DNA of 64,000 nt from Opitutales bacterium. GTDB lineage: Bacteria > Verrucomicrobiota > Verrucomicrobiia > Opitutales > Oceanipulchritudinaceae. The position numbers were made by a program, and so were the translations under genes. The notes below the pieces were generated by a model, which was not told the DNA's origin, searched no databases, and saw nothing but the letters and a program-made list of their open reading frames with translations. Below are positions 1 to 64,000 of this stretch, one piece after another. Within the stretch, counting starts at the first letter, position 1; each line of letters opens with the position of its first letter. The stretch spans positions 62,001-126,000 of the forward strand of contig JAFIGH010000001.1 of NCBI GenBank assembly GCA_020831525.1. The letters run 5' to 3'.

Positions 1-738
1 ACCTTTGAGCCAGGGGCGTGGTTTGGCCTGGAGCACGACGCGGAGCAGTGCATCGGCTACGAAGGCATCCTCGAATGCTGGCGGCAGGGCAACGAATTGC
101 TCGGCGGATACTATGCACAGGTGCTGTCCGTGCACGATCCGGATGAGTTTGTCTCCGCCGCCGCCTCGGAGGCCGAAGCGGGGGAACGCTACCGGCAGGT
201 CCTTGATGCCTACCGCGCCCTCGCGGAGTTGCGCGACGCCGGCGAGGCCCTCGCGGTGGGCGTCGGTGCCAAGGACTGGCGCATCATCCGCCGCCTTGTC
301 GACGACGGTGTGGCGCTCGACTGGGTGATGTTTGCCAACGCGTTCACGCTCTTCAGCCATCCGCCGGAGGTGATGGCGTTTATGGATACGCTGCGTTCGA
401 AGGGGATCACAGGCATCAACTCCGCCGTATTCAACGCCGGATTCCTCACCGGCGGAAAGTATTTCGATTACCGCGTCGTCGACCGTGCGCGCGACCCGGA
501 ACTCTTCGCATGGCGCGACGCCTTCATGGAGGTCTGCCGGGAGCACGGCACCGACCCGGCCCACGCCTGCTGTCAGTTTGCCCTCTCGCCGCCCGCCGTC
601 GCCGCGCTCGCCCTCAACACAAGCCGTGCCGAGCGCGTCGCCGACAATGTCCGCTGCGTAAGCGAAGCGCTGCCGTCCGCCTTTTGGAAGGCGATCAAGG
701 CGCGCGGCCTCCTTGAAGACGACTACCCTTATCTGTAG
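1..738 (+). CDS. Aldo/keto reductase, L-fucose (D-threo-aldose) 1-dehydrogenase-like, 3' part
   Basis: The frame is open from base 1 and ends at 738, so the start lies outside the window; about 245 C-terminal residues are present. The segment [14 protein letters not shown], followed by KYFDYR, is characteristic of the aldo/keto reductase subgroup that includes L-fucose dehydrogenase (D-threo-aldose 1-dehydrogenase). These enzymes oxidise L-fucose and related sugars to the 1,5-lactone with NAD(P). The C-terminal [20 protein letters not shown] is the usual AKR element near the cofactor phosphate site. A zinc alcohol dehydrogenase starts 5 bases after the stop, so the two are probably co-transcribed. 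With the lactonase-type amidohydrolase at 6497-7345 and the GH95 fucosidase at 56741 it would fit an oxidative fucose route. Substrate is inferred; another deoxy- or aldohexose is possible. Confidence 0.8.
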
Positions 739-743
739 GCCTT

Positions 744-1775
<1,032 letters not shown>

Positions 1776-1988
1776 GCGGCAACCCAACCGGTGGCACCCG
1801 GTTTAGACGGGAATGGCGCTCGGATAAGCTGCTGGCTCGCAGGAGTGCGACTCTTTAGACCGCATAATACCATTGGTACGCTTTTCGACTCCGCTCTTAT
1901 CCGAGCGCCATTAGGTTTAGACGGGGGTCGTAAGATTGCGGGTTTACACGGAAAAGGGGTAGGATGGTGGGTTGTGAGACCAATCAAA
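1776..1988. other. Intergenic region with a repeat-framed inverted repeat
   Basis: No gene is visible between the dehydrogenase stop and the convergent RCC1 gene. The region holds a perfect 17-bp inverted repeat (1812-1828 and 1896-1912), framed by a 12-bp direct repeat GGTTTAGACGGG (1800-1811 and 1914-1925). The loop of 67 bases and the lack of a T-tract argue against an ordinary intrinsic terminator. Confidence 0.6.
1812..1912. repeat. Perfect 17-bp inverted repeat, 67-nt loop
   Basis: AATGGCGCTCGGATAAG (1812-1828) is matched exactly by its reverse complement at 1896-1912. The 12-mer GGTTTAGACGGG lies in direct orientation immediately outside both arms (1800-1811, 1914-1925). The arrangement, inverted arms inside a direct repeat, resembles a small non-autonomous element with a target duplication, or a long-range hairpin between convergent genes. 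No transposase is present nearby. Confidence 0.7.
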
Positions 1989-4900
1989 TCAAGGGTCATT
2001 GATCTCGTAGGGTTCAATGACCACTTGCATTAAGATGACTTGATTATACGGATGCGGAGAGTATGAGATGCTGGCTTCCCCGAATTCAATCCCTGCGGCA
2101 GGCTGATCGGGCTCGGCAGGTGGCATCGTCAATTCACTTGCCCGTTCCCAATTCTCGGCGTCCAGGCTGTACAGGACTGTGTACCGCAATCCATCGACCT
2201 CATACCCTTTATCTGTGAGGTGGCCGTTAATTCGTCGTCGGTAGGTCAGTGTGGCAAGCTCGTTTCCGGAATCAAAAGAAACCGAAATAACGGGAAGAAC
2301 GGAATCGTCAGCGTGAAGCGGATCGCCACCGAAGGCGCGCTCAAGGAGATTGGGAATTCCGTCACCGTCAGGATCGGCGAAATCATCGCCGAAACTCTTG
2401 CCATCGATGGGCAATCCGTGGTCGGCCCGCCATTGTTCGACGATGCCAAGCTGAGGTTCCCGCGAACCAAGGTAGGATTCTATAAACTCGTGGTTCGACA
2501 GACTTCCGGTGCCGAGTTGCCCGTAGTCGTTGTGGCCCGTTGCGGACACTGTTCCGTCCTCGTGCAGGAAAACGGCGTGATTGAATTTGACCGAAAGAGC
2601 GATCACGTTTTCCAAGCCAGAAACTTTCGAAAACGTCTGGCTTGGGAAGGTGGTTCCGTCGCCGAGTTGCCCGAATTCATTCCGGCCAGCGGCGTACACA
2701 TAACCGCTGGAGTCCAGAGCAAGGGAATGGTTTGCCCCCCCATTGATCATGACAATGTCTCCGGCCAGATCGAGCGGCACGCGCGTGGGGACCTGAACAG
2801 AAGAGGGGGCATTGGGTATCCCCAGTGTTCCATGCAGGTTGTATCCCGTACCCCATAGGCTTCCGTCGGACTGAATGAAGAAGCTATGGTCGCGACCCGA
2901 GCCGATAAAGTGCACATTTTCCGGTGCGGCAACTTTGGCAGGGGCAATCCCGGGATTACTGTTATCTCTCCCCAATTGCCCCCTTTGATTCCGACCGCTT
3001 GTCCAGACAGTGCCGTCTTGGAGCAGAAAGAGGCTGTGGTCTTCGTATGTCGCAATATCAACGACGTTCTCAAGAGAGGTAATCGCAACCGGATAAATTA
3101 CGTTGGTTGAATGACCCGTCCCCAACTGTCCGTAACGATTAGAGCCGACGACCCAAACGGTTCCGGAAGAATCCAAGAACATGCTGTGCTCACCTCCTGC
3201 CGCGATTTTCGCTATTGGCGGAAGATTCTCAATGCGCACGGGGGTGTCCAGTATGTTAACTGATTCCGGGCTGACTTGATTTCGAAAGTTTGCCCCAACG
3301 CCCCATACGGTGTTGTCGGATTTGAGAAAGAGGCTGTGGTTGTTTCCGGCGGAAATAGCCACCACTTCCGAGATGCCCTCGACCGATATGGGGGTCTTCG
3401 CGAGAAAGAGATCAGCTGGTCCCAATGCGGACGATTGATTAGAGCCTGTGCCCCAAACCGTTCCGTCAGTATGCAGCATGAGATTGTGGCGCCGCCCTGC
3501 GGAAACGGCAACGATGTCCTCCAATCCGTCGATGCGGGCGGCCACCTTCCGGTGATTCGTGACAGTACCGTCTCCAAAGAGACCCTGTCCCGGTATGTCC
3601 ATCGTGTACTGAAACGGCGCATTCCACCCGGAGGCGAAGATCTGACCTGTCTCCAGTAGAAAGAGACTGTGGTTCGTCCCCGTCGCGATGGAGGCGACGC
3701 CCTGAAGACCGGAAACAGGTTGTAGGAATTCATCGGTATCCCCCGCATAACGGGATTGCGACATGAGAAGTTCACCGTCGACGGTCACAAGTGCAGTTGC
3801 GCGACTGCTGGTTGCAAACGCCGCGCGAACCGCTGTTTCTACCGGAAGTCGAAAAGGCGTGTGGACGCGGTTTTCGGAATGACCGGCAAGTTGTGCGAAT
3901 CCACCATCGCCCGTTGCCCATACGCTCCCGTCGGCTCGAAGGAAGAGTGAATGTACGCCGCCCGTGGAAATGGCGACCACGTCTTCCATGCCAACGGTCT
4001 GGACCGGGTCTAACCGGTTGTGGAAGGTGCCATCGCCGATCTGACCACCCTGATTACTTCCTACACCCCATACGGTTCCGTCGGCTCGTAAAAAGAGGCT
4101 CAGTTCTGCGCCTGCGGCGATCGCCTTGATGTTGGATATCCCCTCAATAGGGACAGGAGCCGTCTGCGGAGCATTTGAGGTTTGCCTGCCGAGCTGGCGC
4201 CTGAAGTTGGAACCCGCGCCCCACACGGTTCTGTCGCTCTTCAGGAAAAGGCTGTGGTCTGGGCCGGCCGCGACAGCCACAACATCCGACAGATCTGCCA
4301 CTTCAAGAGGAAGGGCGGAATCTTCCTGTGTTCCGTTGCCCAATTGACCGCGGTCATTTGCTCCTGCGGCAAAAACCCGCCCGTCCGAAAGAAGAAACAA
4401 GCTGTGGTCTAAACCGGCGGCGATGCCGACGACAGGCCCCGGAAGGTCAGGAGATACGGGCATTAGGCGGTCATCATGGGATCCGTCCCCAAGTTGCCCC
4501 CGCATGTTCCCTCCGCTCGCCCAAACGGTTCCCGAGCTTTTGAGCGAGAGGCTATGGCTTGTGCCGACAGCGATCTGTGGGGTAAATCCAGCCGTTTGCA
4601 GGAAAAACTCTTTGGTCGCTGTATTGCCGTCGGCATCGGTCACGCGGAGAGTGAAATGCGAGGGTACGTGCGTGTTGGTTGCGCCATGAAGTCGTCCGTC
4701 CGGGTCGAGAAAAATCCCCTCCGGGAGTTCACCGTCAATAATCTCCCACGTGAAAGGTGCATGGCCTCCCCGCGCGACGATCCGGTTCTCGTACGGAAGC
4801 GTCCGGTAAGCACGCCAAAGCTCATCTTCTGAAAGTATCGACAGGTCGATTACGGAAAGTTCGGCGTAAGCGGATGTGGTCCGGGGTTCGATTCCATTGC

Positions 4901-5564
4901 TGACAACGCAATGGAAGGTGTCGCCGTTCATGCCGGGGGATACGTCATTGATTCGAAGCGTGTCGGTTCGTGCTCCTGAGATCACAGCATTGTCTGTCAA
5001 ATCCTGCCATTCGTGACTGTTTGCCGGTCGGCGACGCCATTGGTAGGAGGCTTCGGGATCCGCAAACGCGTCGATCTGAAAGACAGCTTCCTCGGCGGCG
5101 TACGCGGTAACGTCGCCGGGTTCGGCAAGAATGACAGGAGGAAAGTAGTTGAGCACCGTAGGCCGAATATCCGCTGCAGCGACAGAGGTATCGCCTGTTT
5201 CGCCGGACAAGTTGTAACCCACGCCGAGAACGGCACCGTCAGACCGGAGAAAAAGACTCCCGTAGGAAGTCGCCGCGACGTCGACAATGGTTCCTGCAAT
5301 TGGAACGATGACCGGCGATGACCTGTTCTCGTTCGTTCTGTCTCCCAGCTGCCCGTGGCTGTTGTAACCGGCTGCCAGCGCCGTACCGTCTTCGAGCGTG
5401 ATCAGTGTATGAGAGTGTCCAGCAGCAATCCTGACGGCTCCGGAGACGCCAGCCATTCGCACGGGGGCAATTCTATGGCTGCCAAATCCATGCTCTCCGT
5501 TACCCAGTTGACCGTAATGGTTGTATCCGGATGCCCAAACCGAACCATCCGCCCTAAGATACAC
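1989..5564 (-). CDS. RCC1-repeat beta-propeller protein with Ig-like domains, probably 5'-truncated
   Basis: The frame encodes 1191 residues from GTG at 5564. It opens inside an RCC1 repeat (YLRADGSVWASGYNHYGQLG), and an in-frame TGA lies 15 codons upstream with no ATG between, so there is no signal peptide or natural N-terminus. The order is about three RCC1 repeats (1-125), an Ig-like domain (about 143-240), a putative-Ig/cadherin-like domain (about 245-325), then 14 RCC1 repeats (about 330-1040), which equals two seven-bladed propellers. The C-terminal tail has a DPDGDGIPNLLE calcium-binding-like motif and a beta-sandwich, as in secreted Verrucomicrobia proteins. Three blades before the Ig domain imply that about four blades and the leader are missing. 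Function is unknown; a surface adhesive or ligand-binding role is likely for an intact form. Confidence 0.75.
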   Translation of the reverse strand: MYLRADGSVWASGYNHYGQLGNGEHGFGSHRIAPVRMAGVSGAVRIAAGHSHTLITLEDGTALAAGYNSHGQLGDRTNENRSSPVIVPIAGTIVDVAATSYGSLFLRSDGAVLGVGYNLSGETGDTSVAAADIRPTVLNYFPPVILAEPGDVTAYAAEEAVFQIDAFADPEASYQWRRRPANSHEWQDLTDNAVISGARTDTLRINDVSPGMNGDTFHCVVSNGIEPRTTSAYAELSVIDLSILSEDELWRAYRTLPYENRIVARGGHAPFTWEIIDGELPEGIFLDPDGRLHGATNTHVPSHFTLRVTDADGNTATKEFFLQTAGFTPQIAVGTSHSLSLKSSGTVWASGGNMRGQLGDGSHDDRLMPVSPDLPGPVVGIAAGLDHSLFLLSDGRVFAAGANDRGQLGNGTQEDSALPLEVADLSDVVAVAAGPDHSLFLKSDRTVWGAGSNFRRQLGRQTSNAPQTAPVPIEGISNIKAIAAGAELSLFLRADGTVWGVGSNQGGQIGDGTFHNRLDPVQTVGMEDVVAISTGGVHSLFLRADGSVWATGDGGFAQLAGHSENRVHTPFRLPVETAVRAAFATSSRATALVTVDGELLMSQSRYAGDTDEFLQPVSGLQGVASIATGTNHSLFLLETGQIFASGWNAPFQYTMDIPGQGLFGDGTVTNHRKVAARIDGLEDIVAVSAGRRHNLMLHTDGTVWGTGSNQSSALGPADLFLAKTPISVEGISEVVAISAGNNHSLFLKSDNTVWGVGANFRNQVSPESVNILDTPVRIENLPPIAKIAAGGEHSMFLDSSGTVWVVGSNRYGQLGTGHSTNVIYPVAITSLENVVDIATYEDHSLFLLQDGTVWTSGRNQRGQLGRDNSNPGIAPAKVAAPENVHFIGSGRDHSFFIQSDGSLWGTGYNLHGTLGIPNAPSSVQVPTRVPLDLAGDIVMINGGANHSLALDSSGYVYAAGRNEFGQLGDGTTFPSQTFSKVSGLENVIALSVKFNHAVFLHEDGTVSATGHNDYGQLGTGSLSNHEFIESYLGSREPQLGIVEQWRADHGLPIDGKSFGDDFADPDGDGIPNLLERAFGGDPLHADDSVLPVISVSFDSGNELATLTYRRRINGHLTDKGYEVDGLRYTVLYSLDAENWERASELTMPPAEPDQPAAGIEFGEASISYSPHPYNQVILMQVVIEPYEINDP

Positions 5565-6075
5565 GCTGTGAAGTGAGCCTGCGGCGCTTTTGTTTCGATG
5601 TTGGATTCAGAGAGTCAACGAAGTTGTCCCAACGGCCTTCCATTTTGGATACGTAGTTTTCGAGACTTCACTGGTATTTGTGAATATCGGGGTTTTGGCG
5701 GTGGGTTTTTTCGACAATCCCGGTGCTGGTGGAGTCATGACACTTGTCCTTGTCCTTGGATACTATTTGAATCCAGCCTTCAGGATTGAACGGGCAAAGC
5801 GTGAGAAGATGTGAGGGGGAAGGGATGTGGGTATTATTCTTGGCCCGGCGCGGGTGGCGCATGGGTTTCTCACCGCATTGGCGTTCGGTTGCGATTGGCG
5901 CGGCGTACCTCCGGCCGCGGCCCGAAGACCTTGCCGCGCTGCGCCGCCAAACCCGAACCATTGCCGGTTTTGGCGGACGGGCTTGGTCTGCGATATGTCG
6001 TCCCTTCGCTCCCCGGAACCTGTCCGTGGCGAAAAGGTCGATTGACGGCGTGATTGACTCTTTAGGCGGGGAAGT
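5565..6075. other. Intergenic region without a recognisable gene
   Basis: About 510 bases separate the truncated RCC1 frame from the short ankyrin-like frame. I read all frames for RCC1 signatures (GxNxxGQLG, HSLFL) and found none, so the missing 5' end of the RCC1 gene is not here in a shifted frame. The short frames available have no recognisable domain. No convincing promoter or RNA gene was seen. Confidence 0.5.
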
Positions 6076-6486
6076 GTGGAACCAGTGCCGTTGAAAACGA
6101 AGCCAATCGCTATTGTTTCCCTCTTTCTCGTTGTTTGCGCGGTCGCGCTATACTTTCTGGGCGGAAGGCTCCGGATTATTCCGGACCGCCTCAAGGACTT
6201 GGATACCTATTTCGAGCGCACGGAGGACCAGGTCCTGATACGGGCTGTATTGGACGGTGACAAACGGAGAGTGCGTCGTGCTGTGGAGGCGGGGGCGGAT
6301 GTGAACGCGGTCGGCGACATGGATTTCGAACCAGTTAAGGACGTTCTTTTTCATGATCTTGCTGGTGATGGATGGGTTGAATCTTGCTTTACTTGTTTGT
6401 CGTCCCGCTCCGCCGCTGAGGATTCTTCCATGGCCGAAAAGAGCACCCTCTACCGCTGGCACGACCGGCTCTTGGCCCACAGTTGA
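6076..6486 (+). CDS. Short membrane-anchored ankyrin-repeat-like protein, probably degraded
   Basis: This GTG-initiated frame of 136 residues has a positively charged N-terminus and one hydrophobic segment (about 11-29). A single ankyrin-like unit follows at about 52-80 (VLIRAVLDGDKRRVRRAVEAGADVNAVGD). After that unit similarity to ankyrin stops and the tail is low in recognisable structure, as if the gene had been cut or frameshifted after its first repeat. It converges on the lactonase gene at 6497. It may be a remnant, together with the adjacent truncated RCC1 gene, of a rearranged region. A real small protein cannot be excluded. Confidence 0.4.
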   Translation: MEPVPLKTKPIAIVSLFLVVCAVALYFLGGRLRIIPDRLKDLDTYFERTEDQVLIRAVLDGDKRRVRRAVEAGADVNAVGDMDFEPVKDVLFHDLAGDGWVESCFTCLSSRSAAEDSSMAEKSTLYRWHDRLLAHS

Positions 6487-6496
6487 GAAAGATGGG

Positions 6497-7345
6497 TTAG
6501 AGACCGTAGACCCGCCGCGCGTTGGCGGCGAGGATTTTTGTCCGCTCGCCCTCTGCGAGAGGGGCGAGGAGTTCGCGGGTGAGCTCGCACCAGCGGGGCA
6601 GGCCGCTGCCGAGGTTGCAGACCGGCCAGTCGCCGCCCCAGACCATGCGGGCGGGGCCGAAGGTGTCGAGGAGGACGTCGACGTAGGGGCGCAGAGCTTC
6701 GGTGTTGCGCTGTTCTTTGGTGGCATAGACGGTGATGCCGGAGAGTTTGACGTGGAGGTTGGGGAGTTCGGCGAGAGCGGTGATGTCGCGCTTCCACTGC
6801 TTCCAGCCCTCGCCCGCGGGCGCGTCGTTGCCCGCGATGTCGGGGACGCCGCAGTGGTCGAGAACAAAGACGGTGTCCGGCGCGGCCCGCACGAGTTCGC
6901 GCGCGCGGGGCAGTTGCCGCTGGAGGACGCAGATGTCGAAGGTGAGCCCGCGTGAACCCAGTCGTGCGACATTTTCGCGGAAGCGGGTGGATTGTGACAG
7001 CTCGTCGGGCTGGGTGTGGAGGATGCGCCTGATGCCGCGCAGGCGGGGGTGGGCGATGGCGTCGAGGTGTGCTTCGAAGCCCTCGTTTTCGGGCCGGGCG
7101 GAGGCGATGACGCCGAGGATGCGGTTGGCCGGACCGTCGGCGAGCGCACAGAAGTGGCGGGCCTCATCGGCGTTCTCCGCCGGTTCGACATCGACCTCCA
7201 TGAAGACGGAGCCTTCGATGCCGGTGCCCTCCGCTTCCTTGCGGTAGGCTTCGAGCGGGAACGCGCCGTGCAGGGCGGCGATGTCCTTCGTCCATGTGTA
7301 GGTGAAGCGGTCGGGATAGAGGAGGTGCTGGTGGGTGTCGATCAT
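6497..7345 (-). CDS. Amidohydrolase-2 family protein, L-fuconolactonase-like lactonase
   Basis: The start is set at ATG 7345 because MIDTHQHLLYPD carries the family N-terminal HxH metal motif (H4, H6). The in-frame extension upstream to 7420 has no family similarity. The protein has 282 residues, standard for COG3618-type TIM-barrel lactonases. Further motifs are FVLDHCGVPD (about 165-175) and VWGGDWPVCN near 245, whose Asp is the family catalytic or metal residue. The family hydrolyses sugar or pyrone lactones such as L-fucono-1,5-lactone. It is the last gene of the five-gene minus-strand operon with CoA-transferase, binding-protein-like, MaoC and Gfo/Idh genes. It may serve that pathway, the fucose dehydrogenase at the window start, or both. 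The substrate is inferred. Confidence 0.85.
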   Translation of the reverse strand: MIDTHQHLLYPDRFTYTWTKDIAALHGAFPLEAYRKEAEGTGIEGSVFMEVDVEPAENADEARHFCALADGPANRILGVIASARPENEGFEAHLDAIAHPRLRGIRRILHTQPDELSQSTRFRENVARLGSRGLTFDICVLQRQLPRARELVRAAPDTVFVLDHCGVPDIAGNDAPAGEGWKQWKRDITALAELPNLHVKLSGITVYATKEQRNTEALRPYVDVLLDTFGPARMVWGGDWPVCNLGSGLPRWCELTRELLAPLAEGERTKILAANARRVYGL

Positions 7346-7520
7346 GGCATAGGATTGATTGAAGGTGAGCCCGCGGTCAACAGCTTCATCTGCGGTTGCC
7401 GTGAGACTGGAGGCAGCCACCGATGGACGCGGATCAACACTGATGACCAGCGGTTCGGTTCAATGAGAAAGCTGCATGGCATGCGGCGTAAAGTCCTGTG
7501 GATGCCCACGCGGGCGGGGA

Positions 7521-8669
7521 TTATCCGTTCACTGTGAGTGCGGCTTCGATTTCGGCATTGTGCTGGCCGATGGCGGGCGCACCCCGCGGGGAGCTGTAGA
7601 TCTCGCCGTCGACACGGATGGGGCAGCGGAGCGTTTTCATGGGGGTGCCGCCGGGGCAGCGGACTTCCTGCTCCATTTCGAGCGCGCGGTAGCCGTCGGT
7701 AGCACGGAGTTTGTCCCAGCCCATGACTTCGGCGCACCAGATGTCGGCGGGTTCGAGGATGCCGAGCCAGTGCGCGGTGGGGCGGGTGGCCAAGTGGTCG
7801 CGGAGAACGGCTTTGATGGTGTCGCGCTCGGTGAACCACGACTGGCTGTCGGTGTATTTAAGGAGTGGAGCACAGCCGAGCAACTCGCCGAGGCGCGGGA
7901 TCGCACCCATGGCGAGGGCGATGAACCCGTCGGCGGTGGGGTAGATTCCGTAGGGGGCGCCAAGGTAGGCATGGCCGTTGTTCACGGCGCTGCGCGCGGG
8001 TGCCTTGCCGCCGTCGTTGAGGTGTGTCGTGAGGACTTCGAACTGCAAGTCGAGAATCGATTCCATGAGGCTTACTTCGACGCGTCCGCCCTTGCCGGTG
8101 ACGCCGCGGCGCACGAGGCAGGCGAGCACGCCCTCGACCAAATGGGCGCTGGCGGTGAGGTCGGCTACGGCGAGACCCATCGGCGTGGGCGGATCGGCGG
8201 CGTTACCCGAGAGCCAGCAGAGGCCGGACATCGACTGCGCGAGAAGGTCCTGGCCGGGTTTGCCTGCCCACGGTCCGCGCGATCCATAGCCGGTCACCGT
8301 GCCGTAGACAAGGCGCGGGTTGATGGCGCGCACGGTGTCGTAGTCGAGTCCGAGTTTGCGCATGACACCGGGGCGGAAGTTCTCGATGAGGGCATCGGCC
8401 TGCTCAATGAGGCGGCGGACCTTCGCGAGGTCGTCCGGATTCTTCAGGTCGGCGGCATAGCCTTCCTTGTTGCGGTTGATAGAGTGGAAGAGGGTGCTGT
8501 CGCCCTCCATGCCGCAGTTGGAGATGTAGAGCTGCCGGCAGATGTCGCCGCCTTTCGGACGCTCGATCTTGATGACGCGCGCACCGAGGTCGGCCAGTCG
8601 CATAGCGGCGGCGGGACCGGCGAGGAACTGGGAAAAGTCGAGAACGAGAAGGTTTTCGAGTGGCTTCAT
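7521..8669 (-). CDS. CaiB/BaiF family (class III) CoA-transferase
   Basis: The start is ATG 8669 (MKPLENLLVLDFSQFLAGP), which gives 382 residues, near the normal family length. The N-terminal LVLDFSQFLAGPAAAMRLADLGA, the IKIERP motif (34-38) and the ENFRPGVM segment (96-103) are class III hallmarks. D141 in GQDLLAQSMSG sits at the position of the catalytic aspartate of formyl-CoA transferase. The enzyme moves CoA between carboxylic acids in the cytoplasm. It lies 54 bases downstream of the binding-protein-like gene and upstream of the lactonase. Such a transferase in an operon otherwise typical of sugar oxidation is unusual; it suggests that a sugar-derived acid is handled as its CoA thioester. 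The acid is not identifiable. Confidence 0.9.
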   Translation of the reverse strand: MKPLENLLVLDFSQFLAGPAAAMRLADLGARVIKIERPKGGDICRQLYISNCGMEGDSTLFHSINRNKEGYAADLKNPDDLAKVRRLIEQADALIENFRPGVMRKLGLDYDTVRAINPRLVYGTVTGYGSRGPWAGKPGQDLLAQSMSGLCWLSGNAADPPTPMGLAVADLTASAHLVEGVLACLVRRGVTGKGGRVEVSLMESILDLQFEVLTTHLNDGGKAPARSAVNNGHAYLGAPYGIYPTADGFIALAMGAIPRLGELLGCAPLLKYTDSQSWFTERDTIKAVLRDHLATRPTAHWLGILEPADIWCAEVMGWDKLRATDGYRALEMEQEVRCPGGTPMKTLRCPIRVDGEIYSSPRGAPAIGQHNAEIEAALTVNG

Positions 8670-8722
8670 GGATACTTGCGGGGACAGGCGGTTGGGCGGG
8701 GTCGGCTTGGATTTGCGCCGGG

Positions 8723-9874
8723 TCAGAGGGCGCGCGAGCGGCGGTAGATTTCCTGTAACTCGCGGGCGGCGTCGGAAATGGACGTTGTACCGGCGAGGGC
8801 GGCATGGGCGACGGGTGAAGCGTTGTCCTGGAAATGCATGTAGCCGGGGTAGGCCGGCCGCAGGAGGGCGGTGTCGAGGGTGTCGAGGGTGTCGCGGAAG
8901 AACCCGTTGGAGGCGGCGTTGACGCTGTCGTCGAGCCATGCCGAGCGGTGTCCGGGCTGGCCGCCGCTGGTAAAGTAGATGCCCCGCTGGGTCTCCGGTT
9001 CGCCGGTGAAGGCGGTGTATGCAGCGGCTTCTTCGGCGTGCTTGGTCCGGGAGGAGACGGCGAGTCCCGCGCCCCCGAGGGTGGAGCGGAGGGCCGTGTC
9101 TCCGAGGCGGACGAGACCGCCGGCCTTGAGCGTCCGGCGGGCATAGCCGGGCCGCGAGTAGTTGGAATAGCTATACGCGAAAGGGCAGTAGGCGGCGGTG
9201 TCGGTGAGCGTCATGCGCTCCGCCGTGCGGATGGGGTTGAGTTCGAGATAGACCGGATCGATGCGCCGGGCGAGTTCGCGTAGGTGCTCCAGAGCGGATT
9301 CGAGAATCTCGGTCGGGGCCACGGAGGACTCGTCGGCAAACGGCTCGGCCCCGAGTGCTTTGCAGAACATGTAGGTGTTCATGAGCACATCGACGGGAAA
9401 AAGAGCCGCGCCGACATGTCCGGCATCGGCGAGTTCGAGGACGTCGTCCCATGTGGCGGGCAGGTCGATTCCGCGGTTGCGCAGAAGGTCTTCGCGCCAT
9501 GTGGCGACGGGGGTCGCGGCGTCGGTGGCGAGGGACCACTGGTGTCCGTTAAAGTTGTAGCTGCGGTGCGACGCGCCCACACTGTTTTCGGCCTGGTCGT
9601 CGAGGTAGGCGGACGGAAGGTGTTCGTCGAGGGGCAGGAGCAGCCCGGCTTTCGCCGCGAGGGCGGTGTGCGGGTGGTCCATGACGATGAGGTCGTAGGC
9701 GTCGGCGAGCTTTTCCATGGGCGCGTCGGCGAAGGCCTGGAGCGAGCGCTTTTCCCATAGGATGCGGATGTGCGGGTTGAGTTCCTCGAAGCGCTGGGCG
9801 GTGGCGACGACGGAGACAAAGCCGCGTGTGTGATTCCAGGCAATGCCGCGGAGATTCGTGATGGTATCGGACAT
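8723..9874 (-). CDS. Family 1 extracellular solute-binding-like protein lacking a signal peptide
   Basis: The 383-residue product resembles carbohydrate ABC-transporter substrate-binding proteins (family 1). It shows the AYDLIVMDHPHTALAAKAGLLLPLDEHLP strand-turn pattern near 59-87, a TWDDVLELA element (about 140-148) and the late SGGQPGHRSAW motif near 305. The N-terminus, MSDTITNLRGIAWNHTRG, has no hydrophobic core, lipobox or Tat motif and joins the fold directly, so the protein is predicted to stay in the cytoplasm. No ABC permease or ATPase is encoded nearby. It sits between MaoC (36 bases upstream) and the CoA-transferase (54 bases downstream), so it probably binds a pathway intermediate or has become an enzyme subunit. 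That role is inference. Confidence 0.82.
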   Translation of the reverse strand: MSDTITNLRGIAWNHTRGFVSVVATAQRFEELNPHIRILWEKRSLQAFADAPMEKLADAYDLIVMDHPHTALAAKAGLLLPLDEHLPSAYLDDQAENSVGASHRSYNFNGHQWSLATDAATPVATWREDLLRNRGIDLPATWDDVLELADAGHVGAALFPVDVLMNTYMFCKALGAEPFADESSVAPTEILESALEHLRELARRIDPVYLELNPIRTAERMTLTDTAAYCPFAYSYSNYSRPGYARRTLKAGGLVRLGDTALRSTLGGAGLAVSSRTKHAEEAAAYTAFTGEPETQRGIYFTSGGQPGHRSAWLDDSVNAASNGFFRDTLDTLDTALLRPAYPGYMHFQDNASPVAHAALAGTTSISDAARELQEIYRRSRAL

Positions 9875-9910
9875 GGAATTCTCTTACTTGGGATTTTCGC
9901 GGGGCGGTGA

Positions 9911-10357
9911 TCAGGCGGGGTCGCGGCGTTCGACGAGTAGGAGGTGTTCGCAGACAAGCACCAGTTCTCCGCGCTGGTTCACGACTTCGAGCTTCTCGGA
10001 GACCACGCCGTGGGTCGGGCGTTTGTGGTCGCGCTTGTCGTGGAGAGTGACCTTCGAGGTGATCGTGTCGCCGATAAAGACCGGCTTGATGAAACGCAGT
10101 TTGTCGTAGCCGTAGGACATGGCGCGCGGGTTGATGGCCGCCGCCGTCGATCCCACCGCGATGGTGAAAATGAGCGTGCCGTGGGCGACGCGTTGCTTGA
10201 AGGGCTGCGTCGCGCACCACTCTTTGTCCATGTGGTGCGGGTAGAAGTCGCCGGATTGCCCGGCGTGGAGGACGATGTCGGCCTCGGTGATCGTGCGGCC
10301 GTAGGTCTCGCGGGTTTCGCCGAGCGTGTAGTCTTCAAAATAGAGTTCTTGGAACAT
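9911..10357 (-). CDS. MaoC family dehydratase/hydratase
   Basis: This 148-residue hot-dog-fold protein carries the (R)-hydratase motif. D37 and H42 in [10 protein letters not shown] are the catalytic pair, and VAHGTLIF (57-64) is the following helix typical of MaoC proteins. Family members hydrate or dehydrate enoyl-CoA or related thioesters. In this operon it would act on the CoA ester made by the class III CoA-transferase. The start ATG at 10357 is preceded by a purine/CCACTCC microsatellite and a dispersed 43-bp repeat, which separate it from the Gfo/Idh gene by 108 bases. A single domain of this length is normal for stand-alone MaoC dehydratases. Confidence 0.9.
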
Positions 10358-10404
10358 GGTTTTTTGGTGGAGTGGTGGAGTGGTGGGAGTGGTGGAGTGG
10401 GTGA

Positions 10405-10447
10405 GTAGGCTGAAGCTTTAGCGAGGCACGGATGCGGTTGGAAAGGG
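10405..10447 (-). repeat. Dispersed 43-bp intergenic repeat, copy 1
   Basis: This sequence recurs at 47606-47648 with two differences, and its first 25 bases recur at 47661-47685. The core GCTGAAGCTTTAGC is a near palindrome. Each site lies upstream of a minus-strand start codon (MaoC here, the symporter at 47550) next to GTGGAGTGGTGG-type microsatellite sequence. Confidence 0.8.
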
Positions 10448-10465
10448 AGAGGGAGAGGGGTGGCT

Positions 10466-11536
10466 TTACTGGAGAAAATCGGCGACGGGGGTGCCGCCGG
10501 AGGCGCTGGAGGTATAGGCGGCTTCGACGCAGGCCATCGTTTCGATGCTGTCTTCGACGGAGGTCACGAGGGCATCCGGTTCGCCGTCGGCGGCGCGCAT
10601 AACCTGCGCCATGCTGCCGACGAAGGCGTGCGGAAACCACGATCCTTCGAGGTCGTGGCTGCGCCACACGGGCTTGCCGTCCTCGAAGGTGCAGACCTCG
10701 AAGGCGTCGGGCACGCCTTCCGGGTAGTTCATGAGCAGCCCCATCTTTGCCTTGATGCAACCGTGCGTGCCCTCCCACTTGATGTAGCTCTCCTGGTGGC
10801 GCGGACCGTAGCGGTGGAAGTGGTTGGTCTGGATGTTGGCGCGGACCTTGTCGCCGTAGTCGAGGATGATGCTCGAACGGCTTTCCGGCATGTCGAGTTC
10901 GGGGTGGCGGAGGGTTTTCGCGTAGATGCCGCGGGGTGTGCCGAGAAAGTGCCGGATACAGTCGATGTGGTGCACGCTGTGATAAACGATTTCGAGGCGC
11001 GGGACGTTCTTGAGGAAGGGAAAGTGGTCCCACGGGGTCTCCGTCGTCACCCGGATTTCTATGTCGCGCAGTTCGCCGATGGTCCCGCGGTCGATGAGGT
11101 CTTTCGCCGCCATGACAAAGGGCGCGAAACGCAATTGAAAGTTGATCGCCGCCACGAGCCGCCGTTCGCGGCACACCGCGAGGATCTCTCGCGCCTCGCC
11201 GATGGACTCGCCCATGGGCTTCTGGATGAGGACGGGCGAACCCTCCGGCAGTTTCCGCAGCACTCCGGCGAAGAGGCTCGCGGGGAGGGTGAGGTCATAG
11301 ACGGCGCCTTCCGGTGCGTTCGCGATGAGGGTTTCGAGGGAGTCCTCGACGTGTCCGATCTTCCACTTTTCCGCAAGGGCCTCCGCTTGTGCCCGCGAGC
11401 GGTTGGTGATGGCGTGGACGGGGTAGCCCGCCATGGCGTAGGCGGGAAGGTGGGCGTCTTTGACAATACTGCCCGCGCCGATGATTAGAATTGGACGCGG
11501 GCGACGGGGTTGTGCAGGGTGGTAGCGAATCTCCAT
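10466..11536 (-). CDS. Gfo/Idh/MocA family oxidoreductase
   Basis: The start at ATG 11536 gives 356 residues, the usual Gfo/Idh length; the longer in-frame extension lacks similarity. The Rossmann fold begins ILIIGAGSIVKDAHLPAYAM (about 14-33). The conserved lysine motif appears as IQKPMGES, in place of the commoner EKP, and HSVHHIDCIRHFLG carries the catalytic histidine region. These enzymes oxidise or epimerise cyclic sugars, inositols or sugar acids with NAD(P). It is the first gene of the minus-strand CoA operon and diverges from the IclR gene. It plausibly makes the lactone or keto acid that the lactonase and CoA-transferase then use. Substrate unknown. Confidence 0.88.
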   Translation of the reverse strand: MEIRYHPAQPRRPRPILIIGAGSIVKDAHLPAYAMAGYPVHAITNRSRAQAEALAEKWKIGHVEDSLETLIANAPEGAVYDLTLPASLFAGVLRKLPEGSPVLIQKPMGESIGEAREILAVCRERRLVAAINFQLRFAPFVMAAKDLIDRGTIGELRDIEIRVTTETPWDHFPFLKNVPRLEIVYHSVHHIDCIRHFLGTPRGIYAKTLRHPELDMPESRSSIILDYGDKVRANIQTNHFHRYGPRHQESYIKWEGTHGCIKAKMGLLMNYPEGVPDAFEVCTFEDGKPVWRSHDLEGSWFPHAFVGSMAQVMRAADGEPDALVTSVEDSIETMACVEAAYTSSASGGTPVADFLQ

Positions 11537-11546
11537 CGTTTCATAG

Positions 11547-11563
11547 ATAAAATCATATTTTAT
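11547..11563. promoter_or_regulatory. Palindromic operator between the IclR gene and the CoA operon
   Basis: ATAAAAT-CAT-ATTTTAT is a perfect 7-3-7 inverted repeat. It ends one base before the IclR start codon (11564) and lies 11 bases from the divergent Gfo/Idh start (11536). It is AT-rich in a GC-rich genome. IclR proteins typically bind short palindromes in the divergent gap, so autoregulation and operon control are inferred. Confidence 0.7.
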
Positions 11564-12343
11564 ATGCGCAAGGAAAAAGCGGTCGCTGCCGGGAAGGCAT
11601 CCGTCTACACCGCGCCCGCCCTGACAAAGGGGCTGCGGGTCCTGGAACTGCTGGCCTCGTCGGCGCGGCCCTTCACGCAGACAGAGATCGCTCGGGCGCT
11701 CGGGCGCACGCCCGGCGAACTCTACCGCATGCTCGCGGTGCTCGAACAGGAGGGCTACGTGAACAAAGACGGCTTCGGCGGCTACTCCCTCACCCTCAAG
11801 CTGCTTACGCTCGGCCACGGTTCGCGGCACCTCGACATCCTCCTCAACACTGCGCGCGGTTTCATGCGCGAATTCTCATGGAAAAGCGGCGAGGAATGCC
11901 ACCTGAGCGTCCTCGAAGACGGTCGTCTCACAGTCATCGCCCACGAATCCGGTTCCGGCGCGGTGAGCCTGCTCGTGAAGACGGGGTCCGTGCACCATCC
12001 GCTCCACACCGCTTCCGGGCGGCTCCTCCTCGCGCACTGCCCGCCGGACGACCGCGCATGGCACCTCAAGCGCGCCGCCGCCCACTTCGGGGGCGGGACG
12101 GACAGCGGGGACGCGCCGGCAGTTTTCGAGCGTATCCTCCGCGACGGCTATTCCGAGGCCGTCGGCGAGTCGCTCCGCGGCATCGTCGACACCGCCTACC
12201 CCGTGGGCGACAGTGCCGTGCGCGTGTGCGCCGCCCTCGCCAGTTCCCGGTTTCCCGAAGCCGGCGGAAAACGCGCCGCATCCGCCGCCCGCGTGCTCCT
12301 CCACGAAACCGCCCGCAGCATCACGCGTGCGCTGCGCGAGTAG
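11564..12343 (+). CDS. IclR family transcriptional regulator
   Basis: The ATG at 11564 gives 259 residues. The winged helix-turn-helix occupies about 18-80 (TKGLRVLELLASS...TQTEIARALGRT). The IclR effector domain follows, with SLEDGRLTV-like strands, the HHPLHTASGRLLLAH segment (about 147-161) and ESLRGIVDTAYPV (about 205-217). IclR members sense small acids, often aromatic, sugar-derived or CoA-pathway intermediates. It is divergent from the five-gene CoA operon with only 27 bases between the start codons, and the gap contains a near-ideal palindrome. It is therefore the probable local regulator of Gfo/Idh, MaoC, binding-protein-like, CoA-transferase and lactonase genes. Confidence 0.92.
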   Translation: MRKEKAVAAGKASVYTAPALTKGLRVLELLASSARPFTQTEIARALGRTPGELYRMLAVLEQEGYVNKDGFGGYSLTLKLLTLGHGSRHLDILLNTARGFMREFSWKSGEECHLSVLEDGRLTVIAHESGSGAVSLLVKTGSVHHPLHTASGRLLLAHCPPDDRAWHLKRAAAHFGGGTDSGDAPAVFERILRDGYSEAVGESLRGIVDTAYPVGDSAVRVCAALASSRFPEAGGKRAASAARVLLHETARSITRALRE

Positions 12344-12634
12344 TAGGGCCGCCACTATGCTTGTCACATCGGTTCCGTCCTGCTTCGGGTATGTGGAGTT
12401 GCTGTTCCATCGCGGGGCGTTTCCTTCCGGCGTCGTGACCCACGCAGCGGAATTTAGCCGACGGTCAGAGTCGATCACCTTTCCGATCTGCCGCGACCAG
12501 TTGGCTGGACCCAAAAACCAAACGACACGCAGTAGGCGGCTTTGGAGCTTTACTTTCGTAAACAGAATCCATCAACTCAAGAAATCATTCGTCACTGATT
12601 TCCACTTTCTCGGGGGAAACCCGTTCCTCCGCCC
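12344..12634. other. Intergenic region upstream of the AraC regulator
   Basis: No gene is supported. On the minus strand, about 12370-12516 reads as an open peptide with motifs such as NWSRQIGKVIDSDRRLNSAAW. That composition differs from the usual Arg/Pro-rich shadow frames, but I recognise no family, and it merges into the antisense of the IclR gene. No terminator hairpin was recognised. Confidence 0.4.
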
Positions 12635-13486
12635 ATGCCGTCTCCCGCCTCTCCCCACCTCCTTTGGATTGCCCGCTTCGACTACGGCGGCGGGGTGCGC
12701 GTGTTTCCCCATGCGCATGCTTTTCACCAAGCCCTGTTCATTGTCAGGGGAACGGCGGCGGCGCGTATCAACGGAGAGGCGGTGCGCTTCGCCCTTGGCG
12801 ACTTCGTGTGGTTGCCCCCGGACACCGTGCACGAGTGGAGCATTCCGTCGGGGCGCTTTCTCGAAACCCTCGATATGAAATTTGTCGGCATGGGCGGGGC
12901 CGGTTTGGACCAGTGGACAGTGACGGCCCGCCCCGAACTCAAAATCCTCTTCACCTGCCTGCTCGAAGTTGCGCTCGGTGGCAAAGGCGACCGGACGAGG
13001 TGCTGCGATCTTCTTCTGGAAGCCCTCCTCCTCCGGGCAGCGCAGGCCACGGCACCCGCCGACAGTCCGGAGGCCGCCCCCATTGAAGGCGGGGACCACC
13101 CGGTTCTTGGACGCATGCTCCGTCTCTTTGAGGAGTCCCCCGGCAAGCCGTGGACAAGCGGGGAGATTGCCCGGCAGCTGCACCTTTCCTATCGGCGGCT
13201 CAGCCAGCTTTCGCAGGAACATTGCGGGCAGAGTCCCTTGCAGGTGCTCCGGCAGATCCGTCTGCGCCAGGCTTCCGAGCAATTGCTCTACAGCGAATGG
13301 ACGATCAAGGAAATTTCCGAAATTTGCGGCTTCGGAGGCGTTCACCAATTCACCCGTGCCTTCCGGAAACATGTCGGTAAACCGCCTGCCCTCTGGCGCG
13401 AAGAGGCCCGGCAAAGGCGTTTGCGGAGCATCGAGGTTGATCCGAGGTTCAAAAACACACTCCGCCTCAGCCGCGGGAAGCCCTGA
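12635..13486 (+). CDS. AraC family regulator with N-terminal cupin domain
   Basis: The 283-residue protein has a cupin-like sensor (about 15-80). The sensor includes VFPHAHAFHQALFIVRGTA and the GDFVWLPPDTVHEW strand pair, as in AraC-type arabinose or rhamnose regulators. The C-terminus carries two helix-turn-helix motifs (about 170-270): GEIARQLHLSYRRLSQL, and IKEISEICGFGGVHQFTRAFRKHVGKPP as the canonical second HTH. It is followed in the same direction by an MDR dehydrogenase and a GH39-like hydrolase, so it probably activates that two-gene operon in response to a mono- or oligosaccharide. The effector is not deducible. Confidence 0.9.
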   Translation: MPSPASPHLLWIARFDYGGGVRVFPHAHAFHQALFIVRGTAAARINGEAVRFALGDFVWLPPDTVHEWSIPSGRFLETLDMKFVGMGGAGLDQWTVTARPELKILFTCLLEVALGGKGDRTRCCDLLLEALLLRAAQATAPADSPEAAPIEGGDHPVLGRMLRLFEESPGKPWTSGEIARQLHLSYRRLSQLSQEHCGQSPLQVLRQIRLRQASEQLLYSEWTIKEISEICGFGGVHQFTRAFRKHVGKPPALWREEARQRRLRSIEVDPRFKNTLRLSRGKP

Positions 13487-13636
13487 GCCCATTTCCGGAT
13501 TCATCAAAAACCCTGCCAGCGCGGCTAAAGACAAATAAGCGCCTTTCTGCTTCAATGCAACGGCAATACCCCGGCAGCGCACGGTGCCCTTCGCCGGAAT
13601 CCACTTCTTCATCACACGCCCAACCCGAAAACACCC

Positions 13637-14668
13637 ATGCCCCGAAAAATGACCATGGCGCAGCTCGATCTCGTCGATGCCCGCCACCCGAAGGCCCAGC
13701 GCGTTGCCATTCTGCGCGAACCCGGCAAACTGGAACTGGCCCATGCGCAAATCCCCGAGGCGGGCGACCACGAGATCCGCGTGAAAATCAGATGGGTCGG
13801 CATCTGCGGCTCGGACATCGAGGCCTTTCGGGGAACGCGCAAACCCGAGTTTATGAGCACGCCGACCCGTCTCGGCCATGAAGTGGCGGGCGTCATCGAC
13901 CAGGTCGGGGCCGAAATCCACGGGCTCAAGAAGGGCGACCGCGTGACCTGCCGCTATGTGTGGGGCGCGTTCGCGGAGTACATCGTCTGCAGTCCCTTCA
14001 ACGTGAAAGTGCTCCCGCCCGCCTTTCCCCTGCGCGAGACCAGCCTGATCGAAATCCTTCCGGGTGTCATCCACGCCGCCGAACTCGGGCAGATCGATCA
14101 AAACAAAAACGTCCTCATCACCGGACAGGGCGTGAGCGGACTCGTCCTCACACAGGTCCTCGCGCTCTATAGCCCGAAAACCCTCGTCGTGACCGATCTG
14201 CGCGCGCGCAACCTCGAACTCGCCCGCGCCTACGGGGCCACCCACACGTATCAGATTCCCGATGACAAGACCCCCACGATGTCGGTTGTCGGAAAAGACT
14301 TTCCCGACGGCTTCGAGGTCGTCGTTCCGTGCCTCCTTGAGGGCGACGGCATGGTCGATGCCCTCGATTGCCTCGCCACCTGCGGCAAAATCGTGATGTA
14401 CGGCTGCATCGGAACCTGCCACGAGCCGTTCGATTTCTTCAAACTCCACCGCCGCCGGGGGGAGATCCTTTCGACTGAACCCAGGCGCGATATCGATATG
14501 CGGAGGTATTTCCAACAGGGCGTGGACTGGGTCCTCGACGGTCTCATCAACACTTCCGGAATGATCACCCACACCTTTCCCCTCGAACGCATCCAGGAGG
14601 GCTTTGACCTCCGCAACCAACAGAAAAACGACGCCATCCACGTCCTCATCGACTGCGACTCCGAATGA
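13637..14668 (+). CDS. MDR-family dehydrogenase without the structural zinc loop
   Basis: The product has up to 343 residues; the start could also be the ATG at 13649 or 13655. The catalytic zinc ligands are C57 in GICGSD and the GHE motif at 80-82. The four-cysteine structural zinc loop usual in sorbitol-type dehydrogenases is absent: the chain passes directly from GDRVTC to VWGAFAEYIV. The cofactor motif is degenerate (GQGVSG, about 172-177) and is followed by VTDLRARN. It overlaps the following GH39 gene by four bases (ATGA), so the two are translationally coupled. It may oxidise the sugar released by that enzyme, or prepare its glycosidic substrate. It is predicted cytoplasmic. Confidence 0.85.
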   Translation: MPRKMTMAQLDLVDARHPKAQRVAILREPGKLELAHAQIPEAGDHEIRVKIRWVGICGSDIEAFRGTRKPEFMSTPTRLGHEVAGVIDQVGAEIHGLKKGDRVTCRYVWGAFAEYIVCSPFNVKVLPPAFPLRETSLIEILPGVIHAAELGQIDQNKNVLITGQGVSGLVLTQVLALYSPKTLVVTDLRARNLELARAYGATHTYQIPDDKTPTMSVVGKDFPDGFEVVVPCLLEGDGMVDALDCLATCGKIVMYGCIGTCHEPFDFFKLHRRRGEILSTEPRRDIDMRRYFQQGVDWVLDGLINTSGMITHTFPLERIQEGFDLRNQQKNDAIHVLIDCDSE

Positions 14669-16449
14669 AACTGACAATTCCCTTCCAAGAAATACCCCGC
14701 CCGCTCTCGATTGAGTGGCGGTGGACCGGTTTTACCCCGGCGAAGCTTCTCCTCAACGCCGACATGCGGCAAACGCTGCGCTACCTCGGATCGATCCCTC
14801 GGCAGGGGGTGCGGTATGTGCGCATCCACAATCTGCTCGACCTCGTCACGGGCAAAGGCATGGACACACCGAAGCCCCGCTACAACTGGTCGCAGCTCGA
14901 CGAGGGCCTTGATGTGCTCGTGGAGAACGGGATGGTGCCGTTTTTCGAACTGATGGGAAACCCCTCGAACTTCTTCACCGACTTTCAGGAGCGGGCGCAG
15001 GCGGAGGCCTGGAAGCAGCTCGTGCGGGACCTCGCCCGCCACTGCGGGGAGCGCTACGGTCGCGCCGAGGTCGAGCAATGGTGGTTTGAGACGTGGAACG
15101 AGCCCGACTGCGGCTGGTGGAAGCAGAGCATCGAGAATTTTCTCATTTATTACGACGCTTGTTCGGAGGGCCTCAAGGAGGCAAATCCGTCCCTGCGTTT
15201 CGGCGGTCCAGGGACCGCGATCACGCTCTCCGCCGAGATCAAGGCGCTGCTCGCCCATGTGGACAGCGGAACCAACCACCTCACGGGGCGAAAAGACGTG
15301 CGTATGGACTTTCTCTCCGTGCACGAGAAGGGGGCATGGTTCAGTCCGGACGACATTCCCGTTTCGCCGGAACGCATGCTCGAAGGGGTGCGCCGACTGC
15401 GCGCCTATCTCAAGAAGAACCATCCGCGCCTCCTTTCCCTTCCGCTCATGAACAACGAATGCGACCCGCAGGTCGGTTGGAAGACGCCCCACACCTGGCG
15501 GGCGACGCCGTTCTATGCCGCGATCATGGCGAAGGGGCTCTTTCTGCACTACGATCAACTCGTCGATGCGGACGGGTGCGACTTCACTTTTTTCGGAAAC
15601 GACAACGGCTTCGTCGGTGACTGGCCGCAGCGCACGCAATTGACCCGTATCGGTCTCCCCAACAAAGACCCGGCCTTTTTCACCCTCATCAAAAAGCCCG
15701 CCCTGAACCTCCTCACCGCGCTCAGCCTTGCGGGCGACCGACGGGTGCCGGTGCGGGCGGACGGCGACAACGCTTTCCATTCCCTCGCCACCCTTCTTCC
15801 CGGCGAGGAAGGCGCGGCTCTTTTCCTCGCCCACGCCGACAACCGTGCGCGCACCGGCGGCACGGCAATTGTTGAGGTCCAATTGGAAGGATTGCGGCCC
15901 GGCCCCTACACGCTTGTGCAATATCGCATCGACGAATTTCACGGCAATCCCTACCGCGCATGGGAGGACCGCCTCCCGCTCCTCTTTATTCAAAAATGGT
16001 GCCCGGCAGCGGAGGATCTGGAGGCCTTGCGGCAGGAACAGGAGCTGACCCGCTTCGCCGAAATCACGGAGATTGAAGTGGGCCCGGACGGAATCTGGAA
16101 AAGCGCTCCAGACCTTCCCCTGCCGTCTCTGCACGTCGTCCTTTTGCTCTGCAAAGACGCCTGCGCGCCCCCGGCGGGCGTCACCGCTCTCCGCGCCGAG
16201 CCCTACGAAGGGGTGCATCCGGACCAGCCCATTCTCGTCAGTTGGAAGCCGCCGCAGGCCCGCTCCGTTGTCGACCACCACGTGGAGTGGCGGGCCCACG
16301 GGCAATCCGCGTGGCAGGAAATTCCCCATCCGCCTCTTCTCGACGGCAGCCTCGTGCACACGGTTCCCGGCGGCTCACCCGTTCCCGAATACCGGGTGAC
16401 CCCGGTCGATGCCTGGGGCCGCACCGGACCGACCGTTACCCTGCCGTGA
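14665..16449 (+). CDS. GH39-family (beta-xylosidase/iduronidase-like) glycoside hydrolase, cytoplasmic
   Basis: The 594-residue protein resembles clan A GH39 enzymes. E146 in FETWNEPD matches the acid/base glutamate, and E265 in PLMNNECDP matches the nucleophile after strand beta-7. The TIM barrel spans about 30-385. A beta-sandwich typical of GH39 follows to about 505, then a fibronectin-III-like tail (about 510-594, with PILVSWKPPQA). The N-terminus MKLTIPFQEIPRP is not a signal peptide, so the enzyme should cleave imported oligosaccharides. ATGA overlap with the dehydrogenase and the AraC gene upstream point to one operon. GH39 covers xylosidase, iduronidase and other activities, so the linkage is open. 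Confidence 0.85.
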   Translation: MKLTIPFQEIPRPLSIEWRWTGFTPAKLLLNADMRQTLRYLGSIPRQGVRYVRIHNLLDLVTGKGMDTPKPRYNWSQLDEGLDVLVENGMVPFFELMGNPSNFFTDFQERAQAEAWKQLVRDLARHCGERYGRAEVEQWWFETWNEPDCGWWKQSIENFLIYYDACSEGLKEANPSLRFGGPGTAITLSAEIKALLAHVDSGTNHLTGRKDVRMDFLSVHEKGAWFSPDDIPVSPERMLEGVRRLRAYLKKNHPRLLSLPLMNNECDPQVGWKTPHTWRATPFYAAIMAKGLFLHYDQLVDADGCDFTFFGNDNGFVGDWPQRTQLTRIGLPNKDPAFFTLIKKPALNLLTALSLAGDRRVPVRADGDNAFHSLATLLPGEEGAALFLAHADNRARTGGTAIVEVQLEGLRPGPYTLVQYRIDEFHGNPYRAWEDRLPLLFIQKWCPAAEDLEALRQEQELTRFAEITEIEVGPDGIWKSAPDLPLPSLHVVLLLCKDACAPPAGVTALRAEPYEGVHPDQPILVSWKPPQARSVVDHHVEWRAHGQSAWQEIPHPPLLDGSLVHTVPGGSPVPEYRVTPVDAWGRTGPTVTLP

Positions 16450-16700
16450 GCACGAACCGAAAATTATCGATGCTGTCCCCGGTGGCTGATGGCCATGCGG
16501 CACCGCCCGCACCGATTCCCGAAGACCGCAAAAAACGTGCCGGATGGCCGCAATTCCGTATATTCAAAAACCGGATTTTTCCCTAGACTTTGTCCGTGCT
16601 TCGATAATGGAGCGCGGGACCGATTCCCGTAGCGCGCGATTTACCCCGGCAAGCTCCAGCCCAAATACCGCTGATACCAAAAGTGAACCTCTTTAACACG
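16450..16700. other. Intergenic leader of the beta-helix cluster
   Basis: The 250 bases carry no gene. The short AT-rich element at about 16568-16582 (AAAAACCGGATTTTT) is a near palindrome that could be an operator. The 11-mer ACCGATTCCCG occurs twice (about 16518 and 16619). A weak promoter could be read around GATAAT near 16603, but the -35 is unconvincing. Confidence 0.35.
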
Positions 16701-19313
16701 ATGAAACATACAAAACTCCCTTCAACACTTTCTCCGGAAAACTCACCGGCGAATTTCTTCGGGTATATCCGGGGATCTCTCACGGCTCTGGGCATTCTTG
16801 CGCTGGCGGCCATTGCCCACGCGCAGCCGACGAATAATCCGGTGGCGGCTCAATACGTGAATAACTATCCCGTTTGGACGGACGCCATCCAATGGGAGAA
16901 CGTCATTGATATGTCGACCTATGCGAACGGCGAGAACCACTTCGAGAGATTTGAAAACGCCCGAGACGAATTGCACGCGCAAGGCGGGGGCGTTCTCTAC
17001 TATCCGGCGGGCACCTACCACTTCGACCTTCCGGACATGGGATACGGTCCGGGCATCGGGCCGACGAGCCGCGGTCTGATGTTGAAGAGCGGGGTTGTCA
17101 TCCGCGGGGCGGATCCCGTTCCGGGGCACGACCAAGCTGTGGTGCGCGCGAGCGAAGACCCGGCCGATCCGCTTTTTGCAAACGATGTGACGCACAACCT
17201 CACGCCGCAGACGGTCTTCACTTTCCCCATGCAGATGCGGGGAACGGATCCCGTTTCGCTCGACCAGAATGCGGCCGGAGAACTCCCCTCTGACTGGAAC
17301 CTCATCGGCATAACACCGGGAACGGGCGAAGATACGCTCGCCGATGTGACCAATGTGGGCATCGTCAATATCAAGCTTGATGGAGGAGTGATTTACTGGG
17401 GCTACCATACTCCCCGCGCCCCAACGATGAACGAGGGCCGCTGGTTCAACGGCGTCTTTAAAACCGCATGGCCCGCATTCGCTCCGACCGAGGAAACCTG
17501 GGCGGGGCACGCCCCGACGGGCGAGCACTACATGCACGCCATCCACGGTTCGGAAGGCTGGCATTCGGATGTTTCCGCCGGCAGCGGCCGTCTCGCCATG
17601 AATGTGAAAATCCAGGACGGCGCCACCTTCAACGACATGTTCTACCCGGACCGTCGGAGCAACACGAACATGTTCGATGATACTTTCAGTCACTACCGCT
17701 TCACGGGACGTCTCACGGCACACGGAGGCAACATTTTCATCGCCAACAACGTTCTCGCTAAGCCGACGAAAAACTTTGTTTACCGCGAGATCCAGAGTGG
17801 CGGTGAGTTTCGCAACGTACTCTTCGACTACGCCAACCACATCGGCATTGATGTGAACAAGAGTAATTTTGGCGGCAATCAGGACAACCCGACCGTATTC
17901 ACCCCGGGAATGGGATATTACGCGGAAAATGTCATTGTGCGGAACAACTGGGTCTTCAACCGGGGCAACAAGAATTTCGAGATCTCCGGCACGTGGGCGA
18001 AGGTCATCAACAACCACGCGGAAAAATACTATATCGGAAGTGTTGTTTACGCTGGTTACATCACCAATCCACAGGTCTTTGGTTTTGATCCTTCCTCCCC
18101 AAGCTTCGACCCCATGGCGACGCTTGATATGGGCGGCCATACCTTTGACGGTTGGAATTGGCGCGGGTCGGGGGCCAATTCCTCCGACTACATGAACCGC
18201 GGCTATGATTTCGGGGGCCGCAATCTCTGGGTGCACCGGAATTCCGTGGTCAACCCCGGCTCCATTGGCAACGACGGCGAGGGCTTGATTGCGCAGGAAC
18301 ACAACCGTGTTGGCGTCTATTCGTGGGCCTGGTCGGAGAATCAGTCAGGGCGCGTGAGCAAGGGCCCCGGTACCATCGGCGAGGGCAGCGGCAAGGGCTG
18401 GATCGGCTCCTACAACATGCAGCAGTTCGGTTTCCTTCTCTTGCGCAACGCCGCGCAAAACTCCACCTCTGTGGGCACGATTGCCTCCAGCCGGACGAGC
18501 AGTCCGGATACGGGTCTGAATTGGTTGTTGGACGTTTCCATTGTCGGCACCGCGCTGAACGGCAATTCCACCGATGGCATTGCCCATCTCGATCCGGGGC
18601 ATTCCAATTTTGAGCAGAATCTCGGACCGCACGAGCCCATCGACATCATCATCATTGATGATGTGAATGAGCACACCGCCGCCGTCAGTCCGCCCGAGGG
18701 ACTCAGCGCCACGCTCCAGCCGGACAACAGCGTCTACATATCCTGGACGGATACCGCCGACAACGAAGTGGGTTTCCGGGTAGAGCGCCGGGTGGGGGGG
18801 CAATCGTGGAAAGTCATCGCTTATCGCCCGCTTTCCAATCTCTCGAAAACCATCACGGACATTCAGGATCCCCTCGAGCGGAGCCATGACGGCACTGTAT
18901 CGCTTGTGGCCAATCCGATGATGATCTCCGAACTCAATCCGCAGGCATGGCGCGATTACACCGCTCCGGTAAACAGCGGTGAAACGATTGAATACCGCGT
19001 GATCGCGATCAACGCCCTCGATGACGACTCAACCGGCGTGAGCGATGTTGTTGCCCTCGGGGATGCGCACGGCCCGGTTTCGCCGGAGATTCCCCGGGCC
19101 GTGAATATTTCCATGGTCGCTGGAAGCGTCTCTTTGCACTTCGTCTCTCAGGTGGGCGTGACGTACCAGCTACAGCGATCCTACGACCTCGACGAATGGG
19201 TGAATGTCGGCCCCGCGATGAGTGGCGACGGCGAAACCCTCACAGCTGAGGACAACGCCCCCGGAGCGACAGAGGGGTTGGTCTTTTACCGTTTTGAAGT
19301 TGCCGGTGAGTGA
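16701..19313 (+). CDS. Secreted right-handed beta-helix (pectate-lyase-like) protein with Fn3-like domain
   Basis: The start is placed at ATG 16701 (MKHTKLPST), because the paralogous genes also begin MKH; this gives 870 residues. A long leader has its hydrophobic segment at about 25-42 ending AIAHAQP, consistent with export. Residues about 75-110 contain GGGVLYYPAGTYHF and VIRGADP, the N-terminal cap and first coils of Pectate_lyase_3-like beta-helices. Repeated N-rich turns (NVIVRNNWVFNRGN) fill the central region to about 640. A fibronectin-III-like domain follows (about 655-790) with a C-terminal beta-sandwich tail. It is probably an extracellular polysaccharide lyase or hydrolase. The paralogue at 21961 and the unknown secreted protein at 19397 form one tandem cluster with it. 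Catalytic residues could not be assigned. Confidence 0.8.
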   Translation: MKHTKLPSTLSPENSPANFFGYIRGSLTALGILALAAIAHAQPTNNPVAAQYVNNYPVWTDAIQWENVIDMSTYANGENHFERFENARDELHAQGGGVLYYPAGTYHFDLPDMGYGPGIGPTSRGLMLKSGVVIRGADPVPGHDQAVVRASEDPADPLFANDVTHNLTPQTVFTFPMQMRGTDPVSLDQNAAGELPSDWNLIGITPGTGEDTLADVTNVGIVNIKLDGGVIYWGYHTPRAPTMNEGRWFNGVFKTAWPAFAPTEETWAGHAPTGEHYMHAIHGSEGWHSDVSAGSGRLAMNVKIQDGATFNDMFYPDRRSNTNMFDDTFSHYRFTGRLTAHGGNIFIANNVLAKPTKNFVYREIQSGGEFRNVLFDYANHIGIDVNKSNFGGNQDNPTVFTPGMGYYAENVIVRNNWVFNRGNKNFEISGTWAKVINNHAEKYYIGSVVYAGYITNPQVFGFDPSSPSFDPMATLDMGGHTFDGWNWRGSGANSSDYMNRGYDFGGRNLWVHRNSVVNPGSIGNDGEGLIAQEHNRVGVYSWAWSENQSGRVSKGPGTIGEGSGKGWIGSYNMQQFGFLLLRNAAQNSTSVGTIASSRTSSPDTGLNWLLDVSIVGTALNGNSTDGIAHLDPGHSNFEQNLGPHEPIDIIIIDDVNEHTAAVSPPEGLSATLQPDNSVYISWTDTADNEVGFRVERRVGGQSWKVIAYRPLSNLSKTITDIQDPLERSHDGTVSLVANPMMISELNPQAWRDYTAPVNSGETIEYRVIAINALDDDSTGVSDVVALGDAHGPVSPEIPRAVNISMVAGSVSLHFVSQVGVTYQLQRSYDLDEWVNVGPAMSGDGETLTAEDNAPGATEGLVFYRFEVAGE

Positions 19314-19330
19314 AGCTGGTTTTGCTCTCT

Positions 19331-19359
19331 TTTACATTGGCCAGCACGCTCTTTATTAC
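19331..19359 (+). promoter_or_regulatory. Candidate sigma-70 promoter upstream of the 19397 gene
   Basis: TTTACA (19331-19336) and TATTAC (19354-19359) are separated by exactly 17 bases and sit 37 bases before the ATG at 19397. It would allow the middle gene of the beta-helix cluster to be transcribed independently of the gene upstream. Support is by consensus match only. Confidence 0.45.
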
Positions 19360-19396
19360 ATATCCCCCTTTATTCAACGTCCAACCCTGTATACCA

Positions 19397-21934
19397 ATGA
19401 AACATCAACCGCTGCTCCGGCACTTTGGTTCATTCACGCGTGTCCTTATCTGTCTTTCCATTGTACCGCTGTGGGCCGTCGCCGCCCCGGCACAGGGCAT
19501 TGAGGCCCTCCACCTGCAGCTCCTCGATGCCGGACCCAATTTGGAAATCGTCCATGTCGACGCGGATGTGGACGGCATGGCGGCGCTGTCGATACCTTCG
19601 CTCCAGTCAGGCGGCAGCTATGGGTCGAGCCTCGCCGCCGCCGCGACCGGTTCTCTGCAGCGCTCGGGCAGCAGCTTGACGGGGGATCTCTCGGCGACCG
19701 TCCGGTCGGGTGCTTTGCCCGGTGCCGGGACGACTCATGCCCTGCACGTCAGCATCTCCGCCGCGATTGACGCCGCCGGCGTCGTCGAGGGCACATGGTC
19801 GGCGGTGGGGGGCAGCGGCTCCGGCATTGTCAGCGGCCTGCTCACCGAGCTGCCCGGCGAGGCGGAACTGGACTTCGCCCGCCTTCTCTTTCATGCCGGT
19901 TTTCCGGGTGACTGGTCGGGGACAGGCAATGCTTCGACCTTCTTCCGCGTAGGCGTGTCGGCGCACCTCGCCGCCGGCGACATTACGGAGGTGACGATTG
20001 AGGATGACTTTCCCCAGGCGAGCATCTCTTCGATCGAAACCGCTGTCCTCTCCGCCGATCCCTACGGCCGACCCTTTTACGTGAGCCGGCCCCGCGGCGG
20101 AGAAGCCTACGACGGCGACGGCAGCGGGGGCTTCAGCGCGCCCGCCGCCTTCACCGGCAGTGTCTCCGCGCAGGTGAGCGGCGAAACAACATGGACCTTC
20201 GAGCTGCAGCGCGCAGGCACGCTCCTTTTCGGCACGTGGGCGGGTTCCACCGGGAGCGCCTCCGGCAGCGGATACGCCACCGGGCGCCTGGGCCTTCGCG
20301 ACCGTCTCCGTGTGCCCGGTGCGCCTGCCTCCATGGCCCCTATGGACATTCTCTCCGCGCACGCCGTGGCCCTCATCGAGCATCCTTTCATCGGCCCGTT
20401 CCGCGACGCCCTGCTCCTCATGTCCAGAACTGGTGTCAACGGCGATAAGAACTACGACAATCCCCCTTACAATGTGGCCGGGGGCGTCCTTGCCGGATTG
20501 ACACTTGAGCGCGTCTCAAGCGACCCGCGCGAGCGGATGATCGGCCGCATGATCGCGCGCAACGGGGCGGAGTTCTGGCGTATCAAGCGGGGTCCGGGGC
20601 CAAACGGCCTTGCCGTCGTCTACAAGGGGAATTCATGGATGCAGGCGGCTGCCGTGGAAGCGCTCGGGTTTATGGCCGCGGCCGAGCCGGGAAGCACGGG
20701 GCTTCGCGCCCTTGCCAATCAGGCGAGCAGCGCCATGGCCGCGCGGAGCTTCAAGGGCAACGACTGGAACTGGCTCCAAAATGAAAGCGAATGGGGCTGG
20801 CTGGATTCCTACGACTTCCATGTGCTCTCCGACCCCGGTTGGGTGTGGTGGACGCATTTTGAGCGGGACGGATCCGGAATGGGTGTCTCCGATTCACGCA
20901 ACAACCGCGACCGCGACCACCGCAAATTGCCCTTCGGCGAACTCATCGCGGCCATGAGCCTCGTGCGCGGGGTCGACGGCGGCTACGATTCGTGGAGCAA
21001 GGAAGTCGGGCACCACCGCTATCTCCTCGATACTATGGACATCGCTCCCTATTGGATGACCCGGCACCGCGCCGCCGCAACGCCGAACACACCGCTCTCG
21101 CCCGTCGCCCATATAGGGTGGCTGCAATGGCTTGTCGAAACGGGCCATGCCGACGAAGCGACCGTCGACCTCGTCGAAGACTTGATCATGGATACCTTCG
21201 TGGATGAGTTTTACGGCGTTCCCGAGTTCTGCCGCGACGGGCGGCCCTTCCTGATGGGCGTCTATCCGCGCGGAGGCTCACAGGACCAGCCGGACCTAGC
21301 CTCCACCGCCCGCCTCGCCTATATCCTCGCTCTGCGCGGAAAACACGACGAGGCGGAGCTATTTCTCCGCTCTGTCCTCGGTCGCGCGAGCCCGTGGTCG
21401 GGCATGATCGACTTCACCGGCCGGCAGTTCATCAACGACATGGAGACAATCGGCTTTTTCGATACCGCCCACCCGTACACCGGACTCAAGGCGACAACCG
21501 GTTGGTATGCGCTCGAGGCGGCCAAAATCCTCGGTCTGGACACAGGCATCGACGACCTGCCCGTGTTTTTCACGCAGTGGCTCGGCAACTACGGTCTGGA
21601 CGGGCAGGACCCGGACACGACTATGGTCACCAAAGGCGGACGCCCCGTAAACCTGCGCGAAGCGTTCCTCCTCGGCGAGGATCCGCACGATCCCTCGGAT
21701 GTTTACCGCGTCCGCGAACTCGTCCACGACGCCGGCGAAGGCGTGCTGACGGTCGAACTCGATACGCTGCCCAACCGCGTTTACCAAGTAGAAGTCTCTT
21801 CCGACCTCGGCGAGGGTTCGTGGGTCAACCACGGTTCTCCCGTCACCGGCACCGGCGGCCCCCATTCCGTCACCCTGCCCCCGGCAGCCGACGGAGATCC
21901 GCTGTTCGTCCGCATCCGCATCTCGTTCCCCTGA
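19397..21934 (+). CDS. Secreted protein of unknown function with a likely alpha-helical (toroid-like) catalytic region
   Basis: The ATG at 19397 (MKHQPLLRH) is chosen over an upstream in-frame ATG at 19310, because it gives a normal signal peptide (hydrophobic at about 17-29, ending AAPAQG) and matches its neighbours. The product has 845 residues. The first about 300 residues are Gly/Ser-rich beta structure (GSGSGIVSGLL, STGSASGSGYATG). From about 320 to 740 the chain is helical, with NSWMQAAAVEALGFM, NWLQNESEWGWLDSYDF, HIGWLQWLVETGHAD and ATTGWYALEAAKIL. This is suggestive of an alpha/alpha-barrel glycan enzyme, but I cannot assign a family. The C-terminus has the short beta tail common to the secreted proteins here. 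It lies between two beta-helix paralogues and probably attacks the same polysaccharide. Confidence 0.75.
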   Translation: MKHQPLLRHFGSFTRVLICLSIVPLWAVAAPAQGIEALHLQLLDAGPNLEIVHVDADVDGMAALSIPSLQSGGSYGSSLAAAATGSLQRSGSSLTGDLSATVRSGALPGAGTTHALHVSISAAIDAAGVVEGTWSAVGGSGSGIVSGLLTELPGEAELDFARLLFHAGFPGDWSGTGNASTFFRVGVSAHLAAGDITEVTIEDDFPQASISSIETAVLSADPYGRPFYVSRPRGGEAYDGDGSGGFSAPAAFTGSVSAQVSGETTWTFELQRAGTLLFGTWAGSTGSASGSGYATGRLGLRDRLRVPGAPASMAPMDILSAHAVALIEHPFIGPFRDALLLMSRTGVNGDKNYDNPPYNVAGGVLAGLTLERVSSDPRERMIGRMIARNGAEFWRIKRGPGPNGLAVVYKGNSWMQAAAVEALGFMAAAEPGSTGLRALANQASSAMAARSFKGNDWNWLQNESEWGWLDSYDFHVLSDPGWVWWTHFERDGSGMGVSDSRNNRDRDHRKLPFGELIAAMSLVRGVDGGYDSWSKEVGHHRYLLDTMDIAPYWMTRHRAAATPNTPLSPVAHIGWLQWLVETGHADEATVDLVEDLIMDTFVDEFYGVPEFCRDGRPFLMGVYPRGGSQDQPDLASTARLAYILALRGKHDEAELFLRSVLGRASPWSGMIDFTGRQFINDMETIGFFDTAHPYTGLKATTGWYALEAAKILGLDTGIDDLPVFFTQWLGNYGLDGQDPDTTMVTKGGRPVNLREAFLLGEDPHDPSDVYRVRELVHDAGEGVLTVELDTLPNRVYQVEVSSDLGEGSWVNHGSPVTGTGGPHSVTLPPAADGDPLFVRIRISFP

Positions 21935-21960
21935 GTCGCCCCTTCCAGCCAATTCATATC

Positions 21961-24243
21961 ATGAAACACCTGCCTCATCTTCCCCGCATTGTCACCTATC
22001 CGCTCCTCTCCGTCCTGAGCCTCGCGCTCCTCCCGGCGCAACCGGTGGAAAATCCCGTCCAGTCGAGTCCGGTGGACCTCGGAGACTACGACGCCTCATG
22101 GGTCGACACCATGGTCGACTGGAGCAACGTCACCGTCACCGCCGCCGTGCCCGATGCCACGGAGGATCAACTGCCCTTGATCCAGGATGAAATCTTCACC
22201 CTCTCCGAAGCGGGAGGGGGCGTCCTCTACTTTCCGGCCGGCGTCTACACCCTCGGGGACAACCTGTATCTGGCCGACGGGGTCGTCCTCCGGGGAGCGG
22301 CACCCGCCGAAGCCAACGCCATCGGCGACTACACCGTCGGCCCGGATAACCTCCGAATCTACGATCCCGTGTATGTCCCGCCGACGCGCTTTCAGTTTCC
22401 CTTCTATGAGCATGACTGGTCGAACAACATGCGTCCCGGCGCCGACGGTTCCATCCGCGACAACTATTTCAAGCGCATCCAAGTGGGCCGCCGCGACGGA
22501 GGCGACATCGTCCCCGACGCCACCTCCGCCTCCAATCTCGGCATCGTCCACATCGACATCGAGTCGGCCTTCATCTCCATTGCCGACCGCGCGCCGGGCG
22601 ACCAAACATGGGGTGTCTCGATCCCGAAAAACCGCATCGCGGCGCACAACATACTCATCTTCGGAAACCGTTTGAACAACGCCTTTGTGCCCGAGCCGGG
22701 TATCCCGGAGTCGGGGCAAAACGCATGGCAGATATGGCCGACCCGCACCCGCGGAAAGATCGACGTCAGCACGGGCGGTTACACGCTGGTGGCCAACAAT
22801 GCCGTCATGGACAAGCACTACCGCTACCATGCCCTCGGCGACACATCCGCGCAGATCATGGACATCCGCTTCGATGTGGACCCGGCCACCCCGGGTCCGC
22901 CCCTTGTGGAGTCTTACCTGAGCCGGCAGGGACAGCGCGTCGAAACGCAGGACGGCGGTCACGGACTCTACCACGACGGGCGCAAAGTGAACTATGTGCG
23001 AACGAGCGACGGCTACGGAATCCGCATCAACCACATTCAAAACTACGCCAATGCCCACACCCCCGCACAGGAGCCGAGCAAATACCGCAGCGGGCTGGGG
23101 ATTATCAACAACTTCGTGTTCACAACAACCCGGGTGGCCATTGTCAGCGCGGGCAACGGCTTGGTTGTCCACGCCAACGCTGTCGTGGACATCCCCCCGT
23201 CCATACCGAAACCCTACACGTTGGACGAATCCGGCCGCTCCCGCATACCGATCAACAACACCCCCCTCTTCCAAAACCGCGCGGTGGACGTCACCGGAGG
23301 CTATGGTGTGGTGATTTCCGATAATTATTTTCTTGTCACACCGGGCCGGACTTCCGGCGGGGTCACCTATACACCCGACGGAGAAACCGCGCGCATCGTC
23401 TTCGAAGCCTCCGCGATGGACTTCGCCGACTGGGTCGTGCGCGGCAACACCGCCCACAGCGACTTCGTCATCCAGGGCCTGCGCTACATCAACGGTCTCC
23501 GGTTTATCGACAACAACTTCCACAGCGGCGTCCTTTCCATCAACGCCATCCCCACCGGCTCGCAAGGCCGGGTCGGCAATGTTTATTTCGAGGGCAACAC
23601 CGCCGCGGAAATCTACGCACAGTATGTCATCCGACCCATGGGCATGGAGTTCGTCGACGGCGGCGGCAACGCGCCGACACCCGAGGAACGCACCATCGGC
23701 GGTCTCCCCGAGGATTCCTCCGAGCTAGTCGACGGCGATGACGGCGATGACCTCGAAGACGATGCCCCCGAGACCGCCTCTCTTGTCATGGACACTTCTT
23801 CCATTCCCGGCGTGGAAATCCTCTACCCTCGCCTTTCGGACATCGGCGACCTCGTGGCCGGCGAGTGGGTCGACATTTATGTGCGCGTCACCCGCGATCC
23901 CGACGATCCGCTCCCAGCCGTCGGCTTTGAGGACGATCCCGTCATCGTGCAGGTTTTCGACGGCGTCACCGGCTACCCCGCAAACGGCACGATTTCCTCC
24001 GAATACTGGAACTGCGGTGAGCCCGCTTCATCCGGACCGGTGGGCGTCTTCATGCACCTCGTCGATCCCGACCCCGTCACCGGCCACCTTGGCGGAGGGC
24101 TCTACCAAGGCTCATGGCTCGTGCCCGATGGCTTTCCGGAATACGGCATGATGATCGCCGAAGTGCGCGTCGCCCCACAGGCAAGCATCTATCCTCCCGG
24201 ATACTGGGTGGAGCGCAATTGGGCTTTCCTTTCCGAAGACTGA
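21961..24243 (+). CDS. Secreted right-handed beta-helix (pectate-lyase-like) protein
   Basis: The ATG at 21961 gives 760 residues; an open frame extends upstream but is only a shadow of the preceding gene. The signal peptide MKHLPHLPRI... ends near LLPAQP. Residues about 60-105 (SEAGGGVLYFPAGVYTLGD, VVLRGAAP) match the N-terminal cap of Pectate_lyase_3-type helices and align with the paralogue at 16701. Asparagine-rich coils continue to about 560 (NNFVFTTTRVAIVSAGNG, VVISDNYFLV). An acidic linker (DGDDGDDLEDDAPE, about 592-605) leads to a beta-sandwich domain. It starts 26 bases after the 19397 gene. Probable extracellular polysaccharide lyase; specificity unknown. Confidence 0.82.
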   Translation: MKHLPHLPRIVTYPLLSVLSLALLPAQPVENPVQSSPVDLGDYDASWVDTMVDWSNVTVTAAVPDATEDQLPLIQDEIFTLSEAGGGVLYFPAGVYTLGDNLYLADGVVLRGAAPAEANAIGDYTVGPDNLRIYDPVYVPPTRFQFPFYEHDWSNNMRPGADGSIRDNYFKRIQVGRRDGGDIVPDATSASNLGIVHIDIESAFISIADRAPGDQTWGVSIPKNRIAAHNILIFGNRLNNAFVPEPGIPESGQNAWQIWPTRTRGKIDVSTGGYTLVANNAVMDKHYRYHALGDTSAQIMDIRFDVDPATPGPPLVESYLSRQGQRVETQDGGHGLYHDGRKVNYVRTSDGYGIRINHIQNYANAHTPAQEPSKYRSGLGIINNFVFTTTRVAIVSAGNGLVVHANAVVDIPPSIPKPYTLDESGRSRIPINNTPLFQNRAVDVTGGYGVVISDNYFLVTPGRTSGGVTYTPDGETARIVFEASAMDFADWVVRGNTAHSDFVIQGLRYINGLRFIDNNFHSGVLSINAIPTGSQGRVGNVYFEGNTAAEIYAQYVIRPMGMEFVDGGGNAPTPEERTIGGLPEDSSELVDGDDGDDLEDDAPETASLVMDTSSIPGVEILYPRLSDIGDLVAGEWVDIYVRVTRDPDDPLPAVGFEDDPVIVQVFDGVTGYPANGTISSEYWNCGEPASSGPVGVFMHLVDPDPVTGHLGGGLYQGSWLVPDGFPEYGMMIAEVRVAPQASIYPPGYWVERNWAFLSED

Positions 24244-24249
24244 GTCCTT

Positions 24250-24289
24250 ATCCTCTTGGGCAGGAGCGCGGGACGGGCACTAAGAGGAT
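24250..24289. terminator. Candidate bidirectional hairpin between convergent genes
   Basis: ATCCTCTT (24250-24257) pairs with AAGAGGAT (24282-24289). It lies between the beta-helix stop at 24243 and the convergent regulator stop at 24280. The loop of 24 bases is long and there is no clear T-tract, so support is modest. Confidence 0.35.
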
Positions 24290-25425
24290 GGACGAAAATC
24301 CCGCGGTGTGCGCCCCTCAGTCCGGCGGAGCGTCTCGCGCATGTGGCGTGCGGACGAAAACCCCGTGCGCTCGGCGATTCGCTCCATTTCGATGGTTGTT
24401 GTGCGGAGGAGAAATATCGCGCGGCGGGCTCTTTCTGCGTCGAGAAAGCGCTTCGGTGTCTGCCCGAGGCTGAGACGGAGCGCCCGTTCGAGGGGTCGGC
24501 GGCTACTCGCGACCAGTTCAGCCCATTCGCCGACGTTCTGTGGCACCCGCTCGACGACCCGCAGGGCGGCGATCGCCCGCCCGGCGAGGGTGTTGCCCAT
24601 GAGGTTGGGATCGGTGCTTGCCCGTGGCATCACCCCGATTGCGGGGATGAAGCGTTGGGCGGGCTCGGGAAGGCAGCGGAGATGGGCGAAATGGCGGAGG
24701 AGTTCATTGCAGGCCCGGCCCATTTCAATGGCGTCCAAGCGCACGCTGGAGATGGGCACGGGGCATAAGTGGCAGAGGTATTCCTGGTCGTTGACACCCA
24801 GAACAAGGGCTTTGTAGGGCACCGCAATGCCCTCGTTGACGAGGTGAATGAGGAGATTGTTGGCGCACTCGTCATCGCCCGTGAAAAACCCGATCGGCCC
24901 GGTCACGCCGCGAAGGCTGGACAGGGGAATATCTTCCAGGCGCGAGTAGGCCCCGAGAAAGGGTATATTGCGGGCTTTGAGATAACTCTGGAAGGCCTCG
25001 TTGCGCATGCGAAAACCAAGGTGGTCCTCCGGACCAAAAAAACAGCCCACGGCGATCTTGCAGGAGCAGAGGTATTCCGCCGCCACCCGGCCGATTTGTG
25101 CCGAGTCGAATGCTACCTGCCAGATTCCCGGCGGCACGGAGACAGTGCTCGAAAGCGTAATGACGTGTTGGCTGCACTTTCGTGCCGCGTCCAACGACTC
25201 CTGCGTAATAAAACTGCCGAGGACGGCATCGAAGGACTGGTTTGTCTTCTGCCATTCTTCGAGGGAATCCAGTCCATGGTAGCCATGATGGCACCGCCAG
25301 AGGGAGTTTTGCCAGCCTTCGCGCGCGATTTCCACGATCGCGTCGGTGAAGGGCGGCCAATGCGGAGCCGCACAGATACCCAGCTCGAAAGGGTAGGGAG
25401 AGGTTCTTTCAGGCGTGCTTTTCAA
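24280..25425 (-). CDS. XylR-like regulator (periplasmic-binding-protein fold plus AraC HTH)
   Basis: The 381-residue protein combines a LacI-type sugar-sensing domain (about 10-275) with a C-terminal AraC HTH (about 280-378). The sensing domain includes DAVLGSFITQE, GRVAAEYLCSCK, IGFFTGDDECANNLL and VLGVNDQEYLCHLCPVPISSVRLD. The HTH includes LRLSLGQTPKRFLDAERARRAIFLL and IAERTGFSSARHMRETLRRTEGRTPRDF. This order matches XylR-type regulators. The only usual initiation codon in the open frame is TTG at 25425; an in-frame stop lies upstream with no ATG or GTG between. It converges with the beta-helix cluster and lies downstream of the oligogalacturonate-lyase-like gene, so control of pectin-type degradation is plausible. 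Confidence 0.88.
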   Translation of the reverse strand: MKSTPERTSPYPFELGICAAPHWPPFTDAIVEIAREGWQNSLWRCHHGYHGLDSLEEWQKTNQSFDAVLGSFITQESLDAARKCSQHVITLSSTVSVPPGIWQVAFDSAQIGRVAAEYLCSCKIAVGCFFGPEDHLGFRMRNEAFQSYLKARNIPFLGAYSRLEDIPLSSLRGVTGPIGFFTGDDECANNLLIHLVNEGIAVPYKALVLGVNDQEYLCHLCPVPISSVRLDAIEMGRACNELLRHFAHLRCLPEPAQRFIPAIGVMPRASTDPNLMGNTLAGRAIAALRVVERVPQNVGEWAELVASSRRPLERALRLSLGQTPKRFLDAERARRAIFLLRTTTIEMERIAERTGFSSARHMRETLRRTEGRTPRDFRPSS

Positions 25426-25587
25426 CGGGGATGGAGAAAAGCGGGCGGGAGAACCCGCAGAAAAATCGGACCCGCTTGTTCTTTACGTCCATAGGGCAAG
25501 CGGGGCTGGGCTTGATTTCAAGCACAAAGCAGTGCGCTGTGGGGAGGAGGAGCTGGTCCGCAGGGCACGCTTTTTTCGCGAGGGCTC

Positions 25588-26733
25588 TCAGGAGGCGGTC
25601 TCTTCCACCAGGGGGGCAACCGGGGCGAGCGCCACGGTGAGGTAGCCGGGAGCGGTCGTGGTGTAGCTGATATAGCGGCCATCCTCGGAAAACGACGGAT
25701 GCGGATCGATGTGGTAGGGCCGGAAATCACGCCATTCGAGGGGTTGCGGCGGCATCGCCGAGACGATGGGAAGATCGCGGCCGGTCTCGCGATTGAAAAA
25801 CCACACGGCGCAGGGTGCGCGCTCATTCCATTTGTAGCAATTCACGTCACCGGCAAACAAGCGGTTGGTCGAATCGCTCTGCGCGTGCGTGCAGGGACGG
25901 GACCAGATGACGCGGCTGGAATGGGTCGTGGGATCGGCCTCGACTACCCCCCGCTTGTAATCGCAGAGGTCGATTTTGCCCTCCGGGGTCCACCACTCGT
26001 GGCAATTCCATGAGTTGCGCCCGAACCAGGCGCCGGGCAGGAGGGGTTCGTAGCGGGTGAGCTGTGTATTCATTACCCAGATACGATTGTTCATTTCAAA
26101 CTTGTCGCCCGTGATCGGGTCGGTCCAGTGCCCGAGATTGACCATGAAGAGGTCGGGGTCATGGCGCGAAAAGACGGCGTGGTGGTGGCGGTTGCCGAAC
26201 CAGCGCAGGGGCGTGAATTCGCCCGTGTGCCGGTCCACCGTGGCGATGAGCCAGCGGTTGCCGATGTGGCAATCGAGGACGAAGCGGCGGTCGTCCGTGC
26301 TCAGGCTCAGGTCGGTGACGAGGTTGAAGAGGTGGCGGCCGCCAAGGAGGTCCCGGGGGAGGCGGAAGATCTCCTCCGGCTCGCCCTCGAACGATTGCGC
26401 ATAGAGACCGTCCGCGATGGGCAGCCAGGCGGTCCCGCCGCCGGGGGCGAGCATCGGATTGCCCGCCGCGACGGAGTGGGGGAAGTGGCGCACGTCCGGA
26501 CGGGCGGGGTCCAGACGGACGGCTGCGCTCGTCCAGGCGCGGGCGGGCGGGTGGGCGACATGAAACCAGAGCAGCGGGCTCTCGCCGCGCAGGCTCGGTT
26601 CCATGAAATACCAGGCCTTTTGCAACGGCCCGACCCGGTGGGTGAGCACGTAGCTGAGTACGCCCGAGACGGGATCGCGCCATGGGGTGAAGCAGGGGTG
26701 TTGGTCGAGATCGTGGGGCGGGGGTGGTTTCAT
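25588..26733 (-). CDS. Oligogalacturonate-lyase-like (PL22-type) seven-bladed propeller, cytoplasmic
   Basis: The ATG at 26733 (MKPPPPHDL) gives 381 residues; ATG 26763 is an alternative start. There is no signal peptide. The protein reads as a beta-propeller with the features of PL22 oligogalacturonate lyases. These are the NRHHHAVFSRHDPDLFMV segment (about 182-199), GHWTD, the histidine-containing NSWNCHEWWTPEGK blade (about 242-255), and the late HIDPHPSFSEDGRYISYT blade, which supplies the usual metal-site histidines. PL22 enzymes cleave unsaturated or saturated uronate disaccharides inside the cell. It lies upstream of the XylR-like regulator on the same strand. Family similarity is recalled, not searched; a related WD40/TolB-like hydrolase is the alternative. 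Confidence 0.65.
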   Translation of the reverse strand: MKPPPPHDLDQHPCFTPWRDPVSGVLSYVLTHRVGPLQKAWYFMEPSLRGESPLLWFHVAHPPARAWTSAAVRLDPARPDVRHFPHSVAAGNPMLAPGGGTAWLPIADGLYAQSFEGEPEEIFRLPRDLLGGRHLFNLVTDLSLSTDDRRFVLDCHIGNRWLIATVDRHTGEFTPLRWFGNRHHHAVFSRHDPDLFMVNLGHWTDPITGDKFEMNNRIWVMNTQLTRYEPLLPGAWFGRNSWNCHEWWTPEGKIDLCDYKRGVVEADPTTHSSRVIWSRPCTHAQSDSTNRLFAGDVNCYKWNERAPCAVWFFNRETGRDLPIVSAMPPQPLEWRDFRPYHIDPHPSFSEDGRYISYTTTAPGYLTVALAPVAPLVEETAS

Positions 26734-26824
26734 AGGCGCGATGGGATCCGGCGTGAACGGCATTCCGTTTCCGCATCCATGGGTTTTGCGGCGGTGATAA
26801 AGCGTGGACAATCCGGCGCGGAAA

Positions 26825-29800
26825 TCAAGGACCCTGCACGCTCATCCGCCAGAAGCGGGGAGCGCCCGGCGACGGGACGTCCGACGGGTTCACGGTGACG
26901 TGATGGACGGGGCCGTCCGTCTCTTCCGTGATGACGGCTCTTTCGGCCACCGCCGTCCATGTGTCGGCGCCCGGTTCGAGGAAGGCGATGATATCCCACT
27001 CGTCTGAGGCAAGGTCTTGTGTTTCCTCCACGACGATCAGGAACTCCACCTCGGCGCGGCGGGTGAAATGCAGGGAAATGCCCTCCCCCCCCCGCGGCAG
27101 GCCGGCATGGGGATTCTCCAGGTGGTCGAGGCCGAGGGCGTAGTCGATGACGTTGCGGATGCCGCGCTTGAAGGGATCGGCACCGGGTTCGCCGTCGGGG
27201 TGTTCGGTGTCGCCGAAGCGGTCCGCGCGCCAGTCGTTGTAACCGCTGGTGGAGCGGCGGGCTTCGATGCGCACGTTGTCGAAGACGGCGGCCGTTCCCG
27301 TGTTTCCGGCCCCGCCGTCGGCGCTGTAGCGCAGGCGCACGCGGGCATCGGCGGCATTGTTCAACGCCTCCACTTCGGCGAAGTCGAGGGCAACAAAAGT
27401 GAAACCGCTGGTGTAATCCGCGCTTTGGAGGACGGAGTGTTGCGTGTAGGTTTCTCCCCCGTCGGCGCTCCACTCGACCGTGGCCGTGCCGGGCAGGGTA
27501 CTGCGGGTTTCGTAGGCAAAGGAGATGACCGCCGCTTCAAAGCCCGTCATGTCGAAGCGGAATTCGACGACGCCGTTGTCCCAGCGACTGCCGCGGCGCA
27601 GCTCGATGCTGCCTCCGGCGGGCGTGCCGGTGGCGGCGTTGATTTCAGTGCCGCCGCCGGTTTCGCGCCGGAAGTTGGTCCCGGTCGAGGTGGCGCTGCG
27701 CACGAAGAGCACGCCCGCGCCGACGTCGGCGTCGACCATTTCTTCAAAACCGTTGGTTGTGGTGGTGGATGCAAAGTGATTGAAATTCCACTCCGCGAGC
27801 ACGGCATCCATGGACGGTAGGACGAAAATGGATACGTCGGCCGCGTCACTCACGGCATTGCCCCCGGCGTTGCTGACAACGACATCGTAGCTTCCTTCGT
27901 CCCCCGGGCCGAAGGAGCTGACGCGCAGGGTGGCAGTGTTTGCGCCGGAGACGCCCCCGCCGTCGGACAGGGCCGCGCCGTTGCGCCGCCATTGATAGGA
28001 GAACGGTGCCGAGCCGGCGGCTTCGACGGAGAGCACCAGTTCGCCGCCCTCGTTGACGGCGGTGCTCTGCGGGTGGGCCGCAATGGACGGCGCGATCAGT
28101 TCGGTGACTTCGAGCGCCCCGCCCTGGCTCACGACGCTGCCCATGTCGTTGGAGACGACAACGTCGTAGCTTCCGGCGTCGCCGTCGCTGATATCGGCGA
28201 GGGTGAGGGTGTGCGTGTGCACGCCGGAGACACGCGGCCCGCCTTCGAGCGGTTCGCCGTCCTTGCGCCATTGATAGGTGAAGAATGGCGGCGAGCCCTG
28301 GGCGACGACCGTGAACGCAATCGTCGCCGTCTCAAACGAGGTGATATCCTGTGGGTGCGAGACGATGACGGGGGCGGCCGGCTCCGTGAAGATGTCGATG
28401 ACGACCGAGGCCGTCGCCTGCATATCGGCGCTGTTCGTCGCGGTGAGCGAGAGGGTGTGCGTGCCGGGCGAGAGGTCGTCGACGGTCAACGACCCGCCGA
28501 GGCCGAGGACACCGTCGATATCGGAGGACCATTCGAGGAAGGGATCGTCCACCGGGTCCTGCCCGTCTTGCGCCGAACCGGACAAAGCGACCGGCTCACC
28601 GACATGGAACCAATCGCCGTCGGCGGGCGAGGTTATGGCGACAACGGGCGGGGCGTCGTCGGCGCCGGTGCGGTCGACGATCTGGAAGCCGAAGATGGCC
28701 GGGCGGTTGTTCCCCGTGTTCAGCTCGAGGGTCATCGTCGAACCGGTGACATTGCGCCAGAGGAGAACATTGTGCCCCTCGGCGGCCTCGCCGGGAGCGG
28801 CGGCTTCGCTCACGGTCCACGTGCCGTCGAAGCCGTGCCCGTCTTTGCGGGCGTAGCGGCTCACGCCGTTGACCTCGAAGGGGTAGGCGTTGGCGTCGGC
28901 GGCTCCGGCGTAGTAGACATAGACGTTGTAGACCGGATAGGGCACGTCCTCCACAATCCAACGCATCCCGCGGTCGGAACCATACACCTGGTGGGTGCGG
29001 GCGACTTGGGCGAGGCGCTGGTTGCCGTCCATGCGGTCTTCCAGCTCGCTTGTCACAACAACGCTGCTTTGGCGTCTCCCGTCGGATACCGTGATATCGA
29101 CCGGCTCGCCGTGGGAATCGAACCAACCGGCGGCGTAGGAGCGGGTGATCAGGTTGTTCCAGAAGGCAACGGGAACAACGCCCGCCCCAACGGTGTGGGA
29201 CATGCGGCCGGAGCGCCGGTCGAAGTTGAAGCTGATGGCGGGCCGCCCGCCGTTGGGGGGCAGCACCTCGATGGACTGGTGCGTGCCGGAGGAGCGCCCG
29301 CGCTCGTCGCGCACGATGAGGACAACATCAAACACGCCCGCCTTGTCGAAGGCGTGGCTCACGACTTCTCCGGAGGCGCGGCGGCCGTCACCGAACTCCC
29401 AGTGAAACTCCATGGCGTCGCCGTCGGGATCGAAGGTGGCGGAAGCGTCGAAGGTGACGGCGGTCCCGGCCGGGACGACCGCCGCGCCCGGCGTGAAGGC
29501 GGGCACCGGTGCTTCGTTGGGCGTGGGCGGATCGACAATAATGGTCACCGAAGCTGTATCCACGGCGCCGTTACCGTCGCGCACGGTGACGACGGCTTCG
29601 TAGGTTCCCGGTTGGAAGTAGGTGTGCTCGAAGGTATCCTGCCCGAGCAACAGATCGTGCGCATGCCCGTCGCCGAAGTCCCACGAAAAGTAGAGCCAGT
29701 CGTTGTCCGGATCGGTTGTGGCGGAGGCGTCGAACGCGACCGTGAGGGGCGGCTCGCCGCGCGTCACGGAGGCCTGCAGATCAGCCGCCGGCGGCTGGTT

Positions 29801-32800
29801 GCCGTTGATCGCGGGATCGTTGTCGAAGTAGCTGAAGACCTGCAGCTCCGTGAGTTCGACCTCCCCGGCGATCCCGCCGGACTGGTTCTCGAAACGGAAG
29901 AGGTAATGGGCGTAGGCCTCCGTGTTGGGGAGGGTATAGATGATCGGAATGATGCGGGCTTCCCCGGATTGCCCGGTGACCTCGTCGATCAAGGTCCACG
30001 ACGGATTGTCCGCGCCGGGCTCGATATCAAAAGCATCGGGATCGTTTGAACCGTAGATGCGCCAGTTCTTCGGATCACGGTTGGCGGTCCACGCAAGGCC
30101 GCCTGCGGTGATGGAGTATTCGGTGATGTTGTAGGCTTTGTCGACGCCGTCCTTTTGGAAATGGTACCAGATGTAGTCCACCGGGTTGGAAGACACCCAG
30201 CGGGTCTGGTAGGCACCGTCGCCGACCATGGCCGCTCCGAGATCGGCGCGCAGCTGACTGGAGTAGTAGAGTTGCGTGCCGGGTTCGACGGCGTGGTTCA
30301 CCGCTTCGAGAATATTCCTCGGGCTCGTGCGCCGGTCGAAGTTGTACTGCGTCGCCCCGATGGAACTCATGGGCCGCATGACGAGCCCGGCGTAGCGGGA
30401 AACGGTGACCAGTTCCCCGACCGTCTGCGTGGCGCCGCCGCTGTCGGTGACCGTGAGGACGGCGCTGTAGACGCGGTGGGCGAGATTCGAAGGAAGGTTG
30501 TAGGTGTGGGCCACGCTGCGCCCGGTGGCGGTGTTGCCGTCGCCGAAGTCCCAATGGAAGTGCAGGGGTTCGCCGTCGGGGCTGTCGGTCGTCGCTTCAA
30601 ACTGCACGGTGCCGCCGTCGTAAACGGTGGTGGGCGTGGCGCGAAAGGTGGCTTCGAGCAAATTGATGTTGGAGAAGTGGAGGCTTTCCGGAACGGGGCG
30701 AAAGCGGTCCGTGCCGGGCGGAGCCCATGTGAGGTCGTTGAAATTCGGGCGATCCCATGGGTCCGCCGGATTGTAGGTCGTTTCAAACCGGTAGGGATGG
30801 TAGCCGGCTTCGAGGGCGACAAGGGCGAGGTATTCGTGGCTGTGGGGAAACCCGCTGCCGACGATCAGCTCGCCCGAAAGGCGGAAGCGGCTCTGGTTCT
30901 GCGTGCGCATGCGGAAGGCGTAGGCCCCCGTCTCCGGCACATACAAATAGCCTTCGTAGCGGATGACGAAGAGGGTATCACGGTCGGAGACAAGGAAGTC
31001 GAGATTGGCCACGCGCCCACTCTTGAGCGGGCGCAGGGTTTCGATGTTCGGGAGGTTTGTCTCAATATTCGGATCGCCCGCGAACACCCGGTAACTCAGG
31101 CCCTGCGCAATCTCCCCGGTATCCGCCGTGGACGGGATGATACTCTCCGGCCCGAGGGCGGTGATGGTTCTGGTCCGCTGGCCCGATTTGCCCGCCGGGT
31201 CGTAGACCGTGAGGCGAACGTCGAAGTCGCCCGGGGTAGTGAACTCATGGGAGATGAAGGGCTCGCTGGTTTGCACGACGGGTGTGCCGTCGCGGAAATT
31301 CCATTCGTAGAGGAGCGGTTCACCCTCGGGATCAAACGAGTCGGAGGCGTCGAAGTTCACCGTGAAGGGCACGAAGCCGCCGAGGGAATCGAAACTGAAG
31401 TGCGCCACAGGCGGCTGGTTTTCCACCTGGATAGAGGTCCGCGCCACGTTGACGTTGCCAGCCGGGTCAGTGACACGAAGCGTGATCGGAAAGGTTGCTT
31501 CGTCCGGCCAACTGGCCGTGACGACCTCGCCGGTGAGGGTGCGTCCGTCGCCGAGAGTCCACTCGTAGGTGAGCGGATCGCCGTCGGGGTCGCTCGATCC
31601 GGAGCCGTCGAGCGTGACCTCCACGCCGGGCAGAACGATGGATTCGCTGAGAGCGATTCGCGCCGTGGGCTCACTATTGCCCACGAAGACGCGGCGGGTG
31701 GCGCGGTCCGAGCCTCCGGCCCCGTCGCGCACTTCGAGCATGACCATGTGGATGCCCTCCTCCGCGTAGGTGTGGGCGGGGTTTTGCGCGGTCGAGGTGT
31801 TGCCGTCGCCGAAGTCCCAGAAGTATTCGAGGTTCTCGCCCGGATCGGCTGTGGCGCTTGCGGAAAAGGATACGGCGAGCGGGGGCAGGCCCGATGTCGT
31901 GTTGGCGTTGATTTGCGGATTTGTTGTCGAATTGAGGTCGGTCAACGTGGAAGATTCGATACTGCCGGTCGAGGCGTTGTAGGTGAGGACGCTGTCTCCG
32001 AGCGTGACGGCGGCCCCGTTGCCGCTGCCGCTGATGTCGGCGACCGGGGGCGTGCCGCGGCCCGTGGCCATGACCGTCCAGATGTCGAGGGCCGTGGCGG
32101 GCGCGTATTCGTAGGTGACGTGGTTGTCCCCGTTGGCAAAACCCGCGCCCGGGGTGACAAACCAAATCTTCAGGTAGGCGTCGCCTTCCGTCAGCAAAGC
32201 GTAGGCCGCCCCGCTTTCGCTGCCCGTGGTAAACGATTTGCCGGGCACGAAGGCATTCCATGCGAAGGCCCTCGGGTCTTCGGCGGCCATTTCGTCGAAC
32301 GTCGAAATAATGTCGAAATCCGCCGGCGAAAAGTCCGTGAGAACGTGCCGGTGGGCATTGCTCACGCCGAGAGAGGCGAACTTCGAGCCCCCGCTGACGC
32401 GCGCGTAGCCGCCGGTGGGCGAGACCTTGTGGCCGAGGAGCGCGCCCGTGCCGGTGGATTCACGGGCCGTGCCGTCGACGAGAATTTGCGAGAAAGCGTT
32501 ATCGAGTCCGGAAGTGGCCGGCCCCGGACCCGCCGTCCACTTCGTGCCGTAGGACATGAGGCTGATTTGCCCCGCGTCGGCCTGGCTCCATGAGCGGCCG
32601 TAGTTTGTCGTATCGGCCCAGAGCCCGACGATCGTGGTGTCGGCGTCTTCCCAGCCGGAGCGGAAGATGTAGCCGCCGCGGTTGTCATTCATGACCGTCG
32701 GGTAGCTTGGCGTCGGGTCCGCCGCCGTCACATTCTCCGGGTAGAAGATGAGCCCGTAGACGGTGCCGCCGGCGTGGTAGTCGTATTTGCTGGCGGGCGC

Positions 32801-33772
32801 GGCGGGGTTGAGGATGCCGCGGGCTCGGTCGTAGAACCACGTGTAGGCGGGCAGCTCGCCGGGCGCGACGAGGGCGAAGAGCGCGCTGGTGATGCCCGCG
32901 TTGGGGATGGTGTCGCCGCCCACTCCCCATGTAAGCGAGTTTTGCGCGGCATTGAACATACTCGCATACAGGATGATGTGGTGCGGGCGGCGGGTGGCGA
33001 AGGTGGTTGTGGCGTAGGGATCGCCGATTTGCAGAAGCGCGGCCATGGCGGGAAAGACGTATTCCATGGAGAGACCGAAGTAGAAGTTGCCCTCCTGCGT
33101 CCACCCGCGGTTGCCGAAGGAATCGGGATGGACGCGCACGATGTCGCGGCTGCGCTGGAAATCGCGCCGCCGCTCGTCCATGTGCTGGTCCATGGCGATG
33201 AGCGACATGACATGCGCGCCCGCCACGACGCCGTTCCAGTTGGAATTCTGCTGCTGGTATTCAATGTTGGGGTGTCCGAGAGCGGTGCCGTAGGTGTCGA
33301 AGCCCTCGTTGACCCGCGCGCGTATCCAGTCGCGCTGTTCCTGTGTGAAACCGTCGTAGCCCCAGTTGTAGGCCATGGCGAAGCTGGCAAGGGTCTGCGC
33401 GCGCCCGAGGCCGCTGCCCGAGCTGGGCGTCGCCTGATCGTCGGGAAGGCTCACAGTGTAGACCTCCTGCAAGCGCGTGTAGGCCGTATCGAGATAATCC
33501 GTGTTGCCCGTAATGAGGTACATCAAGGTCGCCTCGCGGGCCATGTAGCCGCGCTGGTAGCTGCTCGTGCCGGGAATGTGGTTGGCCTCCACACGGGCCT
33601 TCATGGCCCCGAACATCTCGTAATGCGTCGTCCCGGGGACGGTCACAAGCGTGCGGATTTCATCGAGCCGGTCCTCGTCGACAAGAAAGAGCGGGGGCCG
33701 GCCGAACGCCGTGGCGGCGGCGATACTGAAACCCAAACACAGGAGAAGGGAACGAGGGACGGGGGATTTCAT
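26825..33772 (-). CDS. Giant secreted heparinase II/III-like polysaccharide lyase with PKD, PA14, discoidin and Ig domains
   Basis: The ATG at 33772 gives 2315 residues with a signal peptide ending ATAFGRP. An alpha/alpha-toroid (about 30-360, with QQNSNWNGVVAGAHVMSL) and a beta-sheet domain with NDNRGGYIFRSGWEDAD resemble heparinase II/III-type lyases. Then come PKD domains (FWDFGDGN, YEWTLGDG, YEWNFRDG; about 640-880) and a PA14 domain (about 905-1040, with YEGYLYVPETGAYAFRMR). Further PKD domains flank a discoidin-like domain (about 1150-1290). A malectin-like domain (about 1500-1660), another PKD-type domain and two Ig domains (about 1790-1980) follow. The protein ends with a jelly-roll (about 1984-2173) and a 145-residue tail shared with the next two genes. 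It is probably surface-exposed and acts on an acidic polysaccharide. Confidence 0.85.
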   Translation of the reverse strand: MKSPVPRSLLLCLGFSIAAATAFGRPPLFLVDEDRLDEIRTLVTVPGTTHYEMFGAMKARVEANHIPGTSSYQRGYMAREATLMYLITGNTDYLDTAYTRLQEVYTVSLPDDQATPSSGSGLGRAQTLASFAMAYNWGYDGFTQEQRDWIRARVNEGFDTYGTALGHPNIEYQQQNSNWNGVVAGAHVMSLIAMDQHMDERRRDFQRSRDIVRVHPDSFGNRGWTQEGNFYFGLSMEYVFPAMAALLQIGDPYATTTFATRRPHHIILYASMFNAAQNSLTWGVGGDTIPNAGITSALFALVAPGELPAYTWFYDRARGILNPAAPASKYDYHAGGTVYGLIFYPENVTAADPTPSYPTVMNDNRGGYIFRSGWEDADTTIVGLWADTTNYGRSWSQADAGQISLMSYGTKWTAGPGPATSGLDNAFSQILVDGTARESTGTGALLGHKVSPTGGYARVSGGSKFASLGVSNAHRHVLTDFSPADFDIISTFDEMAAEDPRAFAWNAFVPGKSFTTGSESGAAYALLTEGDAYLKIWFVTPGAGFANGDNHVTYEYAPATALDIWTVMATGRGTPPVADISGSGNGAAVTLGDSVLTYNASTGSIESSTLTDLNSTTNPQINANTTSGLPPLAVSFSASATADPGENLEYFWDFGDGNTSTAQNPAHTYAEEGIHMVMLEVRDGAGGSDRATRRVFVGNSEPTARIALSESIVLPGVEVTLDGSGSSDPDGDPLTYEWTLGDGRTLTGEVVTASWPDEATFPITLRVTDPAGNVNVARTSIQVENQPPVAHFSFDSLGGFVPFTVNFDASDSFDPEGEPLLYEWNFRDGTPVVQTSEPFISHEFTTPGDFDVRLTVYDPAGKSGQRTRTITALGPESIIPSTADTGEIAQGLSYRVFAGDPNIETNLPNIETLRPLKSGRVANLDFLVSDRDTLFVIRYEGYLYVPETGAYAFRMRTQNQSRFRLSGELIVGSGFPHSHEYLALVALEAGYHPYRFETTYNPADPWDRPNFNDLTWAPPGTDRFRPVPESLHFSNINLLEATFRATPTTVYDGGTVQFEATTDSPDGEPLHFHWDFGDGNTATGRSVAHTYNLPSNLAHRVYSAVLTVTDSGGATQTVGELVTVSRYAGLVMRPMSSIGATQYNFDRRTSPRNILEAVNHAVEPGTQLYYSSQLRADLGAAMVGDGAYQTRWVSSNPVDYIWYHFQKDGVDKAYNITEYSITAGGLAWTANRDPKNWRIYGSNDPDAFDIEPGADNPSWTLIDEVTGQSGEARIIPIIYTLPNTEAYAHYLFRFENQSGGIAGEVELTELQVFSYFDNDPAINGNQPPAADLQASVTRGEPPLTVAFDASATTDPDNDWLYFSWDFGDGHAHDLLLGQDTFEHTYFQPGTYEAVVTVRDGNGAVDTASVTIIVDPPTPNEAPVPAFTPGAAVVPAGTAVTFDASATFDPDGDAMEFHWEFGDGRRASGEVVSHAFDKAGVFDVVLIVRDERGRSSGTHQSIEVLPPNGGRPAISFNFDRRSGRMSHTVGAGVVPVAFWNNLITRSYAAGWFDSHGEPVDITVSDGRRQSSVVVTSELEDRMDGNQRLAQVARTHQVYGSDRGMRWIVEDVPYPVYNVYVYYAGAADANAYPFEVNGVSRYARKDGHGFDGTWTVSEAAAPGEAAEGHNVLLWRNVTGSTMTLELNTGNNRPAIFGFQIVDRTGADDAPPVVAITSPADGDWFHVGEPVALSGSAQDGQDPVDDPFLEWSSDIDGVLGLGGSLTVDDLSPGTHTLSLTATNSADMQATASVVIDIFTEPAAPVIVSHPQDITSFETATIAFTVVAQGSPPFFTYQWRKDGEPLEGGPRVSGVHTHTLTLADISDGDAGSYDVVVSNDMGSVVSQGGALEVTELIAPSIAAHPQSTAVNEGGELVLSVEAAGSAPFSYQWRRNGAALSDGGGVSGANTATLRVSSFGPGDEGSYDVVVSNAGGNAVSDAADVSIFVLPSMDAVLAEWNFNHFASTTTTNGFEEMVDADVGAGVLFVRSATSTGTNFRRETGGGTEINAATGTPAGGSIELRRGSRWDNGVVEFRFDMTGFEAAVISFAYETRSTLPGTATVEWSADGGETYTQHSVLQSADYTSGFTFVALDFAEVEALNNAADARVRLRYSADGGAGNTGTAAVFDNVRIEARRSTSGYNDWRADRFGDTEHPDGEPGADPFKRGIRNVIDYALGLDHLENPHAGLPRGGEGISLHFTRRAEVEFLIVVEETQDLASDEWDIIAFLEPGADTWTAVAERAVITEETDGPVHHVTVNPSDVPSPGAPRFWRMSVQGP

Positions 33773-33831
33773 GGGATTCAATTATGGAGGGGATTCTGAA
33801 AAGTAGACGAAAACTTGGAGGAGAAGGCAAA

Positions 33832-36800
33832 TCACTCCCCAATCCCGACACGCAGCCGCATGAAGCGAGGACCGCCGACCGTCGGCGGACCGGAAGGATG
33901 CGTCACGAGAACATGGCGGATGTCGCCGGTCCCGGTTTCCTCAACCAGTGCGGGACCGGTCCATGAGGCGGCACCGGGCTCGAGCGTGGCGGCGGGAGTC
34001 CAGTCTTCGGCGCCGAGGGTGGACGACGTTTCAATGATGAGACGGGCGGCGGAATCCGCGCGCCGCGTGAATGCCAGCTGGAAGTCACCGGACAGACCGG
34101 GCATGCCCGCACGGACATCTTCGAGAAAATCGAGCCCGAGGGCATATTCCACGGCATTGGGAATCCCTCGCTGGAGGGGATCCACTTGCGGTGCTCCCGC
34201 CGGGTCATCCATGCCGCCGAAGCGCTCAATGCGCCATGCCGCGTAGGTGCCGGGCGTCGCTCCCGCCGGTGCCCAGACTTCGATACGCACATTGTCGAAT
34301 CTTGCCCCCAGCCCCGAGCTGCCCGCCCCGCCGTCGGCGCTGTAGCGCAGGCGCAGGCGCGCGTCGGCGGCACCGGCGAGTTCGGAGATGCCCTCGAAAT
34401 CCAGCTCAATGCGGGTGAGGCTGCCGTAGTCCGCAGTCTCCAAGACGGTGTATTCGGAGTAGGTTTCCCCGCCGTCGGCGCTCCACTCCACCGTGGCCGT
34501 GCCCGGCAGGGTGCTGCGGGTTTCGTAGGCAAAGGAGATGACGGCGGTCTCATAGCCGGTCATATCGAACCGGAACTCAAGGTAACCGTTGTTCCAGCGC
34601 TCGCCGCGGCGCAGTTCGATGCTGCCGCCGGCGGGTGTGCCTTCGGAGGCGTTGAGGTCGGTGCCGCCGCCGGTGTCGCGGCGGAAGTTGGTCCCGGTCG
34701 TTGTCGCGCTCTGCACGAAGAGTGTGCCCGTGCCGACATCGGCGTCGATCATTTCTCCGAATCCGTTGGTTGTTGTCGTGGATTCGAAGTGGTTGAAATT
34801 CCATTCGGCAAGGACGGCGTCCGGCGGCGGCGGAATGAAGGCTTCCACGAAGACCGGCGCGCTCACCGCCGTTCCGCCGAGATTCGTCACCACGACATCG
34901 TAGCTCCCGGTATCGGAAAGGCGGATACCATCGATGACGAGCCTGTCGCTTTGCGTGCCGCTGAGGACATCGTCATCGGAAAGGTCCGCACCATCGCGCC
35001 GCCACTGGAAGGCGATGGGATCGGAGCCCGCAACCTCAACCGAGAGTTCGGCCACGGCGTCGACCCTGAACCGTCCGCCCACGGGATCGGCGAGAATGGA
35101 CGGGGCCACCGGCTCGAGGACCGTAAGCTGCGCTTCGGCGCTTTCCGCCGTGCCCTCGGTATTCGTCACCTCGACACGGTAGCTCCCCGCATCGTCGGCT
35201 TCCAGACCGCTGATGGTCAGTTGCGCCGTCGCCGCGCCGGAAACGCGCCCGCCGTCGGCGAGGGGTTCGTCACCCTTGAACCACTGGTAATCGAACAACG
35301 GCGGCGAGCCGGTCGCGGCGACGCTAAAGACCGCCGCGCCGCCGCGGAAGGCTTCCGTGTCCTTCGGCTGCTCAACAATCGCCGGAGGCGCCGGAGGCGG
35401 GTAAATGTCGATACCGACCGTCACCGTGCGGCTGCCGCCGTCACCGGTGGCGGTGAGGGAGATTGTGTGTGCGCCCGTGGAAAGGGTGTCGACTTCGAGG
35501 AAGGTTCCCGTGCCGAGGGTGCCGTCGAGATCGGACGACCAGACAAGAAGCGCCGGGTCCAAGGGCGTATTCGTCCAATCGACGGCGCTGCCGGCGAAGG
35601 TGACGCTGTCGCCGACGAAGAAAAAGTCACCCTCGGCGGGCGCGTCCAGCGTAACCGTGGGCGGCGGCTCGGGACGCTCGTACGATCCCACGGCAAAGAA
35701 GGCTCCCGCCGGATTGTCCGGGTCACCCGGCTCGGGTTGCGGGGCGTTGATGGTGTAGAGGCGGGTTTCCTGGATGCCGCCGCCGCCCTCCCCGTCGACA
35801 CGGAAGCTGCCTGTCCAGCCGCCCCACGCGACCGTCGGCCGGTTCAGGCCATCGCGGAAATCGACCGTTACGGCGGCGGCATTTCCACCGCTCAGCCGCG
35901 TCGTGAATTCGCGGATACTCAGCGTCGGATCCATGATGATAAGATACGCTCCGCCGGTGTAAACCGCTTCGTCGGCCCACGGATTGAAGGTGGCTTCGCC
36001 GGGACTCGGCGAATAGCCTTGGAAGCCCTCGATGGGCATGCCGCTGGCCGTCGCCCCGACCATGAAAAGCCGCCCGTCGGCGTCGACGGCGAGTTCGCCG
36101 TCGCGGATTCGCCAGCCGTTGCCGGCGTAGGCGCTGCCGGTCCAGAAGCGGGTGAGGAACTCCTGCCCGGTCAAGTGCTCGCCGGTATCGGGATCGTAGC
36201 CCACGACGACCGTCTTGTGTTCCGCGCCGGTGTTGAAAAAGTGGTGGAACATGTCGCCGCGCACGAGGGGCGCGGGCACGAGAAGGTTGTCGTTGTTCGG
36301 GTCCCATGCCGCCGCGCGGAGAAAGATGTGGTTGCCCCCGGCGGCCTCGTAGGCACCGTAGAGGTAGCCGTCGAGTCCGAGGTGGACGCGGTAGCCGCGG
36401 GTATCGGCCATGAGGTTGGTGAAGGGGCGGTCGTAGGGTCCGGTGCAATCCGGCTCAAGGATCGGGGCCGGCCAGTCGTAGTTGAGCCAGAGGACATTGC
36501 CCTCGAAGTCGACCGCCCGCAGGTAGGCGATCTGGACGGGATTGCAGCCGCTGTTGGACTGCCGCCAGCCGATCTGGTAGAGGACCTGGCGGCCTTCGTC
36601 GAGGGCGATATCAAAGGTGCGCCGGTAGTTGGAGATGATGCGTTCGTTGGAGCCGTCCGCGTTGAAAATGTGCGTGTTGCTAGTCTGCCGCGCGGCCACC
36701 AAACCGGAGGGGGCCACGTCGACGTCCCGGAACTCAAGGTCGGGCCGGGCCATCCAGAGCACGGAGGTATCCGCCGGGTCCAGTTTGATGAGCCCCGACC

Positions 36801-37158
36801 CGCTGCCGATGTAGGGATGCCCGGCAGCGTCGGTGTCGAGGTGGAAGACTTCGTCCGCCACCCGCACGTAGGCAAGGACCGTCCGGCCGGTGGCATCGAG
36901 GTGCAGATAGACGCCCTGTGAAGATTCCGTGGCCCCGGCAAGGAGGGCCGGGGTGCCCGCCCAAGGCAGTTCGCCCTGCACCTGCGCGACGACGTAGATG
37001 GAGCCGTCCGGCGCAATGCGCATCCCGCGCACCTCGTCGCCCTGCGCGCCGCCCATCCACGAACTCGTGATGATGTCATAGGGCTCCTGCGCGGGCAGCG
37101 CGGCAAAGAAGCCGGGAAGGATGAGGAGGGTTCGAAAAGCAAGGCGGGATAATTTCAT
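33832..37158 (-). CDS. Secreted beta-propeller protein with Ig domains and shared C-terminal module
   Basis: The 1108-residue protein starts MKLSRLAFRTLLILPGFFAALPAQEP, a clear signal peptide. Residues about 30-500 form a propeller of NHL/SBBP style, with units such as MRIAPDGSIYVVAQVQG, HLDTDAAGHPYIGSGSGLIKLD and HLGLDGYLYGAYEAAG. A PKD-like domain (about 510-600) precedes two Ig domains (about 605-790: YQWFKGDEPLADGG and FQWRRDGADLSDDD). The last 330 residues are the jelly-roll, beginning AVLAEWNFNHFEST, and the tail beginning AAWRIERFGGMDD, as in its two neighbours. No catalytic family is recognised. It begins 51 bases upstream of the 37210-41697 gene's stop and ends 60 bases before the lyase start. 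Role in binding or presenting polysaccharide is inferred. Confidence 0.82.
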   Translation of the reverse strand: MKLSRLAFRTLLILPGFFAALPAQEPYDIITSSWMGGAQGDEVRGMRIAPDGSIYVVAQVQGELPWAGTPALLAGATESSQGVYLHLDATGRTVLAYVRVADEVFHLDTDAAGHPYIGSGSGLIKLDPADTSVLWMARPDLEFRDVDVAPSGLVAARQTSNTHIFNADGSNERIISNYRRTFDIALDEGRQVLYQIGWRQSNSGCNPVQIAYLRAVDFEGNVLWLNYDWPAPILEPDCTGPYDRPFTNLMADTRGYRVHLGLDGYLYGAYEAAGGNHIFLRAAAWDPNNDNLLVPAPLVRGDMFHHFFNTGAEHKTVVVGYDPDTGEHLTGQEFLTRFWTGSAYAGNGWRIRDGELAVDADGRLFMVGATASGMPIEGFQGYSPSPGEATFNPWADEAVYTGGAYLIIMDPTLSIREFTTRLSGGNAAAVTVDFRDGLNRPTVAWGGWTGSFRVDGEGGGGIQETRLYTINAPQPEPGDPDNPAGAFFAVGSYERPEPPPTVTLDAPAEGDFFFVGDSVTFAGSAVDWTNTPLDPALLVWSSDLDGTLGTGTFLEVDTLSTGAHTISLTATGDGGSRTVTVGIDIYPPPAPPAIVEQPKDTEAFRGGAAVFSVAATGSPPLFDYQWFKGDEPLADGGRVSGAATAQLTISGLEADDAGSYRVEVTNTEGTAESAEAQLTVLEPVAPSILADPVGGRFRVDAVAELSVEVAGSDPIAFQWRRDGADLSDDDVLSGTQSDRLVIDGIRLSDTGSYDVVVTNLGGTAVSAPVFVEAFIPPPPDAVLAEWNFNHFESTTTTNGFGEMIDADVGTGTLFVQSATTTGTNFRRDTGGGTDLNASEGTPAGGSIELRRGERWNNGYLEFRFDMTGYETAVISFAYETRSTLPGTATVEWSADGGETYSEYTVLETADYGSLTRIELDFEGISELAGAADARLRLRYSADGGAGSSGLGARFDNVRIEVWAPAGATPGTYAAWRIERFGGMDDPAGAPQVDPLQRGIPNAVEYALGLDFLEDVRAGMPGLSGDFQLAFTRRADSAARLIIETSSTLGAEDWTPAATLEPGAASWTGPALVEETGTGDIRHVLVTHPSGPPTVGGPRFMRLRVGIGE

Positions 37159-37209
37159 ATACGTTACGTTTACAGGATGGGGAGGGCGCGTAGGCGGTGT
37201 CGGCGAAAG

Positions 37210-40200
37210 CTAGGGGGTCTGCAAACGCAGCCGCATAAAGCGACGCTCCCCACGGGCGGGCGGTCCGGAAGGATGGGTCACCGTGACTTCGTGCGTTTCG
37301 CCTTGCGGCACCTCGGTGACCGGCGCCGGTCCCGTCCATTCCGCGCTGCCGGGCTCGAGGACCGCGATAATGTCCCAAAACGGAGCACCCAGCTCGTCCG
37401 TCGCTTCGATGACGAGGAGCAGGTCGAGGTCGGCGCGGCGGGTGAAGCGCATCTCCCAGCCGTTCAAGGCGCGCGGCAGTCCATCGCGCAGCGCAACCAG
37501 ATGGTCGAGCCCAAGGGCGTACTCGAGAGCATTGACGATGCCCCGGCCCAACGGGTCGAAGCCGGGCGCTCCGGCGGGATCGTCTATATCGCCAAAACGA
37601 GCCGTGCGCCATTCGTCGTAACCGCTCGTGGAGCGGCGCGCCTCGACCCGCACATTGTCGATTGCCGCGCTTAGTCCGGAACTGGCGGCTCCGCCGTCGG
37701 CGTTGTAGCGCAGGCGCACGCGGGCTTCGGCCACGTCGTTGAGGTCGTCGATTTCGGAGAAATCCAGCTCCACCACGGTGAAGCTGCCGTAGTCCGCGTT
37801 GGTGAGGACGGAGTGCTCCGTGTAGCTCCCACCGCCGTCTGCGCTCCACTCCACCGTGGCCGTGCTGGGCAGGGAACCTCCCGTGCGGTAGGCAAACGAA
37901 AGCACCGCCGCCTCATGGCCCGTCATGTCAAAGCGGAACTCGAGGTAGCCGTTGTTCCAACGCTCGCCGCGGCGCAACTCGATGCTCCCGCCGGCGGGCG
38001 TGTCGGCGGAGGCGTTGAGGTCGGTGCCGCCGCCGGTGTCGCGGCGGAAGTTGGTGCCGGTCGTTGTCGCGCTCTGCACGAAGAGTGTGCCCGTGCCAAC
38101 ATCGGCGTCGATCGTTTCTCCGAATCCGTTGGTCGTATCGGAGGATTCAAAGTGATTGAAATTCCACTCCGCGAGAACGGCGTCAATCGGCGGCAGGACA
38201 AAGACCAGAACCCGCGCGCTCCCGCTGACAACCTGTCCGACAAGATTGGTCACAATGACGTCGTAATCGCCCTCGTGCGACAACCCCACTCCGTTGATCG
38301 TCAGGGTGGCGGAGTTTGCGCCGGAGACGGCTCCGCCGTCGGACAAGGCTTGACCGTTGCGGCGCCACTGGAATTCGAAGGGTGCCGAACCCTCCGCTGC
38401 AACGGAAAGCTCAATCGTCAGCCCCGCCTCAAAGGAACCGCCCTGCGGGGCCTGCACAATTTCCGGCGGAACGGCTTCGCTCAAAGCCAATACAGCCGCA
38501 ACGCTGGAAACCGTCCCGTCCGCGTTGCTGATGACCACATCATACTCGCCCGCGTCGGCCGGTGTGAGGTCGGAGAGCACAAGTACAGAGGACCGGGCAC
38601 CGGCGACGCGCGTCCCGTCGGTCAGCGCCGTCCCGTTGTGCCGCCACTGGTATTCCATCGGTTCGCCGCCTTCGGCGATTACAGTGAACTGCGCGTGTCC
38701 GGTGAAAAAGGCGTCTTTGTCCTCCGGCCCCTGAAGGATCACCGGCGGGTCCGGGGGCGGGACGACGCCCGAGGTTAATTCGCCGGAGGCGGCCGTCCAA
38801 ACCACACCTTCGGTGTTTTCCGCGCGGAAACGGTAGAAATAGGTGGTCTCGTCCTCAAGACCGGCAAGGGTGTGGGCCATGCCGCCGAGGGCGTGGGTTC
38901 CGAGGTTCGTGCTGTTTTCCCATGCGGCGGGATCGGTTCCGCCGTCGGTCGTTCCGTAGTGGAGCGTGACATTGATTTCCGAGGCCCCGTCGCGCAGAAA
39001 TGCCCGGACGACGGCGGAGTCATGGCTGATCTCAGCCGGGGCGCGGGCTTCGAGCACGGGCGGTCCTTCGCCTTCCGAGGGAATGCGCAGGTCGAGGGCG
39101 TAGATCCCGCGCGCGCCGCGGATAAAGAGGCGCCCGTCGGAATAGGCATGGCTGGTCAGCACCGGGGTGTAGGAGCTGGTGTCGCGGAAGGCCGGTCGCC
39201 ACTCCGGGGCAAGGCGGGAGAACGACGCGCCGTCGGCAAGGAAAAGGTTCAGAGGGGTATCGCTGTGCGTGGCGTCATTCTGGATGATGAGGCGGTCGTC
39301 AAACCACTGCGTGAAGCCGTTGTTCCAGTTGTTTCCGGCTGTCGCAAGGATCTCCCCGCTGGCGAGATCGAGCATGAGTGCGGTCGATCCGTCACTCTGG
39401 AAGTAGACACGCCCTTCTTTGATCACCGGGATGGTGCCGCCGCGTGCGTCGTGGCCGTAATTGCCGGCGAGGCTCCATGCAAACTCCGCGCCTTGCGGCG
39501 TAATGGTGTAGGCACCGAGCCGGTCGGGTTCGCCGCCGAGACCGCCGACATTGAGGAGCAGATGTCCTTCGCCCACCGACATCGTGTATTCATTGTTCCC
39601 CACGCCGGACAACTCCCATTGGATGGCCCCGGTTTCGGCCTTCACACAGACGACGCGCCCGCTTCCGTTGCCCGTGATGATGTAGCTGGTTCCTTCGTGC
39701 CGCCAGTGCAGCGGTGAGGCACCATCCGTGCCCGCGTTGGGAATCTCCCAGAGGGTCGCGCCCGTATCCGCGTCGAGGGCGCGCAGATGGGTGCCCGAAA
39801 AGACGGCCATCCCGTCGAGGGCGACGGCGTAGCGGTTGCCCGTGGAGCGCGTCCACAGCAGCTCACCCGTGTGGGCGTTGAAGCCGAAGGTCCGGTTGTT
39901 GCTGCCGTGCACGTAGACGCGCCCGTAGCCGGCCGCCGCCTTCGCGGTGTAGGCACCTTTGGCAATGCCGGTACCGTCCCAGCCATGGTAGCGCCCGCCC
40001 GGCACGCCCGTCTTCCACACCGTCGCCCCGGTGGCGGCGTCGATGGCAAGGACCACATCCTCTGCTTCGACCGTCCACATTTCCACGCCGAGGGTGCGGT
40101 TGCCGTCAGCCATCTCACTCGCCGGATAGCCGACGAGTTCCTCGCCGTAGGGACGGAAAAAATACTGGAAGACCATGCCGTGCGCGACCACCGGACTGGA

Positions 40201-41697
40201 ACCGCCGCCGGCCGCGCCGCCGCGCTCAATGTAGCGACTGATGTTGCTTTCGCCGTAGCGCGTTGTTTGCGCGCGCCCCGGCGGCACATGCTCGCTGCGC
40301 CAGAGCAGGCGCGCGTCGTGCAGGTTTTCGACGAGCGAATAGTTTCCACCGCGCAGTGCCGCCATGTTCGACTCCGGACCGTTCCATGCGGGCCAGTCGA
40401 GAGCCTCGTCAAGGGCATAGGCCGTGCGCAGATCCAGGCCGTCGCGGGCTTGACCCGATAACGACCCGCCCACCGGATGAACCGGACCGAAAATGCACGA
40501 AAAGCTGCCCGCCAATTCGGCGCCCTCCGCGTTGGCCGCGAGGGTGTAATCGACTTCGAACGGATGGTCGGCGGCGACGATCGCCCCTCCGGGAAAATAC
40601 ACCCGCAGCGTGCCGTCCAGCCCCCCGGCGCTCACATTAATTCCGTCGACATCCACGTCAAAGCGGTGGGTCACATCCGGGCGCAGGGCCACGCCTTCGA
40701 CAAAGGCACCGTCGCGGTAGAGCAAATTGAGCCGCAGTGTAAGGCCCGACTCGATTCCGTCCTTTAAATCGAGAATGTAAATGCGGTCGTTTTCCGGCTC
40801 GTAGAGGCCCGTCGCCGTTCCCGCGAGAAAGGAGCTTTGGCTCGGTGAGCCGTTCAGCAGGGAAGAGAACGACCCCGTGACCTCGTTGTTGCTCACAACC
40901 CCTTCGAAGCTCACCGTGTAGATCCCGTCCTGCGTGCGCGGGCCGCCGCCGGTGATCTCCATGACAACGGTTCCGGAGACCTCGTCGCCGATGTAGGCAA
41001 TGTCGTGTTCGAGGATCTCCGCCGACCATGTGAACGAGGGGCTGTCCCTACCGTGGTCGACGCGGACGTTGGCGACTTCACCTGCGTCGATCTCGAAACT
41101 CAGCGTGATATAGCGGGTGATACTCAGCGATCCGACCAGCAAGTGACCGCTGTGGAGCGTGAATGCCGTCGGACGGGCGTCATCCGCCGGGGCCTCGTAG
41201 CGGCCGGAGAGCGTGTTCTCGACAAAGTCGCCGTAGGTGAAGAGGCGCACCTGGTCGGGGGTGACGAGGAGTTCATCCGTCGAATAGACGCGGCGGCTGG
41301 TCCGCACCGCATAGTGCCCCGTGTAAGCTTCTTCGATGACGGATTCGCCGAGGGCAAAATCAAGGTCGTAGACCCCGCGGTACATCACCCCGTCCACATG
41401 AATCCACACATCGACTTCGCCGGTGAGGCGACCGTCCTCAGCCCCGAGGGCGGAAGCGTCGACACGCTCGGCGACCAAATCCCCGCCCGGCACGGTTGCC
41501 CATTCCTGGCGGATTTCCCCGCCTTGGTAGCCGAAGTGGAGCGTAAGGTCGCGCCCGCCCGGCAGGGCCTCCGTCAACGTCAACTCATAGCGTGTGAAAG
41601 GTTCCCCGCCGAGAAAGGTGTGGTTCGGCGGAACGGCCTGTGCGAGGGAGGCAAAGGCCGTGAGGATGAATACGAGGTATAAGGGGGAGGAGTTCAT
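37210..41697 (-). CDS. Secreted PQQ-type beta-propeller protein with Fn3, Ig and shared C-terminal module
   Basis: The start is ATG 41697 (MNSSPLYLVFILTAFASLAQAVPP), a good signal peptide; in-frame sequence upstream is non-coding. The product has 1495 residues. About 20-420 is beta-rich and unrecognised. About 425-855 is a PQQ/quinoprotein-type propeller with repeated blades such as VLAIDAATGATVWKTGVPGG, GFNAHTGELLWTRSTGN, LRALDADTGATLWEIPNAG and VVCVKAETGAIQWEL. A fibronectin-III-like domain (about 870-965) and two Ig domains (about 970-1155) follow. The jelly-roll and tail module shared with the two downstream genes completes it. A quinoprotein dehydrogenase is possible, but a binding or scaffold propeller is as likely, because no PQQ-site Cys-Cys pair was noted. 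Confidence 0.82.
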   Translation of the reverse strand: MNSSPLYLVFILTAFASLAQAVPPNHTFLGGEPFTRYELTLTEALPGGRDLTLHFGYQGGEIRQEWATVPGGDLVAERVDASALGAEDGRLTGEVDVWIHVDGVMYRGVYDLDFALGESVIEEAYTGHYAVRTSRRVYSTDELLVTPDQVRLFTYGDFVENTLSGRYEAPADDARPTAFTLHSGHLLVGSLSITRYITLSFEIDAGEVANVRVDHGRDSPSFTWSAEILEHDIAYIGDEVSGTVVMEITGGGPRTQDGIYTVSFEGVVSNNEVTGSFSSLLNGSPSQSSFLAGTATGLYEPENDRIYILDLKDGIESGLTLRLNLLYRDGAFVEGVALRPDVTHRFDVDVDGINVSAGGLDGTLRVYFPGGAIVAADHPFEVDYTLAANAEGAELAGSFSCIFGPVHPVGGSLSGQARDGLDLRTAYALDEALDWPAWNGPESNMAALRGGNYSLVENLHDARLLWRSEHVPPGRAQTTRYGESNISRYIERGGAAGGGSSPVVAHGMVFQYFFRPYGEELVGYPASEMADGNRTLGVEMWTVEAEDVVLAIDAATGATVWKTGVPGGRYHGWDGTGIAKGAYTAKAAAGYGRVYVHGSNNRTFGFNAHTGELLWTRSTGNRYAVALDGMAVFSGTHLRALDADTGATLWEIPNAGTDGASPLHWRHEGTSYIITGNGSGRVVCVKAETGAIQWELSGVGNNEYTMSVGEGHLLLNVGGLGGEPDRLGAYTITPQGAEFAWSLAGNYGHDARGGTIPVIKEGRVYFQSDGSTALMLDLASGEILATAGNNWNNGFTQWFDDRLIIQNDATHSDTPLNLFLADGASFSRLAPEWRPAFRDTSSYTPVLTSHAYSDGRLFIRGARGIYALDLRIPSEGEGPPVLEARAPAEISHDSAVVRAFLRDGASEINVTLHYGTTDGGTDPAAWENSTNLGTHALGGMAHTLAGLEDETTYFYRFRAENTEGVVWTAASGELTSGVVPPPDPPVILQGPEDKDAFFTGHAQFTVIAEGGEPMEYQWRHNGTALTDGTRVAGARSSVLVLSDLTPADAGEYDVVISNADGTVSSVAAVLALSEAVPPEIVQAPQGGSFEAGLTIELSVAAEGSAPFEFQWRRNGQALSDGGAVSGANSATLTINGVGLSHEGDYDVIVTNLVGQVVSGSARVLVFVLPPIDAVLAEWNFNHFESSDTTNGFGETIDADVGTGTLFVQSATTTGTNFRRDTGGGTDLNASADTPAGGSIELRRGERWNNGYLEFRFDMTGHEAAVLSFAYRTGGSLPSTATVEWSADGGGSYTEHSVLTNADYGSFTVVELDFSEIDDLNDVAEARVRLRYNADGGAASSGLSAAIDNVRVEARRSTSGYDEWRTARFGDIDDPAGAPGFDPLGRGIVNALEYALGLDHLVALRDGLPRALNGWEMRFTRRADLDLLLVIEATDELGAPFWDIIAVLEPGSAEWTGPAPVTEVPQGETHEVTVTHPSGPPARGERRFMRLRLQTP

Positions 41698-41826
41698 GAC
41701 AATGAAGGTGAGGATTTTGACTGAAGGGCAAACGAAGGGCGGACACCGATTTCGACCGGATTCTCCCTTACGAAACAAGAGATCCCATCGCCGGTGCCCG
41801 GCGTGAATAAGAACAATAATCGTTTT

Positions 41827-41832
41827 ATTATA
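41827..41832 (-). promoter_or_regulatory. Candidate -10 element (TATAAT on the minus strand)
   Basis: A perfect TATAAT reads on the minus strand about 130 bases before the ATG at 41697. It is embedded in an AT-rich island (TATAATAAAACGATTATT) that is unusual in this GC-rich DNA. No good -35 hexamer was found at the expected distance, so the call is tentative. Confidence 0.35.
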
Positions 41833-41940
41833 CCGGAATCTCCGGAAAACCGCCACCCGTTTCTGCGGCGGGAAACGACGGAATTGCGCCCCTTCTCCGG
41901 GCCGGGACGCACAGCGGATGCCGCCCGTCCGGTCAAAGAC

Positions 41941-41976
41941 AGAAAAACCGCCGCCGGAAAAGCCCCGGCGACGGTT
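41941..41976 (-). terminator. Rho-independent terminator of the PEP-CTERM gene
   Basis: On the minus strand AACCG-T-CGCCGG pairs with CCGGCG-G-CGGTT across a 7-base loop (41946-41976), followed by TTTTTCTGTCTTT. It lies about 40 bases after the stop of the 42017 gene and before the next gene on the same strand. Confidence 0.8.
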
Positions 41977-42016
41977 GAAATTCGTTGTCAATGCTTCGCG
42001 GAGCCGCGCTGACCGC

Positions 42017-42946
42017 TCAGCCGCGGCGGCGCCGCCAAAGGACAAACCCAAGGGCGAACACTCCGAAAATCGCGGCGTAAACACGGGGCTCGGGGATGCC
42101 GAGCACATCTTCGAGGCCGCTTTGGCCGGACCGGGCGGACACCCGCAGATCGTCCCAGTTGGCTTCTTTGCCCCCTGTCGTTTCGATGCTCTGGCCACCC
42201 ACGTTGATCGTATTGATGCTATCGCCCCAGTCAATGGTGTCCGAGGTGAGGTGGGGAGCACCGAGCGAAACAAGGTCGACCGGAACACTGGCGTCGTCGC
42301 CGTAGAACCAGAGGTCGACTTGGTCGTCGGCTGACTCATTAATGTTCACCCGTGCGAGGACGAGATTCCAAGTATTCGCGGTTGCGGAGGGACCTGTCTC
42401 GATAATCGACAATCCATTCGCTACGACAAAATTCAAGGTCCCGCCGCCGCTGTTATAGACTCCGAAGCCCTGACCGTTGGGGCTGGAGTTGGATGTGCCG
42501 CCGGTATTCAAAGAAAGGAGCGTGATCGACCCGTTGTCATTGGTCATTCCAACCGGATTCACAAACGCCGAGATCCAGAATTCACCGGACAGGGCCTGCC
42601 CGAGGGCGGCGTTGCTGCCCCGCCAATCCGAGCTGTTTGATTGACCGCTGTTCAAATATCCGCCCGCGTGGGTGGGAACATAGCCCGTGCCTGTGAAACT
42701 GAGCTGACCGCCTTGGCTCGAATCACGGTAGCGGATATTGTTCGTGCCCCCAGTCCAGCCGGGCGCGTTAGCGATGTTTTCATTGTTATTCAATGTCCCG
42801 TCATAGTCGAAGTATTCTTCGAAAACGAGAACCTGTGCCGAGGCCGTGGCGCTGAAGGCGAAAGCCGTACCGGCAAGAAGGAGGAGTTGTTTTCCAATGT
42901 TCATAAGCGTATGTGGATTTTCGGAATGAGATAGCGTTTTTTTCAT
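42017..42946 (-). CDS. PEP-CTERM sorted jelly-roll protein
   Basis: The ATG at 42946 gives 309 residues; the internal ATG at 42904 (MNIGKQLLLLAG) is an alternative start that leaves a compact signal peptide ending ATASAQ. The mature part (about 40-275) is a single beta-sandwich of the concanavalin/laminin-G-like type beginning VLVFEEYFDYDGTLNNNEN. The C-terminus IPEPRVYAAIFGVFALGFVLWRRRRG is a textbook PEP-CTERM signal: PEP motif, hydrophobic helix and basic tail. It would be processed by an exosortase, which is not encoded in the window. A strong terminator follows. Its opening motif (FEEYFDYDG) resembles that of the 59370 protein (YEGFDYEVE). Function is unknown; exopolysaccharide or cell-surface association is typical for the sorting class. 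Confidence 0.85.
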   Translation of the reverse strand: MKKTLSHSENPHTLMNIGKQLLLLAGTAFAFSATASAQVLVFEEYFDYDGTLNNNENIANAPGWTGGTNNIRYRDSSQGGQLSFTGTGYVPTHAGGYLNSGQSNSSDWRGSNAALGQALSGEFWISAFVNPVGMTNDNGSITLLSLNTGGTSNSSPNGQGFGVYNSGGGTLNFVVANGLSIIETGPSATANTWNLVLARVNINESADDQVDLWFYGDDASVPVDLVSLGAPHLTSDTIDWGDSINTINVGGQSIETTGGKEANWDDLRVSARSGQSGLEDVLGIPEPRVYAAIFGVFALGFVLWRRRRG

Positions 42947-43171
42947 AGTATGGATGTGTCTCTTCTCCTTGGGGTAGTTGGTTGGTATTCTTGCAGCGAC
43001 CGCCGCCCTCATGATTGCAAAGAGAGGAGAGGGACTGAAGCCATGAGTTACGTAGTATCCACGTTTTTCCTTGCGTAGACAACCCATGGTTGCGACAATG
43101 TTTTTTATCCTTTGCGACATGCGCGCTTTGCGCCTTTGGAACACACAGAATCAACCCCCGGAAATTCCGAC
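42947..43171. promoter_or_regulatory. Divergent control region with spaced direct repeat
   Basis: This gap lies between the PEP-CTERM gene and the XylR-like gene. TTGCGACA occurs at 43090-43097 and again at 43112-43119, 22 bases apart (about two helical turns), each followed by ATG or TG. The repeat could bind the adjacent regulator. No confident -10/-35 pair was assigned. Confidence 0.4.
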
Positions 43172-44530
43172 ATGGCCCCTTCCCCCCTACCGCCCCGATC
43201 CTCCGGTTGTTCCGTGGACGAGCCGGTCTATTATGTCCTCGGCGGCAACCAGCAGATCGGCTTGCCCGCGATGCAGGGGGCGACCCGTGCCGCATCCATG
43301 CGGCGGGCGCAATGCATCCTATACCGGTGGATGGATTGGGAGCGCGGGGCGCTGGAATTGCCGGAGGTCCATGGTGCCGTGCTCACAGCGGCGTCACCGA
43401 AGCTGTGCGCTTTCCTCCGGGACCGGTCTTATCCGGTCATCAACATGAGCAATGCCTCCGGGCCCAAAGAGGGCATGGGAAATATGCTCAGCGACGATGC
43501 CGCTGTCGGCCGCCTTGCCGCCGTGTTTCTCCGGCAGCGCGGATTCCGCCGGTTTCTTGTCATCTCGGCGGGCGCTGGATGGATCGCCCATGAGGAGCGC
43601 GCCGCAGGGTTCTGTGAGGCGATCCGGGAGGCGGGGTTTCCGGTCGAACACGAGAGCGTTTCGATACGGAGTGATTCTTCCGTGAAGAGAACGCCGAAGG
43701 GTTACATCGATTTCATGCGCGCCCAAATGAGCCGATTCCTTGCCACCACCCCCCTCGGCTGCGGGATCTTTGCGACCAACGATGACATCGCTCTCTTTGC
43801 GCAGCAGGTCATGCGTGGCTTCTATCCGGAGCATCTCGACGCCTCCGGCGTACTCGGGGTCGACAATACTATGGAAGGCACCGGCTACTACGGAACCCTG
43901 CCCGGTCTCTCCTCCATTGTTCCCGCCTTCGAAGAGATGGGAGCGGCGGCCATGGAATGGCTTCTCGACCATCCCGGCGCGTGCGGCAAGCCGATCGTTT
44001 CAGACGTGCTCCGGCGCTTCCCGCCAGTCGATGTGGTCGAACGGTCGTCCACCGCCACCGGTGCCTGTTCCGACCCCCTCACGGCGCGGATCATCCGTTG
44101 GACCTGGGAGCAAATGTGCCGGGGCGAGCGGATCCACGTGAGCGACATGGCGCGTTTCCACGGGCTCAACCGCAAAGCCCTCGAGCGCCGCTTTGCCCAA
44201 TTCACCGACGGCACGCCCGGCGATCTCATTGCCCGGCTGCGCCTCGACAGAGCCCGCAATCTTCTCCGCACCACCCGGCTGAGCATCGCGGAGATCTCCG
44301 AGACATGCGGCTACGCCAAGCAGGACGTTCTCTCCCGCGCCCTCCGCCGCGAAAACGGATGCACCCCCATTGAATTCCGCAGGAGCGCGCAAGCGGAGAG
44401 GGCCGCAGCCGACCGCGCCCGGATTGCCGGTCGTGCGGTCCCTCCGGATCAGGGCATGTCCACGCGCAGTCGCCAGAAACGGGGCGAGCCCGGCAACGGG
44501 GTATCGGGGGGCGTCACGGTAACGCGATAG
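43172..44530 (+). CDS. XylR-like regulator (sugar-binding fold plus AraC HTH) with an acquired C-terminal tail
   Basis: The ATG at 43172 (MAPSPLPPRS) gives 452 residues. A LacI/PBP-type sensing domain (about 18-300) includes FLRDRSYPVINMSNASG, AAVFLRQRGFRRFLVISAG, GCGIFATNDDIALFAQQV and GVLGVDNTMEGTGYYGTLPGLSSIVP. The AraC HTH (about 312-410) contains VSDMARFHGLNRKALERRF and IAEISETCGYAKQDVLSRALRRENGCTPIEFRR. After the HTH about 45 basic residues continue to 44530, antisense to the decayed gene remnant at 44449, so this tail is probably read-through after rearrangement. It is divergent from the PEP-CTERM gene and likely senses a sugar. Confidence 0.88.
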   Translation: MAPSPLPPRSSGCSVDEPVYYVLGGNQQIGLPAMQGATRAASMRRAQCILYRWMDWERGALELPEVHGAVLTAASPKLCAFLRDRSYPVINMSNASGPKEGMGNMLSDDAAVGRLAAVFLRQRGFRRFLVISAGAGWIAHEERAAGFCEAIREAGFPVEHESVSIRSDSSVKRTPKGYIDFMRAQMSRFLATTPLGCGIFATNDDIALFAQQVMRGFYPEHLDASGVLGVDNTMEGTGYYGTLPGLSSIVPAFEEMGAAAMEWLLDHPGACGKPIVSDVLRRFPPVDVVERSSTATGACSDPLTARIIRWTWEQMCRGERIHVSDMARFHGLNRKALERRFAQFTDGTPGDLIARLRLDRARNLLRTTRLSIAEISETCGYAKQDVLSRALRRENGCTPIEFRRSAQAERAAADRARIAGRAVPPDQGMSTRSRQKRGEPGNGVSGGVTVTR

Positions 44531-45450
44531 AAGGAGCCCTCCGGCTCTTCGGTAACGGCGGCGGGCCCTGACCATGCGTCGGCCCCCGGCTCCAGAAAAT
44601 CGACGATGCTCCAAACCGGCGAAGCGGGATCCGTCGTTTCTTCGAGAGCAACGAGGATCTCCAAACCGGCGTGCCGGGTGAACTGCAGTTGACCGCACCG
44701 GTCCCCGCCGAGGCCGTTCCGCCGTCGGCGCTGTAGTGCAGGCGCACGCGCGCACCGGCGGCCCCGTCGACAAGATCGGTGCCGTCATTGCGCCACTGAG
44801 TAATACGTGGTGCCTGTCTGCAAGCCGGTCAGTTCCCAATCCAGCTCGCCGAGTGGAGCGCCCGCGCTTTCATCGCCGGGTCCTCCGTGACGCGCGCCAG
44901 CGTGATCATGGCCATGGCCCCGCCGTAGTTCACCTCCGAGCCGTTGTCGTGGTTTTTCGTTCCCGAATTGATGATGTGCGCCGACGTGTGGCCGCTGTGG
45001 ATCGCACCGAGGTAGGGCGAGGTATACAGCCAAAGCGCGGCGGACTCCACGCGTTGCCGGAAATCCTCCAGCCCGACTTCCTCGAAATACGGTGGCTGGA
45101 ATCCGGTGCCGCCGGACGCAGGCACCGGCTCGATGGGTATGACCTGCGGAACCTCCACGGCCATCGAAAGCCCGGAAACATCCGCCGCGTAGGCGCGCCA
45201 GTTGCCCAGAGAAGTGCCCCGCCCTGAAAGCTGTCGTTCGCCTCCGGCCAGTAATAGGACATCGCGCGCCCCGCCGTAAACGCCCCGTTCTCATGGCGCA
45301 GATAGAGATGCACCGGGATACTGCCCTTGGCCGGGCCCGCATTCAGCGCCCCCTCAAGGACGAACTCGTATTCCCGCTCCTGCGCAAAAAGCGGGCTCCC
45401 CGCGGCGATGCCGTCCGCAAAGCCGACGAGCGCAGCGGGTGAAGGCGGTC
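44449..45450 (-). pseudogene. Decayed remnant of a fourth secreted protein with the shared C-terminal module
   Basis: Reading from 45450 downward, pieces of one secreted protein appear in different frames. A jelly-roll-like segment (VGFADGIAAGSPLFAQEREYEFVLEG, then VHLYLRHENGAFTAG) shifts frame near 45230. It continues as FEEVGLEDFRQRVESAALW and YGGAMAMITLARVTEDP, meets a stop near 44829, and resumes as LTGLQTGTTYYSVAQWRNDGTDL. This is fused abruptly to ARVRLHYSADGG, a piece of the shared jelly-roll. A final fragment, EILVALEETTDPASPVW to PRFWRLRVDMP, matches the C-terminal tail of the three giant proteins. The order of pieces implies at least two internal deletions plus frameshifts. No function is expected. 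Confidence 0.7.
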
Positions 45451-45555
45451 AGACGGATGCGGCCAACCTGCTGCACCGGCTAAGATTGGCTGTCTCTATG
45501 CCTGTGCCTGAAACCTACGAATCTCGGCGAAGTTCCTACCGAGTCACGCGCGGAG

Positions 45556-45580
45556 AGCGGCGGTGGCAACTGCCGCCGCT
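45556..45580. terminator. GC-rich hairpin at the symporter stop codon
   Basis: AGCGGCGG (45556-45563) pairs perfectly with CCGCCGCT (45573-45580) over a 9-base loop. It lies directly at the 3' end of the symporter gene (stop 45580-45582). There is no T-tract on the minus strand, so it may be a pause or stability hairpin and not a full intrinsic terminator. Confidence 0.4.
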
Positions 45581-47550
45581 CACCAGAAAATAATATAGAG
45601 GATGACAGTCAATCCGATGACGCCGAAGCCGCAGAGTTTGGCGCCTTTGGAGGGGGTGATGTCCATGGCGGCGTTGACGGGGAGGACGACGGGTGTTCGA
45701 AGGGGTTTCCAGAGGGTCATCACGGTGCAGAAGAGCGCGACGATGATGAAGCACAGGCCCATGCGGTCGAGGAAGGACATGTTGTCGGAGAACCAGTATC
45801 CGCGCGAGGTCATCCAGTCGCCGAGGCCCCACTTGAAGGTGCCGTAAAGCACGGCGTTGAGGACGATGCCCATCCAGCCGAGGAACTTCGGCGCGGTGGG
45901 TATGAGCAGTCCGAAGAAGAAGACGGTGAGGATGCCCGGGCTGATGAAGCCCTGGAACTCCTGAATGAAGGTGAAGATGCCGCCGAAGCGCGGGCTTGCG
46001 AGGAAGGGTGCGATAATGGCCGCGATGATGACAAAGATGACGACGAAGGTGCGCCCCGCCATGACAAGAGTCGGCTGGGAAGCCTCTTTGAAGACGCGGT
46101 TGAAGATGTCCATCGTGGCGATGGTGGAGGCGGAATTGAGCATGGCCGCGAGCGAGCTGACGACGGCCCCGAAGATGGCGGCGAGGACGAACCACGAGAG
46201 CCACGGCTTGTCTTTGACGAGCATGCGCAGGAGGACGGCGAAGGTGGCGTCGTAGTTGTATCCGGTGAGTCGGGAGGTCCGCAGGGTTCGATCAGCTTGG
46301 CGCGCGTCGGCGGCCAGTAGATTGGCAAGTGCAGTGAGTTCGTCGGCTGTGAGGTAAGGGTCTTCGGCAGGCGGTATTGTTCCAGTAAGGGCGGCATTGT
46401 GGTGTATGACTCTCCAAGTGAGTTCGGGTTCCAGCTCCGCGAAGGTGGGGGAGACGATGAAGACGCGGTTGCCGCCGGCTTCGAGCTGTTCGAGGTGGAC
46501 GACATTGCGGGTCTGCGCGGCCTCGCGCAGCTGGTCGGAGAACAGATTGAAGGCCAGTATCCCCGGAATCACGACAACAAAGGGAATGAGGAGCTTGAGG
46601 AAAGCGGCGAGGACGATGCCCTTTTGCCCCTCGGCGACGGATTTGGCCGCGAGGGAACGCTGCATGATGTATTGGTTGAGGCCCCAGTAGAAGAAGTTGG
46701 GGATCCACAGCCCGAGGAGAAGGACCGTCCACGGGATCTCGGGGTCGTCGATGGGACGGACCATGTTGAGTTTGCCGCCGGATGTGTTGGGTCCGGTGCG
46801 GGGTTCGCCGTCGTTGAGGAGCTTGAAGCGTTCCCATGCGCCGGCCTGCTCAATGTCTTCGACCGTGGCGGAGGAGGTGGCGACACGCGTTTGGATGAGT
46901 TCCTCGGCGGGGGCCTGGGCGAGGGTGCTGAATGCAAGGACCATGACAATGGCCCCGCTGACGATAAGCGAGGCGCCCCAGATCAGGTCGGTCCATGCGC
47001 AGGCTCTGAGCCCGCCGATGAAGACATAGGCGGCCGCGACGATGGCGATGAGCCAGCAGGCGGCGGTGAGGCTGCCGAGGATGGGGACGTCGGGGTAGTA
47101 GCCGGAAATGACCGTCGCGCCGGAGTAAATGACGGCGGCGGTGGGCACGCCCACGAGGATGACGAGGGTGGCCACGGCCATGACGAAGCGGGAGAAGGGA
47201 CCGTAGCGGTATTCGAGAAACTCGGGGATGGTGTAGATGCCCGCCTTGAGGAACTTGGGCAGAAAGACGAGGGCGACGACAACGAGCGTGATCGCCGCCA
47301 TCCACTCGTAGGAGGCGATGGCCATGCCGAGCCAGTCGGAGGCTTTGCCCGACATGCCGACGAACTGTTCGGTGGAGATATTCGCGGCGATGAGGGAGAA
47401 GCCGACGAGCCAGAACGTCAGCCCGCGCCCGGCGAGGAAGTAGCCGGAAGCGCTCTTGTCGGTGTCTACCCCCCGTTTGCTTTTCCAGATGCCGAGACCG
47501 ACAACGCTGATGATGGCGATGAGAAAGAGGGTGATTTCGAGGGCGTGCAT
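45580..47550 (-). CDS. Sodium/solute symporter (SSS family, SGLT-like)
   Basis: The 656-residue protein has the SSS pattern of about 14 hydrophobic helices. Motifs include the N-terminal periplasmic helix followed by GYFLAGRGLTFWLVGFSLIAANISTEQFVGMSG (about 37-69), GIYTIPEFLEYRYGPFSRF, YVFIGGLRACAWTDLIW, WGLNQYIMQRSLAAKS and the sodium-site helix AAIFGAVVSSLAAMLNSASTIATMDIF. It is longer than minimal SSS proteins because of a soluble insertion at about 335-420. SGLT-like members couple sodium to hexose or other monosaccharide entry. It follows the esterase and GH2 genes on the same strand, so it probably imports sugar released by those enzymes. Two copies of the dispersed intergenic repeat lie upstream of its ATG. 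Confidence 0.92.
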   Translation of the reverse strand: MHALEITLFLIAIISVVGLGIWKSKRGVDTDKSASGYFLAGRGLTFWLVGFSLIAANISTEQFVGMSGKASDWLGMAIASYEWMAAITLVVVALVFLPKFLKAGIYTIPEFLEYRYGPFSRFVMAVATLVILVGVPTAAVIYSGATVISGYYPDVPILGSLTAACWLIAIVAAAYVFIGGLRACAWTDLIWGASLIVSGAIVMVLAFSTLAQAPAEELIQTRVATSSATVEDIEQAGAWERFKLLNDGEPRTGPNTSGGKLNMVRPIDDPEIPWTVLLLGLWIPNFFYWGLNQYIMQRSLAAKSVAEGQKGIVLAAFLKLLIPFVVVIPGILAFNLFSDQLREAAQTRNVVHLEQLEAGGNRVFIVSPTFAELEPELTWRVIHHNAALTGTIPPAEDPYLTADELTALANLLAADARQADRTLRTSRLTGYNYDATFAVLLRMLVKDKPWLSWFVLAAIFGAVVSSLAAMLNSASTIATMDIFNRVFKEASQPTLVMAGRTFVVIFVIIAAIIAPFLASPRFGGIFTFIQEFQGFISPGILTVFFFGLLIPTAPKFLGWMGIVLNAVLYGTFKWGLGDWMTSRGYWFSDNMSFLDRMGLCFIIVALFCTVMTLWKPLRTPVVLPVNAAMDITPSKGAKLCGFGVIGLTVILYIIFW

Positions 47551-47605
47551 GAGTGGTGGTGGTTTTGTGTAGTGGTTGGAAGTGGTGGAGTGGTGAAAGT
47601 GGGGC

Positions 47606-47685
47606 GTAGGCCGAAGCTTTAGCGAGGCACGGGTGCGGTTGGAAAGGGTGGGAGTGGGGCGTAGGCTGAAGCTTTAGCGAGGCAC
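47606..47685 (-). repeat. Dispersed intergenic repeat, copies 2 and 3
   Basis: Copy 2 (47606-47648) matches the element at 10405-10447 over 43 bases with two substitutions. Copy 3 (47661-47685) retains the first 25 bases without change. They stand in tandem between the esterase and symporter genes, beside the same GTGG-rich microsatellite type as copy 1. Confidence 0.8.
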
Positions 47686-47734
47686 TGGGTTGGGTGAAAA
47701 GATGAAAAGGGAGAATAAGACGAAGAGTAAGAGG

Positions 47735-49210
47735 TCAGTCGCGGGTTAGGAGAAGGGGTAGGGTGTCGGTGCGGAAGGGAACGGCGGGGAGGCCGGCGGA
47801 GTTGACGAGATTGGGATTGGCGGTTTCCTGCCATGCGAAGCGGGCGTGGCGGGGGCGGGGGACCTCCGGGCTGTGGAGGAGGACGCGGTCGCCGTCGATT
47901 TCCGCTTCGGCTTCGACAAAGACGCCGTCTTTGCCGGCGATGAGAAAGTGGGAGGGAGCTTCGCTGTCGCGGGTGCGGAGACCGTCGCCGGTGTGTTTGA
48001 ATCGGAGGGCGATGCGTCCGCCGCCGTGATGCTCAACTTCCGTAAACACGGGGCTGTGGACGGTTCGTCCGGTGCGGCCGTAGGTTTCGGCGAGGGCGAG
48101 TCCGGCGAGGCGGAGGCCGACGTCGCGTTTGTTGGTCGGGTGAATGTCGCGCGCGTTACCGGCGAGGTCGGTGGTGACGATCATCCCGGTATAGGGGATT
48201 TCGGTACACGTTGCCTGGACTTCCCAAAAGTGCGGAAGGGCTTCGGGCGTGAGCTTTTCGGGAAACTGCTCGCGCTCGGAGTAGTTGAAGGGGGCGAGCT
48301 GGACGAAGTAGAACGGCGCGCCGAAGTCGTTCCACGCGCGTCGCCAGCCTTCGACGAGGGCGCGTTTCTTGGCGCGGTAGATCTCGCCGTCGGCGACCAT
48401 GACATTGGCCTCGCCCTGGTACCAAAGAAAGCCGCGCAGTGTGAAGGGCAGGACCGGGCGGATCATGCTTTCGAAGAGTTCGGTGGCCTGCACGCCTTCG
48501 ACCCATGCGAAGTAGGTCTCTTCGAGCAGCGGTTCGAGCCGGGGGTCGCGGAGGAAGGCTTCGCGCGGGGTCCATGCCTCGATCATGGTGCCGCCGTAGC
48601 TGGAATGGATGAGGCCAACGGGTACGTCCAGCTCGCGTACGAGTTCGCGCCCGAAAAAATAGGCGGCGGCGGAAAAGGGAATGGCATCGACCGATTCCGG
48701 GGTGCAGGGAATCCACCGCATCTGGACATCGGGGCGCTTGACCTCGCCCTTGTGCGGCACCTGGAAGAGCCGGAGTGTCGGGTGGTCGGCGGCGGCGATC
48801 TCCTCCTCGTGGTTGCCGGTCGGCTTTTGCCCGCGCATCTCGCCGAGCGGCTTTTCCATGTTGGACTGCCCGGAGGCGAGCCACACTTCACCGACAAGAA
48901 CGTCGTGGAAGGCGGGACCGGCGCCGTCGGCACCGGTGACGGAGAGCACGCGGGGTTCAGCGCTCGCGGAGAGGGGGCCGAGGTAAAGCGTCCATCCGCC
49001 GTCGTCGCCCGCGCGCGCGGTTGCTTCCCGGTCGCCGAAGCGCACGGCGACGGCTTCGCCGGGCGGGGCCTGCCCCCATATCTTTACGGCGCGGTCGCGC
49101 TGCAGGACCATGTGGTCGCTGAAGACGGGGGGCAGCGTGATCTCCGCCGCGAGGACGGCGGGGAGCGCGAAGGCGAGAAAGGTGGACAGGCGGCGCGGCG
49201 TGCTTCCCAT
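47735..49210 (-). CDS. Secreted sialate O-acetylesterase-type carbohydrate esterase
   Basis: The 491-residue protein begins with a signal peptide (MGSTPRRLSTFLAFALPAVLAAE). It has an N-terminal beta-sandwich (PPVFSDHMVLQRDRAVKIWG, about 27-46) typical of bacterial sialate O-acetylesterase/CE20-like proteins. The SGNH-type nucleophile motif is ASGQSNME (about 111-118). IHSSYGGTMIEAWTPREA (about 200-217) forms a second conserved block. The catalytic Asp-His pair is suggested by RDIHPTNKRDVGLRLA near 355. Such esterases remove acetyl groups from sialic acid, xylan or pectin side chains. The gene starts 21 bases after the GH2 stop, forming an operon with it and, after the repeat region, the SSS symporter. 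Confidence 0.9.
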   Translation of the reverse strand: MGSTPRRLSTFLAFALPAVLAAEITLPPVFSDHMVLQRDRAVKIWGQAPPGEAVAVRFGDREATARAGDDGGWTLYLGPLSASAEPRVLSVTGADGAGPAFHDVLVGEVWLASGQSNMEKPLGEMRGQKPTGNHEEEIAAADHPTLRLFQVPHKGEVKRPDVQMRWIPCTPESVDAIPFSAAAYFFGRELVRELDVPVGLIHSSYGGTMIEAWTPREAFLRDPRLEPLLEETYFAWVEGVQATELFESMIRPVLPFTLRGFLWYQGEANVMVADGEIYRAKKRALVEGWRRAWNDFGAPFYFVQLAPFNYSEREQFPEKLTPEALPHFWEVQATCTEIPYTGMIVTTDLAGNARDIHPTNKRDVGLRLAGLALAETYGRTGRTVHSPVFTEVEHHGGGRIALRFKHTGDGLRTRDSEAPSHFLIAGKDGVFVEAEAEIDGDRVLLHSPEVPRPRHARFAWQETANPNLVNSAGLPAVPFRTDTLPLLLTRD

Positions 49211-49230
49211 GGGCGTAGGTCAAGATTCAC

Positions 49231-51842
49231 TCAGAAGTAGCCGACTTCAATAGAAACTTTGGTTTCTCCGAGGCCGGGCGCATGAGCCTTCAGCTCGATC
49301 TCGCCGGATTCAGGAAGGGACCGCACGACAACGAGGGCGCGTCCTTCGAAGACCCGCCGCGTCGTTGCATGGTAGGATTCGCGGCTCGTGAGGTCGGCGC
49401 TGCCCACGGCGACGATCTCGCCGGGGCCGGTGATGCTGTAAGTGACGGAGTCGTCGGCGGCGTAGAGGCGGTGGTCGTCATCGTCGACTATTTCGACGAC
49501 GATGAAGGCGAGGTCGTTGCCGTCTGCCTGGAGGCTGAACCGTTCGGGCTGTAGAGCGATGCGCGCGGGTTCGCCGGCGGTCTCGAGAACGAAGGTCTCC
49601 ACTTCTTTGCCGCCGCGCAGGCCGACGGCCTTCAGCTCGCCGGGCTGATAGGGAACGGAGAAGACGGCTTTGAACTCTTCGGCGCGGGTTGTCGGGGCTT
49701 CGCCGACGCGGCGACCGTTGAGGTAAAGGCGCACGGCCTCGTGGCGCGAATACACTTCCACGCGCAGCGGCTCACCCTCTTGGCCGGGCCAATTCCAGTC
49801 GGCGCGCATGGGAGGGACGGCCCACTGCGAGAGGTTCCATGATCCGCCGTCCGGCGCAGGCTTTTCGACGGCTGCGTAAAGCGTTTCGCCCCGGTCCCAG
49901 ACAATGTTCCGGTAGTGGGAGACGGGCTTGCGGTAGCCGGTGATGTCGATGTCGCCGCAGGCCGCGCCGTGCCACGGATAGTGGCTGCCCTCCCAATGGG
50001 CGAAAGGTTCTTCGTCGGGCGGAAAGACACGGCCGATGCCCGCTTCGCCCAAGTAGTCGATGGCGCTCCAGACAAAATCGCCGATGACGTAGGGGTTGTC
50101 GTTGGTGGCCGCCCATGAGGCGAAGGCGTCTACCTGGTAGGACTCGGAGCCGTAGATGATGCGGCCGGGGACGCGCTCGTGGTCTTCCGCGTGGCGGTGC
50201 AGTTCGTAGTTGTAGCCCGCGACGTCGAGTGTAGCGAAGAGGGGATCGAGGTTGGACCAGTCGCCGGTCTCGCCGAGCCCGTTGACGCCGGCGGTGGCGA
50301 GGCGCACCGGGTTGTTGGGATGGGCGGTTTCAAAGCTGCGCACGCGCTCGACCATGGCTTCGGCCATGTCGACGGCGCGGGGGGCGGCCCGCTCGTACAT
50401 TTCGTTGCCGATGCTCCACATGACGACGGAGGCGTGGTTGCGGTCGCGCCGGATCATCATGTCGAGATCGTATTTCCACCAATCGTCAAAGATCTCCCCG
50501 TAGTCGTGGGGCAGTTTCTTTGCGCGCCAGCCGTCGAAGACCTCGTTGATGACCATGAGACCGAGCCGGTCGCAGGCTTCGAGAAAGGCGGTGGACGGCA
50601 GGTTGTGGGCGGTGCGCACGGCGTTGAATCCGGCCGCTTTGAGAAGACGCACCTTGCGCTCCTCGGCGGCGGCGTGGGCGGCGGCGCCGAGCGGACCGTT
50701 GTCATGGTGGACGTTGCCGCCGAAGAGGTGGAGCTGCTGGTCGCGGATCAGTTCAAAGCCGAATTCCGGGCGCACGCGCACATCGCGCACACCGAAGGTG
50801 GTCTCGACACGGTCGGTCATGAGGTCGCCCACCCACACGCGGGTGACCGCACGGTAGAGGGCGGGGTTGTCCGGCGACCAGAGATCGGGACGGGCGATGG
50901 GGATCTTGCGGCTGTCCATGGCCGTTTCTCCCGGCGGGATTTCAATCTCAAAGCCGGCCGAATGGAGCGGATAGTGCTCCGGATCGATGAAGACCGTTTC
51001 GACGCGTGCCGTCTGCGGGGTGTCCTTCGTGTTGCGCACCTCGACTTTGACCCACATCGTGGCTGTCTCGGGGTAGACGTCCCATGGCGCGACCTCGACA
51101 CCGTAGGGCGCGACGTGGACGGGGTGGGTGACGTCCAGCCACACCGGTCGGTAGATGCCGGAGCCTGTGTACCAGCGGCTGTGGGGCTGGGGTTCGTTTT
51201 CGACGCGCACGGCGAGGTGGTTGGCCTCGCCGAGTGTGACATGCGGCGTCAGGTCGAAGCGGAAGGGGGTGTAGCCGCTCGGGTGTTTGCCGAGGCGCTC
51301 GCCGTTGATCCACACGGTGGCGTTGCGGTAGACGCCTTCGAATTCGATTTCGATACGTCGGCCCACCCAGTGCGCGGGGGCCTCGAACTCATGGCGGTAC
51401 CAGCCCGTGCCGGTCGGGAAGTAACCGCCTCCGCCCGCCGACGCGGCATCGGGATCGGTTTCGAGCCCGATGCTCCAGTCGTGCGGCAGGTGAACGGTTT
51501 CCCAGCCGCGCGGCTCGAACGCGGGGGCTTCGGCGCCGTCGACATCGCCGTGGTGGAAGTGCCAGCCGCGGTCGAGCGGGACGCGCTTGCCGGCCCGCCC
51601 CGAGAGAACCGGCGGGGAGAAGAGCAGCCGGGGCCCGCCCGCGCGGGGGGGGGCAGGTGACGGGTTGCCCCGCCGGGGGGCTCGACCGGGGGGGGTTCGG
51701 CGCCGGCGACATCGGGGTGGTGTACGTGCCCGCCGGGGTCGAGCGGGACGCGCGCGCGCGCGAGCGCCGAGACATCGGGCACGGCAAAGAGCAGGAGGGC
51801 CGCCAGCGCGGCCGCGTGGGATCGTATTTCCGGTAAACGCAT
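49231..51842 (-). CDS. Secreted GH2 glycoside hydrolase, reading frame broken by a 167-bp tandem duplication
   Basis: The body (49231 to about 51585) has the GH2 order: sugar-binding jelly-roll (HLPHDWS, GTGWYRHEF, GVYRNATVWINGERLG), Ig-like domain, and TIM barrel with the acid/base glutamate in WSIGNEMYE and the nucleophile glutamate in IIYGSESYQ. C-terminal beta domains (GEPLRVEVYSRHEAVRLYLNG) follow. The signal peptide (from ATG 51842, MRLPEIRSHAAALAALLLFAVPDVSA) lies in another frame, because 51485-51651 and 51652-51818 are tandem copies. Removing one copy restores a single 814-residue frame in which the leader runs straight into RVPLDRGWHF. Activity is beta-galactosidase- or glucuronidase-like. 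The upstream Arg/Pro-rich in-frame stretch to 51894 is not real protein. Confidence 0.85.
51485..51818. repeat. Gapless 167-bp tandem duplication in the GH2 gene
   Basis: Positions 51485-51585 align without gaps to 51652-51752 with about 16 differences, nearly all changes to C or G in the second copy. Over 51586-51651 versus 51753-51818 the first copy is the corrupted one. Each half is therefore clean in only one copy, which is the pattern expected from misjoined low-quality read ends. Confidence 0.8.
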
Positions 51843-51976
51843 GATCGTTTGCTTTGGTAGGGTTTTGAGGAGACTGTCCTTTCGCAGCGCGCAAATGCCC
51901 GTCCCGGGTGGTGCGCCGACGGCGTTCCCGGTGCGTTTCCTTACACGCATTTTCCGAAGTGTGGGGCGGAATCCGG

Positions 51977-52030
51977 TTGACACAAGATTTTTCATGAAAC
52001 AGAAGGTATTTTGTATTATTTCATATGAAA
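51977..52030 (+). promoter_or_regulatory. Promoter/operator region of the GH106 operon
   Basis: TTGACA (51977-51982), the perfect palindrome TTTCATGAAA (51990-51999) and the perfect 12-bp palindrome TTTCATATGAAA (52019-52030) lie in this AT-rich stretch. TTCATG (51991) and TATTAT (52014) are 17 bases apart. The same elements recur at 59220-59273. The second palindrome covers the apparent ATG at 52025. Confidence 0.6.
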
Positions 52031-55000
52031 CAGTTTTGGACTACCCCTAAGGCTATCCGCTTCAGCCCCGCCCCCATTCGCGATTCGGTGCGGTTTCCGC
52101 GATTGGCCGGAATTTTAGCGCTCGCGGTCGCCGCGTTTACGCCGCCCGCCGCCGGTTCCGGGGACCTCGGCGAATTATTCGACGATCCGCCCAGCGAGGC
52201 GTTGCCGTGGACCTACTGGTATTGGCTGGAGGCGGCGGTCTCCAAGGACGGGATCACGGCGGATCTCGAGGCGATGGCCGACGCCGGTATCGGCGGCGCG
52301 TTTCTCATGACGATCCGCGGCCCGGCCGACCCGCCGGTGTGGGATCCGCCGGTGAACCAGTTGACACCCGAGTGGTGGGCGAAGGTCCGCCATGCCTTTG
52401 CGGAGGCCGACCGGCTGGGCGTTGAGATTGTCATGCACGCGTGCGACGGGTTTGCCGTGGCGGGCGGTCCGTGGGTCACGCCGGAGCTTTCCATGCAGAA
52501 AGTCGTCTGGACGGCGGCGCATGTCGAGGCGGGGCGCCGCATCAACATCACACTGGAACAGCCCGAGGATTACGAAGGCTATTACGAGGATATCGCCGTC
52601 TTCGCCTTTCCGTCGTATCCCGGCGCGGGTAAGGACTCGCGCACGGTGCCGCCGGTGGTGACGACGAGCCTGCCCGGCGTGGACGCTTCGTTTCTTGCCG
52701 AGGGCAAGGGCGGGGACCGCCTGCGGCACGATTCCCTTGAGCCGATGTGGATTCAATACGCCTTTGACGAACCGTTCACGGCGCGCTCCGTTGTCCTCGA
52801 TCCGGACGGGCGCGATTTCCAGTCGCGGCGCATGAGCCTCCATGTGAGTGACGACGGAGAGAATTTCCGCCAAGTCTACCGCATGGAATCGCCGCGGCAC
52901 GGCTGGCAGGACTACGAACAGAACCTCACCTACTCGATCCCGCCGGTGACGGCGCGGTATTTCCGGTTCAAATACGATCCCATGGGCACGGAGCCGGGGT
53001 CCGAGGACCTTGACACGGCGAAGTGGCGCCCGCGCCTGCGCATACGCGGCCTCCTGCTTTCAAGCGAGCCCCGCATCCACCACTTCGAAGGGAAGAACGG
53101 CGGCATCTGGCGTGTGAGCCCGTACACGACGGAAGAGATGATCCCGCCCGGCGTGGTTGTGGCGAAGGAAGACCTCATTGACGTCACGGAGCACATGCGG
53201 AGCAACGGGCGCTTCCGCTGGACGCCGCCGGAGCGCGGGGAATGGACAATTTTGCGCGTGGGCCACACCTCCACCGGCCACACCAACGCGACCGGCGGGG
53301 CGGGCGTCGGTCTCGAGGTCGACAAGTTCAATCCCGAGGCGGCGCGTCTGCAGTTTGACAGGTGGTTCGGCGAGGCGCTGCGGCAGGCCGGCCCGGACCG
53401 AGCGGGGCGCGTGTTGAGCGCGTTGCACAACGACAGTTGGGAGTGCGGCAGCCAGAACTGGTCTCCCGTCTTCCGGGCCGAGTTCAAGGAGCGCCGGGGC
53501 TACGATCCTGTGCCGTGGCTGCCCGCCATGGCCGGCATACCCGTCGGCAGCGCGGAGGACTCTGAGCGCTTCCTGCACGACGTGCGCGAAACGATCGAGG
53601 AACTGATCATGGACAACTACTTCAAGGTGATGCGCGATCTGGCACACGAAGCCGGTTGTTTTTACACCGGCGAGGCGACCGCGCCGGTGACTGTAACGGA
53701 CGGCTTGCGCCACTTTGATATTCTGGACGTGCCGATGGCGGAGTTCTGGCTCCGCAGCCCGACGCACGACAAACCCAACGACAATCTCGATGCCGTCTCC
53801 GGTGCGCACATCTACGGCAAGCCGATTGTGGCGGTGGAAGCCTTCACGCAGGTGCGCATGGCATGGGACGAATACCCCGGCATGCTCAAGGCCCTCGGCG
53901 ACCGCAACTTCGCCCTCGGTTTCAACCGGTTCGTCTACCACGTGTATGTCCACAACCCGTGGATGGACCGCAAGCCGGGCATGACGCTCGGCGGGGTGGG
54001 GCTCTTTTTCCAGCGCGACCAGACATGGTGGGAGCCCGGCAAGGCGTGGGTCGACTACAAGAAGCGGGCACAGACCCTCCTGCAACAGGGTACCCATGTG
54101 GCCGATGTGGCCGTGTTCATCGGCGAAGACATGCCGCGGCGGGCGGTCTTGCCGGAGCGGCTCGCGGTGTGGGCACCGGGGCTGGTCGGGCGTGAAGCGT
54201 ATTTGGAGAATCAATTGCGCCGGATCAACCGCGACCTCGCTTTGCAGGAAGAACCCATGGGTGTCATGAACTCCGCCAACATGGCCCGGCCCGAGGATTG
54301 GACCGATCCGCTGCGCGGATACAAATACGATTCCGTGAACCGTGACGCCCTTTTGCGCCTCGCCGAAGTGCGGGACGGGCGTATCGAATTTCCGGGCGGG
54401 GCAAGCTACGGTATCCTGATTGTTCCCGGTTCGCGCAAGATGTCACCGGAAGGCGGGCGCATGTCCCTCGATATGGCGCGCCGCATCGGCGAACTGGCGG
54501 AGGCCGGGGCGACGATTTTCGTGAACGAGCGTCCGACACGCGGCTTCGGTCCGCAGGATGACGAAAAACTTGCCGAACTTGTCGACCGCTGGTGGCCGTA
54601 TGGCTGGGAAGGTGTGCGCGAGGTGGGCGACGGTCTCGTCCTGCGCGGACCGGTTTGGGACGATGACCTCACCGCCTACGGCATGGAGCGCGACTTCTTT
54701 GCCCTTGAGGATGACGGATCGCTCGCGCGCCGCCTTGCGTGGACGCACCGCCGCAGCGAGGATCTCGATGTCTATTTCATTTCGAACCAGACCGGAGAAA
54801 AGCGTTCGCTGGAGGTCTCTCTGCGGGCCTCCGGACGTGTGCCGGAGCTGTGGGACGCCGTCACCGGCGAACGCCGTGTGGCGCGGACATGGAAGATCGA
54901 GGACGGGCGCACGGTCCTGCCGCTTCGCCTCGATGCGGAAGGTTCCATCTTTGTTGTCATGCGCGAACCGGCCCGGGCGGCGGCGGCGGGCGCGGAAGAC

Positions 55001-55507
55001 GGTCCGAACTGGGCCGAGCCGCAGCCCGTGCAGGAAGTCGCGGGACCGTGGCGGGTGCGCTTTGATCCGGAATTCGGAGGGGCAAGGCGGCCAGTGGTCT
55101 TCGACTCGCTCACAGACTGGACGGAGCACGGCGACTTCGGCATCCGCCACTACTCGGGCACCGCCTCATACCGCACCTCTTTCGACTGGGACGCCGCCCG
55201 CCGCAACGGGCAGCGTGTCTGGCTCGATGTCGGCAAGGTCGGGCACGTCGCGCGGGTGATTCTGAACGGCGAAGATTCCGGTGTGGCATGGACGGCGCCC
55301 TACCGCGTCGAGGTGACCGATGCTCTGAGCGACGGAGCGAACGATTTGGTAATCGAGGTGACCAACCCATGGCACAACCGCCTCATCGGCGACCACGGAC
55401 TCCCCGAGGAAGAGCAGGTGACCTTCGCGCGCGCTCCCTTCCGGCTCGAAGGCCGACCCTTGCAGGAGTCCGGACTGCTCGGGCCGGTGCGCCTCATGGC
55501 CGAGTAA
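52025..55507 (+). CDS. Secreted GH106-like alpha-L-rhamnosidase
   Basis: The long frame encodes 1160 residues. A GTG at 52088 would give a cleaner signal peptide (RFPRLAGILALAVAAFTPPAAGSG) and a leader outside the operator palindrome at 52019-52030, so it may be the true start. The N-terminal region shows the GH106 pattern: PWTYWYWLEAAVSKDGITADLEAMADAGIGG, then the discoidin-like HVSDDGENFRQVYRMESP. The long barrel includes ALHNDSWECGSQNW and YTGEATAPV glutamates. It ends with a jelly-roll domain (GTASYRTSFDWDAARRNGQRVWLDVGKV). The length is normal for GH106. It heads a run with the 55554 lipoprotein (46-base gap) and GH95, and diverges from the GH2 gene. It should remove terminal rhamnose from a polysaccharide outside the cytoplasm. 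Confidence 0.85.
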   Translation: MKQFWTTPKAIRFSPAPIRDSVRFPRLAGILALAVAAFTPPAAGSGDLGELFDDPPSEALPWTYWYWLEAAVSKDGITADLEAMADAGIGGAFLMTIRGPADPPVWDPPVNQLTPEWWAKVRHAFAEADRLGVEIVMHACDGFAVAGGPWVTPELSMQKVVWTAAHVEAGRRINITLEQPEDYEGYYEDIAVFAFPSYPGAGKDSRTVPPVVTTSLPGVDASFLAEGKGGDRLRHDSLEPMWIQYAFDEPFTARSVVLDPDGRDFQSRRMSLHVSDDGENFRQVYRMESPRHGWQDYEQNLTYSIPPVTARYFRFKYDPMGTEPGSEDLDTAKWRPRLRIRGLLLSSEPRIHHFEGKNGGIWRVSPYTTEEMIPPGVVVAKEDLIDVTEHMRSNGRFRWTPPERGEWTILRVGHTSTGHTNATGGAGVGLEVDKFNPEAARLQFDRWFGEALRQAGPDRAGRVLSALHNDSWECGSQNWSPVFRAEFKERRGYDPVPWLPAMAGIPVGSAEDSERFLHDVRETIEELIMDNYFKVMRDLAHEAGCFYTGEATAPVTVTDGLRHFDILDVPMAEFWLRSPTHDKPNDNLDAVSGAHIYGKPIVAVEAFTQVRMAWDEYPGMLKALGDRNFALGFNRFVYHVYVHNPWMDRKPGMTLGGVGLFFQRDQTWWEPGKAWVDYKKRAQTLLQQGTHVADVAVFIGEDMPRRAVLPERLAVWAPGLVGREAYLENQLRRINRDLALQEEPMGVMNSANMARPEDWTDPLRGYKYDSVNRDALLRLAEVRDGRIEFPGGASYGILIVPGSRKMSPEGGRMSLDMARRIGELAEAGATIFVNERPTRGFGPQDDEKLAELVDRWWPYGWEGVREVGDGLVLRGPVWDDDLTAYGMERDFFALEDDGSLARRLAWTHRRSEDLDVYFISNQTGEKRSLEVSLRASGRVPELWDAVTGERRVARTWKIEDGRTVLPLRLDAEGSIFVVMREPARAAAAGAEDGPNWAEPQPVQEVAGPWRVRFDPEFGGARRPVVFDSLTDWTEHGDFGIRHYSGTASYRTSFDWDAARRNGQRVWLDVGKVGHVARVILNGEDSGVAWTAPYRVEVTDALSDGANDLVIEVTNPWHNRLIGDHGLPEEEQVTFARAPFRLEGRPLQESGLLGPVRLMAE

Positions 55508-55553
55508 GCGGCGCCCCGCCCGTGACCGGTCGCCACCAAAACCCTATACGAAC

Positions 55554-56744
55554 ATGAAACACCTGATACACACCCTCCTTTTGCTGGGAATCCTTGCGGC
55601 CACGGCCTGCCAGACCGCGCCGCGGGAGTCCGGACCTGAACCTTCCGAAGCGGACTCTCCCGAGGCGGTGGACGAACCTGAGGAACCGCTGCCGTACCCC
55701 CCGGAAGTCATGGCGAACGCGCGCGAGGTGCCGCAGGAGGAAATGCAGCGGGTCTTCGAAACCGTGCGCGCGCCCTACAAACACGGCGTTGTCATTCAGC
55801 CGGAGGAGGGGGAACTGGTGGACTGTCCGAACGTCTTCCGATACGAAGGCCGCTGGTACATGGTCTTTGCCTCCAACCGCGACAACGTGGGCTACGAGAC
55901 CCATCTAGCAGTGAGCGACGACCTCCTCAACTGGGAGCGCCTCGGTTCCATCCTTCCCTTTGAAGAGAACCAGGGCTGGGACAAGTGGCAGGCCGCCGGC
56001 GGACTCGCCCTCTTTGACACGGAGTGGGGCGGTAGTAACACCATTGAGCGTTTCGACGGCCGCTACTGGATGACCTACATCGGAGGCGAACTCCAGGGCT
56101 ACGAGACCGATCCACTGTCCGCGGGTATCGCCTACACCGATACGCCGAACGAAGCGCGGCCATGGAACCGCTGGGAAGGCAATCCGTTCTTTACCCATGA
56201 CCAGCCGGACGCGCGCTGGTTCGAGGCCGCGACTGTATACAAAACCCATGCCATCCGCGATCCGGACGAGAGCCTCGGCTACCCTTTCGTCATGTTCTAC
56301 AACGGCAAAGAGAAGGGCGGCAACGGGCACGAAGCCATCGGCATGGCCGTCTCGAACGACATGCGCAACTGGCGGCGCATGGGCGACACCCACCTGATTT
56401 ACCACACCGGAGAATCGCGCTGGGCGATCACCGGCGACCCGCAGATCACGCGTATGGGCGATTTGTGGGTCATGTTCTACTTTGGAGCGTTCTGGAAGCC
56501 GAACGCCTTCGACACCTTCGCCTGTTCCTACGACCTCGTGAACTGGACGACATGGGACGGACCGCACCTTGTCGAACCGAGCGAGCCGTGGGACCGGCAG
56601 TTCGCGCACAAACCGTGGGTCATCAAACACGACGGTGTTGTCTACCACTTTTACTGCGGCGTGGGTGAGAACGGGCGCGTCATTGCGCTGGCCACCTCGG
56701 AAGACTTGCGTGAAAGCGAAGCCCCGGCGGGCCGGGAGGAATGA
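55554..56744 (+). CDS. Lipoprotein five-bladed beta-propeller glycosidase-like protein (GH43/GH32 clan type)
   Basis: The 396-residue product begins MKHLIHTLLLLGILAATACQ with a lipobox and Cys19, so it is a membrane-anchored lipoprotein. An acidic/proline linker follows (about 24-50). Five-bladed propeller motifs follow: DCPNVFRYEGRWYMVFASNRDN (about 89-110), THLAVSDDLLNWERLG, AAGGLALFDTEWGGSNTIERFDGRYWMTYIG, GYPFVMFYNGKEKGG, AVSNDMRNWRRMG and GDPQITRMGDLWVMFYFG. These match the GH32/43/62/117/130 superfamily pattern. It is flanked by GH106 and GH95 and overlaps the GH95 start by four bases (ATGA). The exact family and substrate cannot be chosen; a hydrolase of furanosides or of anhydro-sugars is possible. 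Confidence 0.8.
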   Translation: MKHLIHTLLLLGILAATACQTAPRESGPEPSEADSPEAVDEPEEPLPYPPEVMANAREVPQEEMQRVFETVRAPYKHGVVIQPEEGELVDCPNVFRYEGRWYMVFASNRDNVGYETHLAVSDDLLNWERLGSILPFEENQGWDKWQAAGGLALFDTEWGGSNTIERFDGRYWMTYIGGELQGYETDPLSAGIAYTDTPNEARPWNRWEGNPFFTHDQPDARWFEAATVYKTHAIRDPDESLGYPFVMFYNGKEKGGNGHEAIGMAVSNDMRNWRRMGDTHLIYHTGESRWAITGDPQITRMGDLWVMFYFGAFWKPNAFDTFACSYDLVNWTTWDGPHLVEPSEPWDRQFAHKPWVIKHDGVVYHFYCGVGENGRVIALATSEDLRESEAPAGREE

Positions 56745-59179
56745 TCATGACCAAACCGATCCGATTCTTCCTCTCCGCAGCGACGTTCTCCGTCGCGTCA
56801 CTGGCCGCTGTTTCCGCGGCGGACCGGCTCATCTGGTTCGACGAACCGGCGGAGTATTTCTTTGAGTCCTCGCCTCTCGGCAACGGACGTCTCGGCGTTA
56901 TGATCTTCGGCGGCGTGGAGGACGAGCGTATCGTCCTCAACGAGAACGGCATGTGGTCGGGTTCGCCGCAAAATGCCGACCGCCCCGGCGCGGCGGAAGC
57001 CCTGCCGGAGATCCGCCAGCTTCTCCTCGAGGGACGCAATGTGGAGGCGGAGGATCTCGTCAACGCGCACTTCACCTGCGCGGGCACCGGGTCGGGCCGG
57101 GGCGTCGGCGCGAACGAACCCTACGGTTGCTACCAGACCATGGGCAACCTGCGTATCCGGTTTATCCATGCAGATGCGGACGCTCCTGTCGGCGACTACC
57201 GCCGCGAACTCGACGTCGGCGACGCCTTCGCACGGATCACCTACGAGCGGGCGGGAACGCACTATTCGCGCGAGGCCTTCGTCAGTGCGCCGGACGAGGT
57301 GTTCGTCATGCGCCTGACCGCGGGTGAGCCGGGCCGCATTTCCTTTGACGCTGCACTTGACCGGCCTGAGCGCTTCACGACGGTTGCGGAGGACGAGAGC
57401 ACGCTGCGCATGTTCGGCGACTTGAACAACGGCTGGGACGTCGGCCGTGGCGTGCGCTACTCTTCGCTTCTCCGGGCGGACACAGTGGGCGGTTCGGTAG
57501 ACACCTCCGAGGGTATCCTCTCCGTGCGTGACGCGGACGAGGTGCTCCTGTTTTTCACGGCGGCGACGGACATAAAGACCTTCGCGGGGCGGAACGTTTT
57601 CGACGCACGCGAGGCCGCCGGGCGCGACATGAAGGGCGCGGCGGCAAAGTCGTATGACGAGTTGCTGGAGGCGCACCGGAAAGACTACCGCAACTACTTC
57701 GACCGCGTCGCGCTGCGTCTCGGGCGCGAAGGGGAGGGCACCGGTCAGGCCCGCCTGCCCATGCCGGAACGCCTGCGGGCTTTCCGTGACGGCACGGAGG
57801 ATCCCGGCCTCGCCGCGCTGTATTTCGACTTCGGCAGATTTCTCCTCATCTCCTCGTCGCGCCCCGGCGGGCTCCCCGCCAACCTTCAGGGTATCTGGGC
57901 GGAAGAGATCCAGACCCCGTGGAACGGCGACTGGCACACGAATATCAATGTGCAAATGAATTACTGGCCGGCGGACACGACCAATCTTTCCGAGCTGCAC
58001 GAGCCCCTCTTTTCGCTCATCGAGTCCCTCGTCAAGCCGGGCACGCAAACGGCGCAGACGTACTTCGGCGCACGGGGTTGGGTGTCCTTTCTTCTCGCCA
58101 ATCCATGGGGTTTCACTTCGCCCGGTGAGTCGGCGAGTTGGGGGTCTACCGTGTCCTGCTCCGCGTGGCTGTGCCAGCACCTTTGGGACCACTACCGCTT
58201 TACGGGCGACCGCGGGTTTCTCGAGCGCGCCTATCCCACGCTCAAGGGTTCGGCCCTCTTCTACCTCGACATGCTCATCAAGGAACCGGAGCACGGCTGG
58301 CTCGTCACCGCGCCCTCCAATTCTCCCGAAAACGCCTTCCTCATGCCCGATGGTACCAGAGCCCACGTGTGCATGGGTCCGACACACGACATGCAGCTGC
58401 TGCGCTACCTCTTTGAGGCCGTGGCCGATGCCGCGCGCATTCTCGGGCGCGATGAAGATTTCCGCGCTGAGCTGGAAGCCACCGTGCCCCGCCTCGCGCC
58501 CACGCAGATCGGCTCCGACGGGCGCGTCATGGAGTGGCTCGAAGAATACCCGGAGGCCGATCCGCACCACCGCCACATTGCCCACCTCTGGGGACTTTTT
58601 CCCGGTCATGAGATCCATCCGGCCACGACCCCGGATCTCGCCGAAGCCGCGCGTGCGACGCTCGAAGCCCGCGGCGACGGCGGAACAGGCTGGAGCCTCG
58701 CCTTCAAGATGGGCATGTGGGCCCGCCTCGGCGATGCCGAGCGCGCTTACCGCCTCTTCCGCGAGCACATGAAACCCGCCGATATCGAGACCACCCAACA
58801 GCGCTGGAGCGGGGGCACCTACGCCAATCTCTTCGGCTCGCATCCGCCCTACCAGATCGACGGAAACTTTGGCGGCACCGCCGTCATCGCGGAGATGCTT
58901 TTGCAAAGCCACCTGCCGACGGAGGAGGATCCCGCGTCCGGCCAGATTCACCTCCTGCCCGCGCTCCCCGCCGCATGGGCCGACGGCGCGGTACGCGGTC
59001 TACGCGCGCGCGGCGGCTTCGAAGTGGACATGGAATGGGCCGGCGGTTCTCTGGCACGCGTGACTCTGCGCGGACTCCGCGAAGGCCGGACCGTGATTCA
59101 CTATAACGGCGAGCGAAGTTCGCTGGAACTGGCGGAGGGCGAATCCATCACTCTCGACGGTGCCCTGCGCCCAATGTGA
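56741..59179 (+). CDS. Secreted GH95 alpha-L-fucosidase
   Basis: The 812-residue protein has a signal peptide (hydrophobic at about 8-25, ending AVSAAD). The GH95 N-terminal domain follows: WFDEPAEYFFESSPLGNGRLGVMIFG (about 32-57) and LNENGMWSGSP. The alpha/alpha-barrel has the conserved LLISSSRPGGLPANLQGIW, NINVQMNYWPADTTNLSEL with the catalytic-site asparagines, APSNSPEN with the expected glutamate, and QIDGNFGGTA with the expected aspartate. Length and motif order agree with 1,2-alpha-L-fucosidases and related alpha-L-galactosidases. The start overlaps the preceding stop, so it is coupled to the propeller lipoprotein. It would release fucose for the fucose dehydrogenase and lactonase encoded elsewhere in the window. 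Confidence 0.93.
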   Translation: MIMTKPIRFFLSAATFSVASLAAVSAADRLIWFDEPAEYFFESSPLGNGRLGVMIFGGVEDERIVLNENGMWSGSPQNADRPGAAEALPEIRQLLLEGRNVEAEDLVNAHFTCAGTGSGRGVGANEPYGCYQTMGNLRIRFIHADADAPVGDYRRELDVGDAFARITYERAGTHYSREAFVSAPDEVFVMRLTAGEPGRISFDAALDRPERFTTVAEDESTLRMFGDLNNGWDVGRGVRYSSLLRADTVGGSVDTSEGILSVRDADEVLLFFTAATDIKTFAGRNVFDAREAAGRDMKGAAAKSYDELLEAHRKDYRNYFDRVALRLGREGEGTGQARLPMPERLRAFRDGTEDPGLAALYFDFGRFLLISSSRPGGLPANLQGIWAEEIQTPWNGDWHTNINVQMNYWPADTTNLSELHEPLFSLIESLVKPGTQTAQTYFGARGWVSFLLANPWGFTSPGESASWGSTVSCSAWLCQHLWDHYRFTGDRGFLERAYPTLKGSALFYLDMLIKEPEHGWLVTAPSNSPENAFLMPDGTRAHVCMGPTHDMQLLRYLFEAVADAARILGRDEDFRAELEATVPRLAPTQIGSDGRVMEWLEEYPEADPHHRHIAHLWGLFPGHEIHPATTPDLAEAARATLEARGDGGTGWSLAFKMGMWARLGDAERAYRLFREHMKPADIETTQQRWSGGTYANLFGSHPPYQIDGNFGGTAVIAEMLLQSHLPTEEDPASGQIHLLPALPAAWADGAVRGLRARGGFEVDMEWAGGSLARVTLRGLREGRTVIHYNGERSSLELAEGESITLDGALRPM

Positions 59180-59219
59180 GCTCCCGTGAGAAAAATCCGG
59201 CGCCGCTTGATTTTCAGGG

Positions 59220-59273
59220 TTGACACGGGTCGTTCATTGGTTTTCATGAATGAGAAAGAAATTCATATGAAAT
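59220..59273 (+). promoter_or_regulatory. Promoter/operator region of the 59370 gene
   Basis: TTGACA (59220-59225), TTTTCATGAA (59241-59250) and the palindrome TTCATATGAA (59262-59271) repeat the elements found before the GH106 operon. TTCATG (59243) and TATGAA (59266) are 17 bases apart, as are the corresponding hexamers at 51991 and 52014. About 100 bases of leader follow before the ATG at 59370. Confidence 0.6.
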
Positions 59274-59369
59274 AGTGTGAGTCAATTCCACCGCCCCGTT
59301 TTCACTTTCCTCCACGAAGAATTCCTTCTTCGGGATGAATCAACACAACTCTCATTCAACCAACCTAAT

Positions 59370-60587
59370 ATGAAAGATACCCTGAAGCGGGCGTTCCGCT
59401 TTTTCGCTGCGTTTGCCTGTGCGGCATCCGCCGCTTTTGCCCAACACGACCCGGACCTCATCGCTTACGAAGGCTTTGATTACGAAGTCGAGAGCAGTAT
59501 CGAGTTCCAAAACGGTGGCTTCGGCTGGGCCGCCGCTTGGAACTTCCGCCAAAACGTGCTCGGCGGCGGCGCCGGGGGACCTATCCAGAATTCCGCCATC
59601 GTCATGCCGGGAAGTCTATCCTACGACGGTTTGCGGACCACCGGAAACCACGTCCACCTCTACGGCGACTTCGGTGAGTTGCAGTTGGCCCGTCGCCTGA
59701 CAGCGGCGCTGCCGAGTGAGCCCGGCACGAGTATCTACATCTCATTCCTCGGGCAGCGGGTGGGGCCGGCGGCCGACCCGGAGGACACCGAGACGTACCC
59801 GGATGGCTATCCGTGGGGTGACAATCTGTATCCCCGCGGTGCGGCGGTCCGGTTTTTCAACAATGCCAATTCTGAGCGTCTCTCCGCCGGCATGTTCTCG
59901 AACCGCACACACGGCAACTGGATGCTCTACGCGCAGGGGCTCGACGATCCGACGGATGTATCTTGGACCGAAGCGGTCGCTTTTATTGTCATCCGCATCG
60001 ATTTCAACGGTGGCCCCGAGACCTCTGACGACATCTACATGTGGGTGAATCCGGACTTGGATGAACCCGAAGACACCTCTACAGCGGATCTCGCGATTCT
60101 CGGTCCGATGGACGGCGCAAATCCAGTGCATTACACCGGTCTTACCGTTGTGAGTCCGTTTGTCGGCCACGCCAGCGGCAACCGCCCCCATGCGGAGATG
60201 CTCCTCGACGAGTTACGTATCGGCCGCACATGGGCATCGGTGACGCCGGTCGGCGACGATCCGGGTCCCGTCGATCCCGATCCGGGTTTCTACACCGACC
60301 CCGTCCTCAGCGGCCACTACTACTTGGGCAGCGGTTGGTCGCTCTGGATGCCGGACGGAGATGATGATGACTGGGGCTTTATCTATACCGCTCTCCGCGA
60401 AGAAGACGGCACGGGCTGGATTCACCAGGAAACCCTGGGCTGGCTCTATGTTATGCCGGGTGACGTCGGTGCGGGTGGTGCCTTCGCCTATTCCGAAGAG
60501 CATGGCTGGATCTACGCATGGAGCGCGATCACCGGCAACCGCTACTACAGTTACTCGTCCGGTAATTTCGAATTTTGGGTACAGTAA
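59370..60587 (+). CDS. Secreted jelly-roll protein with C-terminal GWIY repeat domain
   Basis: The start is ATG 59370 (MKDTLKRAFRFFAAFACAASAAFAQHD), a clean signal peptide; the longer in-frame extension is not credible. The product has 405 residues. Residues about 30-310 form a beta-sandwich beginning YEGFDYEVES, with GTSIYISFLGQRVG and LLDELRIGRTWASVTP, as in laminin-G/jelly-roll proteins. The tail (about 320-405) has aromatic repeats YYLGSGWSLWMPDGD, GWIHQETLGWLYVMPG, EEHGWIYAWSAI and YYSYSSGNFEFWVQ. This tail resembles a C-terminal domain seen in secreted Opitutae proteins and recalls choline-binding-type repeats. It may be a surface-attachment or sorting domain. The gene has its own operator-like promoter and a strong terminator, so it is a separate unit. 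Confidence 0.8.
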   Translation: MKDTLKRAFRFFAAFACAASAAFAQHDPDLIAYEGFDYEVESSIEFQNGGFGWAAAWNFRQNVLGGGAGGPIQNSAIVMPGSLSYDGLRTTGNHVHLYGDFGELQLARRLTAALPSEPGTSIYISFLGQRVGPAADPEDTETYPDGYPWGDNLYPRGAAVRFFNNANSERLSAGMFSNRTHGNWMLYAQGLDDPTDVSWTEAVAFIVIRIDFNGGPETSDDIYMWVNPDLDEPEDTSTADLAILGPMDGANPVHYTGLTVVSPFVGHASGNRPHAEMLLDELRIGRTWASVTPVGDDPGPVDPDPGFYTDPVLSGHYYLGSGWSLWMPDGDDDDWGFIYTALREEDGTGWIHQETLGWLYVMPGDVGAGGAFAYSEEHGWIYAWSAITGNRYYSYSSGNFEFWVQ

Positions 60588-60624
60588 TACAGGGACATAG
60601 CACATATAGTGTGTTTCGTTAGTG

Positions 60625-60652
60625 CAGGGGGCCGTGTCGCTGCGGCCCCCTG
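60625..60652 (+). terminator. Rho-independent terminator after the 59370 gene
   Basis: CAGGGGGCCG (60625-60634) pairs perfectly with CGGCCCCCTG (60643-60652) over an 8-base loop, followed by TCTTTC. It lies 37 bases after the stop at 60587 and 42 bases before the next ATG at 60695. Confidence 0.85.
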
Positions 60653-60691
60653 TCTTTCGAATCCGTATCGGCGACGGGAGAGTGAATTTGA

Positions 60692-64000
<3,309 letters not shown>

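Follow-up and report, generated by a model that had tools for sequence, protein, structure and literature searches.

A homogenised jelly-roll domain and a widespread C-terminal tail at the shared ends of three adjacent giant genes in an Opitutales bacterium

The window, by which we mean the whole 64,000-nucleotide stretch of DNA analysed from this Opitutales bacterium, is rich in CAZyme genes (GH106, GH95, GH39, GH2, and an esterase) and contains three adjacent giant genes on the minus strand, termed A, B, and C here. Their products have a common C-terminus of ~320 residues starting at AVLAEWNFNHF, close to the length of about 330 residues given in an earlier sequence-only reading of this DNA, and the whole genome contains exactly three matches to a degenerate DNA pattern encoding AVLAEWNFNHF. 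Each shared end comprises a jelly roll and a tail, and a decayed fourth copy is also present. The features are:

26825-33781, minus strand: gene A, 2318 aa (open reading frame and translation)
26828-27241, minus strand: tail of A (profile match 1.7e-33)
27242-27805, minus strand: jelly roll of A with the short linker to the tail
33832-37158, minus strand: gene B, 1108 aa (open reading frame and translation)
33835-34245, minus strand: tail of B (profile match 1.7e-32)
34246-34818, minus strand: jelly roll of B with the short linker to the tail (the copy used for the AF2 model and fold search)
34644-34734, minus strand: tract of B with 90/91 bases identical to its partner in C, 38007-38097
37210-42339, minus strand: gene C (open reading frame)
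37213-37620, minus strand: tail of C (profile match 5.7e-33; AF2 model with pLDDT 85)
37621-38181, minus strand: jelly roll of C with the short linker to the tail
44452-44771, minus strand: decayed fourth copy, frameshifted and partly deleted

From its translation and its Pfam matches, the protein encoded by gene A comprises, from N- to C-terminus, a signal peptide, an undefined 'lyase-like' domain, six PKD domains, a PA14-like domain, two Ig domains, the jelly roll, and the tail. Gene B encodes a signal peptide, a propeller-like region without a Pfam match, two Ig domains, the jelly roll, and the tail, and gene C encodes a PQQ propeller followed by two Ig domains, the jelly roll, and the tail; the real start of gene C is probably at 41697 (MNSSPLYLVF, with a signal peptide), giving a protein of 1495 aa. 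Alignment and Pfam place two Ig domains ahead of the jelly roll in each of the three proteins, so that the common block is longer than the jelly roll and tail together. The N-termini had been read as a lyase, an NHL-like propeller, and a PQQ propeller, and only the last of these is confirmed by Pfam: the 'lyase' domain of A matched no Pfam or NCBIfam model or PDB sequence, and the 'NHL propeller' of B matched no Pfam or NCBIfam model. The N-terminal region of B does have ~40% identical paralogs, which form part of other proteins of the genome that carry the tail. The fourth copy retains a jelly-roll fragment (44691-44771) and, in a different frame, ~83 residues from the end of a tail (44452-44691), the sequence between having been deleted. 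The best explanation for A, B, and C is that they belong to a cluster for polysaccharide degradation and encode multidomain proteins that are exported.

Near-identity at the DNA level is limited to the jelly roll and, within it, to the B/C pair. The identical stretches of more than 40 bases previously noticed near 34655-34740 and 38015-38100 were found as runs of 49 nt (34644-34692 in B, 38007-38055 in C) and 41 nt (34694-34734 and 38057-38097), separated by one mismatch, and the resulting 90/91 tract is a probable recent conversion tract. The broader claim of near-identical DNA at all three ends did not stand, as the jelly roll of A is 77-78% identical to those of B and C, and the three tails are only 57-60% identical, as in ordinary old paralogs (55-60% when the Ig domains are taken with the tails). 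When the same proteins were kept and the synonymous codons redrawn at random in 5000 trials, a run of 49 nt was reached in 0/5000 simulations (simulated mean 18.5, maximum 47), and the B-C identity over 130 codons was 0.83 versus a null of 0.745 +/- 0.016. These values bear on the proposal that the jelly roll merely appears homogenised through protein selection and local codon bias. The jelly roll is indeed the best-conserved part of the proteins (60-92% amino acid identity by segment), but the B-C synonymous identity lies above the codon-usage null and an ortholog whose protein is similarly constrained shows less similarity, and we regard this proposal as very unlikely.

That ortholog is the counterpart of A in a sister-genus genome (L101 in G176), which is 58.9% identical to A over 2313 residues. 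The Ig domains of A are closer to the ortholog (0.688) than to B (0.559) or C (0.553), with p values of 1.8e-7 and 4.2e-8, and the jelly roll of A is closer to B (0.769) and C (0.784) than to the ortholog (0.668), with p values of 2.1e-5 and 7.5e-7; all of these p values, and those of 0.93 and 0.19 for the tail of A, which is neither paralog- nor ortholog-closer, are guides only, as sites are not independent draws. The main point of the comparison is that its direction flips between neighbouring domains. A nucleotide tree of the jelly rolls likewise places A, B, and C together and the ortholog apart; the protein tree is less clear, with A pairing with its ortholog at modest support (0.78). The recent duplication or gene conversion suggested by the sequence-only reading for the shared ends is therefore supported for the jelly roll, which is closer to its paralogs than to its ortholog, and not for the Ig domains or the tail.

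Short gene-conversion events would keep the jelly-roll DNA of the adjacent genes alike. A simple recent tandem duplication of entire C-terminal blocks, with no gene conversion, might be considered in its place, as only A has an ortholog at the sister-genus site and B and C may be young: the gene adjoining A in G176 is a regulator related to window positions 43112-44530, and B and C do not lie between the two, which implies either a gain of both genes in this lineage or their loss in the sister genus. A single event, however, predicts like divergence of the Ig domains, jelly roll, and tail, whereas the DNA identity looks like that of long-separated copies in the Ig domains and tails (55-60%) and like that of recent ones in the jelly roll (77-78%, and locally 99% between B and C), so that this account appears unlikely. 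An assembly duplication artefact was also considered and rejected as the main explanation, given that the genes have diverged to different degrees along their length and that the decayed copy is distinct. The homogenisation seen here shows that one domain of adjacent genes can be kept alike while neighbouring domains in the same proteins diverge. A literature search found no description of gene conversion of a domain in Verrucomicrobia.

The sequence-only reading had taken the jelly roll and tail for one module that might serve all three proteins in surface anchoring or secretion, and this view was not supported as stated, as the two occur as separate units. The jelly roll, of ~185 residues, is never terminal. 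A search of the whole genome found further clear jelly rolls in two proteins (C173 and C42), where the jelly roll directly follows the signal peptide and a tail closes the same open frame ~840 residues later, a spacing that led us to reject a joint jelly-roll-plus-tail unit. The jelly roll is similarly N-terminal at three loci of other Opitutales (L102, L103, and L104) and penultimate in the ortholog of A; lyase-type proteins carry it at either end, several such relatives at the N-terminus. Only a few Opitutales have the jelly roll, which was found in 4/103 genomes of the order. In whole-genome searches, the paralogs of the B propeller and one protein that starts like the N-terminal domain of A had the tail and no clear jelly-roll match. 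Mostly internal positions had been named as an observation that would count against a surface or secretion domain; the placement of the jelly roll and its carbohydrate-binding-type predicted fold go against that role for this unit, and the tail behaves otherwise, as described below.

The jelly roll of B was modelled with AF2 from the window and L101-L104 sequences (mean pLDDT 77.6), and the model has the beta-sandwich jelly-roll fold of CBM4/22-like modules. In a VIA fold search, it matched CBM4-2 (Z 14.0, 2.8 A, 155 residues), meprin MAM domains (Z 13.8), and gingipain adhesin domains (Z 12.7). At the sequence level, no Pfam CBM match was found in A, B, or C, and a jelly-roll profile gave nothing significant against PDB sequences. 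The CBM-like predicted fold, the fusions to lyase-type proteins, and the GH106/GH95/GH39/GH2/esterase neighbourhood make a carbohydrate-binding role for the jelly roll likely, and this lineage-specific domain may serve to target an enzyme or propeller to a glycan.

The tail, of ~135 residues, consists of helices with a DPxGDGxxN-type loop followed by a six-strand sandwich. A search of the genome with a profile of 23 of its own tails yielded 99 matches at E <= 0.01, the profile gave nothing significant against PDB sequences, and a scan of the 23 tails found no Pfam or NCBIfam family. The tail is C-terminal in 76 of the 80 own-genome proteins that were resolved, with no more than 15 residues after the match in 70 of these, and in every ORF examined from other genomes (53/53, within 16 residues of the end). 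By a simple home-made rule, 69/80 tail proteins have a signal peptide versus 24/546 control ORFs. The cargo includes subtilases, lamin-tail (LTD) plus CotH proteins, and pectate-lyase-like, LamG, RCC1, endonuclease I, and glucose dehydrogenase proteins, among others; extracellular proteins of this sort bear the T9SS C-terminal domain (CTD) in Bacteroidota. In the remaining 4/80 proteins, the tail is internal or N-terminal, and the domain after it is SUMF1 (two cases), a kelch-like propeller, or a pectate-lyase-like domain; its C-terminal position is therefore not absolute, unlike that of a strict sorting signal.

The tail was found in at least 47/145 sampled Verrucomicrobiota genomes at E <= 1e-10, a lower bound, as at most 29 candidates were scored per genome. 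With all candidates scored in 12 chosen genomes, counts ranged from 57 to 0, and copy number was patchy inside a single family (57, 33, 19, 12, 0, 0, and 0). In this genome the tail is carried by roughly 80-100 exported proteins, and it also occurs across the phylum. Because the jelly roll filled the Foldseek/VIA search of a combined model, the tail of C was modelled by itself, and the AF2 model shows helices, a loop, and six strands. Its fold matches were antibody domains (best Z 6.4), which we take as a generic Ig-like arrangement of the predicted sandwich, not a family, and T9SS CTD structures were absent among the matches listed.

Profiling of partner machinery covered three chosen families: exosortase, SprA, and GspD. 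Exosortase is present in most of these genomes and common in the phylum, and it does not track the tail, being absent in one genome with two tails (G113) and present in tail-free genomes. GspD does not track it either, as a GspD-type secretin occurs in tail-rich and tail-free Opitutales alike; in two Akkermansia-sized genomes with the tail, only the C-terminal part of a secretin was found. The T9SS translocon protein SprA/Sov was detected in 0/145 Verrucomicrobiota genomes in a search in which no control genome matched either. A test for association with a conserved secretion machinery had been suggested, and among these three families none emerged: exosortase and GspD do not track the tail and SprA was not found (again with no matching control), so that these systems do not account for it.

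By analogy to the T9SS CTD, the position of the tail, the signal peptides, and the cargo point to export or surface retention as its most likely role. After Sec export, the tail would serve as a handle at the C-terminus, guiding the protein across the outer membrane or cell surface or holding it there, in the manner of the T9SS CTD but with no sequence kinship to it. On the rival view, the tail would be no more than an accessory or capping domain at the C-terminus, providing stability, calcium-dependent rigidity, or ligand binding, and shuffled among exported enzymes because it is useful there, with no targeting information. The four internal or N-terminal tails are consistent with such a domain, as are the generic Ig-like sandwich, the recall of calcium-binding loops by the helix and DPxGDGxxN element, and the lack of tracking machinery among exosortase, SprA (with no positive control), and GspD; yet so strong a C-terminal bias, in this genome and in others, and dozens of unrelated cargos would be unusual for a mere accessory, and we place this view somewhat short of an even chance. 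The best joint explanation of the shared ends is that they combine two distinct units, a homogenised jelly roll that would target glycans and a phylum-wide tail that would act in export or surface attachment, and we give it a probability of about 0.5. A more specific proposal, that the tail addresses proteins from their C-terminus to a Verrucomicrobiota outer-membrane export or anchoring system yet to be described, which serves dozens of degradative enzymes per genome independently of T9SS, exosortase, and GspD-type secretion, is tentative and in our view rather doubtful.

Giant degradative enzymes that carry signal peptides are numerous in Verrucomicrobiota, and we know of no established route that places these enzymes outside the cell. 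Literature searches turned up no account of a sorting domain at the C-terminus of Verrucomicrobia proteins, nor of a related secretion route. Present on so many exported proteins and absent from Pfam and NCBIfam, the tail offers a concrete handle for finding that route, as well as a simple annotation rule for the phylum.

Comparison with known systems sets both units in context. The jelly rolls of CBM4/CBM22 and MAM resemble the predicted fold over ~150 residues (Z about 14 and 13.8), but differ in sequence, with just 8-11% identity and no Pfam family match. Many tails start, like TSP3 and dockerin calcium loops, with a DPxGDGxxN-like motif and then a helix; unlike those, the tail has a single loop followed by a beta-sandwich, and no TSP3 or dockerin Pfam match was found in the 23 tails. 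Substrates of Type II secretion are set apart in that the tail does not track GspD. PEP-CTERM/exosortase sorting, for which the founding description is PMC1569441, also involves a homologous region that many exported proteins share at the C-terminus and whose copy number is patchy. The tail, however, ends in a beta strand (RFLRLRV-like), the listed tail C-termini have no PEP motif, transmembrane or hydrophobic helix, or basic end, and the obligate co-occurrence of PEP-CTERM with exosortase is broken in G113. The T9SS CTD (Por_Secre_tail, Bacteroidota) is a C-terminal Ig-like sandwich, with an IgSF-CTD in RgpB (PMC4804311). Its sandwich is seven-stranded, and the tail model has six strands with generic Ig-like matches. 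It differs from the tail in lacking the N-terminal helical DPxGDGxxN part and occasional internal copies, and no Pfam or NCBIfam CTD model matches the 23 tails. Nevertheless, the T9SS CTD is, like the tail, a small beta-sandwich that ends many unrelated Sec-exported extracellular proteins at the extreme C-terminus, sometimes after an Ig-type domain, as in RgpB (PMC4804311).

Divergent tails terminate three additional large exported-type proteins of the window, as identified in a tail profile search of the genome (E 8.5e-9 to 6.5e-4):

1989-5564, (-) strand, large exported-type protein with a divergent tail at its end (tail profile match)
16683-19313, (+) strand, large exported-type protein with a divergent tail at its end (tail profile match)
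19310-21934, (+) strand, large exported-type protein with a divergent tail at its end (tail profile match)

The window also contains a decayed fourth copy and a carbohydrate-degradation island:

44452-44771, (-) strand, fourth-copy remnant, jelly-roll fragment plus tail end
14665-59179, carbohydrate-degradation island

In the remnant, the jelly-roll fragment and the tail end lie in different frames, the stretch separating them is deleted, and more broken coding sequence is found upstream, in frames reaching about 45400. The enzyme genes of the island encode GH39, GH2, GH95, GH106, and a sialate-type esterase; the island also includes a sodium symporter, as well as two XylR-like AraC regulators.

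Of the 80 tail proteins resolved in this genome, the four exceptions to C-terminal placement (L185, L186, L187, and L188) carry the tail internally or N-terminally, followed by domains that, named by eye, are SUMF1-like (two), kelch-like propeller, and pectate-lyase-like. A domain scan of tail-bearing members also detected a T6SS Hcp-family match (9.6e-23) in the N-terminal part of one protein.

Elsewhere in Verrucomicrobiota, single in-frame stop codons (TAG, TGA) occur within tail matches at G131:C34:44115-44483 (L235) and G085:C13:21007-21357, and these genes are possibly decaying. Tail copies are present or absent within one family, with 57, 33, 19, and 12 in genomes G137, G085, G088, and G045 but 0 in G010, G140, and G119. 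These genomes are related and alike in size, and the set is well suited to finding partner genes.
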